A stretch of DNA of 64,000 nucleotides from Streptomyces sp. NBC_00878 (GTDB taxonomy: Bacteria > Actinomycetota > Actinomycetes > Streptomycetales > Streptomycetaceae): contig NZ_JAPEOK010000001.1 of the NCBI RefSeq assembly GCF_026341515.1, positions 7,626,001 to 7,690,000 on the forward strand. The letters are read 5' to 3'. Below are positions 1 through 64,000 of this stretch, piece by piece. Both the position numbers and the translations under genes were made by a program. A model generated the notes under the pieces. It was not told the origin of the DNA. It ran no database searches and saw only the letters and a list, made by a program, of their open reading frames with translations. The number at the start of each line of letters is the position of its first letter. Position 1 is the first letter of the stretch.

Positions 1-1003
1 CGCCGCCACCAACCGCGAATGGCACCTCGTCAGCCGCCCGGTCGGCTGGCCGAAGCCCGAGGACTTCGCACTCGTCGAGGCCGAGGTGAAGCAGCCCGGA
101 CCGGGCCAGGTCCTGGTGCGCAACGAGTACCTGTCCGTGGACCCGTACATGCGCGGCCGCATGAGCGACGCGAAGTCGTACGTCGCTCCCTTCGAGCTCG
201 GCAAGGTCATGCAGGGCGGCGCCGTCGGCGAGGTCGTCGCCTCGAACGCCGAGGGCATCACGGTCGGCGACCACGTCCTGCACTTCTTCGGCTGGCGCGA
301 GTACGCCGTCGTCGACGCCAAGCAGGCCGTCAAGGTCGACCCCGAGGCCGCGCCCCTGAGCACGTACCTCGGCGTTCTCGGCATGACCGGCCTCACCGCG
401 TACGCGGGCCTCACGCGCACCGCCGTCTTCAAGGAGGGCGACTCGGTCTTCGTCTCCGGCGCCGCCGGTGCCGTCGGCAGTCAGGTCGGCCAGATCGCCA
501 GGCTCAAGGGTGCCTCCCGGGTCATCGGCTCCGCCGGCTCCGACGAGAAGGTCAAGCTCCTGACCGAGGAGTACGGCTTCGACGCGGCCTTCAACTACAA
601 GAACGGCCCCGTACGCGAGCAGCTGCGCGAGGCCGCCCCCGACGGCATCGACGTCTACTTCGACAACGTCGGCGGCGACCACCTGGAGGCCGCGATCGGC
701 TCCCTCAACCTCCACGGCCGTATCGCGATCTGCGGGATGATCTCCGTCTACAACAACACGGAGCCCGCCCCCGGCCCGAAGAACCTCGCCCGTCTCATCG
801 CGACCCGCGGCCGTATCGAGGGCCTCCTCGTCGGTGACCACTACGACCTGCAGCCGCAGTTCGTCCAGGAGGTCGGCCCCTGGGTCCGCTCCGGCGAACT
901 CAAGTACCGCGAGACGGTCGTCGAGGGCATCGACAACAACCTGGAGGCGTTCTTCGGCGTCCTGCGAGGCGACAACATCGGCAAGATGATCGTCAAGCTC
1001 TGA
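1..1003 (+). CDS. NADP-dependent medium-chain oxidoreductase, 5' end missing
   Basis: The frame is open from base 2 to the TGA at 1001-1003, so the N-terminus lies outside the window. About 333 residues are visible and only a few are likely missing. The protein is a zinc-independent medium-chain dehydrogenase/reductase of the curcumin/alkenal reductase type. It has an early SVDPYMRGRM motif, typical of this subfamily, and a Rossmann dinucleotide-binding segment SGAAGAVGSQVGQIA. It also has a conserved FDNVGGDHLE stretch in the nucleotide domain. It should reduce alpha,beta-unsaturated carbonyls with NADPH in the cytosol. The substrate cannot be read from sequence. It converges on the M14 peptidase gene across a hairpin. 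Confidence 0.93.
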   Translation, partial: AATNREWHLVSRPVGWPKPEDFALVEAEVKQPGPGQVLVRNEYLSVDPYMRGRMSDAKSYVAPFELGKVMQGGAVGEVVASNAEGITVGDHVLHFFGWREYAVVDAKQAVKVDPEAAPLSTYLGVLGMTGLTAYAGLTRTAVFKEGDSVFVSGAAGAVGSQVGQIARLKGASRVIGSAGSDEKVKLLTEEYGFDAAFNYKNGPVREQLREAAPDGIDVYFDNVGGDHLEAAIGSLNLHGRIAICGMISVYNNTEPAPGPKNLARLIATRGRIEGLLVGDHYDLQPQFVQEVGPWVRSGELKYRETVVEGIDNNLEAFFGVLRGDNIGKMIVKL

Positions 1004-1031
1004 GGCTCCCGATGGCGATGGGCTTCGCCCT

Positions 1032-1076
1032 CCAGGGGTGCGGGGAGCTGCGAGACCAGCCCCCCACCGACCCGCG
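1032..1076. repeat. Intergenic repeat, short type (degenerate copy)
   Basis: Reads CCAGGGGTGCGGGGAGCTGC followed by GAGACCAGCCCCCCACC. It is a diverged copy of the repeat seen at 9567, 20141 and 44737. It lies just 3' of the oxidoreductase gene. Confidence 0.6.
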
Positions 1077-1093
1077 CTGTCAACTCAACCCCC

Positions 1094-1135
1094 GGTTCAC
1101 GTCGCACCGCTCACGAAAGCGCTGCGACGTGAACC
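1094..1135. terminator. Bidirectional hairpin terminator
   Basis: The 13-bp arms GGTTCACGTCGCA (1094-1106) and TGCGACGTGAACC (1123-1135) are perfect inverted repeats around a 16-nt loop. The hairpin lies between two convergent genes, the oxidoreductase and the M14 peptidase. There is no T-tract, as is usual for streptomycete terminators. Confidence 0.7.
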
Positions 1136-1172
1136 ACCCGAATCAGCCGCTGATTCTCCGGCGGAACGTCCC

Positions 1173-3794
1173 TCAGGACACCGTCAGCAAAGCACGTGCG
1201 ACCTGCGGGAACTGTCCCTTCGGGTGATTGCGGAACAGCGGCTCCGTGCCGAACAGCACGGCATGCGGACCGCTCACCACCGAGGCCTGCCCCGCGGCCT
1301 GCGCCGGACCGCCGCCGCCGTCCTCCAGCGCACGCCAGTGCCCGGACACGAGCGGGTTCCCGGCCGCGTACGACTGCTCCACGCGGACCCTGGGACCGAG
1401 GTCCGTGAACCACATCGGCGCGTACACGAAGCCGTGGTCCGGGGCGCCCGAGGTCACCCCGTCGGCCGAATTGACCACCCGCACCACGCCGTTGGCGTCG
1501 CCGTTGCCCTCGACGGGCTTGACCGCGAGGAGCCCCGTGGCGGCGTTGAGGGCCGCTCCGGTGGCTCCGCGGCCGATCATGCCCTCGCGGGCCAGGAAGC
1601 CGTCCAGGGCGGCACGTGCGGCCGTGTTGAGGCCTCTGTGGTCCAGACCTGCGGAGGCGAACAGGACGTCCGCCTTCGACCAGTCGAAGCCCGCGTTGAG
1701 GATCGCCGTCGAGACGGGCGTCACGTCGAAGTTCATCTCGCGCAGCGCGAACAGCTCGCCCGGGGTGACCGCCGCGGCGACCCGAACGCGGTGGAGCGGG
1801 GCCGTGCCGGTCGCCTTCGTCGCGTCGAAGGCGACGTCGTACTTCTTCGCCAGGACCACGGCCTTCGAGCGCGCCGATGCGGGCACGATCGCACTGCCGT
1901 CGGCCGCCCGCCGTACCGAAATCCCGTCCGCGAGAAGGGAGTTGAGGGCCGCGATCTCACGGGCGTCGTCGAGCCGCAGCCGGAGTGCGCCGCGCGGCGC
2001 CACATAGCCGACGTTCGCGGCCTCGTGGACCGCGCGGTCCGGCACGGAGAGCTTCACGGAGAGCTTCGACGACGTCCGTACGGTGTCGACCGTCGCGCCC
2101 CACAGCCGACCGAGGCTCCAGCCCGAGATGTCGTACATCACGGACACCTTGTCGCTGATGTCCCGCCCGTCCGACAGCATCACATTGGCCATACCGCGCT
2201 TGGGCTGACGCAGGTCGACGACGTACGAGCCCTTCGCGTACGTCTTCCCGGCGAGCCTGAAGTCCTTTGTCGCGCGCCGGACCTGGACGTCGTTGGCGAG
2301 CAGGTGGTCGACGAGCCGGGCCGCGGCGGTGGCCGAACGCTGTGCCTTCGCGCCCGCCGGGATCACGTACGCGCGCGGGAAGTCCGTCGTGTAGACGTCC
2401 TCCGGGCCGATGCCCGGCACGCCCGGCACGGTCTCCGGCGAGACCGGCACCTGCGCGGCGCCCGTGACGCTCCGCCGGAAGACCTCGATCTGGTCGGCGA
2501 TGAGCGAAGTGCGGTTGGTCTGCGTGTAGTTGAGGCTCGCGCGCATCGCCGCGCCCGCGATGGCCACGTTGATCGCCGAGCGGCGGCGCAGCTCGGTGAC
2601 GGGCAGGTCGTCGTACTCGTCGTTGTTCACCGCCATCGGGAACTCGACCGTGTGCGCGGCGACCGTGCCGTGGAACGGCATGTACTGCGGGGTGAAGATC
2701 GGCGGCCAGTCGTCCCAGCCCTCCTCCTGGTCCCGGAACGGGATCTGGGCGGGCTCCACACCGTCCTTGTCGGGCGTGTAGCCGAGGCCGTTGACGGCGG
2801 CCTCCATGCCCAGGGCGTTGGCGTAGGTGTTCTTCAGGAAGAGGTCGTACTCGTAGTTCTCGCCGTGCGGGGGAGTGGTGGGCTCGATGAGCGTGCCGTT
2901 GACGTAGCCGTGCAGGTCGACCATGACCGCGGGCTGCTTGTCGATCGCGATCTGGCGCATCGCGCGGACCTCGGGCTGCGAGGCGGTCACGAAGTCACGG
3001 TTCAGGTCGAAGCCGTTGGCGTTGGCGCGGGTGCCGGCGATACGGCCGTCCGGGTTCGCGGTGATGTTGAAGTACACGCGGTTGCGTGCGAGGAGGTCGG
3101 TGGTCGACCGGTCCTGGGCCGTGGCGAGTTTCTCGATGAGACCGAGGGCCGCGTCCGTGCCCTCCCACTCATTGCCGTGGATGTTGTTGTTGAAGAAGAC
3201 GGGTGTCTTGTAGGTGCGTTTGATGGATGGGTCCTTGGCGGCGGCCGAGGGCGCGTTCTCGATCAGTTCGCGCATACGTTCCTGGGCGCGGGCCTGCTGG
3301 GTGGACTCGGGCGCGGTCACGGTGACGAGGTAGAGGCGGTGGCCGCCGGCCGAACGGCCCGCGACCTCCACGCTCACGCGGTCGCCGAGCCGCTGGAGCG
3401 CGTTCAGCTTCGGGGCGATGGCGTGGTACGGGGTGAGGCCGAGCTTGATGGACTTGTCGGCCGGGTTCTCCGGGTCCGGGGTGAGGACCTGCTCGCGCGG
3501 GTAACCGCGGGTGCCTCCGCCTCCGGCGGTTTTGGTGCCGTCGGTGAGTTTGGTGACGGGGGAGGTGAGGGCGCGGTCCGTCGTGCTCTCAGAGGTTCTG
3601 GCGGCGGTCCGGTCGGAGGCGCCTGAGCCCTCGCGGACCGGGGGCGCGGGCTGGGATGTGGGGTCGGCTACGGCGCCGTTCGGGGTGAGCAGGAGGGTGG
3701 CCGCCGCGGTGGCGGTGGCCGTGGCGATCAGGGCGGGTCTCGGCAGGCGCACGCGTTCCTCCGCTGGAGTTTCTTCTGTGGACATCGCTGACAT
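1173..3794 (-). CDS. Secreted M14 family zinc carboxypeptidase
   Basis: This 873-residue protein has a signal peptide at about residues 15-45 (hydrophobic run ALIATATATAAATLLL, then AVADP). The M14 domain carries the zinc ligands H206 and E209 in IHGNEWEG, H295 in DLHGYVNG, and the catalytic-type glutamate E384 in HTVEFPM. Residues 440-870 form a long C-terminal region, probably beta-rich, of unknown role. It should be an exported metallopeptidase that trims C-terminal residues of extracellular peptides. The start is taken at ATG 3794; an in-frame ATG at 3785 (MSTEETPAEE) is equally plausible. The frame stays open far upstream, but that part has no signal peptide at its start and is unlikely to be coding. 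Confidence 0.92.
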   Translation of the reverse strand: MSAMSTEETPAEERVRLPRPALIATATATAAATLLLTPNGAVADPTSQPAPPVREGSGASDRTAARTSESTTDRALTSPVTKLTDGTKTAGGGGTRGYPREQVLTPDPENPADKSIKLGLTPYHAIAPKLNALQRLGDRVSVEVAGRSAGGHRLYLVTVTAPESTQQARAQERMRELIENAPSAAAKDPSIKRTYKTPVFFNNNIHGNEWEGTDAALGLIEKLATAQDRSTTDLLARNRVYFNITANPDGRIAGTRANANGFDLNRDFVTASQPEVRAMRQIAIDKQPAVMVDLHGYVNGTLIEPTTPPHGENYEYDLFLKNTYANALGMEAAVNGLGYTPDKDGVEPAQIPFRDQEEGWDDWPPIFTPQYMPFHGTVAAHTVEFPMAVNNDEYDDLPVTELRRRSAINVAIAGAAMRASLNYTQTNRTSLIADQIEVFRRSVTGAAQVPVSPETVPGVPGIGPEDVYTTDFPRAYVIPAGAKAQRSATAAARLVDHLLANDVQVRRATKDFRLAGKTYAKGSYVVDLRQPKRGMANVMLSDGRDISDKVSVMYDISGWSLGRLWGATVDTVRTSSKLSVKLSVPDRAVHEAANVGYVAPRGALRLRLDDAREIAALNSLLADGISVRRAADGSAIVPASARSKAVVLAKKYDVAFDATKATGTAPLHRVRVAAAVTPGELFALREMNFDVTPVSTAILNAGFDWSKADVLFASAGLDHRGLNTAARAALDGFLAREGMIGRGATGAALNAATGLLAVKPVEGNGDANGVVRVVNSADGVTSGAPDHGFVYAPMWFTDLGPRVRVEQSYAAGNPLVSGHWRALEDGGGGPAQAAGQASVVSGPHAVLFGTEPLFRNHPKGQFPQVARALLTVS

Positions 3795-3999
3795 CGGTAC
3801 GCGGAGGTCTACCTGTTCAACTCTCCTGCAACAAGAGGGCGTTGGCGTCACGGGTGTCGCAGATGCCGCCGATACCGCCGATACCGCCGATGGAGGGTCC
3901 TTGGGTGTGAGACGGGGCATGCTGAGGGGGACGCCGGTTCGGAGCGTGTGTGCGTGCGTGGGTGTGTCCGTGTCCGTGTGCGTGAGGCGAGGAGGGTCC

Positions 4000-4194
4000 A
4001 TGGCAGCGATTCCGTCGCTCCCCAGCAGGGATGACGTCGCGCGTATCGCGCGCAGCACGACCGACATCACCGGGCAACTGCTCGACGCGGCAGGGAACAT
4101 CACGCGCATCGCGATCAACACCTTTGATCCGAGAGACGGTTCGGGGGCGGAGGCGTTGCGGGTGGTGCGGCAGACGACTGCCGGGGGTTGGTAA
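4000..4194 (+). CDS. Small hypothetical protein (64 aa)
   Basis: The ATG follows a strong Shine-Dalgarno GAGGAGG (3989-3995 area) by about 5 nt. Third codon positions are mostly G/C, so the ORF looks real although it is short. The protein begins MAAIPSLPSRDDVARIARST and has no signal peptide, membrane segment or recognised motif. It is divergent from the M14 peptidase gene. A function cannot be assigned. Confidence 0.5.
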   Translation: MAAIPSLPSRDDVARIARSTTDITGQLLDAAGNITRIAINTFDPRDGSGAEALRVVRQTTAGGW

Positions 4195-4851
4195 CTGCTC
4201 GCCAAGGAGCGCATACAAGGCCGAATTGGCTCGATCGTGTGATGGTCGGCTTCCAGGCTTGCGGTGTCCTGGGCCGTCCGGGTTAACGTGATCGTGCGAT
4301 CTAGGGGGTGTTTCGAAAGTCCGGTGCGGTGCCCGCGGTGTCCGGTGCGTGCTCTCGGTGTGCCGGCCGGAAGCCCTCGTACTGGACGTACTTGGGCTTT
4401 CGGCCGGTGCAGCGAGAGCGCGTGCCGGGCGCCGTGGGTGCTGTGCGGGACTTTCGAAACACCCCCTAGGACGCCGGGTACGGTGCCAGCGTGCGGGGCC
4501 CCTGCTCTACCGGAGTGATGGTTCAGGGCCTCCCCGTCGCCTCTGGCCGTACTCATATGGCCAGGTCGCACAGGGAACTGGCCTCCCGGGCCCGGACCAC
4601 GCACAGGATGCGTGTCGCCGCCCCGGGGTCGAGTACGCCAGGGACCAGTGCGCCCAAGACCGTTCGGGGCGTGCGGCCGAGCGGGCTCACTCCCGCCCAG
4701 TCGACAGGAACGGTTGTGGTGGCGGTGCATGCTGTGTGACGGGTGTGGTGGGGGCTGTGACACTGTGCGGCTGGGCCGTGTGGGCGCGGTCGGCCCCCAC
4801 CCACCCGCAGCCACTCGACCCCACCGGCGGAGCCCCCGGTATGGTGCGGGT
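4195..4851. other. 657-bp intergenic region without a convincing gene
   Basis: Holds the 169-bp palindrome described separately (4301-4469). The rest, 4470-4851, has several short open frames with no good ribosome binding site or recognisable protein. No clear promoter is visible ahead of the EI24 gene. Confidence 0.5.
4301..4469. repeat. 169-bp palindromic element (MITE-like)
   Basis: The ends are 22-bp perfect inverted repeats: the left arm starts CTAGGGGGTGTTTCGAAAGT (4301-4322) and the right arm is its exact complement (4448-4469). An inner inverted repeat, GCCGGCCGGAAGCCC / GGGCTTTCGGCCGGTGC, sits around the centre, so most of the element can fold into one long imperfect hairpin. The outermost CTAG on each side could be a palindromic 4-bp target duplication. 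There is no ORF with transposase features, so it would be non-autonomous. Confidence 0.75.
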
Positions 4852-5655
4852 ATGCATGATCTTGGCGTGGGGTTTCGCTATTTGGTGCGGGGGCAGCGAT
4901 GGGTGGCCCGCCACGGGAAGCAGTTCGGGTTCGGGCTGATCCCGGGCCTCATCACCCTCGTGCTGTACGCGGCGGCCCTGACCGCCCTGGCCCTCTGGGG
5001 CACCGACTTCACCGCCTGGGCCACCCCGTTCGCCGACGAGTGGTCGAGCCCCTGGCTCGGACTCTTCCGTGGGCTCCTGACGGTGGTTCTCTTCGCCCTT
5101 GCCCTGCTTCTCTCCGTAGTTACCTTCACCGCCGTGACCCTGCTTCTCGGTCAGCCCTTCTACGAGAACCTCTCGGAGAAGGTCGACCGCGACGTCTCCC
5201 CGGACGGCACGGCACCCGAGTCGGACCTGCCCCTGTGGCGCGAGCTGCTGATCTCGGCACGGGACAGTCTCCGGGTCGTGGCCAGGGCCCTGGTCTGGGC
5301 CGTGCTGCTGTTCGCGCTCGGGTTCATCCCGTTCGTCGGACAGACCGTCGTCCCGGTGATCGGCTTCTTCGTCACCGGTTTCTTCCTCACCGAGGAACTG
5401 ACGGCGGTCGCCCTGCAACGCCGCGGTGTCGTACTCCGCGACCGTCTCACCATGCTGCGCTCTCGCAAGATGCTGGTCTGGGGCTTCGGCACCCCGCTGG
5501 GCCTCGCCTTCCTCGTCCCCTTCGTCGCCGTCTTCCTGATGCCCGGCGCGGTCGCGGGCGCCACGCTGATGGTCCGCGATCTGCTGGGTGAGGAGACCCG
5601 CGACGAAGAGGATGAGGAAGAGGGTGCGGAAAGCGGGGAAAGCGTCAGTCCGTGA
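4852..5655 (+). CDS. EI24 domain-containing integral membrane protein
   Basis: The 267-residue protein has about five to six membrane segments, including near residues 28-50, 75-100, 145-175 and 205-230. The conserved EI24/CysZ-type motif LLGQPFYENLSEKVDRD follows the second helix. The C-terminus is a highly acidic tail (EETRDEEDEEEGAESGE). In enterobacteria CysZ takes up sulfate. Actinobacterial members are uncharacterised, so only membrane location is secure. The last 11 bp overlap the convergent pyroglutamyl-peptidase-like gene. Confidence 0.85.
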   Translation: MHDLGVGFRYLVRGQRWVARHGKQFGFGLIPGLITLVLYAAALTALALWGTDFTAWATPFADEWSSPWLGLFRGLLTVVLFALALLLSVVTFTAVTLLLGQPFYENLSEKVDRDVSPDGTAPESDLPLWRELLISARDSLRVVARALVWAVLLFALGFIPFVGQTVVPVIGFFVTGFFLTEELTAVALQRRGVVLRDRLTMLRSRKMLVWGFGTPLGLAFLVPFVAVFLMPGAVAGATLMVRDLLGEETRDEEDEEEGAESGESVSP

Positions 5656-6892
5656 CCTCTGCCGCCACCTTCAGGATCGAGCGGACCTGGGCGATGATGT
5701 CGAGCCGGTTCTGGACGAACTGGGGGTCCGTGACCGTCCCGCTCGACGGATCCGTGTTGCCCGTTCCGAACTGCAGCACCGGCGTGTGGACATGGCCGCC
5801 GGGGAGCGAGGCGGTGAGGCCCAGCCGGTCCCGCAGCAGCGTCGCGCGGTACGCGATCTCGTTGGAGAGGTAGTCGCCGCCGCCACCCGCGCGGGCGGTC
5901 GAGCCGGGGGTCGGTCCTTCGGGGCGTACGACGGGAGTGGTGCCGCCCGCCGGGATCTCGGTCACCGACGTGTTGTCGTACACGGGGAAGCGACCCGTAC
6001 TCGCGGCCACGATGTCCTTGTACGGCAAGGTCGTTGACGTCCACTGCGGCTGCGAGGCCGGGTCGGTGACCGGGATCGTCTCGGTGCGGGAGAGGTTCTC
6101 GTTGTCCCCGAAGCCGCCCCGCCAGGCCCCGTTGGTGCGTTCGACGTCGAACCGGCCCACCCGGCCCTGGCTGACCGTCGTGAACAGGTCGACGTGCGGG
6201 AGGTGCGGGCGCAGGGTCTGCTCCACCGTGCCCCCAGCGAAGTCCTGCCAGCGGACCGGGAAGACGGCGGTCTCGACGCGGGCCGGGCCGTCCGCCGTCT
6301 CGATCGTCGTGCCGTCGAGCGCGAGGGCCGTGGCCCCCGAGGGGTTCGAGATGCGGATGTCGCGGTCCAGCGTGAACGGGTCGAAGCCCGTCACCAGGAT
6401 GCGCTTGACGCCCTTGCCGTGCGGATAGCGGATCGTGTTCTGTCCACGCGACGTCTGCTCAAGTGATGCGAGGAGGCTGGTGCGTTGGGTCTCGGTGAGG
6501 GTGAACTCCGGGTCCCACGCGCGGACTTCACGGGTCATGCCGAGTCTTGCCCAGTAGAGCGGGCGGTCGTCGTCTCTGGTCAGGTCGCCGACTGCCGGGC
6601 CCCGGCCCTGGGCACGGTCCACCGCCCGCTGCCACAGCCGCGCACCCTGCTTCGCGACCACACGCTTGGCCTCCGCGTACGAACCTGCCTTGGCCAGTTC
6701 TCGTACGAACTCCGGTGTCACCGTGTCGAATCCGGAGCGGGCCAGGATCTCCTGGGGCGCCGCCCGGTCGAGGCGTTGTTCCTCCACGGTGGGTGCGGCG
6801 GCGGGGCCCTCCGCGGCGAGGGCGGGCGGTGCGGCGAGTCCGGCGAGGAGGGCCAGGCCAAGGGTGCTGATCCGAACACGTATGTGCGTCAA
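5645..6892 (-). CDS. Secreted pyroglutamyl-peptidase-I-like protein lacking the catalytic Cys
   Basis: This is a 415-aa protein with a signal peptide (residues 1-27, ending ALAAEG). Residues 163-375 resemble peptidase family C15: ILVTGFDPFTLDRDIRISNP matches the N-terminal VTGFxPF...NPS signature, and VERTN (E251) fits the catalytic-Glu segment. YLSNEIAYR (340-349) fits the Y-[VL]-C-N segment, but position 343 is Ser instead of the nucleophilic Cys. GGHVHTP (365-371) supplies the His. Known C15 enzymes are cytosolic and about 215 aa. This one is exported, twice as long and has a changed nucleophile, so it may be an inactive or altered enzyme. Confidence 0.8.
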   Translation of the reverse strand: MTHIRVRISTLGLALLAGLAAPPALAAEGPAAAPTVEEQRLDRAAPQEILARSGFDTVTPEFVRELAKAGSYAEAKRVVAKQGARLWQRAVDRAQGRGPAVGDLTRDDDRPLYWARLGMTREVRAWDPEFTLTETQRTSLLASLEQTSRGQNTIRYPHGKGVKRILVTGFDPFTLDRDIRISNPSGATALALDGTTIETADGPARVETAVFPVRWQDFAGGTVEQTLRPHLPHVDLFTTVSQGRVGRFDVERTNGAWRGGFGDNENLSRTETIPVTDPASQPQWTSTTLPYKDIVAASTGRFPVYDNTSVTEIPAGGTTPVVRPEGPTPGSTARAGGGGDYLSNEIAYRATLLRDRLGLTASLPGGHVHTPVLQFGTGNTDPSSGTVTDPQFVQNRLDIIAQVRSILKVAAEVTD

Positions 6893-7110
6893 GGTAGTTC
6901 AGGTCCTTCCGTCGCGAGTGGGGCCGTGGCGGGCTGGCCGCAGTATGCGTGACGGACGGGGCGCGCGCCACCGCGTGGTGTGGCGGGTTCGGGTGGAGCG
7001 TACGAGGTCAGGTGCGGGGCGCGGGGGCATTGCCGCTGCCGTCCGCCTCCGCTGGCGTGGGGCCGAAGGCAGGATGGAGGCATTCGCGGACTTCGACCAG
7101 GAGGCAGCCC

Positions 7111-9558
7111 ATGACGGGAACCCAGGGAACCCGGTCCACCCCGGCCGACCAGGCACGCGAGGCCGTGGTCGAGGCGGCTCTCGCGGAACTCGGCCTGGAC
7201 GCCAAGGCGCGGCTGCTCGCCGGACAGGACATGTGGTCCCTGCCCGCCCTGCCGGAGATCGGCCTGAAGTCGCTGGTCATGTCCGACGGCCCGATCGGTG
7301 TACGGGGCGTGCACTGGACCGCCGACGACCCGTCCGTCGCCCTGCCGTCCCCGACCGCGCTCGCCGCCACCTGGGACCCCGCCCTGGCCCGCCGCGCCGG
7401 CGCCCTCCTCGCCCAGGAGGCCCGCCGCAAGGGCGTCCACGTCCTGCTCGCCCCCACGGTCAACCTGCACCGCTCACCGCTCGGCGGCCGTCACTTCGAG
7501 GCGTACAGCGAGGACCCGTATCTCACCGGGCGGATCGGCACCGGGTACGTGACCGGCGTCCAGGAGGGCGGCGTCGGTACCACCGTCAAGCACTTCGTCG
7601 CCAACGACGCCGAGACCGACCGCTTCACCGTCAACAACGTGATCCCCGAACGCGCCCTGCGCGAGCTCTACTTGGCCCCCTTCGAGGCGATCGTTGAGAA
7701 CGCCCGTCCCTGGGGCATCATGACCGCCTACAACTCGGTCAACGGCACCACGATGACCGAGCACCGCCACCTGGTGAACGAGATCCTGCGCGGCGAGTGG
7801 GGCTTCGACGGGTTCAACGTCTCCGACTGGCAGGCCGCCCGCTCCACCGTCGACGCTGTCGAAGGCGGCCTGGACGTCGCGATGCCAGGGCCGAACACCG
7901 TCTACGGCGAAAAACTCGCCGCCGCCGTCCGCGCCGGTGAGGTGGCGGAGACCAAGGTCGACGAGGCCGTGCGCAACGTCCTGCGCCTGGCCGCCCGCGT
8001 CGGCATCCTGGACGGCTCCGAACCGGTGGTCACGGACCTCCCGGCGGAGGTCGACGGAGAGTCGCTGGCCCGCGAGATCGCCCGCCGCGCCTTCGTCCTC
8101 GTACGCAACGAAGGCGCCCTCCCGGTCCCCGCGGGGCACTCGGTCGCGCTCATCGGCGCCGCCGGCCGCGATGCCCGCGTCCTCGGCGGCGGCTCCGCCA
8201 CTGTCTTCCCGGCCCACGTCGTCTCCCCGCTCGACGGCCTCACCGCCGCCCTGCCCGAGGGCACGCTGACGTACGCGGTCGGCGCCGACCCGAGCGGCGA
8301 ACTGGCCGCCGCCGACCGGGGGTTCGCGCTGAGCGCGGTCTGCCGCGACACCGACGGGAACGTCGTGGGCACGCGCTCCGCGCCGAACGGCCAGATCCAG
8401 TGGGTGGGCAACGACCTGCCCCCGGGCGTCACCCACGACAACCTCCGCAGCGTCGAACTGACCGGCACCTTCACCCCGCGCGAGAGTGGCCAACACACCT
8501 TCGGTATCAAGGGACTTGGCGCCTTCACCCTCACGATCGACGGCACGACGTACTTCGACGAGGTCCAACGGGTCGAGAAGGACGGCCCGTTCGTGACGTT
8601 CTTCGGCGCACCGGTGGAGCACGCCACGGTGGACCTGACCGCCGGTGAGACGTACGACGTCTCACTGCGCCACGCCGTCGATCTTCCCGACAACGGCCGG
8701 ATGAAGATCGTCGCCTTCACGCTCGCCCACCAGGAGCCCCGGCGCGACCCCGACGAACTGATCGCCGAGGCCGTCGAGGCCGCCCGCGCCGCCGACACGG
8801 CGGTCGTCGTGGTCGCCACGACGGAACGCGTCGAGTCCGAGGGCTTCGACCGCAAGGACCTCCGACTCCCCGGCCGCCAGGACGAGTTGGTCCACGCGGT
8901 CGCCGCCGCCAACCCCCGTACCGTCGTGGTCGTCAACTCCGGCTCCCCGGTGGAACTCCCGTGGCGCGACGAGGTCGCAGCCGTGCTCCTCGGCTGGTTC
9001 CCGGGCCAGGAGGGCGGCGCCGCCCTCGCCGACGTCCTCACCGGCACCCACGAGCCCGGCGGCCGCCTCCCCACCACCTGGGGCTCCCTCGACACCGCCC
9101 CGGTCACCCAGGTCACCCCCACCGACGGCGAACTCCCCTACACCGAGGGCGTGTTCATCGGCTACCGCGCCTGGCAGAAGGCGTCCCGCACTCCCTCGTA
9201 CCCCTTCGGCCACGGCCTCGGCTACACGGACTGGACGTACGACGAGATCGAGGTGAGGGGCACGACGGTCACAGTCCGCGTCACCAACTCCGGCACGCGC
9301 ACGGGCCGCGAGACCGTCCAGATCTACGTGGCCCCCACCGAGCCCGACGCCACCCGCCCGCCCCGCTGGCTTGCGGGCTTCGCGACGGCAGAGGCGCCCC
9401 CGGGCGAAACAGCCACCGTCACCATCGAACTCCCCACCCGGGCCTTCGAGATCTGGGACGAGAAGACCAACACCTGGACCCTGATGAAGGGCTCATACGA
9501 GATCGAGGCCTCCCACTCGATCACCGACCGCAGGCTCAGGGCGACCGCTGCATACTGA
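7111..9558 (+). CDS. Glycoside hydrolase family 3 beta-glucosidase with PA14 insert
   Basis: The 815-residue protein has the GH3 architecture. The N-terminal barrel has MSDGPIGVRG, KHFVANDAETDR and the nucleophile Asp239 in GFDGFNVSDW. The alpha/beta sandwich is split by a PA14-like domain (about 455-560, FTPRESGQHTFGIKGLG). A C-terminal fibronectin-III-like domain has VRVTNSGTRTGRETVQIYV. There is no signal peptide, so it is probably an intracellular beta-glucosidase or beta-xylosidase acting on imported oligosaccharides. The start at ATG 7111 follows AGGAGG by 6-7 nt. An upstream in-frame extension lacks such a site. Confidence 0.93.
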   Translation: MTGTQGTRSTPADQAREAVVEAALAELGLDAKARLLAGQDMWSLPALPEIGLKSLVMSDGPIGVRGVHWTADDPSVALPSPTALAATWDPALARRAGALLAQEARRKGVHVLLAPTVNLHRSPLGGRHFEAYSEDPYLTGRIGTGYVTGVQEGGVGTTVKHFVANDAETDRFTVNNVIPERALRELYLAPFEAIVENARPWGIMTAYNSVNGTTMTEHRHLVNEILRGEWGFDGFNVSDWQAARSTVDAVEGGLDVAMPGPNTVYGEKLAAAVRAGEVAETKVDEAVRNVLRLAARVGILDGSEPVVTDLPAEVDGESLAREIARRAFVLVRNEGALPVPAGHSVALIGAAGRDARVLGGGSATVFPAHVVSPLDGLTAALPEGTLTYAVGADPSGELAAADRGFALSAVCRDTDGNVVGTRSAPNGQIQWVGNDLPPGVTHDNLRSVELTGTFTPRESGQHTFGIKGLGAFTLTIDGTTYFDEVQRVEKDGPFVTFFGAPVEHATVDLTAGETYDVSLRHAVDLPDNGRMKIVAFTLAHQEPRRDPDELIAEAVEAARAADTAVVVVATTERVESEGFDRKDLRLPGRQDELVHAVAAANPRTVVVVNSGSPVELPWRDEVAAVLLGWFPGQEGGAALADVLTGTHEPGGRLPTTWGSLDTAPVTQVTPTDGELPYTEGVFIGYRAWQKASRTPSYPFGHGLGYTDWTYDEIEVRGTTVTVRVTNSGTRTGRETVQIYVAPTEPDATRPPRWLAGFATAEAPPGETATVTIELPTRAFEIWDEKTNTWTLMKGSYEIEASHSITDRRLRATAAY

Positions 9559-9566
9559 CCTGGCCT

Positions 9567-9640
9567 TCAGGGGCTGCCTTTAGGGGGCTGCTTTTAGGGG
9601 CGCGAGGAACTGCGCGATCAGCCACAACGAACCCGCGGTT
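9567..9640. repeat. Intergenic repeat, short type, with triplicated leader
   Basis: TTAGGGGCGCGAGGAACTGC then GCGATCAGCCACAACGAACC (9594-9640) is a clear copy of the short repeat type. The 28 bp in front are three variants of GGGGCTGCTTTTA in tandem. The element separates the convergent GH3 and SGNH genes and may act as a terminator for both. Confidence 0.75.
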
Positions 9641-9661
9641 TCAAAACGGCGCCCATCCCCC

Positions 9662-10570
9662 TCAGTCCGGAGGCGTACGCGCGGTCACAGCGGCGTACGC
9701 CATCTCGGCCAACCGCGCCTGCCCGTTCGTACTCGGATGGAACCAGTCCCAGGGGCTCAACTGCTTCATGCCGAACCGGTACTCGAACACCGCCCCACCA
9801 TCGAAGCGGCACCGCTGATCCTTCGCGCACACTTCCCGCAGCACCGAGTTGTACGACTCCACCCGGTCCTGGACCGTGTCCCGCCGCAGCGTCGCCGCCG
9901 AGTCCAGCGCGTCGGCGTCACCGAGCATCGACGGGCAGATGCCGAGCTTCCAGATCTGCTTGCTCAGCTGGTTCGCCCGCCCCTCCGACCACAGCCGCTT
10001 CAGATCGGGCACGCTGGACACGTACACCTGCGTCTTCGGCAGCGCCTCCCGCAGCGTGGTCAGCGCGTCCGTGAACTGGGTGCGGAAGTCCGGCACCGAG
10101 GTCATCGCGGACACGGACGAGCGGCAGGCGTCGTTCGCGCCGGCCATGACCGTGACCAGTTCGGGCTTCCTCGTCGCGGCCTGGGCCATCTGGCCGGGCA
10201 GGTCGGCCATACGGGAGCCGGTCTTCGCGTAGTTCCAGCTGCGCCGGGCGGCGCCGGCCGGCCCGAGGAGGCGTACCGCGAGGCTGTTCACCTTCGTGTC
10301 GGTGCCGGTCGCCCAGGAGACCTCGGGGCAGTCGGACAGCACCGAGCAGGCGTCGAAACCGCGCGTGATGGAGTCGCCGACCGCGGCCAGCGAACGCGGG
10401 CTGCTGTCCCAGGAGGGCGTGGGGGACGGCTTCGCGGCCCGTGCGGCGGTGCCTGAGGGGCCGGGGGAGTCGCCGCCGCTCGCGTCGCATCCGGCCAGCG
10501 CGGCGACGCCGAGCAGGGCCGACGCGGCGCCCACGGCGACACCTCGTGAACGGTGGCCATGCTTCCGCAT
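9662..10570 (-). CDS. SGNH/GDSL hydrolase, lipoprotein
   Basis: The 302-aa protein has a lipobox LAGC with Cys28, so it should be a membrane-anchored exported lipoprotein. Block I is GDSITRGF (nucleophile Ser67), block III is MAGANDA, and block V is DWFHPSTNG near the C-terminus, giving a complete SGNH Ser-His-Asp set. It is likely an esterase, lipase or polysaccharide deacetylase acting outside the membrane. ATG 10570 follows GAGGGG by 8 nt and is preferred over a TTG at 10597. It is divergent from the DUF3145 gene. Confidence 0.9.
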   Translation of the reverse strand: MRKHGHRSRGVAVGAASALLGVAALAGCDASGGDSPGPSGTAARAAKPSPTPSWDSSPRSLAAVGDSITRGFDACSVLSDCPEVSWATGTDTKVNSLAVRLLGPAGAARRSWNYAKTGSRMADLPGQMAQAATRKPELVTVMAGANDACRSSVSAMTSVPDFRTQFTDALTTLREALPKTQVYVSSVPDLKRLWSEGRANQLSKQIWKLGICPSMLGDADALDSAATLRRDTVQDRVESYNSVLREVCAKDQRCRFDGGAVFEYRFGMKQLSPWDWFHPSTNGQARLAEMAYAAVTARTPPD

Positions 10571-10770
10571 CCCCAGTTCCCCTCGCTCCTCGTGCAACTA
10601 CAGACCCACCCACAGGCGTCCCCCCGGGTGAAACCTCCGTGTTTCCAGGCGTTGGGACCGACGGTACGTCACACTCCTTGCGCCGTCGCACGGTAGCCTC
10701 GCCACGTGGCTGCCCAGCCATTGACGTTCCGCCAAAGTAATCAAGATGCCCGTTCTGTCCGGAGGTCCCA

Positions 10771-11265
10771 GTGACGACACGTGGAGTTCTCTACGTGCAC
10801 TCCGCGCCGCGTGCGCTGTGCCCGCACGTCGAATGGGCAGTCGCGGGCGTGCTCGGCACGCGAGTCAGCCTCGACTGGATCCGGCAGCCGGCCGCACCGG
10901 GTACCTGGAGATCCGAGTTCTCCTGGAAGGGCGAGGTCGGCACGGCCTCCAAGCTCGCCTCGGCGCTGCGCGGCTGGCAGATGCTGCGCTTCGAGGTCAC
11001 CGCCGAACCGTGTGCCACCGCCGAGGGCGAGCGCTACAGCTGCACCCCTGAGCTGGGCATCTTCCATGCCGTGACCGGCATCCACGGCGACATCCTGATC
11101 CCCGAGGACCGCCTGCGCGCCGCCCTGGTCCGCTCCCAGCAGGGCGAAACGCAACTGGAGTCCGAACTCACCAGGCTCCTCGGCAAGCCCTGGGACGACG
11201 AACTGGAGCCCTTCCGCTACGCGGGCGAGGGAGCTCCCGTCCGCTGGCTCCACCAGGTGGTCTGA
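10771..11265 (+). CDS. DUF3145 family protein
   Basis: The 164-residue cytosolic protein begins VTTRGVLYVHSAPRALCPHV and is typical of the actinobacterial DUF3145 family, whose function is unknown. The GTG start has GGAGG 7 nt upstream. The gene stands next to fabF in opposite orientation, a common arrangement in Streptomyces, but a link with fatty acid synthesis is only inferred from position. Confidence 0.88.
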   Translation: MTTRGVLYVHSAPRALCPHVEWAVAGVLGTRVSLDWIRQPAAPGTWRSEFSWKGEVGTASKLASALRGWQMLRFEVTAEPCATAEGERYSCTPELGIFHAVTGIHGDILIPEDRLRAALVRSQQGETQLESELTRLLGKPWDDELEPFRYAGEGAPVRWLHQVV

Positions 11266-11291
11266 CAGCCTGCGGCCGACCCCGAACGACA

Positions 11292-11328
11292 AGTGGCCCG
11301 GGTTCCTCACAGAGGAGCCCGGGCCACT
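11292..11328. terminator. Bidirectional terminator between DUF3145 gene and fabF
   Basis: The 16-bp arms AGTGGCCCGGGTTCCT (11292-11307) and AGGAGCCCGGGCCACT (11313-11328) pair with one G-U, around a 5-nt loop. The hairpin sits between the convergent stop codons. Confidence 0.85.
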
Positions 11329-11354
11329 CACCGTCAAGACAAAAACGGCTGAAA

Positions 11355-12650
11355 TCAGACCGTACGGAACGCCAGAACCACGTTGTGCCCGCCAAAGCCG
11401 AACGAGTCGTTCAGCGCGGCGATCCGCCCCTCGACGGGCAGCTTCCGCGCCTCACCCCGAACGATGTCGGCGGTGGCCTCGGCCTCGGGGTCGAGGTTGA
11501 CGACGTTGATGGTCGGCGGCGCGACCCGGTGGTACAGCGCGAGCACGGTGGCGACGGACTCGACACCGCCCGCACCACCCAGCAGATGCCCGGTCATGGA
11601 CTTCGTACCGGAGACCGCGAAGTGGTCGGCATCGTCGCCGAAGACCTTGCGCAGCGCCTTCAGCTCGGCCACGTCACCGGCCGGTGTCGAGGTCGCGTGC
11701 GCGTTGACGTGCACGATCTCGGCCGGGTTCAGGTCGGTGTTTTCGAGCAGGTGCTGCAGGGCGGCCGCGATACCGCGGCCCTCCGGCTCCGGCTGCACGA
11801 TGTCGTGGCCGTCGGAGGAGATGCCCTGGCCGACCGCCTCCGCGTACACCCGGGCACCGCGCTTGGCGGCGTGCTCGGCCGACTCCAGGACCAGGACACC
11901 GGCCCCCTCGCCGAGGACGAAGCCGTCACGGCCGAGGTCGTAGGGGCGCGAAGCGCCCTGCGGGTCGTCGTTGTTCTTGGACATCGCCATCATGTTGCCG
12001 AAGGCGGCGATGGGCAGCGGGTGGATCGCCGCCTCCGTACCACCGGCGACGACGACGTCGGCGCGGCCGGTGCGGATCATCTCGATCGCGTAGCCGATGG
12101 CCTCGGCGCCCGACGCGCAGGCGGAGACCGGGGTGTGCACACCGGCGCGCGCGCCGACGAGCAGACCCACGTTGGCCGACGGGCCGTTCGGCATCAGCAT
12201 GGGGACGGTGTGCGGGGAGACGCGGCGTACGCCCCTCTCCTTGAGCACGTCGTACTGGTCGAGCAGGGTGGTGACGCCACCGATGCCGGAGGCGATGACC
12301 GTGCCGAGCCGGTCGGGGTCGACCGCGGGGCCCGGCGCGGCGGCGTCCGATGTCTCGGCGCCCGCCCTCTCGGTGTAACCGGCGTCCGCCCAGGCCTCCT
12401 TGGCCGCGATCAGCGCGAACTGCGCCGAGCGGTCGAGGCGGCGGGCCTGCGGGCGCGGAATGACCTCGCCCGGTTCCACGGCGATCTGTGCCGCGATGCG
12501 GACCGCCTGGTCGGCGGCCCATTCCTGCTCCAGGGGGCGGACTCCGGAACGTCCGGCGACCAGGCCCTCCCAGGTAGAGGCTGCGTCGCCACCCAGCGGT
12601 GTGGTTGCGCCGATACCGGTGACGACCACGGTGCGATTGGTCGGGCTCAC
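11355..12650 (-). CDS. fabF: 3-oxoacyl-ACP synthase II (KASII)
   Basis: The 431-aa condensing enzyme elongates acyl-ACP with malonyl-ACP in type II fatty acid synthesis. The Cys-His-His triad is complete: C178 in VSACASG, H318 in NAHATSTPAGD and H355 in TGHLLGGAGG. It is the last gene of the fabD-fabH-acpP-fabF operon. The start is GTG 12650 (VSPTNRTVVVTG), preceded by GGAGAAAG. An open upstream extension has no better site. Confidence 0.97.
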   Translation of the reverse strand: MSPTNRTVVVTGIGATTPLGGDAASTWEGLVAGRSGVRPLEQEWAADQAVRIAAQIAVEPGEVIPRPQARRLDRSAQFALIAAKEAWADAGYTERAGAETSDAAAPGPAVDPDRLGTVIASGIGGVTTLLDQYDVLKERGVRRVSPHTVPMLMPNGPSANVGLLVGARAGVHTPVSACASGAEAIGYAIEMIRTGRADVVVAGGTEAAIHPLPIAAFGNMMAMSKNNDDPQGASRPYDLGRDGFVLGEGAGVLVLESAEHAAKRGARVYAEAVGQGISSDGHDIVQPEPEGRGIAAALQHLLENTDLNPAEIVHVNAHATSTPAGDVAELKALRKVFGDDADHFAVSGTKSMTGHLLGGAGGVESVATVLALYHRVAPPTINVVNLDPEAEATADIVRGEARKLPVEGRIAALNDSFGFGGHNVVLAFRTV

Positions 12651-12734
12651 GGGAATTCTTTCTCCAACGATACGAGGATTCAGCGGCGCCACCGCCGGGT
12701 GGCGGGGCTAGCAGCGTTCGGGCCGGGGGGTGGC

Positions 12735-12983
12735 TCAGCCCTGGTGCTTCAGGATGTACTCGGTCGCGTCGCCGACCGTCTTGAGGTTCTTGACGTCGTC
12801 GTCCGGGATCTTGACGTCGAAGCGCTCTTCAGCGGCGACGACGACCTCGACCATGGACAGCGAGTCGACGTCCAGATCGTCGGTGAAGGACTTCTCCAGC
12901 TGGACGTCCTCGACCGGGATGCCGGCGATCTCGTTCACGATGTCGGCGAGACCGGCGACGATCTCTTCCTGAGTGGCGGCCAT
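12735..12983 (-). CDS. acpP: Acyl carrier protein of fatty acid synthesis
   Basis: The 82-residue acidic protein has the phosphopantetheine-attachment motif DVDSLS with Ser41. It carries growing acyl chains between the Fab enzymes. It lies between fabH and fabF in one operon, with gaps of about 85 and 71 bp. Confidence 0.97.
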   Translation of the reverse strand: MAATQEEIVAGLADIVNEIAGIPVEDVQLEKSFTDDLDVDSLSMVEVVVAAEERFDVKIPDDDVKNLKTVGDATEYILKHQG

Positions 12984-13054
12984 GGCAGGCGCTCCTTCTT
13001 GTGTATCCAGAGGGTGTGGCGGTACTCCCGCCCGGAGGGTTCCGGACGGTGTGC

Positions 13055-14086
13055 CTAGGGGAGGGTAACGACCGTCGCTGCGTACACGAGACCCGCCCCG
13101 AAGCCGATGACGAGCGCGGTGTCGCCGCTCTTCGCCTCGCCGGTCGCCAGGAGCCGCTCCATAGCGAGCGGAATCGAGGCGGCCGAGGTGTTACCGGTGG
13201 TGCGCACGTCACGCGCGACCGTGACGTGTTCCGGCAGCTTGAGAGTCTTCACCATCGAGTCGATGATCCGCTCGTTGGCCTGGTGAGGAATGAAGGCATC
13301 CAAGTCGTCCGCAGTGAGTCCGGCGGCGTCCAGCGCCTCCTTGGCGACCTTCGCCATCTCGAACACGGCCCAGCGGAACACCGCCTGGCCTTCCTGCGTG
13401 ATCGCGGGGAACTTGACCTCGCCCTTGGAGTCCAGGGGTAGTTGGGACACGTCACCGATCCGGAACTGGTCCCAGGGGACGGTCTGCTTGATCGTGGCGG
13501 CCTTGTCGCCCTCGGAGCCCCAGACGGTGGGGCCGATGTGCGGCTCCTCGGAGGGGCCCACGACGACCGCGCCCGCGCCGTCGCCGAACAGGAAGGCCGT
13601 CGCGCGGTCCTCCGGGTCGGTGAGGTCGGACAGCCGCTCGACGCCGATGACGAGCACGTAGTCGGCGGAACCATCCACCACCATGCCCTTGGCCAGCGTC
13701 AGTCCGTAGCCGAAACCGGCGCAGCCCGCCGAGATGTCGAAGGCCGCGGCCTTCGCCGTGCCGAGCTTGTCGGCGATCTCGGTGGCGATGGCCGGGGTCT
13801 GGCTGAAGTGCGAGACGGTCGCGACGACCACTGCGCCGATCTGCTCGGCGCTGACCCCGGCGTTGGCGATCGCCTTGCCGGACGCCTCGATCGACATCGC
13901 GGCGACGGTCTCCTCATCGTTCGCCCAGTGCCGCGACTCGATGCCGGAGCGCGAGCGGATCCACTCGTCGGACGAGTCGATGCGTTCGAGGATCACCTCG
14001 TTCGGCACGACACGGACCGGGCGGTAGCCGCCGACGCCGAGGATGCGCGCGTACGGGGCGCCCTTGTGGGCCCTGATCTTCGACAT
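13055..14086 (-). CDS. fabH: 3-oxoacyl-ACP synthase III (KASIII)
   Basis: The 343-aa enzyme starts fatty acid synthesis by condensing acyl-CoA primers with malonyl-ACP, and in streptomycetes it takes branched primers. The catalytic triad is C122 (DISAGCAGF), H268 (IPHQAN) and N299 (TTGNTSAAS). ATG 14086 has AAGGAG 9 nt upstream. The stop of fabD is 14 bp away, so the two are co-transcribed. Confidence 0.97.
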   Translation of the reverse strand: MSKIRAHKGAPYARILGVGGYRPVRVVPNEVILERIDSSDEWIRSRSGIESRHWANDEETVAAMSIEASGKAIANAGVSAEQIGAVVVATVSHFSQTPAIATEIADKLGTAKAAAFDISAGCAGFGYGLTLAKGMVVDGSADYVLVIGVERLSDLTDPEDRATAFLFGDGAGAVVVGPSEEPHIGPTVWGSEGDKAATIKQTVPWDQFRIGDVSQLPLDSKGEVKFPAITQEGQAVFRWAVFEMAKVAKEALDAAGLTADDLDAFIPHQANERIIDSMVKTLKLPEHVTVARDVRTTGNTSAASIPLAMERLLATGEAKSGDTALVIGFGAGLVYAATVVTLP

Positions 14087-14100
14087 GCTCTGTCGGCTCC

Positions 14101-15027
14101 TTACGCGCTCAGGCCGGAGGCATGCTCGGCGATGAGCTCGCGAGCCGCTTCGAGGTCGTCGGGTGTCTTGAGCGCCAGCGTCTGCACGCCGGGCAGCGCG
14201 CGCTTGGCGAGACCGGTCAGGGTGCCGCCGGGGCACACCTCCAGCAGCGCCGTCACGCCGAGTTCCGCGAAGGTCTCCATGCACAGGTCCCAGCGGACCG
14301 GGTTGGCGACCTGGCCGACCAGCCGGGCCAGGACCTCCGAGCCGGCGGCGACGGCCTGCCCGTCCTTGTTCGACACGTACGTGACCGTCGGGTCGGCGGG
14401 CGACAGCTCGGCCGCGGCGCGGGCGAGGACGTCGACCGCCGGGGTCATGTGGTGCGTGTGGAACGCGCCCGCGACCTTCAGGGCCACCACGCGGCGTACG
14501 CCCTCGGGCTTGTTGTCCGCCAGCGCGGCCAGCTCCTCCAGCGTGCCGGCGGCCACGACCTGGCCCGCGCCGTTCACGTTCGCCGGGGTCAGGCCCAGCT
14601 TCTCCAGGTGCGGGATCGTCACTTCGGGGTCGCCACCGAGCAGCGCCGACATCCCGGTCTCGGTGACCGCGGCGGCCTCGGCCATCGCCAGGCCCCGCTT
14701 GCGTACGAGCGCCAGCGCGGCCGTGTCGTCCAGGACGCCCGCGAGGACGGCGGCCGTGATCTCGCCGACGCTGTGCCCCGCGACGGCACCGGGGAAGACG
14801 GCACCCAGTGCCGAGGCGGACAGGAGCCCGGCCGCCACCAGCAGCGGCTGCGCGACCGCGGTGTTCCGGATCGCGTCCGCGTCCGCCTGTGTGCCGTAGT
14901 GGGCAAGGTCGAGCCCTATGGCGTCCGACCAGGCGGCGACGCGGTCGGCGGCGCCGGGAAGGTCGAGCCAAGGAGTGAGGAAGCCGGGCGTCTGGGCGCC
15001 CTGGCCGGGAGCGACGAGTACGAGCAC
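14101..15027 (-). CDS. fabD: Malonyl-CoA:ACP transacylase
   Basis: The 308-residue enzyme loads malonate from CoA onto ACP. The nucleophile is Ser86 in GHSVGE and the partner is His190 in AGAFHTHHM. APGQGAQTPG is the usual N-terminal motif. It is the first gene of the fab operon. GTG 15027 gives VLVLVAPGQ; a second GTG at 15033 would add two residues and cannot be excluded. Confidence 0.96.
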   Translation of the reverse strand: MLVLVAPGQGAQTPGFLTPWLDLPGAADRVAAWSDAIGLDLAHYGTQADADAIRNTAVAQPLLVAAGLLSASALGAVFPGAVAGHSVGEITAAVLAGVLDDTAALALVRKRGLAMAEAAAVTETGMSALLGGDPEVTIPHLEKLGLTPANVNGAGQVVAAGTLEELAALADNKPEGVRRVVALKVAGAFHTHHMTPAVDVLARAAAELSPADPTVTYVSNKDGQAVAAGSEVLARLVGQVANPVRWDLCMETFAELGVTALLEVCPGGTLTGLAKRALPGVQTLALKTPDDLEAARELIAEHASGLSA

Positions 15028-15116
15028 TCTCACACTCTCTCTTGTGGATGGGCACGGCCGCCCGTGGGGACAAGGACGAAGAACCGGAGGGGGAATTGTA
15101 GGGCCTCGACAAAAGC
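15028..15116 (-). promoter_or_regulatory. Probable fab operon promoter region
   Basis: The 89 bp between fasR and fabD contain a -10-like TACAAT on the minus strand (15095-15100). No matching -35 box at good spacing is evident, so activator dependence would make sense. In S. coelicolor, FasR binds upstream of fabD and activates the operon. The binding site itself is not identifiable here by eye. Confidence 0.35.
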
Positions 15117-16322
15117 CTAGAGTTGGGGATCCCCATCGGCCAGACGCCCCAGGATCAGCGCGATCCGCAACGTGAACGCCGAACGTACATCGGAAGGCGA
15201 CCAACCGGTGACGTCAGTCACACGTCGTAGCCGGTAGCGCACGGTGTTGGGATGCACGAACAGCATCCGGGCCGCCCCTTCGAGACTGCTCGCCTGTTCA
15301 AGATAGACGCTCAGCGTCTCCAGAAGAGCCGACCCGGCCTCCTCCAGTGGTCTGTAGATCTCCTCCACCAGCTGATCACGGGCAGCGGGGTCCGAGGCGA
15401 TCGCGCGCTCCGGCAGCAGATCGTCCGCCAGAACCGGCCGCGGGGCGTCCTGCCAGGCGAAACACGCCTTGAGACCGGCGGCCGCGGCCTGCGCGGAGCG
15501 GGTCGCGGCGAGCAGGTCGGGCACGACGGGACCGGCCACCACGGCTCCCGCGGCATACGGCCCGATCAGGGACTTGGCGACCCCGAGCGGGTTGTCGCTG
15601 CCGCCCGCGATGACGACCAGCCGGTCTCCGAGCACCCCGGTCAGCACCTGGAGCTTGGCGTGCCGGGCGGCCCGCCGGATGGCCTCGACCGTCAGCTCAC
15701 TGTCACCGTCGGGTGCCGTGCCCAGCACCACGCACACATGCTCGGGTGAGTTCCAGCCGAGCGCCGCGGCACGGGACACCGCCCCCTCGTCGGCCTCTCC
15801 GGAGAGGACGGCGTTCACGACCAGCGACTCCAGCCGGGCGTCCCAGGCACCGCGTGCCTCGGCGGCCTGCGCGTACACCTGGGCGGTGGCGAAGGCGATC
15901 TCCCGCGCGTACACGAGGAGCGCCTCGCGCAGTACGTTCTCGTCGCCCGGGGCCGCGACCTCGTCGATCGCGGACTCCATCACCTCGATCGTCGTCCGCA
16001 CCATCTCCACGGTCTGGCGCAGGGTGATCGCCCTGGTCAGCTCGCGCGGCGCGGTGCCGAAGACATCGGTGGAGATGGCCTGCGGGGCATCCGGATGCCG
16101 GAACCACTCGGTGAATGCGGCGATACCGGCCTGGGCCACGAGACCGATCCACGACCGGTTCTCCGGGGGCATCGCCCGGTACCACGGCAGCGTCTCGTCC
16201 ATGCGCGCGATGGCCTGGGCGGCGAGACTGCCGGACGACTTCTCCAGCCGCTTCAGGGTCGCGGTGTGCGCGTGGGCGGCGCGGGCGGCGCGTTCGGTGT
16301 TGCTGGATTCGGGTTCGGGCAC
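15117..16322 (-). CDS. fasR: PucR-type transcriptional activator of fatty acid synthesis, FasR-like
   Basis: The 401-aa regulator has a C-terminal helix-turn-helix of the PucR/CdaR type (SLEGAARMLFVHPNTVRYRL, near residue 350). The central GGDEF-related region is typical of such proteins. It lies immediately upstream of fabD on the same strand, as the S. coelicolor activator FasR does. FasR is known there to be needed for fab transcription and membrane lipid balance. The start GTG 16322 is chosen by similarity of the first residues (VPEPE) to that protein. Its ribosome site is weak. Confidence 0.9.
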   Translation of the reverse strand: MPEPESSNTERAARAAHAHTATLKRLEKSSGSLAAQAIARMDETLPWYRAMPPENRSWIGLVAQAGIAAFTEWFRHPDAPQAISTDVFGTAPRELTRAITLRQTVEMVRTTIEVMESAIDEVAAPGDENVLREALLVYAREIAFATAQVYAQAAEARGAWDARLESLVVNAVLSGEADEGAVSRAAALGWNSPEHVCVVLGTAPDGDSELTVEAIRRAARHAKLQVLTGVLGDRLVVIAGGSDNPLGVAKSLIGPYAAGAVVAGPVVPDLLAATRSAQAAAAGLKACFAWQDAPRPVLADDLLPERAIASDPAARDQLVEEIYRPLEEAGSALLETLSVYLEQASSLEGAARMLFVHPNTVRYRLRRVTDVTGWSPSDVRSAFTLRIALILGRLADGDPQL

Positions 16323-16406
16323 GGGACAAGACTGCCTTATCAGGACGCGAGTATGCGGCGGCGGGTCTCGGGTGGCCCGCCCGACGGGTCTACGGTGGGG
16401 TCCGTG

Positions 16407-17063
16407 ATGGACGTACGGCGCGCCGGCGAGCGCTACCGCGGAGGCGACCCGGCGGCCGGGATCGAGTCCCTGCACGCCTTCTCCTTCGGCCCGCACTACG
16501 ACCCGGACAACCTCCGCTTCGGCGCGGTCATCGCCTGCAACGAGGAACGGCTCGCGCCCGGTGCCGGCTTCGACGAGCACCCGCACAGCCACACCGAGAT
16601 CGTCACCTGGGTCGTCGAGGGCGAGCTGACCCACCGCGACTCGACCGGCCACGCGTCAGTGGTACGCCCCGGGGACGTCCAGCGCCTCAGCGCGGCGGGC
16701 GGGGTCCGCCACACCGAACGCAACGACGGGGACACACCCCTGACCTTCGTCCAGATGTGGCTCGCCCCGCTGGAGCCGGGCGGCGATCCCGCGTACGAGG
16801 TCGTCCACGGCATCGCCGACTCCACCCCGTACGCCGTCCCGGAGGCGGCCGCGATGCTCCACGTACGCCGCCTCACGCCGGGCGAGCGGACTGCGGTCCC
16901 GGACGCGCCCTTCGTGTACGCCCATGTCGTACGCGGCGAAGTCCTGCTGGACGACTCGCTGCTGAGCCCGGGCGACGCGGTCCGGATCACGAACGCGAAG
17001 GACCTGGAGGCGGTGGCCCGCAACGGGGCCGAGGCAGAGCTGCTGCTCTGGGAGATGGCGTAG
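16407..17063 (+). CDS. Pirin family protein
   Basis: The 218-aa bicupin has the metal-binding set H-x-H in FDEHPHSHTEIVTWV with further His and Glu residues in VEGELTHRD and VRHTERN. Bacterial pirins are iron-binding cupins, some with quercetinase activity and others acting as regulators. The precise role here is unknown. ATG 16407 is used; GTG 16404 is three bases upstream. The gene is divergent from fasR. Confidence 0.9.
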   Translation: MDVRRAGERYRGGDPAAGIESLHAFSFGPHYDPDNLRFGAVIACNEERLAPGAGFDEHPHSHTEIVTWVVEGELTHRDSTGHASVVRPGDVQRLSAAGGVRHTERNDGDTPLTFVQMWLAPLEPGGDPAYEVVHGIADSTPYAVPEAAAMLHVRRLTPGERTAVPDAPFVYAHVVRGEVLLDDSLLSPGDAVRITNAKDLEAVARNGAEAELLLWEMA

Positions 17064-17071
17064 GGCTCGCG

Positions 17072-17935
17072 CTACAACTCGGCCAGCACGGCGTCCGTGA
17101 ACGCGGGCCACACCTCGACGGCCCACGGCCCGAACGCCCGGTCCGTCAGCGCCACACAGGCGACCCCTGTGCCCTTCCCGCCCGCCCACGCTGTGCCCTT
17201 CCCGCCCGCCCACCCTGCGTCTGGGTCGATCCACAGGAACGTACCCGACTGCCCGAAGTGTCCGAAGGTCCGCGGCGAGGATGAACTCCCCGTCCAGTGG
17301 GGCGACTTGGAGTCCCGGATCTCGAAGCCGAGGCCCCAGTCGTTGGGGTTCTGATGCCCGTATCCCGGCAGGACACCCTTCGTCCCCGGGTACTGCACGG
17401 TCATCGCCTCGGCGACGGTCCGTGGGTCGAGCAGCCGCGGCGCCTGCACCTCGGCGGCGAACCGCACCAGATCGTCGACGGTCGAGACCCCGTCCTTCGC
17501 GGGCGAGCCCTCCAGGGTCGTCGACGTCATCCCGAGCGGTTCGAGCACGGCCTGCTTCAGATACTCGGCGAAGGGAATCTCCGTCGCCTTGGCGAGGTGA
17601 TCCCCCAACTGCTCGAACCCGGCGTTGGAGTAGAGCCGCCGCTGCCCCGGAGCCGCCGTCATCCGGTGCTCGTCAAAGGCAAGCCCACTCGTGTGCGCGA
17701 GCAACTGCCGCACGGTCGCCCCGTCGGCCCCGGCGGGCTCGTCGAGGTCGACGGCCCCTTCCTCGTACGCGACGAGGACGGCGTAGGCGGTCAGCGGCTT
17801 GGTGACAGAGGCAAGCGCGAACGGTCGGGTGACGGGGCCGTGACTCCCGAGCACAACACCGTCCGCCCGCACGACGGCGGCGGCAGCGGTGGGAACGGGC
17901 CACTCTTCAATCAGCGCAAGACTCTCCAAAGGCAT
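17072..17935 (-). CDS. Beta-lactamase-related serine hydrolase
   Basis: The 287-residue protein belongs to the class C beta-lactamase/esterase family. It has the SxxK motif in ASVTKPLTAY, the Tyr motif YSN, and HFGQSG in place of the KTG box. There is no signal peptide, so it is probably a cytosolic esterase or peptidase. Near the C-terminus the segment WAGGKGTAWAGGKGTG is an in-frame tandem duplication, from a 24-bp DNA repeat at about 17160-17213. It converges with the pirin gene with 8 bp between stops. Confidence 0.88.
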   Translation of the reverse strand: MPLESLALIEEWPVPTAAAAVVRADGVVLGSHGPVTRPFALASVTKPLTAYAVLVAYEEGAVDLDEPAGADGATVRQLLAHTSGLAFDEHRMTAAPGQRRLYSNAGFEQLGDHLAKATEIPFAEYLKQAVLEPLGMTSTTLEGSPAKDGVSTVDDLVRFAAEVQAPRLLDPRTVAEAMTVQYPGTKGVLPGYGHQNPNDWGLGFEIRDSKSPHWTGSSSSPRTFGHFGQSGTFLWIDPDAGWAGGKGTAWAGGKGTGVACVALTDRAFGPWAVEVWPAFTDAVLAEL

Positions 17936-17995
17936 GAGCAAGAGCCTACGACCAGGGCCAAACGAGGGTTCAGGGCAGCACCCGTCTTTTGTCTT

Positions 17996-18066
17996 TTAGG
18001 GGCGCGGGGCTGTGTTCATTTTGCGGCTCCGCCGCGTGGGCGCGACCAGCCCCCACCGGCCCGCAC
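17996..18066. repeat. Intergenic hairpin repeat, long type
   Basis: TTTTAGGGGCGCGGGGCTGT ... GCGGCTCCGCCGCGTGGGCG CGACCAGCCCCCACC. GGGGCTG pairs with CAGCCCC and GCGG with CCGC inside it, giving a branched hairpin. It ends directly at the GNAT stop codon and could terminate that gene. Confidence 0.8.
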
Positions 18067-18537
18067 TCAAAACCGAAGCCGCATCAAAGGATCAGGCGTA
18101 CGAACAAACCCCATCGCCGCATAAAGCGGCGCAGCCTCCGCCGACGCGGTCAGATCGATCTGCCCGACCCCCTGCTCCCGGAACCACTCCACCAGCGCCT
18201 CCATACAGGCCCGCGCGTACCCCCGCCGCCGCACCTCGGGATCGGTCGCGACACTGAACACGTATCCGACCCGCCCGTGCGGATTCCCGGCCCGCCCGAT
18301 CCGGTACTCCAAGGTCCCCACGACAAGCGCCCCCAGCGCCCCCACCCGCTCGGGATGATCGACGACGAACGCCGCCAAACCCCCGTCGGGATCGGCCAGC
18401 CGCCCCCGTATGGTGGCCAGGGACTCGGCATGCCACTCGGTGGACGTGTCCGCCCCGGCCATGGAGTCGATCATCACCTGCCGCAGTCGGATCAGTTCCT
18501 CGGCGTCCTCGGGCACGGCACGACGTACAAGACTCAT
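18067..18537 (-). CDS. GNAT family N-acetyltransferase
   Basis: The 156-aa protein has the GNAT fold. The acetyl-CoA-binding motif A is VATDPEVRRRGYARACMEAL, matching the Q/RxxGxG/A loop. The C-terminal AAPLYAAMGF is typical of motif B. The acceptor substrate is not predictable. ATG 18537 starts the MSLVRRAVPED segment. It is divergent from the MerR gene. Confidence 0.88.
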   Translation of the reverse strand: MSLVRRAVPEDAEELIRLRQVMIDSMAGADTSTEWHAESLATIRGRLADPDGGLAAFVVDHPERVGALGALVVGTLEYRIGRAGNPHGRVGYVFSVATDPEVRRRGYARACMEALVEWFREQGVGQIDLTASAEAAPLYAAMGFVRTPDPLMRLRF

Positions 18538-18598
18538 GATCGGCACGGTAGCCACGGACCCCGGCCGATGTCGTCGGAATTTCATCCGAATCCGCTTG

Positions 18599-18616
18599 CT
18601 TGGAGTGCACTCCAAG
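18599..18616. promoter_or_regulatory. MerR-type operator
   Basis: CTTGGAGTGCACTCCAAG is a perfect 18-bp palindrome of the kind bound by MerR proteins. It precedes a -10-like TTTTAGCGT (18618-18626). The distance to the ATG at 18634 implies a very short or absent 5' leader. Confidence 0.75.
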
Positions 18617-18633
18617 GTTTTAGCGTGGAGGCC

Positions 18634-19098
18634 ATGACGGTGATGGAGACCACGGAGGCCGACGCCCACGCCTGCGCAGGACCGCCGCACGCGAGTCGGC
18701 GTCCGAACGGCCGGGACCAGTACACGATCAGCGAGGTCGTCGCCTTCACCGGCCTGACGGCGCACACCCTCCGCTGGTACGAGCGGATCGGGCTGATGCC
18801 GCACATCGACCGCTCGCACACGGGCCAGCGCCGTTACAGCAACCGCGACCTCGACTGGCTCGACCTCGTCGGCAAGCTGCGGCTGACCGGGATGCCGGTG
18901 GCGGACATGGTCCGGTACGCGGAGATGGTGCGCGAGGGCGACCACACGTACGCCGACCGCTTCGAGCTGTTGGAGGCGACCCGCCGGGATGTCCGGGCGC
19001 GGATCGCCGAGCTCCAGGACACCCTCGCGGTGCTCGACCGGAAGATCAATTTCTATGCGGACGCCGGGCGGGCCCTGGCGTCGGAGAGGTCCCGATGA
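18634..19098 (+). CDS. MerR family transcriptional regulator
   Basis: The 154-aa protein has an N-terminal winged HTH, YTISEVVAFTGLTAHTLRWY (about residues 30-49), with the family signature RYY-like GQRRYSNRDL. A dimerising coiled coil follows (RFELLEATRRDVRARIAELQ). There is no Cys-rich metal site at the C-terminus, so it is not a classical metal sensor. It overlaps the aldo/keto reductase gene by ATGA and probably controls the operon from the palindrome at 18599. Confidence 0.93.
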   Translation: MTVMETTEADAHACAGPPHASRRPNGRDQYTISEVVAFTGLTAHTLRWYERIGLMPHIDRSHTGQRRYSNRDLDWLDLVGKLRLTGMPVADMVRYAEMVREGDHTYADRFELLEATRRDVRARIAELQDTLAVLDRKINFYADAGRALASERSR

Positions 19099-20111
19099 CG
19101 GACAGCAGGATCGCGAAGGCACCGCTCGGCACGGGCGGCCCGGAGGTCGGGGTGCAGGGCCTCGGCTGCATGGGCATGAGCTTCGCGTACGGCCCGACGG
19201 ACGCCGACGAGGCACGGGCCACGCTGGAGCGCGCACTGGAACTCGGCGTGACGCTCTACGACACGGCGGACGCGTACGGGCAGGGGGACAACGAGGAGTT
19301 CCTGTCGCCGTTCTTCCGGGCGCACCGCGACGAGGTCGTCATCGCGACGAAGTTCGCCCTGGCGATCCCGCCGGACGAGCCGACGAAGCGGATCATCCGC
19401 AACGACGCGCCGTACATCCGGCAGGCCGTGGAGGCGAGCCTCAAGCGGCTGGGTGTCGACGTGATCGACCTCTACTACATGCACCGCCGTGACGTGAACG
19501 TGCCCATCGAGGAGACCGTCGGCGTCATGGCCGAGCTGGTCGCCGAGGGCAAGGTCAAGCAGCTCGGCCTCAGCGAGGTCACGGGCGGCGAACTCCGTGC
19601 CGCGCAGGCGGTGCACCCGATCGCGGCCGTCCAGTCGGAGTGGTCGCTGTTCAGCAGGGACATCGAGGCGGGCGTGGTGCCGGCGGCCCGCGAACTGGGC
19701 GTGACCCTGGTGCCGTACTCCCCGCTCGGCCGGGGCTTCCTCACCGGCTCCTTCGCGAACGCGGACACGGACCTCACGGCCGACGACTTCCGCCGCCACC
19801 AGCCCCGCTACAGGGGCGACAACGCGGCGGCGAACGCGGGCCTCCTGGAGCAGATCAGGGCGGTGGCGAAGGGCCACGACGCCTCCGTGGGCCAGATCGC
19901 CCTGGCCTGGGTCCACCAGCAGGCGACCGTGCACGACCTCCCGGTCATCCCGATCCCGGGCACCCGCAGGCGCACCCGCATAGAGGAGAACACGGCGGCA
20001 ACACGCATCGTCCTGAGCGAGGAGGACATGGGCGTGCTGGACCCCATCGCCTCCCAGGTATCAGGCGACCGCTACGGAGACATGACGTTCACGTCGGCGG
20101 GCAGGGAGTAG
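19095..20111 (+). CDS. Aldo/keto reductase
   Basis: The 338-residue TIM-barrel NADPH-dependent oxidoreductase has the catalytic tetrad in sight: Asp and Tyr in LYDTADAYGQGDNEE, Lys in VVIATKFAL and His in YYMHRRD. The SPLGRGFLTG motif and C-terminal PGTRRRTRIEEN bind NADPH. It probably reduces reactive aldehydes or ketones. It is translationally coupled (ATGA) to the MerR regulator, which suggests induction by a toxic carbonyl or similar effector. Confidence 0.94.
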   Translation: MTDSRIAKAPLGTGGPEVGVQGLGCMGMSFAYGPTDADEARATLERALELGVTLYDTADAYGQGDNEEFLSPFFRAHRDEVVIATKFALAIPPDEPTKRIIRNDAPYIRQAVEASLKRLGVDVIDLYYMHRRDVNVPIEETVGVMAELVAEGKVKQLGLSEVTGGELRAAQAVHPIAAVQSEWSLFSRDIEAGVVPAARELGVTLVPYSPLGRGFLTGSFANADTDLTADDFRRHQPRYRGDNAAANAGLLEQIRAVAKGHDASVGQIALAWVHQQATVHDLPVIPIPGTRRRTRIEENTAATRIVLSEEDMGVLDPIASQVSGDRYGDMTFTSAGRE

Positions 20112-20140
20112 CGAGACTTGTCAGGGGGGAGGGGGCGCGC

Positions 20141-20190
20141 CCTTCAGGGGCGCGGGGAACTGCGCGACCAGCCACAACGAACTCGCAGCC
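20141..20190. repeat. Intergenic repeat, short type
   Basis: CTTCAGGGGCGCGGGGAACT then GCGCGACCAGCCACAACGAA. This is the cleanest copy of the short type. It lies between the convergent aldo/keto reductase and DUF4429 genes. Confidence 0.8.
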
Positions 20191-20230
20191 AACAAACTCC
20201 CCAAGGCCCCCACACCCCCTACCTCGCACC

Positions 20231-21112
20231 TCACAACTCAGCCAACAACTCGGCCTTCTTCACGGAGAACTCCTCATCCGTGACGAGCCCCGCCTCATGC
20301 AGCTCACCAAGATGCCGGATCCGGTCGGCAATGTCGGCCGGATCCCGCCGAGGGGCAGCCCCCTCCGACTTGGACGGCCCAGGGCCCGCGCCGCGCACAG
20401 CGGCAAGCACCGCCGCCGCGAACGGCAACGACTCATGAACCGGCCCGTACCCAAGCCCAAAAATGACGGCGGCAGGATCCTGATCCGCCTGAGCCGGCTG
20501 TGAAACCCCCGTATCCCGGCGAAGCAGCCGCAGATGCCCCTCGAAGACCTCGGGCGACCGCCACTCGACACCGCACAGGTCGGACACGGCGAAACTCTGA
20601 TCGCCGGCCTTCCACTTCGCGGAGGACGCCCCCGTCCAGAACCACCGGAAGTGCACGGACTTCCCGTCGAAGGACGCCTTCCCGTCGTACGCCTTGAACT
20701 GCAGCGGCGTTTCGGGCGGTTCCACCAGATACCGCTCGGCGGGCCCCGTGTCCTTGCTCGCGAGCATCGCCCGCAGCTCGTCCGCGTAGTACTCGGCGAG
20801 TGTCTCGCGCTCGGCGGGCAGCACAAGGCGGTAGGGGTCGCACACATCCTTCAGCTGTCCCGAGGCCGCCTCCATGAGCGGATCCGCCCCCGGTCTCGGC
20901 TCGGCGCGCAGGACGACCGTCCCGCGCTTGCCGGGCGTCAGCGTCACCGCCGCGATCGCGTCGAGCGGGATGCGGCGCTCGCCGAGCGCCTGGAACAGCT
21001 TCGGCGTGCGGATCCCCCGTTCGAAGCGGATGAGCACGGAGTCGGACTCGAACTCCCAGGCGGCATGAAATCCGGCCAGTACGTCACCCATGCGGGCCAT
21101 CGTATGCGGCAT
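20231..21112 (-). CDS. DUF4429 and SHOCT domain protein
   Basis: The 293-aa protein has two DUF4429-type modules, each with a conserved ending around VIRFERG / FRWFWTG and a WRSP turn. A C-terminal SHOCT motif is present: DIADRIRHLGELHEAGLVTD (about 258-277). SHOCT is an oligomerisation motif. The family role is unknown, and it is a cytosolic protein. ATG 21112 has AGGAAG 6 nt upstream. In-frame ATGs at 21100 and 21091 (MGDVLAG) are alternatives. Confidence 0.85.
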   Translation of the reverse strand: MPHTMARMGDVLAGFHAAWEFESDSVLIRFERGIRTPKLFQALGERRIPLDAIAAVTLTPGKRGTVVLRAEPRPGADPLMEAASGQLKDVCDPYRLVLPAERETLAEYYADELRAMLASKDTGPAERYLVEPPETPLQFKAYDGKASFDGKSVHFRWFWTGASSAKWKAGDQSFAVSDLCGVEWRSPEVFEGHLRLLRRDTGVSQPAQADQDPAAVIFGLGYGPVHESLPFAAAVLAAVRGAGPGPSKSEGAAPRRDPADIADRIRHLGELHEAGLVTDEEFSVKKAELLAEL

Positions 21113-21157
21113 GCGCTTCCTAGTCCCTCCCTGAGCAGACCGCACTTTCTTCGTTCT

Positions 21158-22384
21158 CTACGCGCGTCCGGCTTCAGCCGTGCCGGACAAACCCTTCCGG
21201 CAGACGTCGTTCTCGCGGGCGCAGCGCACCGCGCGGTACGCGCCAATCCCGATCTCCGCGAAGTTCCGCAGGCTGTCGGTGCCGGGCACGAAGTACCCCG
21301 TGTGTCCCTTGGCGCCCCGCGCCGACATCACCCGCGCGCCGAACTCCGTGGACATCGGATCGGCCCCGTGACCGAGACCGCCGAACTCCAGATGCGGTAC
21401 GTCCTCGATCCAGTCGTCGGAATCGCGTACGGCCCACACCCGGGCGGAGGTGTGCAGCTGTGCGGCCTTCTCGACGCGCATCCCGGGGCTGCCCGCCACC
21501 GCGATGTCGGAGACCCGGGCGGGCAGCGTGTGCGCGGCGACACCGCAGACCACGGATCCGTAGCTGTGGCAGTACAGCGCGACGCCGGAGCGTCCGGGCA
21601 GCGCTCGTACGAGGGCGTCGAGCCGGACCGCGCCCTCGTGGGCGCGAATCCCGGTGGCCGCATCCATGCCGAGTCCGCTGGGCGCCGTGTAGTCGGCCCA
21701 GGCGATCACGGCGGTACGGGTCTGAGGGCTCGCGGCCCGCTCGGCGTCGAGGAGGGACTTCGCCATGCCGACGGGGGCCGAGTACTGCTTACGGTCGCTG
21801 CGCTCGAAGGTCAGCAGGTTGGTGTCGACGCCGGGGACCACGACCGAGACCCGCTCGGCGCTGTCCAGGTCTCCGAAGACCTCCGCGACGCGGCCCGAGC
21901 CCATCGGGTCGAAGGCGAGGATGTGGCGCTCCCCGCTCATCAGGTCCTCGTACCGCTGCATCCGGCGGCCGGCCTCGCGCTGCCCGGTCGGTGAGAGCCG
22001 GTCGTCGTGCATGCGTGTGAGTTCGACCTCGCGTGCCTGGCCGAGGGCGATGCGGTTGGCGCGGTAGCGGAGTCGGACCGGCGCCCCGTTCATGTTGCCG
22101 ACCGCCAGCGGGTAGCGGGCGGCGAGCCGGGCCCGCTGCCGCGCGTCGAGCGAGGCGAAGAAGCGGGCCATCCGGGCGGGCGTCATGTCGTCCGGGTCCG
22201 GCAGCCGATGGCCGCCTATGTGCCCGCGCTCCCAGGCGGACAGCGACGCCGCGTACGGCGTGGTCGCTCCCCGGTGGTTGCGCACGGCGGTCCAGCCGGT
22301 GGTCGCGAGCATCACGAACACCACGGCCAGCGCGAGCAGCATGCGCCAGACGTTGAGTTGGGGAGTGGAGTCGAAGGAAGTCAC
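21158..22384 (-). CDS. DUF1023-type alpha/beta hydrolase, membrane anchored
   Basis: The 408-residue protein has a single N-terminal membrane segment (MLLALAVVFVMLATTGW, about 15-31) and an extracytoplasmic alpha/beta-hydrolase domain. The nucleophile motif is ALYCHSYGSVV (Ser in CHSYG), with Asp in VWAVRDSDDWIED and His in GAKGHTGYF completing a triad. The substrate is unknown. The GTG start at 22384 has no obvious Shine-Dalgarno. Confidence 0.87.
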   Translation of the reverse strand: MTSFDSTPQLNVWRMLLALAVVFVMLATTGWTAVRNHRGATTPYAASLSAWERGHIGGHRLPDPDDMTPARMARFFASLDARQRARLAARYPLAVGNMNGAPVRLRYRANRIALGQAREVELTRMHDDRLSPTGQREAGRRMQRYEDLMSGERHILAFDPMGSGRVAEVFGDLDSAERVSVVVPGVDTNLLTFERSDRKQYSAPVGMAKSLLDAERAASPQTRTAVIAWADYTAPSGLGMDAATGIRAHEGAVRLDALVRALPGRSGVALYCHSYGSVVCGVAAHTLPARVSDIAVAGSPGMRVEKAAQLHTSARVWAVRDSDDWIEDVPHLEFGGLGHGADPMSTEFGARVMSARGAKGHTGYFVPGTDSLRNFAEIGIGAYRAVRCARENDVCRKGLSGTAEAGRA

Positions 22385-22557
22385 TGAAAGGACACACTAG
22401 GAGAACGAGAGTGTCTCGCGTTAACCGAGTGAGGCGGATCACGTTTCAGGAGGGGTAATTGGGTAAAACCGGACACTGGTCCCGCCGGGTCGTCACGCTG
22501 TGTAGATGAGTGACGAGCCCTGTCGGCAAGGGAGTTCGACTCTGTGTGCGGGTGTCG

Positions 22558-23226
22558 TCACTCAGTGTCCGTACGGTCGTTCCCGCCGCCCGGATGCCAG
22601 TTCTCCGTCAACGCGGGCCCCACCTGGTCGAGATATGAGGCGGTCAGCTCGCGCAGGGCGGTCACGCTGTGGTCCCCGCCCGCGTTCCACAGCCGGCCCG
22701 TCAGCCGCATCACTCCGCCGAAAACTGCCAGGGCGACGTGCGGGCGCGGATCGGTGTCCAGGTCGACGCCCTCACGCTCAGCGATCACCCGCGCGAGTTC
22801 CTGCTCCAACTCCTCCTGGCGGCGCAGGTGGGGGGCGAGCAGTGCGGGTGTCGACTCGATCAACTGGAAGGTGCGCATGTGCAGTTCGAGCGGGATGACG
22901 GCCTCGATGGCCTCGCCGATGGTGTCCCAGCTCGTCAGGAGGGCCCGGCGCAGCGCCTCCAGCGGGGCCTCCTGGGGCGGGCGGGCGCGGACCGCCTCGA
23001 CGAAGTGCGACTCGGCCATCATCTGGACGGCGAAGGCGGCGTCCTCCTTGCCCGCGAAGTACCGGAAGAAGGTGCGCTGCGAGACGTCGACGGCCTCGAC
23101 GATCTCGTCGACGGTCGTCCGCTCGTATCCCTGGGTCGTGAACAGCTCCAGGGCGGCCCGTACCAGCGCGTCCCGGGTGCGTTGCTTCTTGAGCTCGCGC
23201 AGCCCCGGCCGCGGCGCCGTCTCCAT
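22558..23226 (-). CDS. TetR family transcriptional regulator
   Basis: The 222-aa protein has an N-terminal HTH (ALELFTTQGYERTTVDEIVE and VSQRTFFRYFAGKED, residues 26-62) and a ligand-binding C-terminal domain. It is divergent from the MFS exporter gene. Such pairs usually work as a repressor of the exporter that is released by the exported compound. Confidence 0.93.
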   Translation of the reverse strand: METAPRPGLRELKKQRTRDALVRAALELFTTQGYERTTVDEIVEAVDVSQRTFFRYFAGKEDAAFAVQMMAESHFVEAVRARPPQEAPLEALRRALLTSWDTIGEAIEAVIPLELHMRTFQLIESTPALLAPHLRRQEELEQELARVIAEREGVDLDTDPRPHVALAVFGGVMRLTGRLWNAGGDHSVTALRELTASYLDQVGPALTENWHPGGGNDRTDTE

Positions 23227-23305
23227 GGGACCTCTTCCCGTCCTCTTCGCCTTCCGGCGGGCCGCGGGTGTCCGGCTGCCCGGCGCGGCTTATCGGTGAG
23301 TGACG

Positions 23306-23344
23306 TGACAGTTACCGACTTGTGAATTGGTTTGTCAACTGTCA
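23306..23344. promoter_or_regulatory. Likely TetR operator and MFS promoter
   Basis: The inverted repeat TGACAGTT (23306-23313) / AACTGTCA (23337-23344) lies between the two divergent genes. A -35-like TTGTCA (23332-23337) overlaps it and a -10-like TAGCCT follows at 23356-23361 with an 18-bp spacer. That would place the transcript start at or very near the MFS ATG at 23368. Confidence 0.6.
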
Positions 23345-23367
23345 GTGGCTGTCATTAGCCTCGGAGA

Positions 23368-24987
23368 ATGACTAGTCAGACCACCGTCGACACGACCGGC
23401 CCGGCCGACAAGGCCCCACCCGGCGCCTCCGGACCGATCCCCGGCAAGGGGCTGCGCGGCCACCCCTGGTACACCCTGTTCACCGTGGCCGTGGGCGTGA
23501 TGATGGTGGCCCTGGACGGCACCATCGTGGCCATTGCCAACCCGGCCATCCAGAAGGATCTGAACGCCAGCTTCGCGGACGTTCAGTGGATCACCAACGG
23601 CTACTTCCTCGCGCTCGCCGTCGCGCTCATCACGGCGGGCAAGCTCGGCGACCGGTTCGGCCACCGGCAGACCTTCCTCGTCGGCGTGGTCGGCTTCGCG
23701 GCGGCCTCGGGGGCCATCGGGCTGTCCGACAGCATCGCCTTCGTGGTCGTCTTCCGGGTGCTCCAGGGCCTGTTCGGCGCACTGCTCATGCCGGCCGCGC
23801 TCGGTCTGCTGCGGGCCACCTTCCCGGCCGAGAAGCTGAACATGGCGATCGGCATCTGGGGCATGGTCATCGGCGTCTCCACCGCCGGCGGCCCGATCCT
23901 CGGCGGTGTGCTCGTCGAGCACGTCAACTGGCAGTCGGTCTTCTTCATCAACGTGCCGGTCGGCATCATCGCGGTCGTCCTCGGCGTGCTGATCCTCAAC
24001 GATCACCGCGCGGAGAAGGCGCCGCGCTCCTTCGACCTGCCCGGTATCGCCCTGCTGTCCGGCGCCATGTTCTGCCTGGTCTGGGCGGTCATCAAGGCCC
24101 CGGAGTGGGGCTGGGGCGCCGCCATGACGTGGACGTTCCTGGCCGTCTCCGTACTCGGCTTCGGAGTGTTCGCGTACTGGGAGAACAGGGTGAGCGAGCC
24201 CCTCATCCCGCTCGGGCTCTTCCGCTCCGCCGCGCTGTCGGCCGGTGTGGTCCTGATGGTGCTCATGGCCATCGCCTTCATGGGCGGCCTGTTCTTCGTG
24301 ACCTTCTACCTGCAGAACGTGCACGGGATGAGCCCGATCGACGCGGGCCTGCACCTGCTGCCGCTCACCGGCATGCTGATCGTGGGCTCGCCCCTGTCCG
24401 GCGCGCTGATCACCAAGACGGGCCCGCGCATCCCGCTCGCGGGCGGCATGGCGCTCACCGCCATCGCCATGTTCGGCGTCTCGACGCTGGAGACGGACAC
24501 GAGCAGCGGCACCATGTCGATCTGGTTCGCGCTCCTCGGCCTCGGCCTCGCGCCCGTCATCGTCGGCGCCACGGAGGTCATCGTGGGCAACGCGCCGATG
24601 GAGCTCTCCGGCGTGGCCGGCGGTCTCCAGCAGGCCGCGATGCAGATCGGCGGCAGCCTCGGTACGGCGGTCCTGGGCGCCGTGATGGCCTCCAAGGTCG
24701 ACGGCGACCTCGCGGGCAACTGGGCGGACGCGGGGCTTCCGAAGCTCACCCCGGCCCAGCTCGACCAGGCCGCGGAGGCGGTCCAGGTCGGCGCCGCGCC
24801 GGTGGCACCGGGCACGCCGCCCGAGATCGCCGAGAAGATCATGGGCGTCGCGCACGACACGTTCATCTCCGGCATGAGCCTGGCGAGCCTCGTCGCGGCG
24901 GGCGTCGCCGTCGTGGCGATCTTCGTCGCCTTCTTCACCAAGCGGGGCGAGAACGCGGAGGCGGGCGCGGGGGTCGGCCACATCTAG
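23368..24987 (+). CDS. MFS multidrug exporter, DHA2 (EmrB/QacA) family
   Basis: The 539-aa transporter has about 14 membrane segments. The motif LDGTIVAIANPAIQKDL in TM1 is the DHA2 signature. GKLGDRFGHRQTF is MFS motif A, and GGPILGGVLVE is the antiporter motif C. It should export drugs or metabolites with proton antiport. Its control by the divergent TetR gene is inferred from position and the operator. Confidence 0.94.
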   Translation: MTSQTTVDTTGPADKAPPGASGPIPGKGLRGHPWYTLFTVAVGVMMVALDGTIVAIANPAIQKDLNASFADVQWITNGYFLALAVALITAGKLGDRFGHRQTFLVGVVGFAAASGAIGLSDSIAFVVVFRVLQGLFGALLMPAALGLLRATFPAEKLNMAIGIWGMVIGVSTAGGPILGGVLVEHVNWQSVFFINVPVGIIAVVLGVLILNDHRAEKAPRSFDLPGIALLSGAMFCLVWAVIKAPEWGWGAAMTWTFLAVSVLGFGVFAYWENRVSEPLIPLGLFRSAALSAGVVLMVLMAIAFMGGLFFVTFYLQNVHGMSPIDAGLHLLPLTGMLIVGSPLSGALITKTGPRIPLAGGMALTAIAMFGVSTLETDTSSGTMSIWFALLGLGLAPVIVGATEVIVGNAPMELSGVAGGLQQAAMQIGGSLGTAVLGAVMASKVDGDLAGNWADAGLPKLTPAQLDQAAEAVQVGAAPVAPGTPPEIAEKIMGVAHDTFISGMSLASLVAAGVAVVAIFVAFFTKRGENAEAGAGVGHI

Positions 24988-25142
24988 TCCGGCATCGGGT
25001 CCGCCAGTCCGGAATCTCGTCTGCGTTCGCTCGGAGGGGCGTTCGCCTATCCGAGTGACGTCATTCCGTATGACTTTCAGTGGACCGTGCCGCAGGTCAG
25101 AGTTCTCTCAACTGACCGTCCGAAACGGGCAGTTCGGTGAGG

Positions 25143-25179
25143 CCGGGGCGCGCTGCCGGAGGGGGGCAGCGCGCCCCGG
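25143..25179. terminator. Strong hairpin terminator
   Basis: Perfect 15-bp arms CCGGGGCGCGCTGCC (25143-25157) and GGCAGCGCGCCCCGG (25165-25179) with a 7-nt loop. It is downstream of the MFS gene. Confidence 0.85.
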
Positions 25180-25222
25180 GTCGGGTGCGGATGGAAAGCA
25201 GGGGGTTGCCCGTACCGCCCGT

Positions 25223-25372
25223 CTTTAGGGGCGCGGGGCTGTGTCGATTTGCGGCTCCTCCCCCACTCTCGGCTTCTCCCCCACTCTCGGCTTCGCTCGA
25301 GCGGGGGGACCCCCATGAGCGGGGGGACCCCCATCGTGGGCGCGACCAGCCCCCACCGGGCCCGCACCCGAC
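25223..25372. repeat. Intergenic repeat, long type with expanded core
   Basis: Begins CTTTAGGGGCGCGGGGCTGT and ends GGGCGCGACCAGCCCCCACC. The small inner hairpin is replaced by about 80 bp made of CTCCCCCACTCTCGGCTT twice and GAGCGGGGGGACCCCCAT twice. It lies 3' of the potassium channel gene, facing the MFS gene. Confidence 0.8.
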
Positions 25373-25390
25373 GAACAACCCGCAGACCCC

Positions 25391-26197
25391 TCAGCTCAAC
25401 TGGTCCTCCGTGGCGGCAGCCTGATGCGGAATCTTCCCGGCGGCGGAGCCGGACGCCGAGGCCGACATCGACGCCGACTCGGACAACGCGGCAACCTGCG
25501 CCCGCAGCGCACGAACCTCCTCCGCCAGCGCCTCGATCGCCGCGGTCTGCCGCCGCTCCTCCACATCGTCCGACTCGAACCGCGAAATGAACCACGCCGC
25601 GATATTGGCGGTCACGACACCGAGAAGAGCGATCCCGGACAGCATCAGCCCGACCGCTATCACTCGCCCGAGCCCGGTGGTCGGAGCGTGATCGCCGTAC
25701 CCCACGGTCGTCATCGTGGTGAACGACCACCACAGCGCGTCACCCAGCGTCTTGATGTTGCCGTCGGCCGACTCCCGCTCGACGGACAGCACGGCGAGCG
25801 AGCCGAACATCAGCAACGCCACCACCGCGCCCACGACGTACGTGGTCAGCCGTATCTGCGGGGCGATCCGGGCCCGCTGCCCGACGAGCAGCAACGTGGA
25901 GACGAGCCGCAGCAGCCGCATCGGCTGGATGAGCGGCAACAGCACCGCGCACAGGTCGAGCCAGTGCGTACGGACGAACTCCCGCCGCCGCTCGGTGAGA
26001 GCGAGCCGTACGAGGTAGTCCAGGGCGAACAGCCCCCACACCGCCCACTCCACCGCGGTGCACCAGTCGGTCACCTCCCGACCGGCGGCGGGCCACACGA
26101 TCGGCACGGCATAGGCAACGGCGAACGCCACCGCGAGCCCCAACAAGGGCCGCTGCGTACGCTGCTCCCAACGGTCCTGCGCCGATTGCTGCGTCAT
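25391..26197 (-). CDS. Potassium channel family protein
   Basis: The 268-residue membrane protein has the selectivity filter TTVGYGD (163-169) between two pore helices. Four earlier segments (about 18-40, 48-68, 78-95, 118-140) include an Arg-containing helix PMRLLRLVSTLL, so the layout resembles a voltage-gated K+ channel (S1-S6). A C-terminal coiled coil (ERRQTAAIEALAEEVRALRA) probably tetramerises it. The start at ATG 26197 gives MTQQSAQD. Confidence 0.9.
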   Translation of the reverse strand: MTQQSAQDRWEQRTQRPLLGLAVAFAVAYAVPIVWPAAGREVTDWCTAVEWAVWGLFALDYLVRLALTERRREFVRTHWLDLCAVLLPLIQPMRLLRLVSTLLLVGQRARIAPQIRLTTYVVGAVVALLMFGSLAVLSVERESADGNIKTLGDALWWSFTTMTTVGYGDHAPTTGLGRVIAVGLMLSGIALLGVVTANIAAWFISRFESDDVEERRQTAAIEALAEEVRALRAQVAALSESASMSASASGSAAGKIPHQAAATEDQLS

Positions 26198-26275
26198 GCG
26201 CGCATCGTAGATAACAAGCAGGGGCGGAGTGACCCCTCGGCCACACCACCCCTTGACAGCACGCCCAGCTTGTTT

Positions 26276-26351
26276 TTCAGGGGCGCGGGGCTGTGTCGAT
26301 TTGCGACTCCGCCGCGTGGGCGCGATCAGCCCCCACGCACCCGCAGACAAC
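26276..26351. repeat. Intergenic hairpin repeat, long type
   Basis: TTCAGGGGCGCGGGGCTGTG then GCGACTCCGCCGCGTGGGCG and GATCAGCCCCCACGC. It ends 6 bp from the aceE stop, in the position of a terminator for aceE. Confidence 0.8.
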
Positions 26352-26357
26352 TACGGC

Positions 26358-29105
26358 CTAGGCATCTCCCCCGGCGGCACCCGGATCGGCAGCAGCCACA
26401 TCCAACAACTGATACCGATCAATCGCCTGCTTCAACGCGGACCGGTCGACCTTCCCCTCCCGCGCGAGTTCCGTCAGCACCCCCACCACAATCGACTCCG
26501 CGTCAATGTGGAAGAAACGCCGAGCGGCCCCCCGAGTATCGGCGAAGCCGAACCCGTCGGCACCCAGCGACTGGTAAGTCCCCGGCACCCACCGCGAAAT
26601 CTGGTCCGGAACCGACCGCATCCAGTCGGAGACGGCCACGAACGGTCCCTGCGCCCCCGACAACTTCCGCGTCACATAAGGAACCCGCTGCTCCTCCTCG
26701 GGGTGCAGCAGATTGTGCCGCTCCACCTCGACGGCCTCGCGCCGCAACTCGTTCCAGGAGGTCGCGGACCAGACATCGGCCCGTACGTTCCAGTCCTCGG
26801 CGAGGATCCGCTGCGCCTCGACGGCCCACGGCACCGCGACACCGGACGCCATGATCTGCGCAGGAATCGAGCCCGAAGTTCCTGCCGCGTAGCGGTGGAT
26901 GCCCTTCAGGATGCCGTCGACATCCACGCCCTCCGGCTCGGCGGGATGCTGGATCGGCTCGTTGTAGACGGTGAGGTAGTAGAAGACGTCCTCGCCGTGC
27001 GGGTGCTCGTCGGACGAGCCGTACATCCGCCGCAGCCCGTCCTGCACGATGTGCGCGATCTCGAACCCGTAGGCAGGGTCGTACGCGACACAGCCCGGGT
27101 TCGTCGAGGCGAGCAACTGCGAGTGCCCGTCCGCGTGCTGCAGACCCTCACCGGTCAGAGTCGTACGGCCGGCGGTCGCGCCCAGGACGAAACCGCGCGC
27201 CAACTGGTCGGCCATCTGCCAGAACTGGTCGCCGGTGCGCTGGAAACCGAACATCGAGTAGAAGACGTACACCGGGATGAGCGGTTCGCCGTGTGTCGCG
27301 TACGCCGATCCGGCCGCGATCAGCGAGGCCGTGCAGCCCGCCTCGGAGATGCCGTCGTGCAGCATCTGCCCGGTCGGCGACTCCTTGTACGCGAGGAGCA
27401 GGTCGCGGTCCACGGCCTCGTACTGCTGGCCGAGCGGGTTGTAGATCTTCGCGCTCGGGAAGAACGAGTCCATGCCGAACGTGCGGTACTCGTCGGGCGC
27501 GATCAGCACGAACCGCTTGCCGATCTCCTTGTCCCGCATGAGGTCCTTGAGCAGCCGTACGAACGCCATGGTCGTGGCGATCGACTGCTGACCCGAGCCC
27601 TTCTTCACACTCGCGTACGTCTTGTCCTCGGGCAGTGCGAGCGGCTTCGACCGCACGACGCGCGTCGGGACGTACCCGCCGAGCCCCTTGCGGCGGTCGT
27701 GCATGTACTGGATCTCCTCCGAGTTCCGGCCCGGGTGGTAGTACGGCGGCGCGCCGGACTCCAGCTCCTTGTCGGAGATCGGCAGGTGCAGCCGGTCGCG
27801 GAAACCCTTGAGGTCGGCGACGGTCAGCTTCTTCATCTGGTGCGTGGCGTTGCGGCCCTCGAAGTTCGGGCCGAGCGTCCAGCCCTTGACCGTCTGGGCG
27901 AGGACCACGGTCGGCTGGCCCTTGTGCGCCTTGGCCGCCGCGAAGGCCGCGTAGACCTTCCGGTGGTCGTGACCGCCGCGGCCCAGGTGCAGGATCTGGT
28001 CGTCGGTCATGTTCTCGACCATCGCGCGCAGCCGGGAATCGTGACCGAAGAAGTGCTCACGGATGTACGCGCCGGTCTCCGTGGCGTACGTCTGGAACTG
28101 TCCGTCGGGCGTGGTGTTCAGCTGGTTGACCAGCACCCCGTCGCGGTCCTGTGCGAGCAGCGGGTCCCAGCTGCGGTCCCAGACCAGCTTGACGACGTTC
28201 CAGCCGGCGCCGCGGAACTGCGACTCCAGCTCCTGGATGATCTTGCCGTTGCCGCGTACCGGCCCGTCGAGGCGCTGGAGGTTGCAGTTGACGACGAAGG
28301 TGAGGTTGTCCAGGCCCTCGCGCGCGGCGATGGACAGCTGGCCGAGCGACTCGGGCTCGTCCATCTCGCCGTCGCCGAGAAACGCCCAAACGTGGGACTT
28401 GGAGGTGTTCGCGATGCCGCGCGCCTCCATGTAACGGTTCATGCGCGCCTGGAAGATCGCGCCGAGCGGGCCGAGGCCCATCGAGACCGTCGGGAACTCC
28501 CAGAAGTCCGGCATCGACCGCGGGTGCGGATATGACGACAGGCCGTCCGGCGCCTTGGACTTCTCCTGGCGGAAGGCGTCGAGCTGCCGCTCGCTCAGCC
28601 GGTCCAGCATGAACGCGCGGGCGTAGATGCCGGGGGAGGCATGTCCCTGGAAGAAGATCTGGTCGCCGCCGTCGCCCTCGTCCTTGCCCCGGAAGAAGTG
28701 GTTGAAGCCCACGTCGTAGAGGGAGGCGGAGGACGCGAAGGTGGCGATGTGGCCGCCGACGCCGATACCGGGGCGCTGGGCCCTGGACACCATCACGGCC
28801 GCGTTCCAGCGGGTCGCGTTGAGGATCTTGCGCTCGATCTCCTCGTTGCCCGGGAAGAACGGCTCGTCCTTGGTGGCGATGGTGTTGACGTAGTCCGTGC
28901 TGCGCATCTCGGGCACGGCCACGCGCCGCTCGCGGGCCCGCTCGATCAGCCGCAGCATGAGATAGCGGGCCCGCTCCCGGCCACGCTGGTCGACGGCGGC
29001 GTCGAGGGAGTCGAGCCACTCCTGGGTCTCTTCTGGATCGAAGTCAGGGACCTGACTCGGAAGGCCGCCAATGATGATCGGGTTGCGATCGGGTCCGGAA
29101 GCCAC
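26358..29105 (-). CDS. aceE: Pyruvate dehydrogenase E1 component, homodimeric type
   Basis: This 915-aa thiamine-diphosphate enzyme decarboxylates pyruvate and passes the acetyl group to the E2 lipoyl domain, feeding acetyl-CoA to the TCA cycle and fatty acid synthesis. The ThDP/Mg2+ motif is [13 protein letters not shown] ... VVNCN. The length and the sequence [22 protein letters not shown] are typical of AceE and not of alpha2beta2 E1. The GTG start at 29105 has GAAGGAA 5-6 nt upstream. The gene stands alone; E2 and E3 genes are not in this window. Confidence 0.97.
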
Positions 29106-29615
29106 GCTGTTCCTTCGCTCTCAGGGGGCCGCTTTTTCTCGGTTTTTTCTTGGGATTCTCTCTGGTTACCTGGGTCTCTGTACCGTTCCCCATACCGTTC
29201 CCCATCGTGTACCTCGGGAACGGAAACGTCATCTCTACCGAGAGGTAACCGAGACGTTCGTCCCGTCCCCCCAAGGGCGGGCCCGGCAAATCGCAACGAT
29301 ACGCCCGACCTATGACGCGTACCGCAAAGCCATTCGAGTCCCGTACTCTCGTAGGGTTCGGAAATCCACAAATGGGGCAGATCGGTGTGGTGTGCATCAC
29401 TTATGGCCGGGATCGCCTGCCTGGAGTTGCGGCGAGACGGCCGGGATCGTCACCGTTTCGGCGGTCCCGACGGCCGGGTACTTGCGCGATCCGCCCCGCC
29501 CGTGTGGACTACGGCCAATGCTTCGCGCACGCGCGTGGCTTGAACTTCCCCAAGCTCCAGGCTTAGCCCGAGCTGGGGGGAGACCCCATTACCGAACATG
29601 ATCAGGAGGCAACCC
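29106..29615. promoter_or_regulatory. 510-bp divergent control region of aceE and the DUF3052 gene
   Basis: It carries a nested inverted-repeat set: outer GGTTACCT (29164-29171) / AGGTAACC (29243-29250), and inner CCGTTCCC (29183-29190 and 29195-29202, in tandem) facing GGGAACGG (29216-29223). This looks like an operator array. Closer to the DUF3052 gene an imperfect hairpin, CCCCAAGCTC / GAGCTGGGGG, lies at 29548-29580. No protein-coding frame with a good start is visible. Confidence 0.5.
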
Positions 29616-30053
29616 GTGAGCGCGACCGCGGACCACGCGGAGGAGCGGACGAGCCTGGCCGCCAGGCTGGGATTCCAGCCCGAGCAGGTGGTCCAGGAGA
29701 TCGGCTTCGACGACGACGTCGACCAGGAGCTCCGCGAGGCCATTGAAGAAGTCATCGGCAGCGAGCTCATGGACGAGGAGTACGACGACGTCGCCGACGC
29801 CGTAGTGCTCTGGTTCCGTGACGACGACGGCGACCTGACGGATGCGCTGGTGGACGCCACCACGTACGTCGAAGAGGGTGGCGCCGTGCTGCTGCTGACG
29901 CCGAAGACCGGCCGAGACGGGTATGTGGAGCCCAGCGACATCGCGGAAGCCGCGACGACCGCGGGTCTGTCCCAGACCAAGAGCATCAGCGTGGGGAAGG
30001 ACTGGAGCGGGACCCGGCTGGCTACGCCGAAGGCGGCCAAGTCGAAGAGGTGA
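29616..30053 (+). CDS. DUF3052 family protein
   Basis: The 145-residue acidic protein begins VSATADHAEERTSLAARLGF and has the conserved IGFDDDVDQELREAIEE and LWFRDDDGDLTDALVDA segments of DUF3052. Its function is unknown. It is cytosolic, with a basic C-terminal tail (PKAAKSKR). GTG 29616 follows AGGAGG by 7 nt. The aceE-DUF3052-peroxiredoxin order is usual in Streptomyces. Confidence 0.9.
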   Translation: MSATADHAEERTSLAARLGFQPEQVVQEIGFDDDVDQELREAIEEVIGSELMDEEYDDVADAVVLWFRDDDGDLTDALVDATTYVEEGGAVLLLTPKTGRDGYVEPSDIAEAATTAGLSQTKSISVGKDWSGTRLATPKAAKSKR

Positions 30054-30129
30054 CGCTCTGCTGAGGTGAGCGGGGGTTCAGGGGTTGGCACCCCTGGGCC
30101 CCCGTTTTTCGGCTTTCGTCGTCGGCGGC

Positions 30130-30279
30130 GTCGGGTGCGGGTGCGTCGTGGCTGGTCGCGCCCACGATGGGGGTCCCCCCGCTCATGGGGGTCCCCCCGC
30201 TCGAGCGAAGCCGAGAGTGGGGGAGAAGCCGAGAGTGGGGGAGGAGCCGCATATAGACACAGCCCCGCGCCCCTAAAAA
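30130..30279. repeat. Intergenic repeat, long type with expanded core, inverted
   Basis: This is the near-exact reverse complement of the copy at 25223: GGCTGGTCGCGCCCACGATG, two GGGGGTCCCCCCGCT units, two GCCGAGAGTGGGGGAG units, then CACAGCCCCGCGCCCCTAAA. It lies 3' of the DUF3052 gene. Confidence 0.8.
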
Positions 30280-30433
30280 CTCAGCCCTTCCGGCGTTTGA
30301 GGAGCGGGGTCTGGGGCGGAGCCCCAGGGGACGGGAATGGGTAGGGGCGGCGGGGGCGAGAACAGGTCGCTGCGTAGGGTGGGGGACCCGAACGGCCCCA
30401 CGAACCCACGGACCCCACGAAGGGAAGCAGGAC

Positions 30434-30901
30434 ATGACCATCGAGGTCGGCGACAAGGCCCCGGACTTCGAGCTGAAGGACAACCACGGCGCCACCGTGC
30501 GGCTCTCGGATTTTCGTGGTTCTCGCGGCGCGAAGAACGTGGTGCTGCTCTTCTACCCCTTCGCCTTCACCGGCGTCTGCACCGGCGAGCTGTGCGCCCT
30601 GCGCGACAACCTGCCGCAGTTCTCCGACCGCGACACCCAGCTGCTCGCCGTCTCGAACGACTCCATCCACACCCTGCGCGTCTTCGCCGAGCAGGAGGGC
30701 CTGGAGTACCCACTGCTGTCCGACTTCTGGCCGCACGGCGAGGTCTCGCGCGCGTACGGCGTCTTCGCCGAGGACAAGGGCTGCGCGGTGCGCGGCACCT
30801 TCGTCATCGACAAGGAGGGCATCGTCCGCTGGACCGTCGTCAACGCCCTGCCGGACGCCCGTGACCTGAACGAGTACGTGACGGCGCTCGACACCCTGTG
30901 A
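30434..30901 (+). CDS. Peroxiredoxin, AhpE/BCP type
   Basis: The 155-aa thioredoxin-fold peroxidase has the active-site motif [13 protein letters not shown] with peroxidatic Cys49. The second Cys54 sits five residues on, a position seen in some actinobacterial one-/two-Cys enzymes. It reduces H2O2 and organic peroxides in the cytosol. AAGCAGG precedes the ATG. Its position next to the ter genes fits a general stress neighbourhood. Confidence 0.92.
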
Positions 30902-31073
30902 TCCCGGCTCCGTCCGTAGACCGGGCCCCGTGACCGGCCTGTGACGCCGACACTCCGGGATTCTTCGTACCCAGGGCCTGCGGCAGTGGGGAACCCCTCA
31001 CTAGGATCGACACGTTGATCCGATACCAATGCACTTCGGGGCGCACCGCCCCTGGACACCAATGGGAGGACTC

Positions 31074-31649
31074 GTGGGAGTCAGCCTCAGCAAGGGCGGC
31101 AATGTTTCGCTGTCGAAGGAGGCCCCGGGACTGACCGCGGTCATCATCGGTCTGGGGTGGGACATCCGCACCACCACCGGTACCGACTTCGACCTGGACG
31201 CCAGCGCCATCCTGACGAACGCGGAGGGCAAGGTCAGCAGTGACGCCAACTTCGTGTTCTTCAACAACCTGAAGAGCCCCGACGGCTCGGTCGAGCACAC
31301 CGGTGACAACACCACCGGTGAGGGCGAGGGCGACGACGAGCAGATCAAGGTCAACCTCGCCGGCGTCCCGGCCGACATCGAGAAGATCGTCTTCCCGGTC
31401 TCGATCTACGACGCCGAGAACCGCCAGCAGTCGTTCGGCCAGGTGCGCAACGCGTTCATCCGCGTCGTGAACCAGGCCGGCGAGGCGGAGATCGCCCGGT
31501 ACGACCTTTCCGAGGACGCCTCCACGGAGACCGCGATGGTCTTCGGTGAGCTGTACCGCCACGGCGCGGAGTGGAAGTTCCGTGCCATCGGCCAGGGGTA
31601 TGCCTCGGGTCTGCGCGGTATCGCGCAGGACTTCGGCGTCAACGTCTGA
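31074..31649 (+). CDS. terD: TerD family stress protein
   Basis: The 191-residue TerD-fold protein begins [20 protein letters not shown] and has the conserved acidic Ca2+-binding segments DFDLDASA and [10 protein letters not shown], plus [14 protein letters not shown]. TerD proteins are associated with tellurite, phage and membrane-stress responses, and their biochemical role is unsettled. GTG 31074 has GGGAGGA upstream. It is the first of four TerD relatives here. Confidence 0.93.
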
Positions 31650-31716
31650 GCCACTTCGGGGTCGTCCGATCCCGAGCAGCTTTACCCGCTTCACGGTTAC
31701 CCGCTTCACCTTTCCC

Positions 31717-31751
31717 GTCCGGCGCCGCACACTCCTAGTGCGGCGCCGGAC
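31717..31751 (+). terminator. Hairpin between the two terD genes
   Basis: Perfect 14-bp arms GTCCGGCGCCGCAC (31717-31730) and GTGCGGCGCCGGAC (31738-31751) with a 7-nt loop. It should separate or attenuate transcription between the paralogues. Confidence 0.8.
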
Positions 31752-31793
31752 GTGCTCAACAACCCAATGGCTTGACCGGGGAGGACAAGGAAC

Positions 31794-32369
31794 ATGGGCG
31801 TCACGCTCGCCAAGGGGGGCAATGTCTCCCTCTCCAAGGCCGCACCGAACCTCACGCAGGTGTTGATCGGGCTCGGCTGGGACGCGCGCTCGACCACCGG
31901 AGCAGACTTCGACCTCGATGCCAGCGCGCTGCTGTGCAACTCGGGGCGGGTGCTCGGTGACGAGTGGTTCATCTTCTACAACCAGCTCAAGAGCCCCGAC
32001 GGCTCGGTCGAGCACACCGGTGACAACCTCACGGGTGAGGGCGACGGCGACGACGAGTCGATCCTGATCGACCTCTCCAAGGTGCCGGCCAACGTGGACA
32101 AGATCGTCTTCCCGGTCTCGATCCACGACGCCGACAACCGCGGCCAGACCTTCGGCCAGGTCAGCAACGCGTTCATCCGCGTCGTCAACCAGGCCGACGG
32201 CCAGGAGCTCGCCCGCTACGACCTCTCCGAGGACGCCTCCACGGAGACCGCGATGATCTTCGGCGAGGTCTACCGCTACGGCAACGAGTGGAAGTTCCGG
32301 GCGGTGGGCCAGGGCTACGCGTCGGGGCTGCGGGGCATCGCCCTGGACTTCGGGGTCAACGTTTCGTAG
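31794..32369 (+). CDS. terD: TerD family stress protein, second copy
   Basis: The 191-aa protein is closely related to its upstream neighbour ([44 protein letters not shown]), which points to a tandem duplication. The same acidic metal-binding loops are intact. It has its own ribosome site (GGGGAGGACAAGGAAC). Confidence 0.93.
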
Positions 32370-32666
32370 GGCGGCCGGGTCCGGGGAGAGCGCCCCCGGC
32401 GACCAAGCGGTGATCAAGCGTGGATCAAGGAGGGGTCATCGCCCGTCGCGTACCGAAAGCGGCGTGACGGGCGGGGCCGAAGGGCCGCCACTGGCGTTCA
32501 CGCCCTCTGGACCTGCGGCTCTCCGGGTGGGGTGGCCCGGCCCTCTCGCCCGGAGAGTCGGCCCTCTAGACTTCAGGTCAATGTTTCGTAAAGCCGGGTA
32601 CGGCGGGGGGAAACCCCCTCCGGACTTCGTCCGGGGGTAGCCCCCCAACTCACGATTGGGTAGCCA
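32370..32666. other. 297-bp leader ahead of the TerC/DUF475 gene
   Basis: It contains several hairpins, for example CCCGTC...GACGGG (about 32443-32472) and a run GGGGGGAAACCCCCTCC with GGACTTCGTCC (32608-32633). These could act as a terminator for terD and a structured leader for the next gene. I looked for the manganese yybP-ykoY riboswitch, because it often precedes terC genes, and could not match its core. Confidence 0.4.
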
Positions 32667-33812
32667 GTGGTTCTGAAAACCTTCGGCTGGTCGTTCGCGG
32701 TCACCGCGATCGGCTTGGTCGCAGCGGTGCTGATCGACGGATGGACCGCGTTCGGGATCGTGCTGATCCTGTCGATCCTCGAGATCTCGCTGTCCTTCGA
32801 CAACGCGGTGGTCAACGCCGGAATCCTGAAGAAGATGAGCCCGTTCTGGCAGCGCATCTTCCTCACCGTCGGCATCCTGATCGCCGTCTTCGGAATGCGG
32901 CTGGTCTTCCCTGTCGTGATCGTCGCGATCAGCGCCTCGCTCGGCCCCATCGAGGCGGTCGACCTGGCGCTGAACGACGCGGACCGCTATCAGGAACTGG
33001 TCACGGACGCCCACCCGTCGATCGCGGCCTTCGGTGGCATGTTCCTGCTCATGATCTTCCTCGACTTCATCTTCGAGGACCGTGACATCAAGTGGCTCGG
33101 CTGGCTGGAGCGCCCGCTCGCCAAGCTCGGCAAGGTCGACATGCTGTCGGCCTGCATCGCGTTGATCGTCCTGCTGATCACCGCGCTGGCCCTCGCCCCG
33201 AAGGCCCACCTGCACGCCGGGTCCGCCGACAAGGCGGAGACGGTCCTGCTCTCCGGCATCGCCGGCCTCATCACGTATCTGGTCGTCGGCGGGCTCTCCG
33301 GCTTCTTCGAGAACCGTCTCGAGGAAGCGGAGGAGCGCGAGCACGAGGAAGAGGAGGAGGCCAAGCGCAGCGGCAAGCAGGTCTCCGCGGGGGCACTCGT
33401 CGGCAAGGCCGCCTTCTTCATGTTCCTGTACCTCGAAGTCCTGGACGCGTCGTTCTCCTTCGACGGCGTCATCGGCGCCTTCGCCATCACGAACGACATC
33501 ATCCTGATGGCCCTCGGCCTCGGCATCGGCGCCATGTACGTCCGGTCGCTCACGGTCTACCTGGTCCGCCAGGGCACCCTCGACGACTACGTCTACCTGG
33601 AGCACGGCGCCCACTACGCCATCGGCGCCCTCGCCGGGATCCTTCTCATCACGATCCGCTTCGAGGTCAACGAGATCGTCACCGGCCTCATCGGTGTCGT
33701 CCTGATCGCCTGGTCCTTCTGGTCCTCCGTGCGCCGCAACCGAGCGATCGCGGCCGCCGAGGGAAAAGCTGAGGCCTCGGACGACAAGACCGAAGTCTCG
33801 TCCGGGGTGTGA
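32667..33812 (+). CDS. TerC/DUF475 family integral membrane protein
   Basis: The 381-residue protein has about nine membrane segments. The two family signatures with acidic residues in helices are present: EISLSFDNAVVNAG (about 43-56) and EVLDASFSFDGVIGAF (about 258-273). TerC-family proteins are linked to metal (Mn2+) export and ter stress complexes. A cytoplasmic, highly charged loop (EEAEEREHEEEEEAKRSGK) sits mid-protein. The GTG start at 32667 has only a weak ribosome site. Confidence 0.9.
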   Translation: MVLKTFGWSFAVTAIGLVAAVLIDGWTAFGIVLILSILEISLSFDNAVVNAGILKKMSPFWQRIFLTVGILIAVFGMRLVFPVVIVAISASLGPIEAVDLALNDADRYQELVTDAHPSIAAFGGMFLLMIFLDFIFEDRDIKWLGWLERPLAKLGKVDMLSACIALIVLLITALALAPKAHLHAGSADKAETVLLSGIAGLITYLVVGGLSGFFENRLEEAEEREHEEEEEAKRSGKQVSAGALVGKAAFFMFLYLEVLDASFSFDGVIGAFAITNDIILMALGLGIGAMYVRSLTVYLVRQGTLDDYVYLEHGAHYAIGALAGILLITIRFEVNEIVTGLIGVVLIAWSFWSSVRRNRAIAAAEGKAEASDDKTEVSSGV

Positions 33813-33837
33813 CACCCGTCCGGTTGAGGAACGCTCT

Positions 33838-33880
33838 GTGAGGGGCGGCCGCCGAGGGACTCCTCGCGGCCGCCCCTCAC
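33838..33880 (+). terminator. Terminator after the TerC-family gene
   Basis: Perfect 15-bp arms GTGAGGGGCGGCCGC (33838-33852) and GCGGCCGCCCCTCAC (33866-33880) with a 13-nt loop. Confidence 0.85.
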
Positions 33881-34023
33881 GCGTACGTCGAACGTCGAGG
33901 TCATGGGCCGAAGTCGTACGCGGAGAGACCCCGAAGACGTACGCCGAGGTGCGTCGAGGCCGTTCGTCGAGGTCGTACGCCGAGGTCATTCGTCGAAGTG
34001 AACAGGGAAGCGTGGGGGCGGGA

Positions 34024-34761
34024 ATGAGCTTCTGGGAAAGTTTGTGGCGCGGGCGGTCGATGCAATTCGACTCGGGCAGCGCGGCGACCAACGCCATCGA
34101 ACTGACCAAACGGAACCAGACCATCTCGCTCACCAAACAGGGCGCCGCCACCGGCAACCTCCGCATCAACCTGTCCTGGCGGATGCGCACCTCCGACATA
34201 GGCGGGCCGCAGCGGGGCAGCCTGCTGCGCCACCCCTTCAAGGCGTTCAAGCCGGAAGTGGTGCAGGCACACACCCAGAGCATGGTCAACGTCGACCTCG
34301 ACCTGGGCTGCATGTACGAGCTCGCGGACGGCAGCAAGGGCGTCGTCCAGCCGCTGGGCGGCTTCCTGGGCGAACTCAACGAGGCGCCCTACGTGAAGCT
34401 CAGCGGCGACGACCGCTTCGGCTCCGGCTCGGGCGAGACGATCTTCGTCAACCTCGACCACCGCGAGCAGATCAAACGGCTCCTGGTCTTCGTCTACATC
34501 TACGACCAGACCCCCGCCTTCGACCGTACGCACGCCATCGTGACGCTCTTCCCGAGCAACGGCCCCCGGATCGAGATCGGCCTCGACGAGCGGCACTCCC
34601 AGGCCAGGTCCTGCGCGGTGGTCATGATCGAGAACGTCAAGAACGAACTGGTCGTGCGCCGCGAGGTGAAGTTCGTGTACGGCTTCCAGGCCGAGCTCGA
34701 CCGGCTCTACGGCTGGGGACTCCAGTGGGGACGCGGCTACAAGTCGAAAGCCGACCGCTGA
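34024..34761 (+). CDS. TerD-related stress protein (TerF/TerA-like)
   Basis: The 245-residue protein begins MSFWESLWRGRSMQFDSGSA. After a short variable N-terminus it has a TerD-like beta-sandwich (INLSWRMRTSD, VNVDLDLGCMYELADGSKG, LLVFVYIYDQT). It is more diverged than the two tandem copies and close to proteins annotated as tellurium resistance TerA/TerF-like. ATG 34024 is used. GTG 34012, with AGGGAAG upstream, would add four residues and has the better ribosome site. Confidence 0.85.
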   Translation: MSFWESLWRGRSMQFDSGSAATNAIELTKRNQTISLTKQGAATGNLRINLSWRMRTSDIGGPQRGSLLRHPFKAFKPEVVQAHTQSMVNVDLDLGCMYELADGSKGVVQPLGGFLGELNEAPYVKLSGDDRFGSGSGETIFVNLDHREQIKRLLVFVYIYDQTPAFDRTHAIVTLFPSNGPRIEIGLDERHSQARSCAVVMIENVKNELVVRREVKFVYGFQAELDRLYGWGLQWGRGYKSKADR

Positions 34762-34839
34762 CCACGCGCTGCCGCTGGGCTTGGCAGAGGCGCCTCACAG
34801 CTCGGGGTGTCCGGTTCGGTGGCGGCTGCGGGTTGTTTG

Positions 34840-34930
34840 CGGCTTGTCGCGCCCACGATGGGGGGTCCCCCGCTCGAGCGAAGCCGAGAGTGGGGGAGGA
34901 GCCGCAAATGTCACAGCCTCGCGCCCCTTT
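34840..34930. repeat. Intergenic repeat, long type, inverted, with a single-unit core
   Basis: GCTTGTCGCGCCCACGATGG, one GGGGTCCCCCGCTCGAGCG, one GCCGAGAGTGGGGGAG, then GCCGCAAATGTCACAGCCTC. It resembles the copies at 25223 and 30130 but carries one copy of each inner unit. It lies between the convergent TerD-type genes. Confidence 0.75.
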
Positions 34931-34949
34931 GGGGGCCTTGGGGCGCCCT

Positions 34950-35885
34950 CTATCGGCCGATGAACTGCGGTCCTTGCGGGGGGAGCCGGAAGTCCGGGTC
35001 GGGGAGCGGGGTCACCGGCTGGGGGTAGCCGTAGCCGGAGTGGGCTGTTGCCGCGGCGGGCTGGGCCGGGGCCGTGGGCGGGTAGCCGTAGGCGGGCTGG
35101 CTGGTGGGCTGCGGGTAGCCGTACGCGGGCTGGGTGGCGGGCGGCTGCTGCCGAGTGGGGTCAGGGCCTGCGGCGGCCGGGGGATAGCCGTACGCCGGCT
35201 GCTGGGGCATCGGGGGCAGCTGAGTGGCCGCCTCGGGCGGCAGGGGCTGCGGCAACGGCTGCGCGCCGACGGGCGGACCGGGCAGCGCGGGCAGCGCGGG
35301 CAGCGCGGACACCTGCTGGTCCGCGTTCTCGGACTCGTCCACCGAGATGCCGTAGTCCGATGCCAGACCCTTCAGGCCGTTCTTGTAGCCCTCGCCGAGC
35401 GCCCGGAACTTCCAGCCCTCGCCGCGCCGGTACAGCTCGCCGCCGATCAGCACGGTCTCCTTGCCGGTCTGCGGCCTGATGTCGAAGTACGCCAGCGGTT
35501 CGGAGTCCCCGAGCGTGGCGTCGTACAGCAGGATCCGCAGGTCGTTGACCCGGTCGAAGGTGACGTCCTCGGCCGAAGCGACAAGGAGAATCCGGCCCAC
35601 TCCATTGTCAAGGCCCGCCAGATCCGACTGAATCGTGTCCGTGAGGCCCTCGGCGAGACCCTCGTTCACGCGCTTCTTGCCGAGTCGCCAGACCTTGCCC
35701 GAGGGATGCCGGGGCTGGTTGTAGAAGACGAAGTCCTCGTCGGACCGCACACGGCCGTCGGGGCCGAGGAGCAGCGCGGAGGCATCCACGTCCGGGACAC
35801 CCCGTCCCGGCGTCCAGCGCAGCACGGCGCGCACCGCGGTGGCGTCCAGCGGGACGTTCGACCCCTTCAGCATCGCGTGCGTCAT
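34950..35885 (-). CDS. TerD family protein with Pro/Tyr-rich repeat tail
   Basis: This 311-aa protein has residues 1-190 as a TerD domain ([48 protein letters not shown]). Residues 195-311 form a low-complexity tail with four copies of a [QS]-x-YGYP motif ([28 protein letters not shown]) among Pro/Gln-rich linkers. Such tails often bind partners or phase-separate, but the role here is unknown. It is transcribed towards the preceding gene and divergent from the lyase gene. Confidence 0.9.
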
Positions 35886-36013
35886 GCGGTCATCCTGCCT
35901 TCTCGGTCCTGGTCACGACAACGTGGGGTGCCTTCCCGAGCGGCCCGATACGCGGAGAGAAGACACAATGGTGTTTGCCTGCGTTACCTGAATTTCATGC
36001 CCGGTGGGAACCC

Positions 36014-36040
36014 TTGACATGGATCTCTACGTACTATTAC
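36014..36040 (+). promoter_or_regulatory. Possible promoter of the ter biosynthetic genes
   Basis: A consensus -35 TTGACA (36014-36019) is followed by a TATTAC -10-like box (36035-36040) at a short 15-bp spacing, about 45 bp before the lyase ATG. Spacing is not ideal, so this is tentative. Confidence 0.35.
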
Positions 36041-36084
36041 CGGCCACATATCGTGAGGCCGCCTAGCCGCCCCGGGGGAGTCTT

Positions 36085-37251
36085 ATGCGTCATTTCGGGC
36101 ACATCACCTCTGAGGTGCGGGAACGCCTCTTCCACCAGGAGCCGTGCGTCTTCACCGCGGACTCCCCGGCCCGGGTACTCGCCGTGGCCCTCGGCGCCAC
36201 CCTCTACAGTCCTGCCACCAGGCCGAGGCTGGCCGACGACATCGTGAAGCAGACCGGGCGCGGTGTCGTCTCGATGGTGCTCTGTCTGGAGGACTCGATC
36301 GACGACGCGGAGGTTCCCGTAGCCGAGGAGAACCTGGTCCGGCAATTCGCCGTCCTGGCCGAACGCTGCCCGGAAACCGAGCTTCCGCTGCTCTTCGTCC
36401 GTGTGAGAGCGCCCGAGCAGATCCCCGACCTGGTCCGGCGGCTCGGCGAGTCGGTCCGGCTCCTGTCCGGATTTGTACTGCCGAAGTTCACCGAGGAGCG
36501 GGGTATCCCGTTCCTGGAGGCGCTCACCGCGGCCGAGGCCGCGAGCGGACGACGGCTCTTCGCGATGCCCGTCCTGGAATCGCCCGATCTGCTGTACCGG
36601 GAGTCCCGGGCGGAGACCCTCGCCGGCATCTTCCGGGCCGTGGACAAGTACCGCGACCGCGTGCTCGCGCTGCGGCTCGGCGTCACCGACTTCTGCGCGT
36701 CGTACGGACTGCGCAGGGCGCCCGACATGACCGCGTACGACGTGCAGATCGTCGCCTCCGTGATCGCGGACGTGGTGAACGTGCTCGGGCGGGCCGACGG
36801 CACCGGATTCACCGTGACCGGGCCCGTGTGGGAGTACTTCCGGGTCCAGGAGCGCATGTTCAAGCCGCAGCTGCGGCGCAGCCCCTTCACCCCGGAGGCC
36901 GAGGACCTGCGCAACCTGCTGATCGAGCACGACATGGACGGCCTGCTGCGGGAGATCTCCCTCGACCGGGCCAACGGACTGCAGGGCAAGACCTGCATCC
37001 ACCCCTCCCACGTCCCGCCCGTGCACGCGCTGTCCGTCGTCAGCCACGAGGAGTTCAGCGACGCCCAGGACATCCTGCGGCCCGAGCGGGGCGGCGGGGG
37101 CGTGCTGCGGTCCGCGTACACGAACAAGATGAACGAGGTGAAGCCGCACCGCGCCTGGGCCGAGCGCACCCTCCAGCGAGCCGAGGCCTTCGGCGTCGCG
37201 AACGAGGACATCGGCTTCGTGGAACTGCTCGCCGCGGGAATCCCCGGCTGA
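36085..37251 (+). CDS. HpcH/HpaI aldolase / citrate-lyase-type protein of the ter locus
   Basis: The 388-residue TIM-barrel protein resembles the citrate lyase beta/malyl-CoA lyase group: VSMVLCLEDSIDDAEV holds the metal-binding Glu/Asp and LQGKTCIHPSHVPPVHAL is the family C-terminal motif. Ter loci commonly carry this gene with PRTase and HAD genes. It was proposed by comparative genomics (Anantharaman, Iyer and Aravind, 2012) to help make a nucleoside-like compound. It starts after GGGGGAG. It is first of a three-gene run with the next two. Confidence 0.9.
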   Translation: MRHFGHITSEVRERLFHQEPCVFTADSPARVLAVALGATLYSPATRPRLADDIVKQTGRGVVSMVLCLEDSIDDAEVPVAEENLVRQFAVLAERCPETELPLLFVRVRAPEQIPDLVRRLGESVRLLSGFVLPKFTEERGIPFLEALTAAEAASGRRLFAMPVLESPDLLYRESRAETLAGIFRAVDKYRDRVLALRLGVTDFCASYGLRRAPDMTAYDVQIVASVIADVVNVLGRADGTGFTVTGPVWEYFRVQERMFKPQLRRSPFTPEAEDLRNLLIEHDMDGLLREISLDRANGLQGKTCIHPSHVPPVHALSVVSHEEFSDAQDILRPERGGGGVLRSAYTNKMNEVKPHRAWAERTLQRAEAFGVANEDIGFVELLAAGIPG

Positions 37252-37317
37252 CGCCCCCATCACACCCTCATCCCGCCCACTTACGCTCACTGACACTGGC
37301 CGACACCCGAGGAATCC

Positions 37318-39948
37318 ATGAACAACGCTGTGAACGACGGGGCCCGGGCAGGGGTCTGGTCGGCGACCGGATTCCGTCCCAGGTCCAGGTCGGGGACCAG
37401 GCCGGGGGCCGACGCGGGCCCCGGCGCCGGGAGCCCGTCCGGGACGCCGGGCGGAACCGACGGTGACACCCGCGACGGTGAGACCTGGTCCGGATCCTGG
37501 GTCGCCGAGCGACTCGGGGTCGAACTCGTCGGGGACGAGGGGCTCGGCGAACTGCTCGGACTCGCGCTGCGGCGCAACCCCAAGCGGGCCCATCTGCTCG
37601 TGTCGCACGTGCTCGGCAAGCACATACCCCAGTCGCCCGCCGTCGTGTACGGGTACGGCTTCGCACTCGGGCTCCGGGTGCGCGACCTGCTCGGTGAGGA
37701 CGAGGCGCGCCGGGCCGTCGTCCTCGGGTACGCCGAGACGGCCACCGGGCTCGGACACTCCGTCGCGGACGGCGTGGGCCTCGCACCCTGCCTCCACTCG
37801 ACCCGGCGCCCGGTCGACGGCGTCGCACGGGCGGGCGGCTTCGAGGAATCCCACTCGCACGCCACCTCGCACCTGCTGCTCCCGGAGAACCCGGACCTGC
37901 TGGCCGACGACGGCCCGCTGGTCCTCGTCGACGACGAGTTCTCCACCGGCAACACCATCCTCAACACCATCCGTGACCTGCACGAACGCTATCCGCGCGA
38001 CCGGTACGTCATAGTCGCCCTGGTCGACATGCGCTCGGCCGCGGACCTCGGACGCCTGGAGGACTTCGCCCGCGAGATCAGCGCCCGCGTGGACCTCGTG
38101 ACGGCCGCCTCCGGCACGGTACGGCTGCCCGAGGGGGTCCTGGAGAAGGGGCAGGCGCTGGTCGCGCGGTACGAGTCCGCGACGGAGGCCTCCGTCCAGG
38201 AGGCGCAGGAGGCCCAGGGGGCGCCCGGCCGCCCGGCCCTCCGCGTCGAGCTGGGTTGGCCCGAGGGGATACCCGACGGCGGCCGGCACGGCTTCACGCC
38301 CGAGCACCGCGTACGCCTGGAGGGCGTCCTGCCCGCCATGGCGGCCCGTATCGCCGAGGCGCTTCCGTCCGGCGCCCGCCGCGTGCTCGTCCTCGGCTTC
38401 GAGGAACTGATGTACGCGCCGCTGCGGCTCGCCGTCGCCCTGGAGAAGCTGACCGACGCCGAGGTCCGCTACTCCACGACCACCCGCTCCCCGGTCCTCG
38501 CCGTCGACGACCCCGGCTACGCGATCCGCACGCGGCTCGTCTTCCCCGCCCACGACAACCCCGCCGACGGCCCCGGCGAGCGCTACGCCTACAACGTCGC
38601 GGGCGCCGGCTTCGACGCCGTCGTCGCCGTGGTCGACTCCGCCGCCGACACGCCCGAACTGCACGCCCCCGACGGCCTGTTGGCGCGGCTCGCCGCGCAC
38701 ACGCCGAGCGTGCTGCTCGCCGTCGTCCCCTCGTACGCACCAGAACGGCCGTCTGCCGAGCCGCCCACTGAAAGGCCCTCCATGCTGCCCGAGCCCCTCC
38801 GTGGCCCCGACTTCTCCTCGTACGCACCTGACGAGGTCGGCTGGCTGCTGCGGGATCTCTCGGACACCCGGCTGGAGGCGCCGACGGAAGAGCGCGAAGA
38901 GGCCATCCAGAGCGGTGGCGCCCACTACGCGGAGTCGCTCCCGGTGGAGTACCAGCCGAGCGAGGCGTACCAGGAGCTGTTCCACAACGCGCTCGCCGTC
39001 TCGGCCACCCGTATCGCCCAGGCCGTCGGTGTCGTCACGGAGACCGTGCTCGCGGAGCGGTCGCCGCGCCCCGGCAGCGTTGTCCTCGTATCGCTCGCCC
39101 GCGCCGGCACCCCCGTCGGCATCCTGATGCGCCGCTGGGCCCAGCACCGGCACGGCCTCGACCTCGCGCACTACGCCGTCTCCATCGTGCGCGGCCGCGG
39201 CATCGACACCAACGCACTGCGCTGGCTGGCCGCCCACCACGACCCGGCCGACGTCGTCTTCGTGGACGGCTGGACCGGCAAGGGCGCCATCACCCGCGAA
39301 CTCGCCCAGGCCATCGAGGAGTTCGAGACCTCCGACGGCATCACCGGCTTCGACCCGGAGATAGCGGTCCTCGCCGACCCCGGCTCCTGCGTGCGCACGT
39401 ACGGCACCCGCGAGGACTTCCTCATCCCCTCCGCCTGCCTCAACTCGACGGTCTCCGGCCTCATTTCGCGTACGGTCCTCCGCGCCGACCTGGTCGGCGA
39501 GCACGACTACCACGGCGCGAAGTTCTACCGCGAGCTCGCCGCCACGGATGTCTCCGTCGCCTTCCTGGACGCGGTCTCCGACCGCTTCGACTCGGTTGAC
39601 GATGCGGTCGACGCCCAGGTCAAGGAGCTCCTCGCCACCGACCGCAGCCCGACCTGGGAGGGCTGGGCGGCAGTCGAGCGGATCAGCGAGGAGTACGGCA
39701 TCCACGACGTGAACCTCGTCAAGCCCGGTGTCGGCGAGGCGACCCGCGTACTGCTGCGCCGCGTCCCCTGGAAGATCCTCGCCCGGGCCGGAGCGGGCGC
39801 CGACCTCGACCACGTACGCCTGCTCGCCGAGCAGCGGGGCGTACCCGTCGAAGAGGTGGCCGAACTCCCGTACACCTGCGTCGGGTTGATCCACCCGAAG
39901 TACACCCGCGGAGCGACCGGCGCCGACGGCAAGGCGGTGACGGTCTGA
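37318..39948 (+). CDS. PRTase-TRSP-StiP-PELOTA multidomain protein of the ter locus
   Basis: The 876-aa protein appears to combine four domains. An N-terminal phosphoribosyltransferase domain has the PRPP loop LVLVDDEFSTGNTI (201-214). A TRSP segment covers about 330-480. A StiP-type domain covers about 515-760 (VVLVSLARAGTPVGILMRRW). A C-terminal PELOTA-like RNA-binding domain has LLRRVPWKILARAGAGADLD (about 805-824). These domains are usually separate genes or shorter fusions. The role is inferred: transfer of a base or sugar-phosphate in a nucleoside-like product pathway. It overlaps the HAD gene by TGATG. Confidence 0.85.
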   Translation: MNNAVNDGARAGVWSATGFRPRSRSGTRPGADAGPGAGSPSGTPGGTDGDTRDGETWSGSWVAERLGVELVGDEGLGELLGLALRRNPKRAHLLVSHVLGKHIPQSPAVVYGYGFALGLRVRDLLGEDEARRAVVLGYAETATGLGHSVADGVGLAPCLHSTRRPVDGVARAGGFEESHSHATSHLLLPENPDLLADDGPLVLVDDEFSTGNTILNTIRDLHERYPRDRYVIVALVDMRSAADLGRLEDFAREISARVDLVTAASGTVRLPEGVLEKGQALVARYESATEASVQEAQEAQGAPGRPALRVELGWPEGIPDGGRHGFTPEHRVRLEGVLPAMAARIAEALPSGARRVLVLGFEELMYAPLRLAVALEKLTDAEVRYSTTTRSPVLAVDDPGYAIRTRLVFPAHDNPADGPGERYAYNVAGAGFDAVVAVVDSAADTPELHAPDGLLARLAAHTPSVLLAVVPSYAPERPSAEPPTERPSMLPEPLRGPDFSSYAPDEVGWLLRDLSDTRLEAPTEEREEAIQSGGAHYAESLPVEYQPSEAYQELFHNALAVSATRIAQAVGVVTETVLAERSPRPGSVVLVSLARAGTPVGILMRRWAQHRHGLDLAHYAVSIVRGRGIDTNALRWLAAHHDPADVVFVDGWTGKGAITRELAQAIEEFETSDGITGFDPEIAVLADPGSCVRTYGTREDFLIPSACLNSTVSGLISRTVLRADLVGEHDYHGAKFYRELAATDVSVAFLDAVSDRFDSVDDAVDAQVKELLATDRSPTWEGWAAVERISEEYGIHDVNLVKPGVGEATRVLLRRVPWKILARAGAGADLDHVRLLAEQRGVPVEEVAELPYTCVGLIHPKYTRGATGADGKAVTV

Positions 39949-40802
39949 TGTCGAACACCGCCGAGATGACGAACTCTGGTTCACTGCCCACCTCCTCTCC
40001 CAAAGTGCTGGTCGCCAGCGACCTCGACCGCACGCTCATCTACTCCTCGGCCGCACTGGCCCTGACCATGCCCGACGCGCGGGCGCCCCGGTTGCTCAGC
40101 GTCGAGGTGCACGAGAGCAAGCCGCTGTCCTACATGACCGAGACCGCGGCCGGTCTGCTCGCCGAACTCGGCGACCTGGCCGACTTCGTACCGACCACGA
40201 CCCGAACCCGCAAGCAGTACCAGCGCATCCAACTCCCGGGCCCCGCCCCGAAGTACGCGATCTGCGCCAACGGCGGTCACCTGCTCGTGGACGGTGTGTC
40301 GGACCCCGAGTGGCACACCTCGGTGACCGAACGCCTCGCCCGCGAGTGCGCCCCGCTCGACGAGGTGCGCGAGCACATGGAGGCCACCTCCGACCCGGCC
40401 TGGCTGCGCAAGCACCGCGTCGCCGAGGACCTCTTCGTGTACGTCGTCGTCGAGCGCGAACTGCTGCCCGAGGACTGGGCGAAGGAACTGGCCGTCTGGG
40501 CGGAGAACCGCGGCTGGACGGTCTCCCTCCAGGGCCGCAAGATCTACGCCGTACCGAAGCCGCTCACCAAGAGCGCCGCCATGAGGGAGGTCGCCCGCCG
40601 CACGGGAGCGACCCTTACCCTGGCCGCCGGTGACTCCCTCCTCGACGCCGACCTCCTACTGGCCGCGGACCGTGGCTGGCGCCCGGGCCACGGCGAACTG
40701 GCCGATGTCGGCTGGACGGCCCCCGGGATCACTTCCCTCCCGGAACGGGGTGTCGCCGCGGGCGAACGGATCCTGCGGGAGTTCTTGCGGGAGGTCCGGT
40801 AG
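39948..40802 (+). CDS. HAD family hydrolase of the ter locus
   Basis: The 284-aa haloacid-dehalogenase-type phosphatase has motif I VLVASDLDRTL (Asp25 and Asp27), Lys in the KPLTKSAAM segment and motif IV in AAGDSLLDADLLL. It is translationally coupled (TGATG) to the PRTase fusion gene and probably removes a phosphate from its product. Its 3' end overlaps the convergent DedA gene by 74 bp. Confidence 0.9.
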   Translation: MSNTAEMTNSGSLPTSSPKVLVASDLDRTLIYSSAALALTMPDARAPRLLSVEVHESKPLSYMTETAAGLLAELGDLADFVPTTTRTRKQYQRIQLPGPAPKYAICANGGHLLVDGVSDPEWHTSVTERLARECAPLDEVREHMEATSDPAWLRKHRVAEDLFVYVVVERELLPEDWAKELAVWAENRGWTVSLQGRKIYAVPKPLTKSAAMREVARRTGATLTLAAGDSLLDADLLLAADRGWRPGHGELADVGWTAPGITSLPERGVAAGERILREFLREVR

Positions 40803-41508
40803 GGGCGGTGGCTGCGCCGGCTTCGGTGGGGTGGGCGGGTTCGGTGGGTGCGTTGGCGCGGCGCCGCCCGCCCGGGCCCGGCCTGAACAGCCGTAGCCGT
40901 ATGCCCGCGAAGAGCAGCACCGCGAGCACCGCCGCCACCAGCACGACCTTCGAGTACGTCGACACATAGCCGGTGACGTCCGACCAGTTCTCGCCGAGCA
41001 GATAGCCGGCGAGGACGAAGACGGTGTTCCAGATCGCGCTGCCCAGCGTGGTCAGGCCGAGGAAGACGGACAGGCGCATGCGCTCGACGCCCGCGGGCAC
41101 GGATATCAGGCTGCGGAAGATGGGGATCATCCGGCCGAAGAACACGGCCTTGGTGCCGTGGCGGGAGAACCAGGCTTCCGTCTTCTCGATGTCCGAGACC
41201 TTCACCAGCGGCAGCCGGGCCGCGATCGCCACCGTCCGGTCGCGGCCGAGCAGCGCCCCCACTCCGTACAGCGCGAGCGCGCCTATGACGGAGCCGGCCG
41301 TCGTCCACAGCAGCGCCGCGAACAGGCTCATCCGTCCGGTGCTCGCCGCGAATCCCGCGAGCGGCAGAATGACCTCGCTCGGCAGGGGCGGAAAGAGGTT
41401 TTCCAGGGCGACGGCGATGCCCGCGCCCGACGCCCCGAGCGTGTCCATAAGGCTGTTGATCCATGGTGGTGCGCTGCTGTCCGCCGTGGCGGCTGCGATG
41501 GCTGTCAT
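40729..41508 (-). CDS. DedA family membrane protein
   Basis: The 259-residue protein has the DedA/VTT domain: ENLFPPLPSEVILPLAGF, FGRMIPIFRSLISVPAGVERM and about five membrane segments. DedA proteins work in lipid (undecaprenyl-phosphate or phospholipid) recycling across the membrane. The last 60 residues form a Pro/Ala-rich cytoplasmic tail, part of which is read antisense to the HAD gene. The ATG is at 41508. Confidence 0.9.
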   Translation of the reverse strand: MTAIAAATADSSAPPWINSLMDTLGASGAGIAVALENLFPPLPSEVILPLAGFAASTGRMSLFAALLWTTAGSVIGALALYGVGALLGRDRTVAIAARLPLVKVSDIEKTEAWFSRHGTKAVFFGRMIPIFRSLISVPAGVERMRLSVFLGLTTLGSAIWNTVFVLAGYLLGENWSDVTGYVSTYSKVVLVAAVLAVLLFAGIRLRLFRPGPGGRRRANAPTEPAHPTEAGAATAPTGPPARTPAGSVRPRRHPVPGGK

Positions 41509-41639
41509 GCCTCCACGCTAGAAAAACGAGGCTGAAGGGACCCTGAGGACGACCGCAAGGATCCGTGCGGTGGACCGCAGTTCCGAATTGCGGTTTTCCT
41601 CAGTGCGCGCGACTCCGGCGCCCGGCTAGCGTGGCGATC

Positions 41640-42779
41640 ATGCGAGATGTGGCACGACGTGGGACGCGGTGCGCGGTGGGGCTCATGACGGGAGCCGCCG
41701 CGGCCGCCGTCGAGCTGCTCTTCACCCTTCTCTCCGGCCTCGCCCTGTTACCCGTACTGGCTTGGCCGCGTGGCCGTCAGGCCGTGCTCCGGCCCGTCTT
41801 CGCGGGGGCGCGGCGACTGACGGAGTTCGAGCGCGGACGGCTCAGGACCTGGACGAACGTGTCGATCTCTCCCGCGTACGAGGACGCGGGAGCCCTGCGC
41901 TACATCGCGTGCCGCTGGACGCTCGGAGTTCTGGGCGGCGTCGTGATGCTTTCGGTGGCGATCGGTCTCGCGTACAGCACATACTGGATGTACGGCTGGA
42001 TGTTCTCGGACATCGAGCATCCCGGGGCGATAGCTCTCGTGGCTCTCGGCGGGCTGTTTCTGCTCTTCCTCGCCGTGCAGGGGATATTCGGAGTCGCCGA
42101 GCTGGAGCGGCAGTTGGCCCGGCACGTCCTCGGGCCCAGCCACCAGGAGGAGTTGGAGCGGCGGATCGTGGAACTGGCCGCGAGCCGCGCCGCGGTGGTG
42201 GACGCCGTGGACGACGAACGCCGCCGCATCGAGCGGGACCTCCACGACGGTGTACAGCAGCGGCTCGTCGCCCTCGGCATGCTCCTCGGCCGCGCCCTGC
42301 GCAGCCAGGACACAGAGCGTGCCGACCGGCTGCTCCGCCAGGCCCACGACGAGAGCGGACAGGCATTGGCCGAGCTGCGTGAGGTGGCCTGGCGGATCTA
42401 TCCGACCACGCTGGACGAGGCGGGCCTGCGGGCTGCCCTGGAGACGGTCGCCGAGCGCTCGTCCGTGCCGGTGCGGGTGGAGTACGGGCTGTCCGCCGAG
42501 CCAGGAAAAGCGGCGGCGACCGTCGCGTACTTCGTGGTCTGCGAAGCCGTCACGAACGCGGTCAAACACGCGGCGGCGCGTCGGATCGTCGTCCATCTGT
42601 GGGCAGCGAGCGGTGAGTTGTGCGTGCGGATCGAGGATGACGGCTCGGGCGGCGCGAACCCCATGGGCAGCGGGCTGTTCGGGCTGGCCCGGCGAGTGGA
42701 CGCCCTCGACGGCCGGTTCAGTGTGCTCAGTCCGGTGGGTGGACCCACCGTCATCTCAGCGGAGTTGCCGTGCGTGTGA
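41640..42779 (+). CDS. Sensor histidine kinase, NarL-partner type (HisKA_3)
   Basis: The 379-aa kinase has two N-terminal membrane regions (about 12-42 and 93-150). The phospho-acceptor His202 lies in RDLHDGVQQRL, and an ATPase domain has CEAVTNAVKHA and GSGLFGLARRVDAL. It has no recognisable extracellular sensor domain. It overlaps the response regulator gene by 10 bp, so the two form one unit. The signal is unknown. ATG 41640 is chosen. Confidence 0.92.
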   Translation: MRDVARRGTRCAVGLMTGAAAAAVELLFTLLSGLALLPVLAWPRGRQAVLRPVFAGARRLTEFERGRLRTWTNVSISPAYEDAGALRYIACRWTLGVLGGVVMLSVAIGLAYSTYWMYGWMFSDIEHPGAIALVALGGLFLLFLAVQGIFGVAELERQLARHVLGPSHQEELERRIVELAASRAAVVDAVDDERRRIERDLHDGVQQRLVALGMLLGRALRSQDTERADRLLRQAHDESGQALAELREVAWRIYPTTLDEAGLRAALETVAERSSVPVRVEYGLSAEPGKAAATVAYFVVCEAVTNAVKHAAARRIVVHLWAASGELCVRIEDDGSGGANPMGSGLFGLARRVDALDGRFSVLSPVGGPTVISAELPCV

Positions 42780-43414
42780 TCCTTGCCGAGGACTCGACCC
42801 TGTTGAGAGAAGGCCTCGTACGGCTGCTCGTCGAGGAAGGGCACGAGGTGCTGGCCGCGGTCGGTGATGCCGAGCGGCTGCTGGTGGCCGTCGCCGAGGA
42901 GCGGCCGGACGTGGTGGTGGCGGATGTGCGCATGCCTCCCACGCACACCGACGAGGGGCTGCGTGCGGCCCTGGAGATTCGCGAACGCTGGCCGGGCGTG
43001 GGCGTGTTGGTGCTCTCGCAGTACGTCGAGAAGCGGTACGCGACGGAGTTGCTGACCGGAGACTCGGAGGGGGTCGGTTATCTGCTCAAGGACCGTGTCG
43101 TCCAGGTCGACGAATTCCTCGATGCGTTGGAGAGGGTGAGCCAGGGGAGAGCGGCCTTCGATCCCGAGGTGGTGCGTCAGCTGCTCGGCCGCAGCGGGCG
43201 CGCGGACCTCCTGGACCGACTCACCACGCGAGAGAAGGACGTGCTGGCGGAGATGGCTCAGGGGCATACGAACGCGGCCATCGCGCGACGGATGCACATC
43301 TCCCTCAGCGGAGTCGAGAAACACATCAACGCGATCTTCGACAAGCTCGAACTGACAGGAAGCGAGGGGTACTCCCGCAGAGTGCTGGCCGTACTTCGCT
43401 ATTTGGGGGCCTGA
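42770..43414 (+). CDS. LuxR/NarL-type response regulator
   Basis: The 214-residue regulator has a receiver domain with phospho-acceptor Asp52 (VVVADVRMPP) and Lys in YLLKDRV. The C-terminal LuxR HTH is LTTREKDVLAEMAQGHTNAA with IARRMHISLSGVEKHI. It pairs with the overlapping kinase gene. Confidence 0.93.
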   Translation: MRVILAEDSTLLREGLVRLLVEEGHEVLAAVGDAERLLVAVAEERPDVVVADVRMPPTHTDEGLRAALEIRERWPGVGVLVLSQYVEKRYATELLTGDSEGVGYLLKDRVVQVDEFLDALERVSQGRAAFDPEVVRQLLGRSGRADLLDRLTTREKDVLAEMAQGHTNAAIARRMHISLSGVEKHINAIFDKLELTGSEGYSRRVLAVLRYLGA

Positions 43415-43670
43415 AGTGATCGAGAGGTGGGGTGGGTGGGCGGCCGGACTGATGGGTCGGCCTGTCGGTGGGGCAGCCGATTGTCGGCCCTGGCCCGAGG
43501 AAGGGGGCTGTCCCTCCGAGGAGGGGGCGCAGTTGTGCGGATGGTCCCTCGGGCGGACGCTGAGAATCCCGGTACTCCCAGGAACCGGCCCTGACTCCCA
43601 GGAACCCGTCCTGGAGGAATACCGGCCCTGGAGGATCCTGGTCCTGGCGGAACCCCGCCCCCGGACGGAG
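43415..43670. other. 256-bp region between convergent genes, with short repeats
   Basis: No gene seen. ACTCCCAGGAACC occurs twice (about 43573-43609), followed by several CCTGGAGGA / TCCTGG units. These can form alternative hairpins and may serve as terminators. Confidence 0.4.
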
Positions 43671-43889
43671 TCAGCCGCAGCAGCCCCCGCCGCAACAACC
43701 GCCACCGCCACCGGCGCTGGGGCGGGGTGCGGGTGCAGAGGCCGAGCCGCCGACCGCGACCGTCGACAGCAGCTTCACCGTGTCGTCGTGGCCGGCGGGG
43801 CAGTCCGCGGGCGCCGACGACTCGGCCATCGGACGGCTCTTCTCGAAGGTGTCGCCGCAGGTCCGGCAGCGGTACTCGTAGCGAGGCAT
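43671..43889 (-). CDS. FmdB family zinc ribbon protein
   Basis: This 72-residue protein has the FmdB-type N-terminus MPRYEYRCRTCGDTFEKSRP with a CxxC pair, followed by DCPAGHDD, where the second metal pair is Cys and His. The tail is Gly/Cys-rich (GGGGGCCGGGCCG). It is a small regulatory or metal-binding protein of unknown partner. ATG 43889 is used; GTG 43895 would add two residues. Confidence 0.88.
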   Translation of the reverse strand: MPRYEYRCRTCGDTFEKSRPMAESSAPADCPAGHDDTVKLLSTVAVGGSASAPAPRPSAGGGGGCCGGGCCG

Positions 43890-43898
43890 GGGCACAGG

Positions 43899-44585
43899 TT
43901 AGCGGGTGCGCGGCTCGTCTCCCATGGGCCCGGCTCCGGCCTCCGGGGGACCGAGCTCGCCTGCGGCGGGAGTGGCCTCGCCTCCAGGGAGAGCGGCTTC
44001 GGCTTCCGGGAGCGTGGCATTGCCCGGGGCCCCGGCCAGGGCCCTGGTCCCGAGCTCCGCCCTCAGCCGCTGTTCGCGGGCGGCCTGCTCGGGGTGGCGG
44101 GCCCGCCAGTACGGGTTGTCGTGCGGCAGGGCCGAGCCGACGCGTCCGTACATCCCGAAGAACATCAGCATCACGCCGACCACAAAGCTGAACAGCACGT
44201 TCTGGATGCGGAAGGCGAGGAAGTTGAAGCCGGTGTCGAGGAGGGCGAGGTTCACGAAGCCGCTGAGGATGAAGAGGACACCGAGGACCATGTTGATCGT
44301 CGAGGCGATGTTGCCGCCGATCACCATGCCGACGAAGAGCAGCAGCCCGACGCAGATCGACAGCACGCTCAGCGCGCCGTTGGTGTTCAGCCCCGCGACC
44401 GTGTCCCCGCGGGTGTTGAAGAAGCCGACCTTGTCGATCAGTCCCAGGACGCCGAAGGCGAGCAGCACAAGACCCATCAGCCCCGCGCCGACCCGGTAGA
44501 ACTTGCTGAGACGGTGGTCGACCGGCAGATGCTCATCGAGCCTGATCCGCCGCCTCGGCGCCGTACGAAGTACGTGCGTGGCCAT
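43899..44585 (-). CDS. DUF4383 integral membrane protein
   Basis: The 228-aa protein has four membrane segments (about 28-52, 70-92, 96-118, 125-148) and the DUF4383 pattern FYRVGAGLMGLVLLAFGVLG with NTNGALSVLSI. A long Ala/Pro/Gly-rich C-terminal tail follows. The function is unknown. GAGGAGG lies 6 nt before the ATG. Confidence 0.87.
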   Translation of the reverse strand: MATHVLRTAPRRRIRLDEHLPVDHRLSKFYRVGAGLMGLVLLAFGVLGLIDKVGFFNTRGDTVAGLNTNGALSVLSICVGLLLFVGMVIGGNIASTINMVLGVLFILSGFVNLALLDTGFNFLAFRIQNVLFSFVVGVMLMFFGMYGRVGSALPHDNPYWRARHPEQAAREQRLRAELGTRALAGAPGNATLPEAEAALPGGEATPAAGELGPPEAGAGPMGDEPRTR

Positions 44586-44736
44586 GTCCGCCTCCTCTGG
44601 TGCGAGCGGAGGCCGTACGTACATTCAGCATCCGCCCGGGAGGGCTGCATCGCCACACTTGGGAGTGGGGTTCGAGGGAGAAGAGCCAGGATAGGAGCCG
44701 AGGGAGTCGAGGGAGCGCGCCGTCAGGCAGCGCTCC

Positions 44737-44838
44737 TTTCAGGGGCGCGAGGAACTGCGGGACCAGCCCCCCGACCCGCACCGCGCCCCGCAGGTCACGG
44801 ACAAGGCATGACGCCCCGCAGGTCACGGGGAACCCATG
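44737..44838. repeat. Intergenic repeat, short type, plus a 28-bp tandem repeat
   Basis: TTTCAGGGGCGCGAGGAACT then GCGGGACCAGCCCCCCGACC (44737-44785) is a short-type copy. Next to it, CGCCCCGCAGGTCACGG followed by (A/G)-rich linker and CATGA is repeated twice in tandem (about 44782-44838). Confidence 0.65.
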
Positions 44839-44851
44839 ACGCCCCCGAAGA

Positions 44852-46276
44852 TCAAGAGGCGCCCCCACGCTCCTCACGAATCTGGGAAACCACCCGAGCC
44901 ACCGTCGCCCGCACACCCTCCAGCTCGGTCAGGAAATGCCAGTAGTCGGGGTGCCGCCCCTCCAACGTCCCGATCGTCCGCTCCAACCGGGCCACCGAGT
45001 CGTCGAGCGGACGCGCGTGCCGAGGATCGGGTGTATTGCGCCCCGCCATGGCCAAGCGCTGGGCATCGCGGATCGCGAACCGCGTACGGTCGATCTCGCG
45101 CTGCGGATCCTTCGACACCTCGTTCAGCCGCCGCAACCGGTCCCCGGCAGCGGACACGGCCTCATCGGTCGTGTTCAGCAGCGCCCGCACCGTGGACAGC
45201 AGCGACGTGGCGTCCGCCCACCGCTGCTCCTCCCGCGCGGTCCGCGCCTCCGCCAGCTTCTGCTCGGCCTGCCGCACGGTCTCGGCGGCCTGGTCCGGTA
45301 CGTGCTGAAGGTCCTGCCAGCACTCGGCGGCGAACCGCCGCCGCAACTCGCTCAGCACCGGATCCACCTGCCCGGAACGCGTGGTGAGCGCCTGTGCGCG
45401 CGTCCGCAGCGTGACGAGGCGGCGGTCGATCTCGGCGGCCCGCTCCGGCAGCCGCTCGGCCTCCGCACGGACCGTCTCGGCATCCCGCGCGACCCGGTCG
45501 GCGCGCTCCAGCGTCTCCGGTACGCCGTGCTGCCCCGCGCCCTGATTCAGCCTGGTCAGCTCCGGGGCGAGGGCGGCGAGCCGGGCCGCGAGGTCGTCGG
45601 CCTTGAGTTCCGATCCCCGTACGGCATCGAGCGCGTTCGACGCGGCGAGCAGGGACTGGCGGGCGCGCTCGACGGCCGGGGCGAGGCGGGCCAGCTGTGT
45701 CTCGGCCTTGCCGAGCAGCGGCCCGAGCCCCTGCTCGAAACGGTCCAGCTCCTGTTTGACCCGGGCCAGCTCGTCCTTGGCCTTCGTCAGCTCGGTACGC
45801 GCGTGCGCGGCGACGGAGGCCTCAAGATCGTCGCGGTCGAGGTCGTGGGCGTCGACGGCGCTGATGTACGTAAGGCTGACCTCGTCGATGCGGCGGCCGA
45901 GCGCCTCGAAGTCGGAGACCGTGCGCCGGGCCGCGGGGGAGTCGTCGACGGCCGTGATCGTCTCGATCGAGATCCGCAGATCGCGCTGCGCCGTGTCGAG
46001 CTCGTAGAACGCGGCCGCCGCGGCGTCCTTCGCCGCCTGGGCCTCGGCCCGCTGGCTCTCGGAGCGCCCGCCGAACCACCGCCGGGTGCCACCGCCGGCG
46101 AACGCGGCGGGCAGCGTGAGTGCGACCGCGAGCAGCGGTAGCGGAAGGAGGACCAGGGCCAGCAGGTCACGGCCAGCGCTACGTGCCCCCGTGGGCCCGA
46201 ATCCGGCACGGGGGCGAGGTACTTGCTGTGCGCATGGCACAAACGGTGTGTACGGCTGCGAAGGTGTCGCCGTCAC
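44852..46276 (-). CDS. Membrane-anchored coiled-coil protein
   Basis: I do not recognise a named family. The 474-aa protein has one membrane segment near residues 38-60 (LLALVLLPLPLLAVALTLPA). About 400 residues rich in Ala/Arg/Glu/Leu heptads follow, as a long coiled coil (LTKAKDELARVKQELDRFEQ and many similar stretches). It is reminiscent of EzrA-like or sensor scaffolds without clear homology. GTG 46276 has GGGAGAGG upstream. ATG 46297 (MTAREREV) is an in-frame alternative. Confidence 0.75.
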   Translation of the reverse strand: MTATPSQPYTPFVPCAQQVPRPRAGFGPTGARSAGRDLLALVLLPLPLLAVALTLPAAFAGGGTRRWFGGRSESQRAEAQAAKDAAAAAFYELDTAQRDLRISIETITAVDDSPAARRTVSDFEALGRRIDEVSLTYISAVDAHDLDRDDLEASVAAHARTELTKAKDELARVKQELDRFEQGLGPLLGKAETQLARLAPAVERARQSLLAASNALDAVRGSELKADDLAARLAALAPELTRLNQGAGQHGVPETLERADRVARDAETVRAEAERLPERAAEIDRRLVTLRTRAQALTTRSGQVDPVLSELRRRFAAECWQDLQHVPDQAAETVRQAEQKLAEARTAREEQRWADATSLLSTVRALLNTTDEAVSAAGDRLRRLNEVSKDPQREIDRTRFAIRDAQRLAMAGRNTPDPRHARPLDDSVARLERTIGTLEGRHPDYWHFLTELEGVRATVARVVSQIREERGGAS

Positions 46277-46350
46277 TTCCCTCTCCCGTGCTGTCATCCG
46301 TCCTACCCGGTGTCATTCTCCCACCAGGTAGGGACGAACACACGGGCCGG

Positions 46351-47199
46351 TTAGTTCGCCGTACGCACGGTGACTTTCCCGTCCTTCGTATGGGCGGACA
46401 CCACATGCGAGCTGCGCTCGTCACGGGGAACGGACACATCCACCCCGCCGTCGTCGGTCCCGGTGGAGACGCGGTACGTCGCCTCCGGCAGTTCGATGGT
46501 CAGGGAACCGTCGTGTCCGCGGGCCGAGACCCGGTCCGGTACGACGGTGAGGCCGAGGCGTACCGACCCGTCCCGCGTGTTCACGTCCACGCGCCGCGAG
46601 TCGACGCCGGTCGCCCTGACGGAGCCGTCGTCAGTACGCAGAGTGATTGGCCCGGCCACGTCCTCGACCCGTACGGAGCCGTCGTTCGTGCGGATGTTCA
46701 GCGAGTCCTTGAAACCGCTGGCCTTCACGCTGCCGTCGCCGTCCTTCACGACGACCGCCACGTCACGCGGCACCTCGATGCGGTGCTTGGCCGAGCAGTC
46801 GGCGACCACACCCGAGCAGTGCATACGGAGCTTCAGCGTGTCGTCCTTCATCCCCCAGGTCACTTCGGGGTCCCCACCGATCGCGACCCGCCCCTCGAAC
46901 CAGCGCGTGACCTGGACGTTCTTGACATCCGCGGCGACCAGTTCGAGCGCCGAGTCGTCGGAGTCGACGGTCAGCGTCCGCCCACCGAGCGCGAAGGAAC
47001 GCTGCTCGGGATCCTTGTCGTCCCCCGCACTGGCCCCACACCCGGTGGCGAACACACCGAAGACGACGACACCCACCCCGAGCCCGGCGAGGGAGCGCCG
47101 CCTCCCAAAGAGGGAGCGCCGCCGCGGACCGCCCACGGATCGCCCCGCAGAGCTTGCAGACCCGGCATGACTGCTCGAAGGACGCTGAAGACTACTCAT
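46351..47199 (-). CDS. DUF4097 beta-strand-repeat lipoprotein
   Basis: The 282-residue exported protein has a lipobox FATGC with Cys54 after a hydrophobic stretch. It has a right-handed beta-structure with the repeating DGSV motif of DUF4097 (KDGDGSVKASG, TNDGSVRVED, TDDGSVRATG, TRDGSVRLGL). The family is of unknown function and was once called putative adhesin. GGAG precedes the ATG at 47199. Confidence 0.88.
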   Translation of the reverse strand: MSSLQRPSSSHAGSASSAGRSVGGPRRRSLFGRRRSLAGLGVGVVVFGVFATGCGASAGDDKDPEQRSFALGGRTLTVDSDDSALELVAADVKNVQVTRWFEGRVAIGGDPEVTWGMKDDTLKLRMHCSGVVADCSAKHRIEVPRDVAVVVKDGDGSVKASGFKDSLNIRTNDGSVRVEDVAGPITLRTDDGSVRATGVDSRRVDVNTRDGSVRLGLTVVPDRVSARGHDGSLTIELPEATYRVSTGTDDGGVDVSVPRDERSSHVVSAHTKDGKVTVRTAN

Positions 47200-47437
47200 G
47201 AAAGGACTCCCCCTGATTCGAACGCCCTCGACCCCACGATGTGGCCCGGACACTCTTCGACCGTACGGATCCGGGGCCGACCGGGGGATCCGGGCCGCTC
47301 CCGGATCGGGGGTGGGGTAAACCCCCGCATCAGAGGGAGGGGCGCAACCACCGGGACCGGCGTCCAAGCCCGGCTTCCGCCGCCGGAACGGGTTTGCGGG
47401 GCACCGCCCCGGGCAATGTAGGCTGTCGACTCGTCCC

Positions 47438-47509
47438 GGGCGCGTAGCTCAGTGGTAGAGCGCCGCCCTTACAAGGCGGATGTCGGCGGTTCGAAACCGT
47501 CCGCGCCCA
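47438..47509 (+). tRNA. tRNA-Val (anticodon UAC)
   Basis: The cloverleaf is complete. The acceptor stem is GGGCGCG/CGCGCCC, the D-arm GCTCAGTGGTAGAGC, the anticodon arm CCGCC-CTTACAA-GGCGG with anticodon TAC, and the T-arm GGCGGTTCGAAACCGTC. The CCA end is not encoded. Confidence 0.97.
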
Positions 47510-47535
47510 CCGGGTTTGAGTAGCAGCTCAACGCA

Positions 47536-47577
47536 GCAGAGCGGCCCCTCGGAGTGATCTCCGAGGGGCCGCTCTGC
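47536..47577 (+). terminator. Very strong terminator after tRNA-Val
   Basis: Perfect 19-bp arms, GCAGAGCGGCCCCTCGGAG (47536-47554) and its complement (47559-47577), with the 4-nt loop TGAT. Confidence 0.95.
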
Positions 47578-47581
47578 GTGA

Positions 47582-47719
47582 TCAGATTCCATGAAAAGTC
47601 CACAACCCCCGGCGATCTTGTGCTTCCGATCGCTCGAACGGGGAAATGAACTGCGGGTACAGGCCACCTACAGCGCCCAGCAGGACGAGGACGGCGTAGC
47701 TCCTCTGCGAGAGCCTCAT
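47582..47719 (-). CDS. Short hypothetical membrane protein (45 aa)
   Basis: The ORF starts MRLSQRSYAVLVLLGAVGGL, which looks like a small signal-anchor, then continues with a charged end (SEAQDRRGLWTFHGI). Its ATG overlaps the stop of the remnant described next (ATGA), which suggests the two were once coupled. I cannot assign a function. Confidence 0.4.
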   Translation of the reverse strand: MRLSQRSYAVLVLLGAVGGLYPQFISPFERSEAQDRRGLWTFHGI

Positions 47720-47990
47720 GTCCGCGTGCCCACCGCGAGGGTGTCGCAGCCGGACAGCCGGATCATGGCCCGCAGGATGATCGCCGTACGGCGCTCGTCG
47801 AGATCCATGACGCGCACGAGGCTCGTCCGGTGCATGATCCCGGCTATCGACAGAACGAGGTCCAAGATGGCGAGCGCCGCCTCGTCCAGACCGAGTTCGT
47901 AGAAGCGGCTGTCCAGGCGCTCCCACGCCAGGCCGAGCCTGGTGGCGACAGGCCCCAGACCAAGGGAGGCGGCATGGCCTCGCGGGCACG
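47716..47990 (-). pseudogene. 5'-truncated gene remnant
   Basis: The minus-strand frame ending at 47716 reads like genuine protein for about 80 residues (WERLDSRFYELGLDEAALAI, then RVMDLDERRTAIILRAMIRL). It has no acceptable start and meets an in-frame stop upstream near 48010. It is probably the C-terminal end of a gene cut off by rearrangement next to the tRNA. The family is not recognised. Confidence 0.4.
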
Positions 47991-48176
47991 ATCGGCATGG
48001 ACACCGTGGAGCTGGGGATCATCCCACTCGGGGCATCCCTCAAGATCCCCCCGGCGAACGGTCTCACTGGGTGATCCGGACTGCGGGCACGACGAAAGAC
48101 CCCCTCGGTGAAAGCAGCGGGTTCGCGGGATCTGAGCGCCTGTTGTTCGAAGCACTGGCCGGTCTAAGCTCTGCGG

Positions 48177-48530
48177 ATGACCTTGGAATGGGAACAGGTA
48201 ATTGTCCACTCGGTGGATCCCGCGGCCTTGGGGCAGTGGTGGGCCGAGGCTCTTGGTTGGGTTGTCGTCTACTCCTCCGATGATGAGTTCGAGATCCGTC
48301 CGGAGCCGGATCGCCTGCCGGGGTTGGACTTCGTCCGGGTTGAGGAGAGCAAGAAGGCCAAGAGCCGACTGCATCTCGACTTCAGGCCTGATGACCAGGA
48401 CGCCGAGGTGGCCCGTCTGGTGGCTCATGGCGCGCAGCGTGTTGATATCGGCCAGGGTGATCAATCGTGGGTCGTCTTGGCAGACCCTGAAGGCAACGAG
48501 TTCTGTGTCCTTGGACAGCGGAGTCAGTAG
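48177..48530 (+). CDS. VOC (glyoxalase-like) family protein
   Basis: The 117-aa protein of the glyoxalase/bleomycin-resistance superfamily (Glyoxalase_6 type) has VHSVDPAALGQWWAEALGW at the start and VVLADPEGNEFCVL at the end. The final Glu is a usual metal ligand. It is a single VOC module that would work as a dimer. The substrate is unknown. Confidence 0.85.
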   Translation: MTLEWEQVIVHSVDPAALGQWWAEALGWVVVYSSDDEFEIRPEPDRLPGLDFVRVEESKKAKSRLHLDFRPDDQDAEVARLVAHGAQRVDIGQGDQSWVVLADPEGNEFCVLGQRSQ

Positions 48531-48688
48531 GGCTCAAACGGCTTGGCCTTGTCGCCGCCGCCGGTCTCGGCACTGCCGTACGCCCTGAACTGCCGTACTC
48601 CCTGAACTGCCGTGCTCCCTGAACTGCCGTACTCCCTGAACTGGCCGCCGCCCTGGTACCCGTCGGCGTTCGCACGGTTCAGGTCCAC
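48524..48688 (-). CDS. Possible small repeat-containing ORF (54 aa)
   Basis: Starting at GTG 48688 (VDLNRANADGYQGGGQFREY), this frame contains the 17-bp tandem repeat at 48577-48643 translated as variants of QFREYGSSG. It ends GGGDKAKPFEPY. A weak AGTAGG precedes the start. Whether it is expressed is uncertain. Confidence 0.25.
   Translation of the reverse strand: MDLNRANADGYQGGGQFREYGSSGSTAVQGVRQFRAYGSAETGGGDKAKPFEPY
48577..48643. repeat. Four tandem 17-bp repeats
   Basis: The unit is about TACTCCCTGAACTGCCG, four near-identical copies in a row, with single-base differences (TACGCC, TACTCC, TGCTCC, TACTCC). Confidence 0.8.
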
Positions 48689-49016
48689 GGCCCTACTTGG
48701 CTTGGCCGAGCCATCGTTCCGTTCGGATGTAGCAGATGTGCCGGATGCAGCCGGATGTGTCTGAGGCGCGTGGCCTGTTCCCGCGCGCTTACCCGTCCCA
48801 ACGGGCCCTCCTGTCAGGGGCGTTGACCCTGTCCCCGTGCACCAGCACAATGAGCGCGCACTCCTGAGAGCGCTCTCAGGATGGGTGCGCCTCGCATGTT
48901 CGTCCGCGCGTACGGAAGTTACGGAAGTTACGGGAGTACGGGATCGCGGGCGTACGGGCGTATGTGCGCTCTTGTGTACGCCCGCACTTTCGCTCCGTAC
49001 CTTTCCAGGGAGAGCC
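48689..49016. other. 328-bp region upstream of the Tat-exported protein gene
   Basis: No clear gene. TACGGAAGT-like units repeat at about 48911-48940 (TACGGAAGTTACGGAAGTTA), and GCTCTC/GAGAGC inverted motifs lie near 48867-48880. These could be operator sites for the gene at 49017. Confidence 0.4.
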
Positions 49017-50441
49017 ATGATCGGCAGGCAAGGCCCGGCGTTCAGTCGTCGTACGCTCATCGGCAGCGGACTCGGCATCGGTATCGGAGCCGCCGTGTTC
49101 AGCGCGGTCGGCTCCGGATCGGCGTACGCCGCCGGGAGCGTGGGGAGTTCGTCCGCGTGGCGGCGCGGGCACGGCTTTCTTGCCGCCGCCATGGACGGCT
49201 ATCCCGATCACGGCAGCATTCGCCTTGCGCAGAGCTACAGCGACCAGGCAGGGCTGTTCAGTACGGCGTTCACGTACGACAACGCTATGGCGATCCTGGC
49301 CCATCTGGCGACCCGTACCGCCGATGGCCGGGCCAGAGCCGTCGCGCTCGGTGACGCGCTGCTCTACGCCCAGGCCCATGACCCGGCGTACGACGACGGC
49401 AGGCTGCGGCAGGCCTACAACGTCGGGCCGTACACCTTCTTCGACGGCTCGCTGCAACCGGACGGCTTCGTACGGGCCGACGGCACCGCCAATGTCGGCA
49501 CGCAGTTCGGGTTCACGGGTACGGCCGTGGGGGACATGGCCTGGGCGGGTATCGCGTTGAGCGCCCTCGCCCGGCGGACCGGTGTCCGCCGCTTTCTCGA
49601 TGGTGCCGTGCGGATCGGGGTGTGGATCGAGCGGGTCGGGCGGACTGACGAACCGCTTGGCGGCTACAAGTTCGGGGTCAATGGCGCCGACGAGAAGTTG
49701 CCCTTCACCTCTACCGAGCACAACACCGATCTGGTCTGCCTGTTCGGACGGCTCGCCCTGCTCACCGGGGACCGGGTATGGCGGGAGCGGCGTGCGCGGG
49801 CCGAAGCCTTCGTCAAGAAGATGTGGGAGCCGTCCGGGGGTTTCTTCTATACCGGTACCAATGACGGGGTGACGGTCAACAAGTCCCCGATCCCCGAGGA
49901 CACCCAGACCTGGACCCATCTCGCCCTCGACGGCGAGGATTTCCCCTCGTACTCCCACTCGTACTCCCACTCTTACTCCCGGTCGTTGGACTGGGCTGCC
50001 GCCGAGTTGGCCGTCCTCGACCACGCCGGGCGGCGGAACAGCGCCGTGCCCGCCGGCCAGTCGTACGAAGGGGTCACCTTCAGCTCTGCCAGTCTGGTGG
50101 CCAACGAGGACGTCCCGATCGCCGAGTTCCAGCCCAAGCCCGACCGCAACGGTGTGTGGTTCGAGGGGACCGCTCATCTCGCGCTCGCCCTGCGGGACCG
50201 GGGCGGGGCTCGTGACGAGGCGCGTGCCCGGCGGCTCGTCGACTCCATCGAGCGGGCCCAGGACCTGCTCGGCGCCGGCCAGACCGTCGGCGCCAAGGCG
50301 CTTCCCGCGCGCTCCGGTGTCGTCTCGGCCAGCAGCCCGCTCGACACCGGATTCGGCTTCGGCTACTACCCGTACCGGCATGTGGGGGCGACCGCCTGGT
50401 ATCTGCTGGCGGCTACGCGCACCAATCCGTTGCGGGCCTGA
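49017..50441 (+). CDS. Tat-exported (alpha/alpha)6-barrel-like protein, probable glycoside-active
   Basis: The 474-residue protein has a twin-arginine signal (FSRRTLIGSGLGIG, Arg11-Arg12, then hydrophobic core to about residue 40). The mature part has repeated helical segments with Trp/Tyr/Asp-rich turns (YDNAMAILAHLATR, DLVCLFGRLALLTGDRVW, FEGTAHLALALRD). This pattern is typical of six-hairpin glycosidase-like or lyase proteins. The substrate cannot be named. SYSHSYSHSYSRS in the middle comes from a 12-bp tandem repeat. AGGGAGAG precedes the ATG. Confidence 0.8.
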   Translation: MIGRQGPAFSRRTLIGSGLGIGIGAAVFSAVGSGSAYAAGSVGSSSAWRRGHGFLAAAMDGYPDHGSIRLAQSYSDQAGLFSTAFTYDNAMAILAHLATRTADGRARAVALGDALLYAQAHDPAYDDGRLRQAYNVGPYTFFDGSLQPDGFVRADGTANVGTQFGFTGTAVGDMAWAGIALSALARRTGVRRFLDGAVRIGVWIERVGRTDEPLGGYKFGVNGADEKLPFTSTEHNTDLVCLFGRLALLTGDRVWRERRARAEAFVKKMWEPSGGFFYTGTNDGVTVNKSPIPEDTQTWTHLALDGEDFPSYSHSYSHSYSRSLDWAAAELAVLDHAGRRNSAVPAGQSYEGVTFSSASLVANEDVPIAEFQPKPDRNGVWFEGTAHLALALRDRGGARDEARARRLVDSIERAQDLLGAGQTVGAKALPARSGVVSASSPLDTGFGFGYYPYRHVGATAWYLLAATRTNPLRA

Positions 50442-50483
50442 CGGCGGCGCCTGTACGTCGGCTGCCGCGTCCGTACGTCAGTC

Positions 50484-50831
50484 TCAGGGGGAGGGGTGGC
50501 CCTCCTCCCCCTGCCATGCGTGCTTGAGGGTCATCCGGGCGTTCACCTTTTCCGCGGTCGTGACCTCCGACCAGAAGCGGTGGCAGGTCACGAAGACCGC
50601 CAGTTCGCGCTCGCGCTCGCGGAGTTTCTCCACCTCCGCCTGTTCGTCGGCCGTCCAGCCGGGGGAGGCGGGGCGCTCCACCTTGCGCCAGCCGTGGTCG
50701 TCACTGAAGCCGTCCAGGGGCTCGACCGACCAGGGGAGCCGCTTCAGGAGGGCCAGAAGCTCGGCCCGGACCTGATGCAGCTCCTCCTGACCGGCCAGGA
50801 GGTCACTCGGGAAGTCATAGGTCGCAGCCAC
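50484..50831 (-). CDS. Conserved hypothetical protein (115 aa)
   Basis: The mostly helical cytosolic protein begins VAATYDFPSDLLAGQEELHQ. A conserved Trp-rich centre (LPWSVEPLDG, GWRKVERP) is followed by a charged helix (ADEQAEVEKLRERERELAVF). Similar small proteins occur in streptomycetes, but I know no function. It is convergent with the Tat-exported protein gene. Confidence 0.7.
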   Translation of the reverse strand: MAATYDFPSDLLAGQEELHQVRAELLALLKRLPWSVEPLDGFSDDHGWRKVERPASPGWTADEQAEVEKLRERERELAVFVTCHRFWSEVTTAEKVNARMTLKHAWQGEEGHPSP

Positions 50832-50908
50832 GCGCTAATGCTACGCCTGTTCGATTTTGGGATGCGAGTTCATCGAGGGACTTCGCGCGAATGTTGTCCC
50901 GTTGTCCC

Positions 50909-50958
50909 GTGCCATCGAAGGTTGATCATTAGTAAGTTCGTGCCATCGAAGTTTGATC
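50909..50958 (+). repeat. Left-end repeats of the Tn7-like element
   Basis: GTGCCATCGAAGGTTGATC (50909-50927) and GTGCCATCGAAGTTTGATC (50940-50958) are direct repeats 31 bp apart, ending just before the tnsA start. Two CCGTTGTCC-like words precede them. Confidence 0.75.
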
Positions 50959-50961
50959 GGT

Positions 50962-51624
50962 ATGGAGTGCGGGTGGTCAGGGGCGGCGGCGGGGCAGCTC
51001 GCGGGTGCGTACGCGGATCCGGATCTTGGTGCGTTTGAGCTGGGGTTCCTGGAGGACGGCGTACAGGTTCGGCGGTCGCTTGCGGCCTGCTGGGGCGTGC
51101 GCTTCGAGCGTGCGGCACCGGTGCGTCCGTTCCGTTGGCCCAGGGGCGGGGAGAGCTTCGCGGGCTGGTACTTCTGCGCGACGACCGGCGGGCACATCGG
51201 CTACGAGTCGTGGCTGGAGCGGGACCGGCTGATCCTGCTGGATGCCGATCCGCGGGTGACGGGGATCGCGTCGCAGCCGTTCTGGCTGCACTGGCACGAC
51301 GGCCAGCGTCGGCGTCGGCATGCTCCCGACTACTTCGTTCGTCTTGCGGACGGGCGGGGCCGGGTGGTGGACGTCCGGGCCGCGGATCGTGTTGATGAGG
51401 CGGCAGCTGAGGCGTTTGCGGCGACGGGGAGAGCCTGCCGGGCGGTGGACTGGGAGTTCGAACGGGCGGGGGTCCCTGATCCGGTGCTGATGGCGAACAT
51501 GCGGTGGCTGTCGCGTTACCGCAGGACACGGTGCCTGCGTCGGTACGTCGCCACTGAGCTGCTGGAGGTCTTCACCGAGCCAGGCCCGTTGCGGCCGGGG
51601 CCGCGAAGGTGGGTGATCCGCTGA
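50962..51624 (+). CDS. tnsA: TnsA-like transposon endonuclease
   Basis: The 220-residue protein of the TnsA N-terminal nuclease family cuts the 5' ends of the transposon in Tn7-type cut-and-paste movement. The restriction-like core is HIGYESWLERDRL (Glu82), RHAPDYFVRLADG (Asp123) and VVDVRAAD. The last position is normally Lys and is Arg139 here. A C-terminal helix-turn-helix-like part (SRYRRTRCLRRYVATELLEV) follows. ATG 50962 lies 4 bp after the end repeat and has no Shine-Dalgarno. TTG 50953 is an alternative. Confidence 0.85.
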   Translation: MECGWSGAAAGQLAGAYADPDLGAFELGFLEDGVQVRRSLAACWGVRFERAAPVRPFRWPRGGESFAGWYFCATTGGHIGYESWLERDRLILLDADPRVTGIASQPFWLHWHDGQRRRRHAPDYFVRLADGRGRVVDVRAADRVDEAAAEAFAATGRACRAVDWEFERAGVPDPVLMANMRWLSRYRRTRCLRRYVATELLEVFTEPGPLRPGPRRWVIR

Positions 51625-51749
51625 TGGTGCTGCCGGTGCTGTTCCATCTGCTGTGGTCCGGCGCCCTGGTGACGGACGTGAGTACGCGGCTGCTGGGTTC
51701 CGACTCCGTGGTCCACGCGGCAGCGAGGGGGCCTCGATGGGACGTCTGA
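51624..51749 (+). CDS. Small ORF between tnsA and tnsB (41 aa)
   Basis: It begins MVLPVLFHLLWSGALVTDVS and ends RGPRWDV. Its ATG overlaps the tnsA stop (TGATG), and its stop lies 12 bp inside the tnsB N-terminal frame. The tight coupling suggests it is translated. It may be a real accessory peptide or only serve re-initiation for tnsB. Confidence 0.5.
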   Translation: MVLPVLFHLLWSGALVTDVSTRLLGSDSVVHAAARGPRWDV

Positions 51750-51992
51750 CTCGGCCGGAGGGCCTCGCTGTCGGGGAACGGGTCCGGTTCGACGGGCAGG
51801 TCCGGCTGGTTCTGGCGGTCTCGGGCAGGTCGGTCACTCTGTCGGACATGGGCGGCACGCCGCGGGCTGTTCCGCCGGCGGTGCTGTTCGCTGGCGAAGG
51901 CTTCGAGGTCGTGGACAGTTCGGGCCGGATGCCGCTCCCGCCCGTGTCCTTGCTCGAGACTCTGCCGCAGGCCGCGTTGGAGAAGGCCCTGT
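51737..51992 (+). pseudogene. tnsB: N-terminal part of tnsB, separated by a frameshift
   Basis: From ATG 51737 the frame reads MGRLTRPEGLAVGERVRFDG and runs about 85 residues (to ALEKAL). This is an N-terminal domain typical of TnsB-like transposases of this group, but it then goes out of frame at a GTGTGTG tract (51991-51997). The continuing protein is in the next frame (WWEGHILEV). A 4-bp TGTG expansion would explain it. Confidence 0.65.
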
Positions 51993-53801
51993 GTGTGGTG
52001 GGAGGGACACATCCTGGAGGTGCTCCACGGGCTGCTGCCGGATGCTGCACCGGGCACGGAGCCGAAGCCGCAGTACGCCCTGTCTCGTTCGCTGACCGCG
52101 CGGGAACGGGCGAAGGCGGTCGAACTCACTGCTGCGGGGCACAAGGTGACCGCGGGCACGGTCGCGAACCGGCGGCGCCGCTACGAGAAGGACGGGGTGA
52201 TGGGGCTCGCCGATCACCGGCCGGTCCGCAAGACGCCGAAGTACGGCACGGTGGATGACGCGGTGGTCGCCGCGATGCGCCAGGCGATCAAAGAGGCGAC
52301 CGACGCCTCGACCCGCACCGGCACGTTCCTGCTCTGGCGGACCGAGCAGATCCTCCAGGCCAGCGAGGACGGCGGGGAGGCGAAGCTGCCCTCGCGTCGC
52401 ACGCTCTACCGGCTGCTGGACAAGCTCACCACCGGCACTCACACGACGGGATCGGCAACGACGCGCAGGTCGCGGGCGCACGGGGCAGCCGCGCCGTTCG
52501 GTGAGCTGCCGGCGTTCGCGCCGGGTGAGGTGATGCAGATCGACTCCACGCCGCTGGATGTGCTGGTGCGCCTGGACGACGGAGTGGCGGGCAAGGTCGA
52601 GCTGACCGGCATGGTCGACGTCGCGACGAGGACGGTGACCGCGGCCGTGCTGCGTCCCACGACGAAGGCGGTCGACGCCAGCGTGCTGCTGGCCCGCACG
52701 GTCACCCCGGAGCTGATGCGGCCGGGCTGGGTCGATGCCCTGCGCATGTCCCGCTCGGTGCTCCCGCACCGCCGGCTGCTGCCCCTGGACGAGCGCCTGG
52801 AGCATGCCGCCGCCCGGCCGGTGATCGTCCCCGAGATGATCGTCTGCGACCACGGCAAGGCGTTCATGTCGCGCAACTTCCTCGCGTCCTGCCGCTTCCT
52901 GCAGATCGATCTCCAGCCCGCGCACAAGGGCTCGCCCTTCGAGAAGGGGCACATCGAGAAGACGCTCGGCTCCGTGGGCACCCTGTTCACCCAGTTCCTG
53001 CCCGGCTTCACCGGCCGCAGCACCGAGCACCGCGGCCGGAACCTGGACAAGGAGCCGTTGTGGTCCCTGCTGGAACTGCAGGAGCTGCTGGACGAGTGGA
53101 TCGTCGCGAAGTGGCAGAACCGCCCGCACGACGGCCTGCGCGACCCGGCCACACCCGACCGGTCGTTCACCCCCAACGAGAAGTACGCCGCGCTCGTCGA
53201 AACCTGCGGCTACGTCCCGGTCGCGCTGTCCGGTGACGACTACGTCGAGCTGCTGCCCTCGCTCTGGCGGGCGGTCAACGACTACGGCATCAAGATCAAG
53301 CGCCGCACCTACGACAGCCCGGCCCTGGCCGGACTGCGGCGCCAGCACTCAGGCGTCAGGGAGAAGAAGGGGTTGTGGGAGGTCCACCACGACCCCTACG
53401 ACGTCGCCCGGATCTGGGTGCGCAACCACCACGTGGGCAGCGGCTGGATCGAGGCCACCTGGAAGCACCTGCACCGGGTTCCGGTCCCCTTCGGCGAACT
53501 GGCCTGGGACCACGCCGCCCAGGGCCTGCCCGAGGCGACCGAGGCGGAGATCGCCGACGCGGTCGCCGCCCTGCTGGCCAGGGCCCACGCAGGCCCCGAC
53601 CGGCCGGCCAAACCGAAACGGGCCGCCCGGGACAAGCGGGTCGCCGCCCGCACCCGCGCCGCCGGCCCCAGCACACCCGCCGCCCCACCCGCGCCCGCGG
53701 CCGCCGACCCAGACGAACCAGGCGAGGACACCGAACCGCTTGCCGAGGTGATCCCCCTGGGACTGTTCAACTCGCTCGAAGATCCATGGAGACGCACGTG
53801 A
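51993..53801 (+). CDS. tnsB: TnsB/TniA-like DDE transposase, catalytic part
   Basis: The 602-residue frame holds two N-terminal HTH regions (LTARERAKAVELTAAGHKVT; KLPSRRTLYRLLDKL). An integrase-type RNase H core carries Asp184 (GEVMQIDSTPLD), Asp286 (MIVCDHGKAF) and Glu322 (EKGHIEKTLG). A Mu-C-type C-terminal barrel and a Pro/Ala-rich tail follow. It joins the 3' transposon ends to target DNA. It opens with GTG at 51993 only because the frame of the upstream part was lost. A ribosomal +1 shift at GTGTGTG could also link the two. Confidence 0.85.
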   Translation: MWWEGHILEVLHGLLPDAAPGTEPKPQYALSRSLTARERAKAVELTAAGHKVTAGTVANRRRRYEKDGVMGLADHRPVRKTPKYGTVDDAVVAAMRQAIKEATDASTRTGTFLLWRTEQILQASEDGGEAKLPSRRTLYRLLDKLTTGTHTTGSATTRRSRAHGAAAPFGELPAFAPGEVMQIDSTPLDVLVRLDDGVAGKVELTGMVDVATRTVTAAVLRPTTKAVDASVLLARTVTPELMRPGWVDALRMSRSVLPHRRLLPLDERLEHAAARPVIVPEMIVCDHGKAFMSRNFLASCRFLQIDLQPAHKGSPFEKGHIEKTLGSVGTLFTQFLPGFTGRSTEHRGRNLDKEPLWSLLELQELLDEWIVAKWQNRPHDGLRDPATPDRSFTPNEKYAALVETCGYVPVALSGDDYVELLPSLWRAVNDYGIKIKRRTYDSPALAGLRRQHSGVREKKGLWEVHHDPYDVARIWVRNHHVGSGWIEATWKHLHRVPVPFGELAWDHAAQGLPEATEAEIADAVAALLARAHAGPDRPAKPKRAARDKRVAARTRAAGPSTPAAPPAPAAADPDEPGEDTEPLAEVIPLGLFNSLEDPWRRT

Positions 53802-54828
53802 TCTCTCCCGGCCACATACCCGACGCCGCCGTGAACACGGCAGACGATCAGGCCGGATGCCAGCTGACCACCCGGCAGGGATGGCGCCGCTTCACCGCCG
53901 AACCTCCCGCCCCGCCGGCGCTGTTGAGCGAGGACGAGTACGAACAGATGGAGCCGCTCCAGCGGGAGCTCTACGACGGCGAACGGCTCGACCACCACGC
54001 CCGACTGCGCGTGGTCGCCACGTCCACGGTCCGGCACACCGTCGCCTGGTCCTGCTCAACAAACACGCGATCAGCGCCCGCCGCGGGCTGATCGTCTCCG
54101 GTCCCGCCGGCACCGGCAAGACCATCGCCATCACCCAGCTCGGGCGAGCCCACGAACTCCTGGACCAGGCCCGGCATCCGACGGTCATCGGCCGGATCCC
54201 GGTCGTCTACATCACGGTCCCGCCCGCCGCGACCGCCCGCATGGTCGCCGCCGAGTTCGCCCGCTTCCTCGGCCTGCCGGTCCGGCGCAGCTCCAACATC
54301 ACCGATCTCATCGAGGCCGTCGTCGGTGTCTGCACCGACACCCGCACCGGTCTGGTCCTGGTCGACGAACTCCACAACATCTCGCTCACCAGCCGCACCG
54401 GCGCGGAAGTCGCCGACACCCTGAAGTACTTCTCCGAGCGGATCCCGGCGACGTTCATCTACGCCGGCATCGACATCGAGCACTCCACCCTGCTGTCGGG
54501 AACCCGCGGGCAGCAGATCGCGGGCCGCTTCACCCTCATCCCCACGGCCCCGTTCCCCTACAACACGGAATGGAAGGGCCTGGTCGCCACGCTGGAGAGC
54601 ACCCTGCTCCTGCACCGACACCAGCCCGGCACCCTCACCAGCCTGGACCGTTACCTGCATGACCGAACCGGCGGCATGATCGGCGCCCTGTCCCACGCCA
54701 TCCGGGGCGCCGCGATCGACGCCATCCTCACCGGCACCGAGACCATCACCAAGAAGTCGCTCGCCGCGGTCCCACTGGACCACTCCGCGCAGTCCTTCTC
54801 CCGCACCGCCACCGGGGCCCGTCGGTGA
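53786..54828 (+). pseudogene. tnsC: TnsC/TniB-like AAA+ ATPase, frameshifted
   Basis: The N-terminal frame from ATG 53786 (METHVISPGHIPD) runs to about 54050 (RVVATSTVRHTV). The protein then continues in another frame with RRLVLLNKHAISARRG, Walker A GPAGTGKT, Walker B LVLVDELHN and the rest to 54828. A small deletion near 54045-54055 explains the break. The intact protein would regulate target choice and activate the transposase. It overlaps the tnsB end (15 bp) and the tniQ start (GTGA). Confidence 0.8.
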
Positions 54829-55469
54829 ACGAGTACTTGCAGATCCCGCTCGCTCCTCTGCCCGTTGACGTCCGCTCCCGGCTCGGTGAGACGACCGTCA
54901 GTTACATCGAGCGCCTCGCGCGAGCCAACCATCTCAAGCCCAGCGAGCTGGTCCGACACCTGGCGCCGCCACCACACAAGACCGGCCACAGGCCAGCCCT
55001 GGTCCGTCTCGCGAAAATCTGCGGCCGTTCGACAGACGTCCTGGCCATCACCCTCGCGGATGCCGAACCGGCGCATCTCCCTGTCTGGACGAAGGACGAC
55101 CTCCGACTCCGGCGCCGCGTCGCCTTGAGGAGTGACGGTTTCGACATGGCAGGGTTGATCAAACAGGACGCCCGCTGGAACAAGGCCGGCCTGCGACAGA
55201 TCGCCAATAGCTGGCAGATCCCGCTCTGGGGCCTCAAGAGGATCCTCAGCCCGCGCTTCCCCGATCCCAACCCCCCGGCACGGGCCTTCATGACGGAGGA
55301 CAACTACCGCAGAATCAAGACCCACTACTCACAGGGTCTGACCGCCACGGAGACATGGCGCTACTTCCTCGACAAGCACGACTCCTGGATTCCCCTGACC
55401 ACCATCACGGCGCTCTACATCACCCTCGCCCGAGAACCTCAGTCAGCTGAATCCAGCGAATATGAGTGA
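54825..55469 (+). CDS. tniQ: TniQ/TnsD-like target-selection protein
   Basis: The 214-aa protein starts VNEYLQIPLAPLPVDVRSRL and contains the TniQ-type N-terminal pattern GETTVSYIERLARANHLKPS. It is followed by LVRLAKICGRSTDVLAITLA and helical DNA-binding segments (TKDDLRLRRRVAL, KAGLRQIANSWQIPLWGLKR). It lacks an obvious zinc finger and is shorter than TnsD. It overlaps tnsC by GTGA. Confidence 0.72.
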   Translation: MNEYLQIPLAPLPVDVRSRLGETTVSYIERLARANHLKPSELVRHLAPPPHKTGHRPALVRLAKICGRSTDVLAITLADAEPAHLPVWTKDDLRLRRRVALRSDGFDMAGLIKQDARWNKAGLRQIANSWQIPLWGLKRILSPRFPDPNPPARAFMTEDNYRRIKTHYSQGLTATETWRYFLDKHDSWIPLTTITALYITLAREPQSAESSEYE

Positions 55470-55488
55470 CTGTGCCGGGCCGCGATAG

Positions 55489-55548
55489 TTGGCACCGTCT
55501 GGCCAAGATTCTTGGCACCTGTAATGATTTGCCGCGTTTGTTGGCACC
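55489..55548 (+). repeat. Three TTGGCACC repeats after tniQ
   Basis: TTGGCACC at 55489-55496, 55512-55519 and 55541-55548, spaced 23 and 29 bp. They are candidates for right-end transposase sites, since the inverted core GTGCCA also occurs at the left end. Confidence 0.65.
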
Positions 55549-55653
55549 GGCGCCATGGCTCAGCGCGTCAGCGAGGCCGGCGCGCATGGGGCCGTAACGG
55601 CGACAGTCTCGTCGCTTGGTTCCTTGCCGCTTCCATGCGACCTTCGGCGATTT

Positions 55654-56514
55654 CTACAGACCGTCCAGTCGCTTGGTCACTGTGTCGAGTGTCGGCCAAG
55701 GAGGACCCTCGCGCAGCAAGCGCAGGAATTCCTCTCCGAATCGCCTCCCATTCGGAAACTGGTCACCAAGCTCCCAACGCCACGCGGCGACCATCGCGAT
55801 AACGAGCTGCCGGCACTCGTCCAGCAGCCCTTGGTCAACGCTTGGGTAGTGCTCGCAGACCGCCTCGGGAACATGGGCGAGATCGAACTCGACGGGTCCA
55901 CGGCAGCACGTCTCAAGGTCGATGAACAACGGACCGTTCTTCGTGCTGAGCACATTGCCCGGATGCGGCTCGCCGTGGAGCAGCTGCTCCACCGCGCCGC
56001 GGTCCTCGATCGCTCGTCGCAGGCTTGCCAGCCTGCCGCTGAGGAACACGCGGTCCGCGTCAGCGAGCTCCGGCGAGCGATCCGGCTCGGCGACAACTTC
56101 TTCCGCCTCCGTGATCCGGTCCGTGAACCTTGGGCTCGGCACATCGACCTTGCGCATGCCGGCGTGCAACTGCTCCAGCGCCTTGGCGTAGTCGACTGGT
56201 GAGGTGTGAGGTGTCACGGGCTCGTAGTAGGTCCACAGCGTCACTGCGAAGCCATCGCGCGCGTACACACGCGGGTCCGCCCGAGGCTCCAAGGGACACA
56301 CCGGGCATCCGACCTCGGCGAGCCGCTGAGCGAGCTCGACTTCGAACTGTGCAACCTCTTGTCCCACAGGGGCGACCCGGGCAAAGACGTTGCATGGCGT
56401 CAGCCGCAGTGCCAGCTTGTTCGAGTTGTGGAGAACGATTGCGTCGTTGGCTGGCAGGTCGAGCGATGCGGCGACCGAAGTCGCAGCCGCGATCGCACGC
56501 GTGACGTCGGTCAT
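55654..56514 (-). CDS. Aminoglycoside phosphotransferase family protein
   Basis: The 286-residue APH/ChoK-fold kinase has the catalytic loop LLHGEPHPGNVL, with Glu in place of the usual Asp in HGD, and the metal-binding IDLETCCRGPVEFDLA. The N-lobe strand ALRLTPCNVFARVAP is short. Such proteins range from antibiotic kinases to house-keeping small-molecule kinases, and resistance cannot be claimed. It lies between two sets of transposon-end-like repeats, so it may be cargo. Confidence 0.82.
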   Translation of the reverse strand: MTDVTRAIAAATSVAASLDLPANDAIVLHNSNKLALRLTPCNVFARVAPVGQEVAQFEVELAQRLAEVGCPVCPLEPRADPRVYARDGFAVTLWTYYEPVTPHTSPVDYAKALEQLHAGMRKVDVPSPRFTDRITEAEEVVAEPDRSPELADADRVFLSGRLASLRRAIEDRGAVEQLLHGEPHPGNVLSTKNGPLFIDLETCCRGPVEFDLAHVPEAVCEHYPSVDQGLLDECRQLVIAMVAAWRWELGDQFPNGRRFGEEFLRLLREGPPWPTLDTVTKRLDGL

Positions 56515-56842
56515 CTCCACCCTCGAATTTTGGCATAGATGAGCGAGGGCAATGCCAACCAGCGTGGCTCGGCACAGTGACCCAGGCCACTCAACCTTCG
56601 ATGGCACACGCTCAATGTTCGTTGTCACAGAACACGGGTGACCTGTCGCAGCGAAGGTTGAGCGTTGTCACCGAAGGTTGGTGACCGCTAGGTTTTCTCA
56701 CCGAAGGTTGAGTGGCTGCTGAGACCTGGTGTCTGGGCGACGGTGGGGGAACCGGTACACGCGTCCCGCAGGTACGAGGGCGACAAAGGCACCCGGTGCG
56801 GCACAACCGGCAGCGTCTGCGGTCGCGTACCGCGTGGCACGC
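56515..56842. other. 328-bp region with transposon-end-like repeats
   Basis: No gene. It carries the repeat array described next. The remaining 56716-56842 has no visible signal and lies 3' of the response regulator gene. Confidence 0.5.
56591..56715. repeat. Cluster of CGAAGGTTGA end repeats
   Basis: One inverted copy TCAACCTTCGATGGCAC (56591-56607) matches the left-end repeat at 50909 over 17 bp. Three direct copies follow: TGTCGCAGCGAAGGTTGAG (56644-56662), TGTCACCGAAGGTTGGTGAC (56666-56685) and TCTCACCGAAGGTTGAGTGG (56696-56715). Spacings are 22 and 30 bp. Confidence 0.75.
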
Positions 56843-57511
56843 CTATCCTCCCGGTGTAACCAGTCCCGTCTCGTACGCGATCACGACCGCCTGGGCCCGG
56901 CTGTTCAGATCCAGTTTGGTCATGGTGCGGTTGAGGTGGGTCTTGACCGTGGCTTCGCTGATGGAGAGCCGGTCGGCGATCTCCGGGTTGGACAGGCCGC
57001 GCGCGATGAGCTTGAGGACTTCGACCTCGCGGGATGTCAACGTGCCGAGGCCCGGCGGGGGTTGGGCAGCGGAGGCGGACCTGGCCTGGTGGGCGAATGC
57101 TTCGACCAGCCGCCGAGTCACGCTGGGCGCGAAGAGCGCGTCGCCGCCCCCGACCGCGGTCACGGCTGCCAGCAGTCGCTCGGGGCCTGAGTCCTTGAGC
57201 AGGAAGCCGGACGCCCCGGCACGCAATGCTCCGTACACGTACTCGTCGAGGTCGAAGGTGGTCAGGACCAGCACCCGGGGCGCGGGGTCGGCCGCGTCCG
57301 CGAGGATGCGCTCGGTGGCCTCGATGCCGTTCATGCCGGGCATGCGGATGTCCATCAGGATCACGTCGGGCCGCATCTTGGCGGCCACCTGCACCGCCTC
57401 CTCGCCGTCGCCCGCCTCTCCGACGACCTCGAAGCCGGGTACGGCGTTGAGGAGACCGACGAGCCCGGCGCGGATGAGGAACTGGTCGTCGACGACGAGG
57501 ACTCTCGTCAT
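56843..57511 (-). CDS. LuxR/NarL-type response regulator
   Basis: The 222-residue protein has a receiver domain with Asp54 (VILMDIRMPGMNG) and FLLKDSG. The LuxR HTH is LTSREVEVLKLIARGLSNPE with IADRLSISEATVKTHL. It is coupled to the kinase gene by ATGA overlap (57508-57511). Likely targets include the divergent lectin gene, where repeated sites are seen. Confidence 0.93.
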   Translation of the reverse strand: MTRVLVVDDQFLIRAGLVGLLNAVPGFEVVGEAGDGEEAVQVAAKMRPDVILMDIRMPGMNGIEATERILADAADPAPRVLVLTTFDLDEYVYGALRAGASGFLLKDSGPERLLAAVTAVGGGDALFAPSVTRRLVEAFAHQARSASAAQPPPGLGTLTSREVEVLKLIARGLSNPEIADRLSISEATVKTHLNRTMTKLDLNSRAQAVVIAYETGLVTPGG

Positions 57512-58674
57512 CTCGTACGCTCCTCTCCCCACCGTGCGCCAGTCGTCGACGTCGGCAGGGTCAGGCTGACCGCGAAGCCCCCCTCGGCGCGTGGGCCGAC
57601 GCTGATCGTCCCGCCGTAGAGCTTGGTGCGCTCCCGCATACCGATCAAGCCGTGTCCGGTACCCGTCGGGACGTTGTCCGAAATCACCTCCTCACCGTCG
57701 TTGGTGACGCTGACCGTCAGGTGGTGCTGCCGGTAGTGCAACCGCACCTGGGCATCGGCGTTGCGGGTGTGTTTGAGGACGTTGGTCAGGGCTTCCTGGA
57801 CGACGCGGTACGCGCACAGCTCGACGCCGGGCGGAAGGGGGCGCACGGTGCCCTCGACGCTCAGTTCGACCAGGACGCCTGCGGCCCGGACGCGTTCGAC
57901 CAGATCGTCGAGGCGGGCCAGGGTCGGCATGGGGGCCGCTGAATCGGAGCCGCCCAGGTCGTTTTCCCGCAGGACGTGGAGCATGCGCCGCAACTCCTCC
58001 AGGGCCTCCGTGCTGGTGTCCTCGATGGTGCTGAGCGCGCCCCGGGCCGTCGCGGTATCGGAGTCGAGGACGAACCGGGCCAGGCCCGCCTGCACCGAGA
58101 TCACCGACATGTGGTGCGCGACCACGTCGTGCAGCTCCCGCGCTATCCGCCCGCGTTCGGCGGCGACCTCACGGCGGGCCCGTTCGGCCTGCTCGAGGCG
58201 CAGCTGCCGGGCGAGTTCGCGGGAGCGGCGGGCCAGCATTCCGAACCACACCAGCACGGCGCAGCACAGCAGCGCCTCGGTCACGGCCAGTCCAGCGGAC
58301 CGGCTGTCGCTGACCACACCGCCGTACACCCATTTGGCGGTCGACACGGCCGCGCAGCCGATGGCGATCCTTGCCGTGCACATCGACGCCACCGTGTACA
58401 GGACGAGCGCAGAGCCGAACACCGACAACAGCGGCCAGTACCCGAGGCTGACGAAGGCGACGCCTGCGCACTGCACGGCTGCGAAGACCGCCAGCGGTGC
58501 CCTGCGCCGCAGGGCGAGGGGCACATGCGCCAGGGCCAGCAGCACATAGGCCCGCGTGTCGAGTTCCGGCCAGCCCCGCGCCACCGACTCCCGTCCCAGC
58601 CGGACGGCCACGCAGACCATGACCAGCGCCATCAACGTGTCGACGACGATCGGCCGGGGCGTCCGCATGCGCAT
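57508..58674 (-). CDS. Sensor histidine kinase (HisKA_3)
   Basis: The 388-aa kinase has an N-terminal block of about five to six membrane segments (residues 10-150) with no extracellular domain, as in DesK-like kinases. The phospho-acceptor is His182 in ARELHDVVAHHMSVISVQAG. The ATPase domain has VVQEALTNVLKHT and GHGLIGMRER. ATG 58674 (MRMRTPRP) is chosen; an open extension to GTG 58713 has no better ribosome site. Confidence 0.9.
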   Translation of the reverse strand: MRMRTPRPIVVDTLMALVMVCVAVRLGRESVARGWPELDTRAYVLLALAHVPLALRRRAPLAVFAAVQCAGVAFVSLGYWPLLSVFGSALVLYTVASMCTARIAIGCAAVSTAKWVYGGVVSDSRSAGLAVTEALLCCAVLVWFGMLARRSRELARQLRLEQAERARREVAAERGRIARELHDVVAHHMSVISVQAGLARFVLDSDTATARGALSTIEDTSTEALEELRRMLHVLRENDLGGSDSAAPMPTLARLDDLVERVRAAGVLVELSVEGTVRPLPPGVELCAYRVVQEALTNVLKHTRNADAQVRLHYRQHHLTVSVTNDGEEVISDNVPTGTGHGLIGMRERTKLYGGTISVGPRAEGGFAVSLTLPTSTTGARWGEERTR

Positions 58675-58710
58675 CGCCGCAGCGTATCGGCGGCACACGT
58701 GCGGCGGCGT

Positions 58711-58762
58711 CAACCTTCCGCGGTACCACGGAAGTTGCCGGAACCACTACCGCGAAAGTTGC
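58711..58762. promoter_or_regulatory. Repeated operator-like sites between kinase and lectin genes
   Basis: TACCACGGAAGTTGC (58724-58738) and TACCGCGAAAGTTGC (58748-58762) are direct repeats 24 bp apart. An inverted relative, CAACCTTCCGCGGTA (58711-58725), overlaps the first to form a near-palindrome. The position between divergent units suits autoregulation by the response regulator. Confidence 0.5.
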
Positions 58763-58946
58763 AGGCTCCGCGTGGCTACCGCGCATGGTGGGGTGGGACT
58801 TCCACCCACCACGGGACGCGGCAGCCACGCCGCCGCCCCTACGGTCATGACACAGCGGCACCGCCCGACCAACGGAGCCGCCACAGCCCGCGGGCTACTC
58901 GGGGGACCCAACGGGGGGACCCAGCCCGCGTCTGGAAGGAGCCAGC

Positions 58947-59465
58947 ATGGCCATACGCAAGCGCATCGCCCTGGCCACGGCCGCCCTCGCCCTGGGCAGC
59001 GGCCTTGCCACCGCAACGCCGGCGCAAGCGGTGACGTATCCCGCCTACGCCGACAAGGCCTATGGGGAGTGTCTCGAGGGCCGCAGTCTTGACACAGGCC
59101 CCCTAGCTTTGTGGCCCTGCGACAATTCTTCGGAGCAGGACTGGGAGGTTGAGTCGCGGCCGCAATCCGGCACGTCGAACGACGTGGTGAAGCTCAGAAA
59201 CATCCGTTACAACCGCTGCCTGGACAGCCACGCCGGTGTCAACAATGACTATTTGTTCAACATCAGCTGCAACACTGGCAACTACCAGCTGTGGGAAGTG
59301 TTCTACAACAGCAACGGCACGCGAACCTTCAAGAGTTGGGGAGCGTGGAGACACCAGGGCCTGCACCTGTGCCTGAGTTCCAACCCGGCCGGAAGGGACT
59401 TTTCCCCGTTGCTGAAGACGTGCAACCGCAACTCGGCTTATCAGCAGTGGACCCGGCGGGTATGA
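58947..59465 (+). CDS. Secreted ricin-type beta-trefoil lectin domain protein
   Basis: The 172-residue protein has a signal peptide ending TPAQA (about residue 28). The rest is one ricin B-type beta-trefoil with Q-x-W-like turns (SSEQDWEVE, NYQLWEVF, AYQQWTRRV) and paired cysteines (C42/C58, others). It should bind sugars outside the cell. There is no catalytic domain. AAGGAG lies 6 nt before the ATG. Confidence 0.88.
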   Translation: MAIRKRIALATAALALGSGLATATPAQAVTYPAYADKAYGECLEGRSLDTGPLALWPCDNSSEQDWEVESRPQSGTSNDVVKLRNIRYNRCLDSHAGVNNDYLFNISCNTGNYQLWEVFYNSNGTRTFKSWGAWRHQGLHLCLSSNPAGRDFSPLLKTCNRNSAYQQWTRRV

Positions 59466-59662
59466 CTGTCCGGCGCTGACGGCCATCCTCGTCGGCCGAC
59501 GGGAGACCGACGGTGCGCGCGGCCGGAAGGGGCCGGCGTGACCATCGGATGCCCCACCTTCCCCCGTGGCGTGCCCCGTCAACCACCCGACGCTGCCGGA
59601 TAACGACGTCACCGTCGCCGCGCGCCAGCGTCCGCAACATAAAAACAAGGAAGGCGATTCTC

Positions 59663-60196
59663 TTGATTCGTAAGGCCATATCTGGCCTGGTGGCCGCTCT
59701 CGCCGTCATCGCGGCGACGCTGCTGGGCACCGCTAGCCCGGCTGTCGCCGAGGTCAGCGGCCCATGGGTGATGCAGCCGTACACAAGTGACCTCTGTATC
59801 CACCCGACCAACTACTCTTCGGCAAGCGGCGTCGTGGTCGAGCAAACCCTCTGCGAGTCCCGCGTGGATCGCGACTGGAACTTCCAGACAATCAACGCGG
59901 GCTACTACCGGATCTCTTACCGCAACGGTGGCAAGTGCCTTGCTGTGAGCGGATCGTCGACCGCCAACTCGGCCAAGATAGTCACGCAGGCGTGCGGTAA
60001 CCCCACGCTCAACGACAATTGGCTGCCGATCAGGAACTTCTCGGCCGGGGATTTGGACTATTACCTGCTGTACAACCGGCACAGCGGCAAGTGCCTGAAC
60101 GTCAAAGGCAACTCGACCGCCATCGGCGGCGATCTGATCCAGTACACCTGCAACACCGCAGCGAACAACGAGTCGTTCACCTGGAACAGGCCGTAA
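59663..60196 (+). CDS. Secreted ricin-type beta-trefoil lectin domain protein, second
   Basis: The 177-aa protein has a signal peptide ending SPAVA (about residue 29) and three trefoil repeats with the classical GKCLAVSG, GKCLNVKGNST and QYTCN motifs. It is closer to the typical RICIN family than its neighbour. It starts with TTG at 59663, supported by AAGGAAGG 7 nt upstream. It probably forms a lectin pair with the preceding gene. Confidence 0.88.
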   Translation: MIRKAISGLVAALAVIAATLLGTASPAVAEVSGPWVMQPYTSDLCIHPTNYSSASGVVVEQTLCESRVDRDWNFQTINAGYYRISYRNGGKCLAVSGSSTANSAKIVTQACGNPTLNDNWLPIRNFSAGDLDYYLLYNRHSGKCLNVKGNSTAIGGDLIQYTCNTAANNESFTWNRP

Positions 60197-60277
60197 GATC
60201 GCCGCGCGACGACCGCGGCCGGTGCTGGCGAGTCGATGCTCGCTGGCCCTCGTTGTCGGGCGGTGGAGAGAGGCCAC

Positions 60278-60410
60278 TCACGCCGTGGTCTCCAGGTCGG
60301 AGCGGCCGCCGTGGTCGGTGACGACGATGTACTCCGCCCGCCGCAGCCCAGGACATGGCCGATCTCGTCTACCGCGCCGCGGTAGACGAAGGACGCCTCG
60401 GGGCCGACGA
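60278..60410 (-). pseudogene. Frameshifted gene fragment
   Basis: On the minus strand one frame reads LVGPEASFVYRGAVDEIGHV. After a shift near 60345 another continues RAEYIVVTDHGGRSDLETTA to a stop at 60278. The two pieces join naturally as the C-terminus of one protein of about 45 residues. No start is present. The family is not recognised. Confidence 0.4.
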
Positions 60411-60430
60411 GACGACGGAATCAGCGACCA

Positions 60431-60504
60431 GTCACTCAACCCCCGGTGAGAATCACTCAACCTTCACTGCGACAGGTCAGCGGGTTTGTTCTGTGCCAGC
60501 GAAC
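60431..60504 (-). repeat. Inverted end repeats, right side of candidate element
   Basis: Two inverted CGAAGGTTGA-type sites, GTCACTCAACCCCCGGTGAG (60431-60450) and TCACTCAACCTTCACTGCGA (60453-60472), are followed by GGTCAGCGGGTTTGTTCTGT. This matches the complement of 56617-56662. Confidence 0.7.
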
Positions 60505-60608
60505 TTGGGTGCGGCTCTTCCTCAGTGAGCTGGTGATGCCGTGCGCCGTTGCCGTGCGTGCGCGGACGGCGGATCGTCGTGTCCTGAGACGTGGTCTTGG
60601 AGGCGGCG

Positions 60609-61244
60609 ATGGTGTCGTGGCTGGAGGAGATCGAGCGGCGGGAGGCGGCTGCCCGGGCCGAGATCAGTGAACTTCGCTTGCGGATGGAGGAGTTGGCTGG
60701 TCGTCTTGCCGAGCGGGAGGCTGTGCTGTCCCGGCTGGAGATCACCCGGGAGACGATGACGGAGATCCTGTCCGGCGAGGGGGCGGTGACGGTGTCCGTG
60801 GACGAGGCCGCGGGGGAAGTCCCGGTGTCGGTGGACCGGAGCGGGGCGGGATCGCCGGTCGGGGTGCGGCTGGTGCCGCAGTGGGAGCCGGGGGTTGAGG
60901 CGGATGTGCTGCCGCGCTCGTACCGGGACGTCGTCGAGGTGATGCAGGACGCGGTGCATCCGATGCCGGCGCATCATTTGTGCGCCGCGCTGGGGCTGTC
61001 GACGGACAAGAACAAGGTGGAGGGGTTCCGTTCGAAGCTGAAACGGCTGGTGGAGCGGGGCTGGCTGGCCGAGGACGAGCCGGGCCTGTTCGCGTGGGGT
61101 GGTGCGCGGAGGGCGGGCGCGGGTGCGCCGGAGCGGGAAGCCGCGGCCGGTGAGCGGCGTCGCGCCGGTGTGGGGCCGGGCTCTCGTCCCTGGCGTCGAT
61201 GGTGCCAACCAGATCGCCACTGTCCGAGGACGAGAGCCCGATGA
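60609..61244 (+). CDS. Coiled-coil / winged-helix protein upstream of the IS transposase
   Basis: The 211-residue protein has an N-terminal coiled coil (VSWLEEIERREAAARAEISE onward to about residue 50). A variable linker and a winged-helix-like domain follow (YRDVVEVMQDAVHPMPAHHL, STDKNKVEGFRSKLKRLVER). Proteins of this shape are frequent near streptomycete insertion sequences. Its stop overlaps the ISKra4 transposase ATG (ATGA), which suggests an operon. The last 20 residues may instead come from IS sequence read through after insertion. Confidence 0.6.
   Translation: MVSWLEEIERREAAARAEISELRLRMEELAGRLAEREAVLSRLEITRETMTEILSGEGAVTVSVDEAAGEVPVSVDRSGAGSPVGVRLVPQWEPGVEADVLPRSYRDVVEVMQDAVHPMPAHHLCAALGLSTDKNKVEGFRSKLKRLVERGWLAEDEPGLFAWGGARRAGAGAPEREAAAGERRRAGVGPGSRPWRRWCQPDRHCPRTRAR
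61178..61239 (+). promoter_or_regulatory. Hairpin just before the IS transposase start
   Basis: GGGCTCTCGTCC (61178-61189) and GGACGAGAGCCC (61228-61239) are perfect 12-bp inverted repeats with a 38-nt loop, ending 1 bp before the ATG. It may limit read-through expression of the transposase, as in other insertion sequences, or be IS end sequence. Confidence 0.45.
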
Positions 61245-62775
61245 ACGCAGCGTATGAAACGGCCGCGGCGGCTGACCCCTTTGCCCGCGTGTTTTCTTCC
61301 CTCACTTCCCTGGCCGCCCGCCTCTCCAGCCCCGAAGCACTCACCGCGACACATGAACAGGCCGAGGCCGACTCGAAGCGGGCTCCCGGGAACTGGGGCG
61401 ACTGCTCCTGCAGGCCCATCTCGAGTGGCGGGCCCGCCACGAGGCAGACCACCTGTCCACCCTCGGTCCGCAGGAGCGGGCTGCGCTCGCCGGCGGCCGG
61501 AGCAGGCTGGAGAAGGGCCACCGGCGGCAACTGGCCACCGTGCTGGGGCCGGTGACCGTGACCCGATGCGCTCTGCGCGGCGCGGGCATGACCAACCTCT
61601 ACCCCGCCGACGCCATGCTGCGCCTGCCCCACGGGCGGCACAGTCTGGGACTGCGCCGCCTCGCGGTCCTCGATGCGGCCCGCGGTTCCTACGACACCGC
61701 GCTGGAAGCAATCGACCGCAGCTGCGGGGGCCGGGTGGCGGGCAAACGCCAGGTGGAGGATCTGGTGCGGGCCGCAGCCGTGGACGTCGCCGCGTTCTAT
61801 ACGGCCCGCACTGCCCACCCGGCCCCGGCCGGGACACTGCTGGTGATCAGTGTCGACCAGAAGGGAATCGTGATGCGCCCGGGCCACTTGCGCGAGGCCA
61901 CCGCGAAGGCCGCCGCCAAGGCCCGGCACGCCTTCCGCACCCGGCTGTCGACCGGAGAGAAGTCCTGCCGCAAAAGGATGGCCACCCTCGCCGTCGTCCA
62001 CGACGCCGAGCCCGCGATCCCCCGCCCGTACGACATCATCGCTCCGCCCGGCGGCCGCACCGGACACCGCACCGTCCGCAAAGGACCCATCGCGCGGGCG
62101 AAATGGCTCACCGCTTCCGTGCGCGAGGACGCCGAAACGGTCATCGCTGCCGCGCTCGACCAGGCCGAGGCCCGCGATCCCGAACACCACCGGACCTGGG
62201 TGGTGCTGGTCGACGGCGCCACCCACCAGCGGGAGTTGATCCAGGCTGAGGCCGCCCGCCGCAATGTCACGGTCCATGTCGTCCTCGACATCGTTCACGT
62301 GATCGAGAAGTTGTGGGCGGCCTCGCGGTGTTTCCACACCGCCACCGATCCCGCCACCGAGGACTGGGTCGGTGCGAAGGCCGCCCGGATCCTGGCCGGC
62401 GACGCCCCCGGCGCTGCCCGCGACATCCGCGCCGAAGCCGACCGCCACCGCCTCAGCGACGACCAGCGCGCCGCTGCTGACAAAGCGTGCCGTTACCTCG
62501 AGAACAACGCCGGCTTCGTCCACTACGACCAGGCCCTGGCAGCGGGCTGGCCGATCGCCAGCGGCGCCGTCGAAGGAGCAGCACGCCATCTGGTCGCCGA
62601 CAGACTCGACATCACCGGCAGCAGGTGGACCGTCCCCGGCGCCGAAGCCGTCCTCACCCTCCGCACCGTCATCAGCAACGGCGACTTCCCCGACTGCTGG
62701 ATCTTCCACACGCAGCAAGAGCACGAACAGCTCCATCCCTCACCCGACCAGCACATATACGCACTTCAAGCCTGA
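61241..62775 (+). pseudogene. ISKra4-type transposase, frameshifted
   Basis: The N-terminus from ATG 61241 (MNAAYETAAAADPFARVFSS) runs to about 61371 (QAEAD). The protein then continues in another frame (LEAGSRELGRLLLQAHLEWR) to the stop at 62773-62775, with ISKra4-like segments VISVDQKGIVMRP, WVVLVDGATHQRELI and DIVHVIEKLWAAS. A single-base loss in GACCTCGAA explains the break. Matching CTGTCCGAG / CTCGGACAG words at 61220 and 62791 may mark the IS ends. About 510 aa would be full length. Confidence 0.8.
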
Positions 62776-63057
62776 CGCGGGAACTCACTCGGACAGAGCC
62801 GCGCCCGAAGAGGAAGGGGCGGGGCGGGCGTACGGACGCGCCTCAGGGGATCGGGTGCCGGGGGCTCGCGCGTCGGCGGGCCTCCGCGCGTCTCCGTCTA
62901 CCCACCGCGATCTGACTCCTCTTGTCAATCTGGGTGAAATGGCATACCCATGGAACGGGGTTTTCACTGGAAATGACGAAGACGTGAGTATCTGCTGTGA
63001 AGGAGGCTTTTCCTGGTAGCCGTCCACCACGGAGACGGCCATCGGGAGGGAGAACAG
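62776..63057. other. 282-bp region after the IS transposase
   Basis: The first 30 bp include the possible right IS end (CACTCGGACAG). The rest is non-coding leader for the next gene and contains the promoter listed separately. Confidence 0.4.
62922..62950 (+). promoter_or_regulatory. Probable promoter of the small secreted protein gene
   Basis: TTGTCA (62922-62927), a 17-bp spacer and TACCCA (62945-62950). The leader to the ATG at 63058 would be about 100 nt. Confidence 0.45.
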
Positions 63058-63453
63058 ATGAGGCTACAGATAACCCGGCTGCGCGGGGCCATGCTGGCCG
63101 TTGTCGCTCTGGTCTGCGGGCTTCTGCTCCAGGTCTGTATGGCAGGGGTCGCTAGCGCCGCGGGCACTGCCCAGGCACCGGCTACGGCGGCTGAAGTGTC
63201 GGCTTCGCCTTCGTCGGACGTGTCCGCCGCCTATTTGTCCTGTACGGTTCCGTCCGGCTACACCTACACCTCGGTTTCGAACACCACGACCTGCTCAACC
63301 AGCGGTTTTGCCCCGCTCTATAACGTGGTGCTGCCCAGGACAGGCCTGTGGGCCTGCACTGTCCCACGGGGCTTCACTTACACCGCAATCTCGAGCACCA
63401 TCGTCTGCTCCACCAGCGGACTCGGCACCAGTTACCTCCTCCGGGCGGTCTGA
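63058..63453 (+). CDS. Small secreted protein with an internal duplication
   Basis: The 131-residue protein has a signal peptide (residues 1-35, hydrophobic AMLAVVALVCGLLLQ, ending ASAAG). The mature part holds two copies of a 22-residue motif, CTVPSGYTYTSVSNTTTCST (62-81) and CTVPRGFTYTAISSTIVCST (100-119). Each has two Cys 17 residues apart that could form a disulfide. Spacing between copies is 38. I do not recognise the family. GGGAGGGAG precedes the ATG, so the gene looks well expressed. Confidence 0.75.
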   Translation: MRLQITRLRGAMLAVVALVCGLLLQVCMAGVASAAGTAQAPATAAEVSASPSSDVSAAYLSCTVPSGYTYTSVSNTTTCSTSGFAPLYNVVLPRTGLWACTVPRGFTYTAISSTIVCSTSGLGTSYLLRAV

Positions 63454-63612
63454 GGCCAACCCACCCTGACCTGCGGGTGGTCGGGACCGTCGTCAAGGGA
63501 CGGAGCGCCGGGCCTTTCACCGGCCGCACGACCCCAGCCGGGGACAGCGCGGCCCTTGCAAGACGCGATGTGCCCCGCACTGCGGGGCACATCAACGTTC
63601 TTCGGCGGTCGT

Positions 63613-64000
63613 CTACCAGCGCATGCCGAGCTGGTCGAGGTCTGCGCGGCGTTGGGGGGTGAGCCTGGCCGCCCGGCGGCGGGTGTTGTCGCGGAGGCCG
63701 CCGAGTTCGATCTCTGCCTGTCCACGTGCTCGACGTGCTTTCGGGGCACCGTCAGGTGGCCCTCACGGCATGGAACTGCCGGGCGGCGGCGAGGTTGGCC
63801 GCCCACTTGTCGCCCTGGGTGCGTTTGGCGGGCTGTTCGTCCTCGCCTGCCGGTTGCAGCCCAAGGGCACTGTCGAGGAGCCACTGCTGGGCGGGCAGGA
63901 GCTTGTCCCACCCGAGCCGCTGAGCGGTCGCCCACGCCCCGAGATCCTCGCCCTCAGCAGCGGCGCCCCGGCGGGTGCTTCCTCGCAGTCAGAGGCGCGC
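63613..64000 (-). pseudogene. Decayed helicase-associated-domain protein, C-terminal part
   Basis: Read on the minus strand, the pieces GEDLGAWATAQRLGWDKLLP, AKRTQGDKWAANLAAARQFH, then EGHLTVPRKHVEHVD, then DNTRRRAARLTPQRRADLDQ LGMRW to the TAG at 63613 make up the helicase-associated domain found in large streptomycete DEAD/DEAH-type proteins. They lie in different frames. Single-base deletions near 63758 and 63722 and an in-frame TGA near 63990 break the gene. The 5' part lies beyond the window. Confidence 0.75.

Follow-up and report, generated by a model that had tools for sequence, protein, structure and literature searches.

We have identified in Streptomyces sp. NBC_00878 a transposase-less Tn7-like element (called E2; positions 56639-60479, 3841 bp tip to tip), which is very probably a non-autonomous transposon with ends read by TnsA+TnsB of a clade found in two other genomes, G277 (Streptomyces sp. 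WAC 04229) and G290, and thus dependent on an enzyme in trans. All coordinates are those of the window, i.e., the whole stretch of 64,000 nucleotides that was analysed (NZ_JAPEOK010000001.1, 7,626,001-7,690,000, forward strand). Comparisons of sequences establish the ends, boundaries and family of E2 as well as the duplications around its relatives. In the mechanism that we propose, TnsB would bind the CGAANNTTGA sites and bring the two-site and three-site ends together, after which the complex would cut at the TG...CA tips and insert E2 elsewhere, creating a 5-bp duplication; since E2 encodes no such enzyme, it would be supplied in trans. The cargo would form a self-contained sensing and secretion unit composed of a kinase, a regulator, a divergent promoter, a secreted lectin and a second lectin, in which the sensor pair presumably regulates the lectins.

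The boundaries of E2 were set by an end profile and by homology to Streptomyces flaveus that starts at the left tip; the two tips scored 37.7 and 36.1 bits with a profile from which the window's own ends had been excluded. The left end is of the tnsA type (A end; 56639-56714, plus strand) and consists of a 13-bp tip and three sites with spacings of 20 and 30: namely, CGAAGGTTGA at 56652-56661, CGAAGGTTGG with one mismatch at 56672-56681, and again CGAAGGTTGA at 56702-56711, all on the plus strand. The right end (B end; 60434-60479, minus strand) has the same 13-bp tip as the left and two minus-strand sites with a spacing of 21, TGAAGGTTGA with one mismatch (60457-60466, starting at 60466) and CGGGGGTTGA with two mismatches (60436-60445, starting at 60445). 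E2 is hence bounded by inverted ends of two different kinds, three-site on the left and two-site on the right. The sequence-only reading had placed three direct and two inverted sites here, which are present but start a few bases away from where it put them; its spacing of 30 was right, while its 22 is 20 on the left and 21 on the right. The span of 56591-60504 given there is corrected to 56639-60479, and the site at 56591-56600 is part of the neighbouring element E1. Also, the inverted repeats of about 45 bp noted there are real but turned out to be a composite of the ends of three elements, with the inner 24 bp representing the E2 tip plus the first site and the outer part belonging to E1 (its right end) and to a further element, E3 (its left end). 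The 5-mers flanking E2, ACGGG (56634-56638, its A being the final base of E1) and GCGGG (60480-60484), agree at four of the five positions, and 4 or 5 is reached by about 5% of random pairs.

These ends are confined to one place in the genome. With at most one mismatch, CGAAGGTTGA occurs 8 times in the window versus 2.66 expected (0/100 shuffles reached 8). When a 24-bp end profile was rebuilt with the window's own sequences excluded, it gave 12 matches of at least 14 bits in a 124-kb stretch including the window, every one of them lying at 50.9-65.6 kb; its reversed control gave no match of at least 14 bits in the same stretch. Indeed, when the whole genome of the strain was searched, the left-end DNA gave four matches at E <= 0.001 and three came from the exact 23-base end pattern, all of them within the array of elements to which E2 belongs; the genome-wide scatter that the sequence-only reading had named as evidence against it is therefore not seen.

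Inside E2, we found genes for a response regulator with a receiver and a LuxR-type DNA-binding domain (56843-57532, minus strand; PF00072, PF00196), a sensor histidine kinase (57508-58713, minus strand; Pfam HisKA_3, HATPase_c and DUF7134), and two ricin-B lectins on the plus strand. Lectin 1 (58947-59465; PF00652) has 172 residues with a start resembling a signal peptide as judged by eye; lectin 2 (59663-60196; PF14200 and PF00652 on the longest frame) also has a signal-peptide-like start and 177 residues when counted from TTG 59663, a start chosen by eye in a longest frame beginning at 59513. No tns match was found inside E2, which thus does not encode TnsA, TnsB or TnsC of its own. The earlier description, a block lacking a transposase and carrying a kinase/regulator pair along with two secreted lectins, is supported. 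The region between the kinase and lectin 1 (58714-58860) resembles those adjoining the same type of kinase elsewhere (mean column identity of 55% in an alignment of five regions) and probably serves as a promoter. A 15-base word in this gap was considered as an operator, but it was uninformative, occurring once in the genome of the strain (in E2) and also once in the backwards control.

E2 DNA had some match in 199/199 genomes, nearly all over the regulator and kinase genes, and the presence of this pair, which is common in the genus, therefore proves nothing by itself. Some match to the lectin DNA was found in 229 of 291 genomes with two candidates scored per genome, but these were short (the longest outside the strain's own genome being about 140 bp among the matches listed), so that the lectins were not recognised as a unit elsewhere. 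Among plasmid records, none covers at least 80% of E2; coverage reaches 37% at most, in the part with the kinase and regulator.

One might then suppose that the repeats are binding sites of the two-component regulator with no role in transposition, given that they flank the regulator gene and that a related word, GGAAGGTTGA, lies at 58710 near the kinase promoter. In other genomes, however, tns operons and unrelated genes are bordered by these same repeats with 5-bp duplications, and in G141, the 18 kb read contains a related kinase/regulator pair (87% identical for the regulator and 77% for the kinase) but no ends. We consider a purely regulatory role to be extremely improbable. For E2 as a transposon, the G141 pair fits a source of its cargo. 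The same genes without the repeats in related strains had been named beforehand as evidence against a mobile element, and the G141 pair, which is related and has no ends, goes half of that way.

Evidence for a second location comes from Streptomyces flaveus JCM 3035, in which a segment of 2225 bp from the E2 left tip through the kinase is 91.8% identical. The homology begins at the left tip, the surrounding DNA is unrelated, and E1 is absent; between 84 kb of our strain's chromosome and 18 kb from S. flaveus, only 51 and 156 bp matched otherwise. After the promoter, another secreted protein replaces the lectins in S. flaveus, and no right end was recognisable within the 11 kb read. At the level of sequence, this demonstrates a second location for the left end together with the sensor pair. 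The proposal that sensing plus lectin secretion is a mobile trait is thus supported for the sensing part by this second location; the lectins were seen only in E2 and are presumed to be mobile. Likewise, of the block expected elsewhere with target duplications, the left part is present in S. flaveus and relatives have duplications, but the flanks of E2 itself match at only 4/5 and S. flaveus offers no right end.

The transposase matching E2 is found in other genomes. The left end of E2 is identical at 74 of 76 bases to the end adjoining tnsA in G277, and the tips of E2 are of the type belonging to the TnsB clade of G277 and G290 (90% identical to each other), not to E1. In the G277 element, which is flanked by a perfect duplication TCAGG, tnsA, tnsB and tnsC are open, the sole stop in the tnsC stretch being at residue 323 of 324; tniQ matches are also present, making it a tnsA-tnsB-tnsC-tniQ element, and its TnsA corresponds to NCBIfam NF033179 (TnsA_like_Actin). 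The tnsA-side end has three sites in four (G277, G290, G204 and NBC_00841) of the five tns-bearing elements with perfect duplications outside the strain's own genome; in the fifth, ITFR-21, the third site was not scored by the profile. The element next to E2, E1 (50903-56634), carries on the plus strand tnsA, tnsB and tnsC with a frame change inside each, and tniQ (50953-55469; tblastn pieces in different frames, Pfam). On its left is an A end that lacks the outermost site, with two sites spaced by 31, and on its right an intact B end. A common family of E2 and this frameshifted module had been suggested from the repeats, and the two do fall in the same superfamily; nonetheless, E1 represents a sister clade and, with its broken tns genes, is probably not the motor of E2. 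Apart from E1, the strain's own genome gave TnsB matches of 35% and 29% at best; with no close TnsB found except the broken one, E2 is probably silent in this strain.

Might E2 have arisen from an autonomous element by internal deletion, with tns later replaced by cargo? Deletion derivatives do exist; in G116 (L064), for example, both ends of a G290-type element are kept and the stretch with tnsB and tnsC is missing. Against this origin, only about 76 bp on the left and about 46 bp on the right, as judged by eye, are common to E2 and its tns-bearing relatives, and no tns remnant was found inside E2, which makes it rather unlikely.

Ends of this pattern also delimit other elements in Streptomyces. 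Opposed end pairs had perfect 5-bp duplications in 20 of 45 cases versus 2% expected, and a tns match inside was absent in 14 of these 20. Of 291 genomes, 36 contained the 23-base pattern and none the backwards control. Among 41 places with the pattern outside the strain's own genome, a partner end and a perfect 5-bp duplication accompanied 16 (13 elements), and 12 of the 16 (10 elements) enclosed none of tnsA, tnsB and tnsC. A 3294-bp transposase-less element occupies two loci, in G115 and G203, with 98.3% identity tip to tip within 2 bp, and is the sole match between the two regions. The smallest transposase-less element noted is 478 bp with a duplication GTCGC (G147); the same genome also has perfect duplications around pairs in which both ends are of the two-site kind. 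Together with the S. flaveus homology from the left tip, the perfect duplications around many relatives bear out the sequence-only assignment of Tn7-type left and right ends. Two candidates were rejected: an element in G067 (L069 7767-9083, duplication CAGGA) as a pair of two A ends, its end at 7767 having only two clear sites, and an element with GNAT and APH genes as a case of movement. The latter lies at the same locus with the same flanks in plasmid L082 and in G075 (L148), which are 99.3% identical over 13.7 kb, and its end pair has no duplication (3/5).

In the window, E2 is a member of an array in which four elements, E1 to E4, adjoin one another. E1 carries an APH-family phosphotransferase gene as cargo (55654-56514, minus strand, start chosen by eye; PF01636 on the longer frame). 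Of E3, the window contains the outer part of a B end (60487-60506, plus strand) interrupted by an ISKra4-type insertion of 3700 bp (60507-64000 in the window, extending to 64206) with a 9-bp duplication AGCGAACTT. Synteny with six relatives ends at 50887-50904 and restarts at 73154-73178. The two aligned host parts are only 30 bp apart in G109, a nearly empty locus, which shows from alignment that the whole island is extra and says nothing of E2 alone; in the other five relatives, the gap is 0.7 to 8.8 kb. The empty E2 site hoped for in another strain did not turn up: a search of 286 genomes with the E3 body yielded no relative of useful length, and so no strain that has E1 and E3 but lacks E2. 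Over its length, the E3 body matched the strain's own genome only, with the other listed matches being at most about 300 bp.

The outer ends of this array also admit another history, in which E2 arrived as the middle of a single 14.7-kb composite, with the ends at 50903 (E1) and 65606 (E3) moving E1, E2 and E3 together. Indeed, CCCGT to the left of E1 (50898-50902) recurs after the right tip of E3, 1.6 kb past the window, while E1 alone gives 3/5 and E3 alone 1/5, and the block may thus have moved as one. The same pattern was seen in G177 (L142), where the outer pair is perfect (CGAGA) and the inner pairs agree at 1 and 0 of 5, and the E1 left tip is the point where homology to G128 host DNA ends (50904). 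With six end pairs compared in the array, however, the odds of a chance match are roughly 1 in 8, and the left flank has a short tandem copy, so that part of the match may be local. Furthermore, the S. flaveus copy begins at the own tip of E2 without E1, the flanks of E2 match at 4/5, and no copy of the block was found elsewhere among the 286 genomes searched with the E3 body. Arrival in this way is conceivable but somewhat doubtful; it would also be compatible with E2 as an insertion of its own, in which case E2 may have entered the junction of E1 and E3 ahead of any movement of the block.

Alternatively, related elements might have stacked by repeatedly targeting an intergenic point beside a conserved 115-residue gene (50484-50831), to which the insertion point is adjacent; the contiguity of E1 to E4, the shared synteny break and the 30-bp spacing in G109 would agree with such a hotspot. 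The gaps of the other five relatives, however, have no end of at least 13 bits by the profile, as expected for a general variable site, and E2 lies between E1 and E3. With E2 set aside, the 6 bp between E1 and E3 is CGGGTT instead of CCCGT, and simple stacking in one 5-bp target was rejected on this ground. While 12 end-to-end junctions were seen, those regions were picked mostly by a query spanning the E1-E2 junction; in the less biased 23-base-pattern set, an abutting end was present in just 2 of the 41 places, and no preference for insertion next to one another is therefore claimed. Repeated targeting is therefore unlikely.

For the family as a whole, we tentatively put forward, as a possibility that has yet to outweigh its alternatives, that many or most copies in Streptomyces are transposase-less cassettes with interchangeable ends, of which the outermost, even of the same kind, would pair, and that blocks with unrelated cargo might be shuffled by transposases from elsewhere in an integrase-free assembly of cassettes. 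The cargoes of such neighbouring cassettes would include a sensor with secreted lectins, transporters and enzymes. The exact end grammar makes small gene cassettes of this family findable in Streptomyces genomes. Provided that these cassettes move in trans, traits of sensing and secretion could pass between species in units that are not recognisable as mobile by gene content alone, and the matching transposase could be named.

Among known systems, E2 is closest in its tips, sites and family 5-bp duplications to Tn7-like transposons with TnsA+TnsB, TnsC and TniQ of the actinobacterial branch, and tns-bearing relatives with those features occur on plasmids of Streptomyces as well as in further genomes of this genus. 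E2 differs from them in having no tns gene and in its short ends, about 76 bp on the left and 46 bp on the right. Defective Tn402-like class 1 integrons also have terminal repeats, of the TniA/TniB type, around cargo, lack working transposition genes and are moved in trans; in contrast, no integrase is among the genes found in E2 (regulator, kinase and lectins), and the end sequences are different. MITEs, mobile insertion cassettes and passenger-carrying transporter IS are non-autonomous as well, using the ends of a full-length relative, and are mostly derived from IS, whereas the E2 family has multi-site ends of two kinds and of the Tn7-like type. Composite transposons are built from two IS copies; the E1-E2-E3 block likewise has one duplication around its outer ends (CCCGT here and CGAGA in G177), but its units are Tn7-like cassettes in place of two IS copies.

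The opposed repeats that a sequence-only reading had placed at 56591..60504 were found, albeit at slightly different positions: the + strand has sites of the type CGAAGGTTGA beginning at 56652, 56672, and 56702, and the - strand has two, beginning at 60466 and 60445. Matches to this site with at most one mismatch numbered eight in the window versus 2.66 expected, and eight was reached in 0 of 100 shuffles; also, when the left-end DNA of the element under study (E2, 56639-60479) was searched against its whole own genome, the four places hit at E <= 0.001 all lay in one array. A comparison of a first set of regions yielded an end grammar: every end opens with a 13-bp, TGNYCTGTSRCAN-type tip, to which a site CGAANNTTGA is directly joined, and the tnsA-type end (A end) has three sites with spacings of 20 and 30, while the B end has two with a spacing of 20 or 21. 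The 45-bp inverted repeat of the earlier reading consists of the 24-bp ends of E2 itself plus the adjoining ends of the neighbouring elements E1 and E3, which do not belong to it. A profile of tip and first site, built from 23 ends, gave 156 matches at >=16 bits in 66 sequences (1.13 Mb; selected for holding such ends, with inner sites counted among the matches) versus one when these sequences were reversed. Once rebuilt with the sequences of the window left out, the profile hit 12 places at >=14 bits in 124 kb including the window, all at 50.9-65.6 kb, and none in the reversed control of the 124 kb. As an exact 23-base pattern, the end was matched in 36 of the 291 genus genomes, and the backwards control in none.

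The array continues past the window, and a further 60 kb of chromosome on the right side was also read. By the end grammar, E1 (50903-56634) carries tnsA, tnsB, tnsC, tniQ, and an APH-family gene, and is followed by E2 and by E3 (60487-65606), the left end of which is interrupted by an ISKra4-type insertion. This insertion spans 60507-64206 (60507-64000 plus 1-206 of L006, the chromosome right of the window; 3700 bp) and is flanked by the 9-bp duplication AGCGAACTT; part of its transposase sequence is present twice, at ~62.6 kb and ~64.0 kb, so that it seems to comprise more than one copy. A worn element, E4 (65620-67634; flanks ACTGT/ACTGA), was delimited from similar elements in the genomes G024 and G126. 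As had been read from the sequence, the cargo of E2 is a sensor/regulator pair (response regulator and histidine kinase, - strand) with two lectins (ricin-B type with signal-peptide-like starts, + strand), and a search for tns genes inside E2 gave no match, consistent with its description as transposase-less. Just inside the right end, 60328-60409 has short DNA matches of ~80-88% in a number of genus genomes; it may be a gene remnant and may hint at how the cargo came to be joined to this end. The window contains a second kinase/regulator pair (41955-43357), which is distantly related (30 and 35% identity).

In terms of target duplications, all opposed pairs less than 20 kb apart were formed from 115 ends, giving 45 pairs, some with a common end. 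A perfect 5-bp duplication flanked 20 of the 45, versus 2% with flanks randomly re-paired; 14 of these 20 had no match to tnsA, tnsB, tnsC, or tniQ inside, and the six with matches include the composite of the window, the tns genes of which are broken. The flanks of E2 itself, ACGGG/GCGGG, agree at four of five positions, a level reached or exceeded by ~5% of random pairs. In a less biased set, made of 41 of the 44 places of the 23-base pattern (three in the own genome being left out), a partner end was present and the duplication was perfect at 16 places (13 elements), and 12 of these (10 elements) were without tnsA, tnsB, and tnsC inside. None of these three genes was found in 31 of the 37 regions read, which are ~10 to 18 kb long, some on contigs ending nearby, so that more distant partners or tns genes lie outside the view. 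Among the individual cases, a 478-bp, MITE-like element in G147 (L068 6426-6903) lacks any tns match and is bounded by a perfect duplication, GTCGC, and G116 has a deletion derivative of the G290 type with both ends kept (L064 8333-11036).

Three records in the genome collection matched a 38-letter piece of the left end of E2. In Streptomyces sp. WAC 04229 (G277), the end adjoins tnsA, with tnsA, tnsB, and tnsC all open; in Streptomyces chumphonensis KK1-2, it lies beside tnsA, and tnsB was matched at its start only in the 8 kb read. The third, Streptomyces flaveus JCM 3035, is 91.8% identical over 2225 bp to 56637-58861, a homology beginning two bases before the E2 tip and spanning the A end, the regulator, and the kinase; other matches between 84 kb around the window and 18 kb of S. 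flaveus were of 51 and 156 bp only. The left end with the sensor pair has thus been in two places. After the divergent promoter, the S. flaveus copy has a different small secreted protein, and no right end was detected by profile or inspection in the 11 kb read; the E2 lectins are known at one place only. A clean two-locus case in the family is a 3294-bp element without tns genes in G115 and G203 (311-3606 versus 6935-10230; 98.3% identity), where the match coincides with the two tips to within 2 bp; it is the sole match between both regions. The element has four reading frames in G115, where it adjoins another element and its own flanks agree at 3/5, and it has the perfect duplication CGGGG in G203.

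E2 would be moved in trans. The TnsB proteins of G277 and G290 share 90% identity, both elements having TCGCAG-type tips, and those of E1 and an NBC_00841 plasmid element, which have tips of the other type, share ~90%; between the two clades the identity is 70 to 74%, some of the sequences compared being pieces of the protein. Since the tips of E2 are of the G277/G290 type and 74 of the 76 bases of its left end are the same as in G277, E1 is not the best candidate for the motor of E2. In E1 (50953-54828), tnsA, tnsB, and tnsC each contain a frame change, attributable either to decay or to an error of sequencing; a frame change in tnsA is also seen in the NBC_00841 relative (L078). Apart from E1, the own genome offers, as its two best TnsB matches, sequences of 35% and 29% identity.

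E1 and E3 share a perfect CCCGT at their outermost ends, while E1 alone agrees at 3/5 and E3 alone at 1/5. With six end pairs compared in this array, a chance match is possible, and the match may be partly local because the left flank contains a short tandem copy. Homology with G128 host DNA stops at 50904, which supports the E1 tip at 50903. The same pattern is seen in G177 (L142; outer pair CGAGA/CGAGA, inner pairs 1/5 and 0/5), and in G147 a perfect duplication surrounds two two-site ends; pairing of A with B is therefore not obligatory. Neighbouring cassettes may thus have been moved by their outer ends, E2 being inserted in the E1-E3 junction. Synteny with six relatives ends at 50887-50904 and resumes at 73154-73178. 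One relative (G109) has 30 bp between the aligned parts, a nearly empty site, and the other five have 0.7 to 8.8 kb, with no end by profile. The host place is a general variable site, extending from a conserved 115-aa gene (50484-50831) to the next conserved DNA at 73154 (coordinates continued into L006) and occupied by different DNA in the five relatives other than G109.

As to the cargo, four other regions are similar to the gap that separates the kinase from lectin 1 (mean column identity, 55%). One is upstream of the secreted-protein gene in the S. flaveus copy; the other three are in G141, where two precede putative secreted-protein genes and one precedes the kinase. The three promoter-like regions in G141 lie beside an E2-type sensor pair (L077 6290-10590) and possibly form a small regulon; no ends were found around this pair in the 18 kb read, and it looks like an ordinary chromosomal source. 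We suggest that the adjacent gene is under the control of the kinase/regulator pair and that one secreted product may be exchanged for another.

In conclusion, the most likely identity of E2 is that of a Tn7-like cassette lacking a transposase; its ends, left boundary, and family are demonstrated, and its movement would take place in trans. Among solved structures, TnsB of Tn6677 is the nearest to that of G277 by sequence (E = 2.5e-4). As a kind, E2 belongs to a known superfamily, of which it is a non-autonomous representative; what is unusual is the apparent commonness of such cassettes across the genus, together with the indications that blocks have moved.
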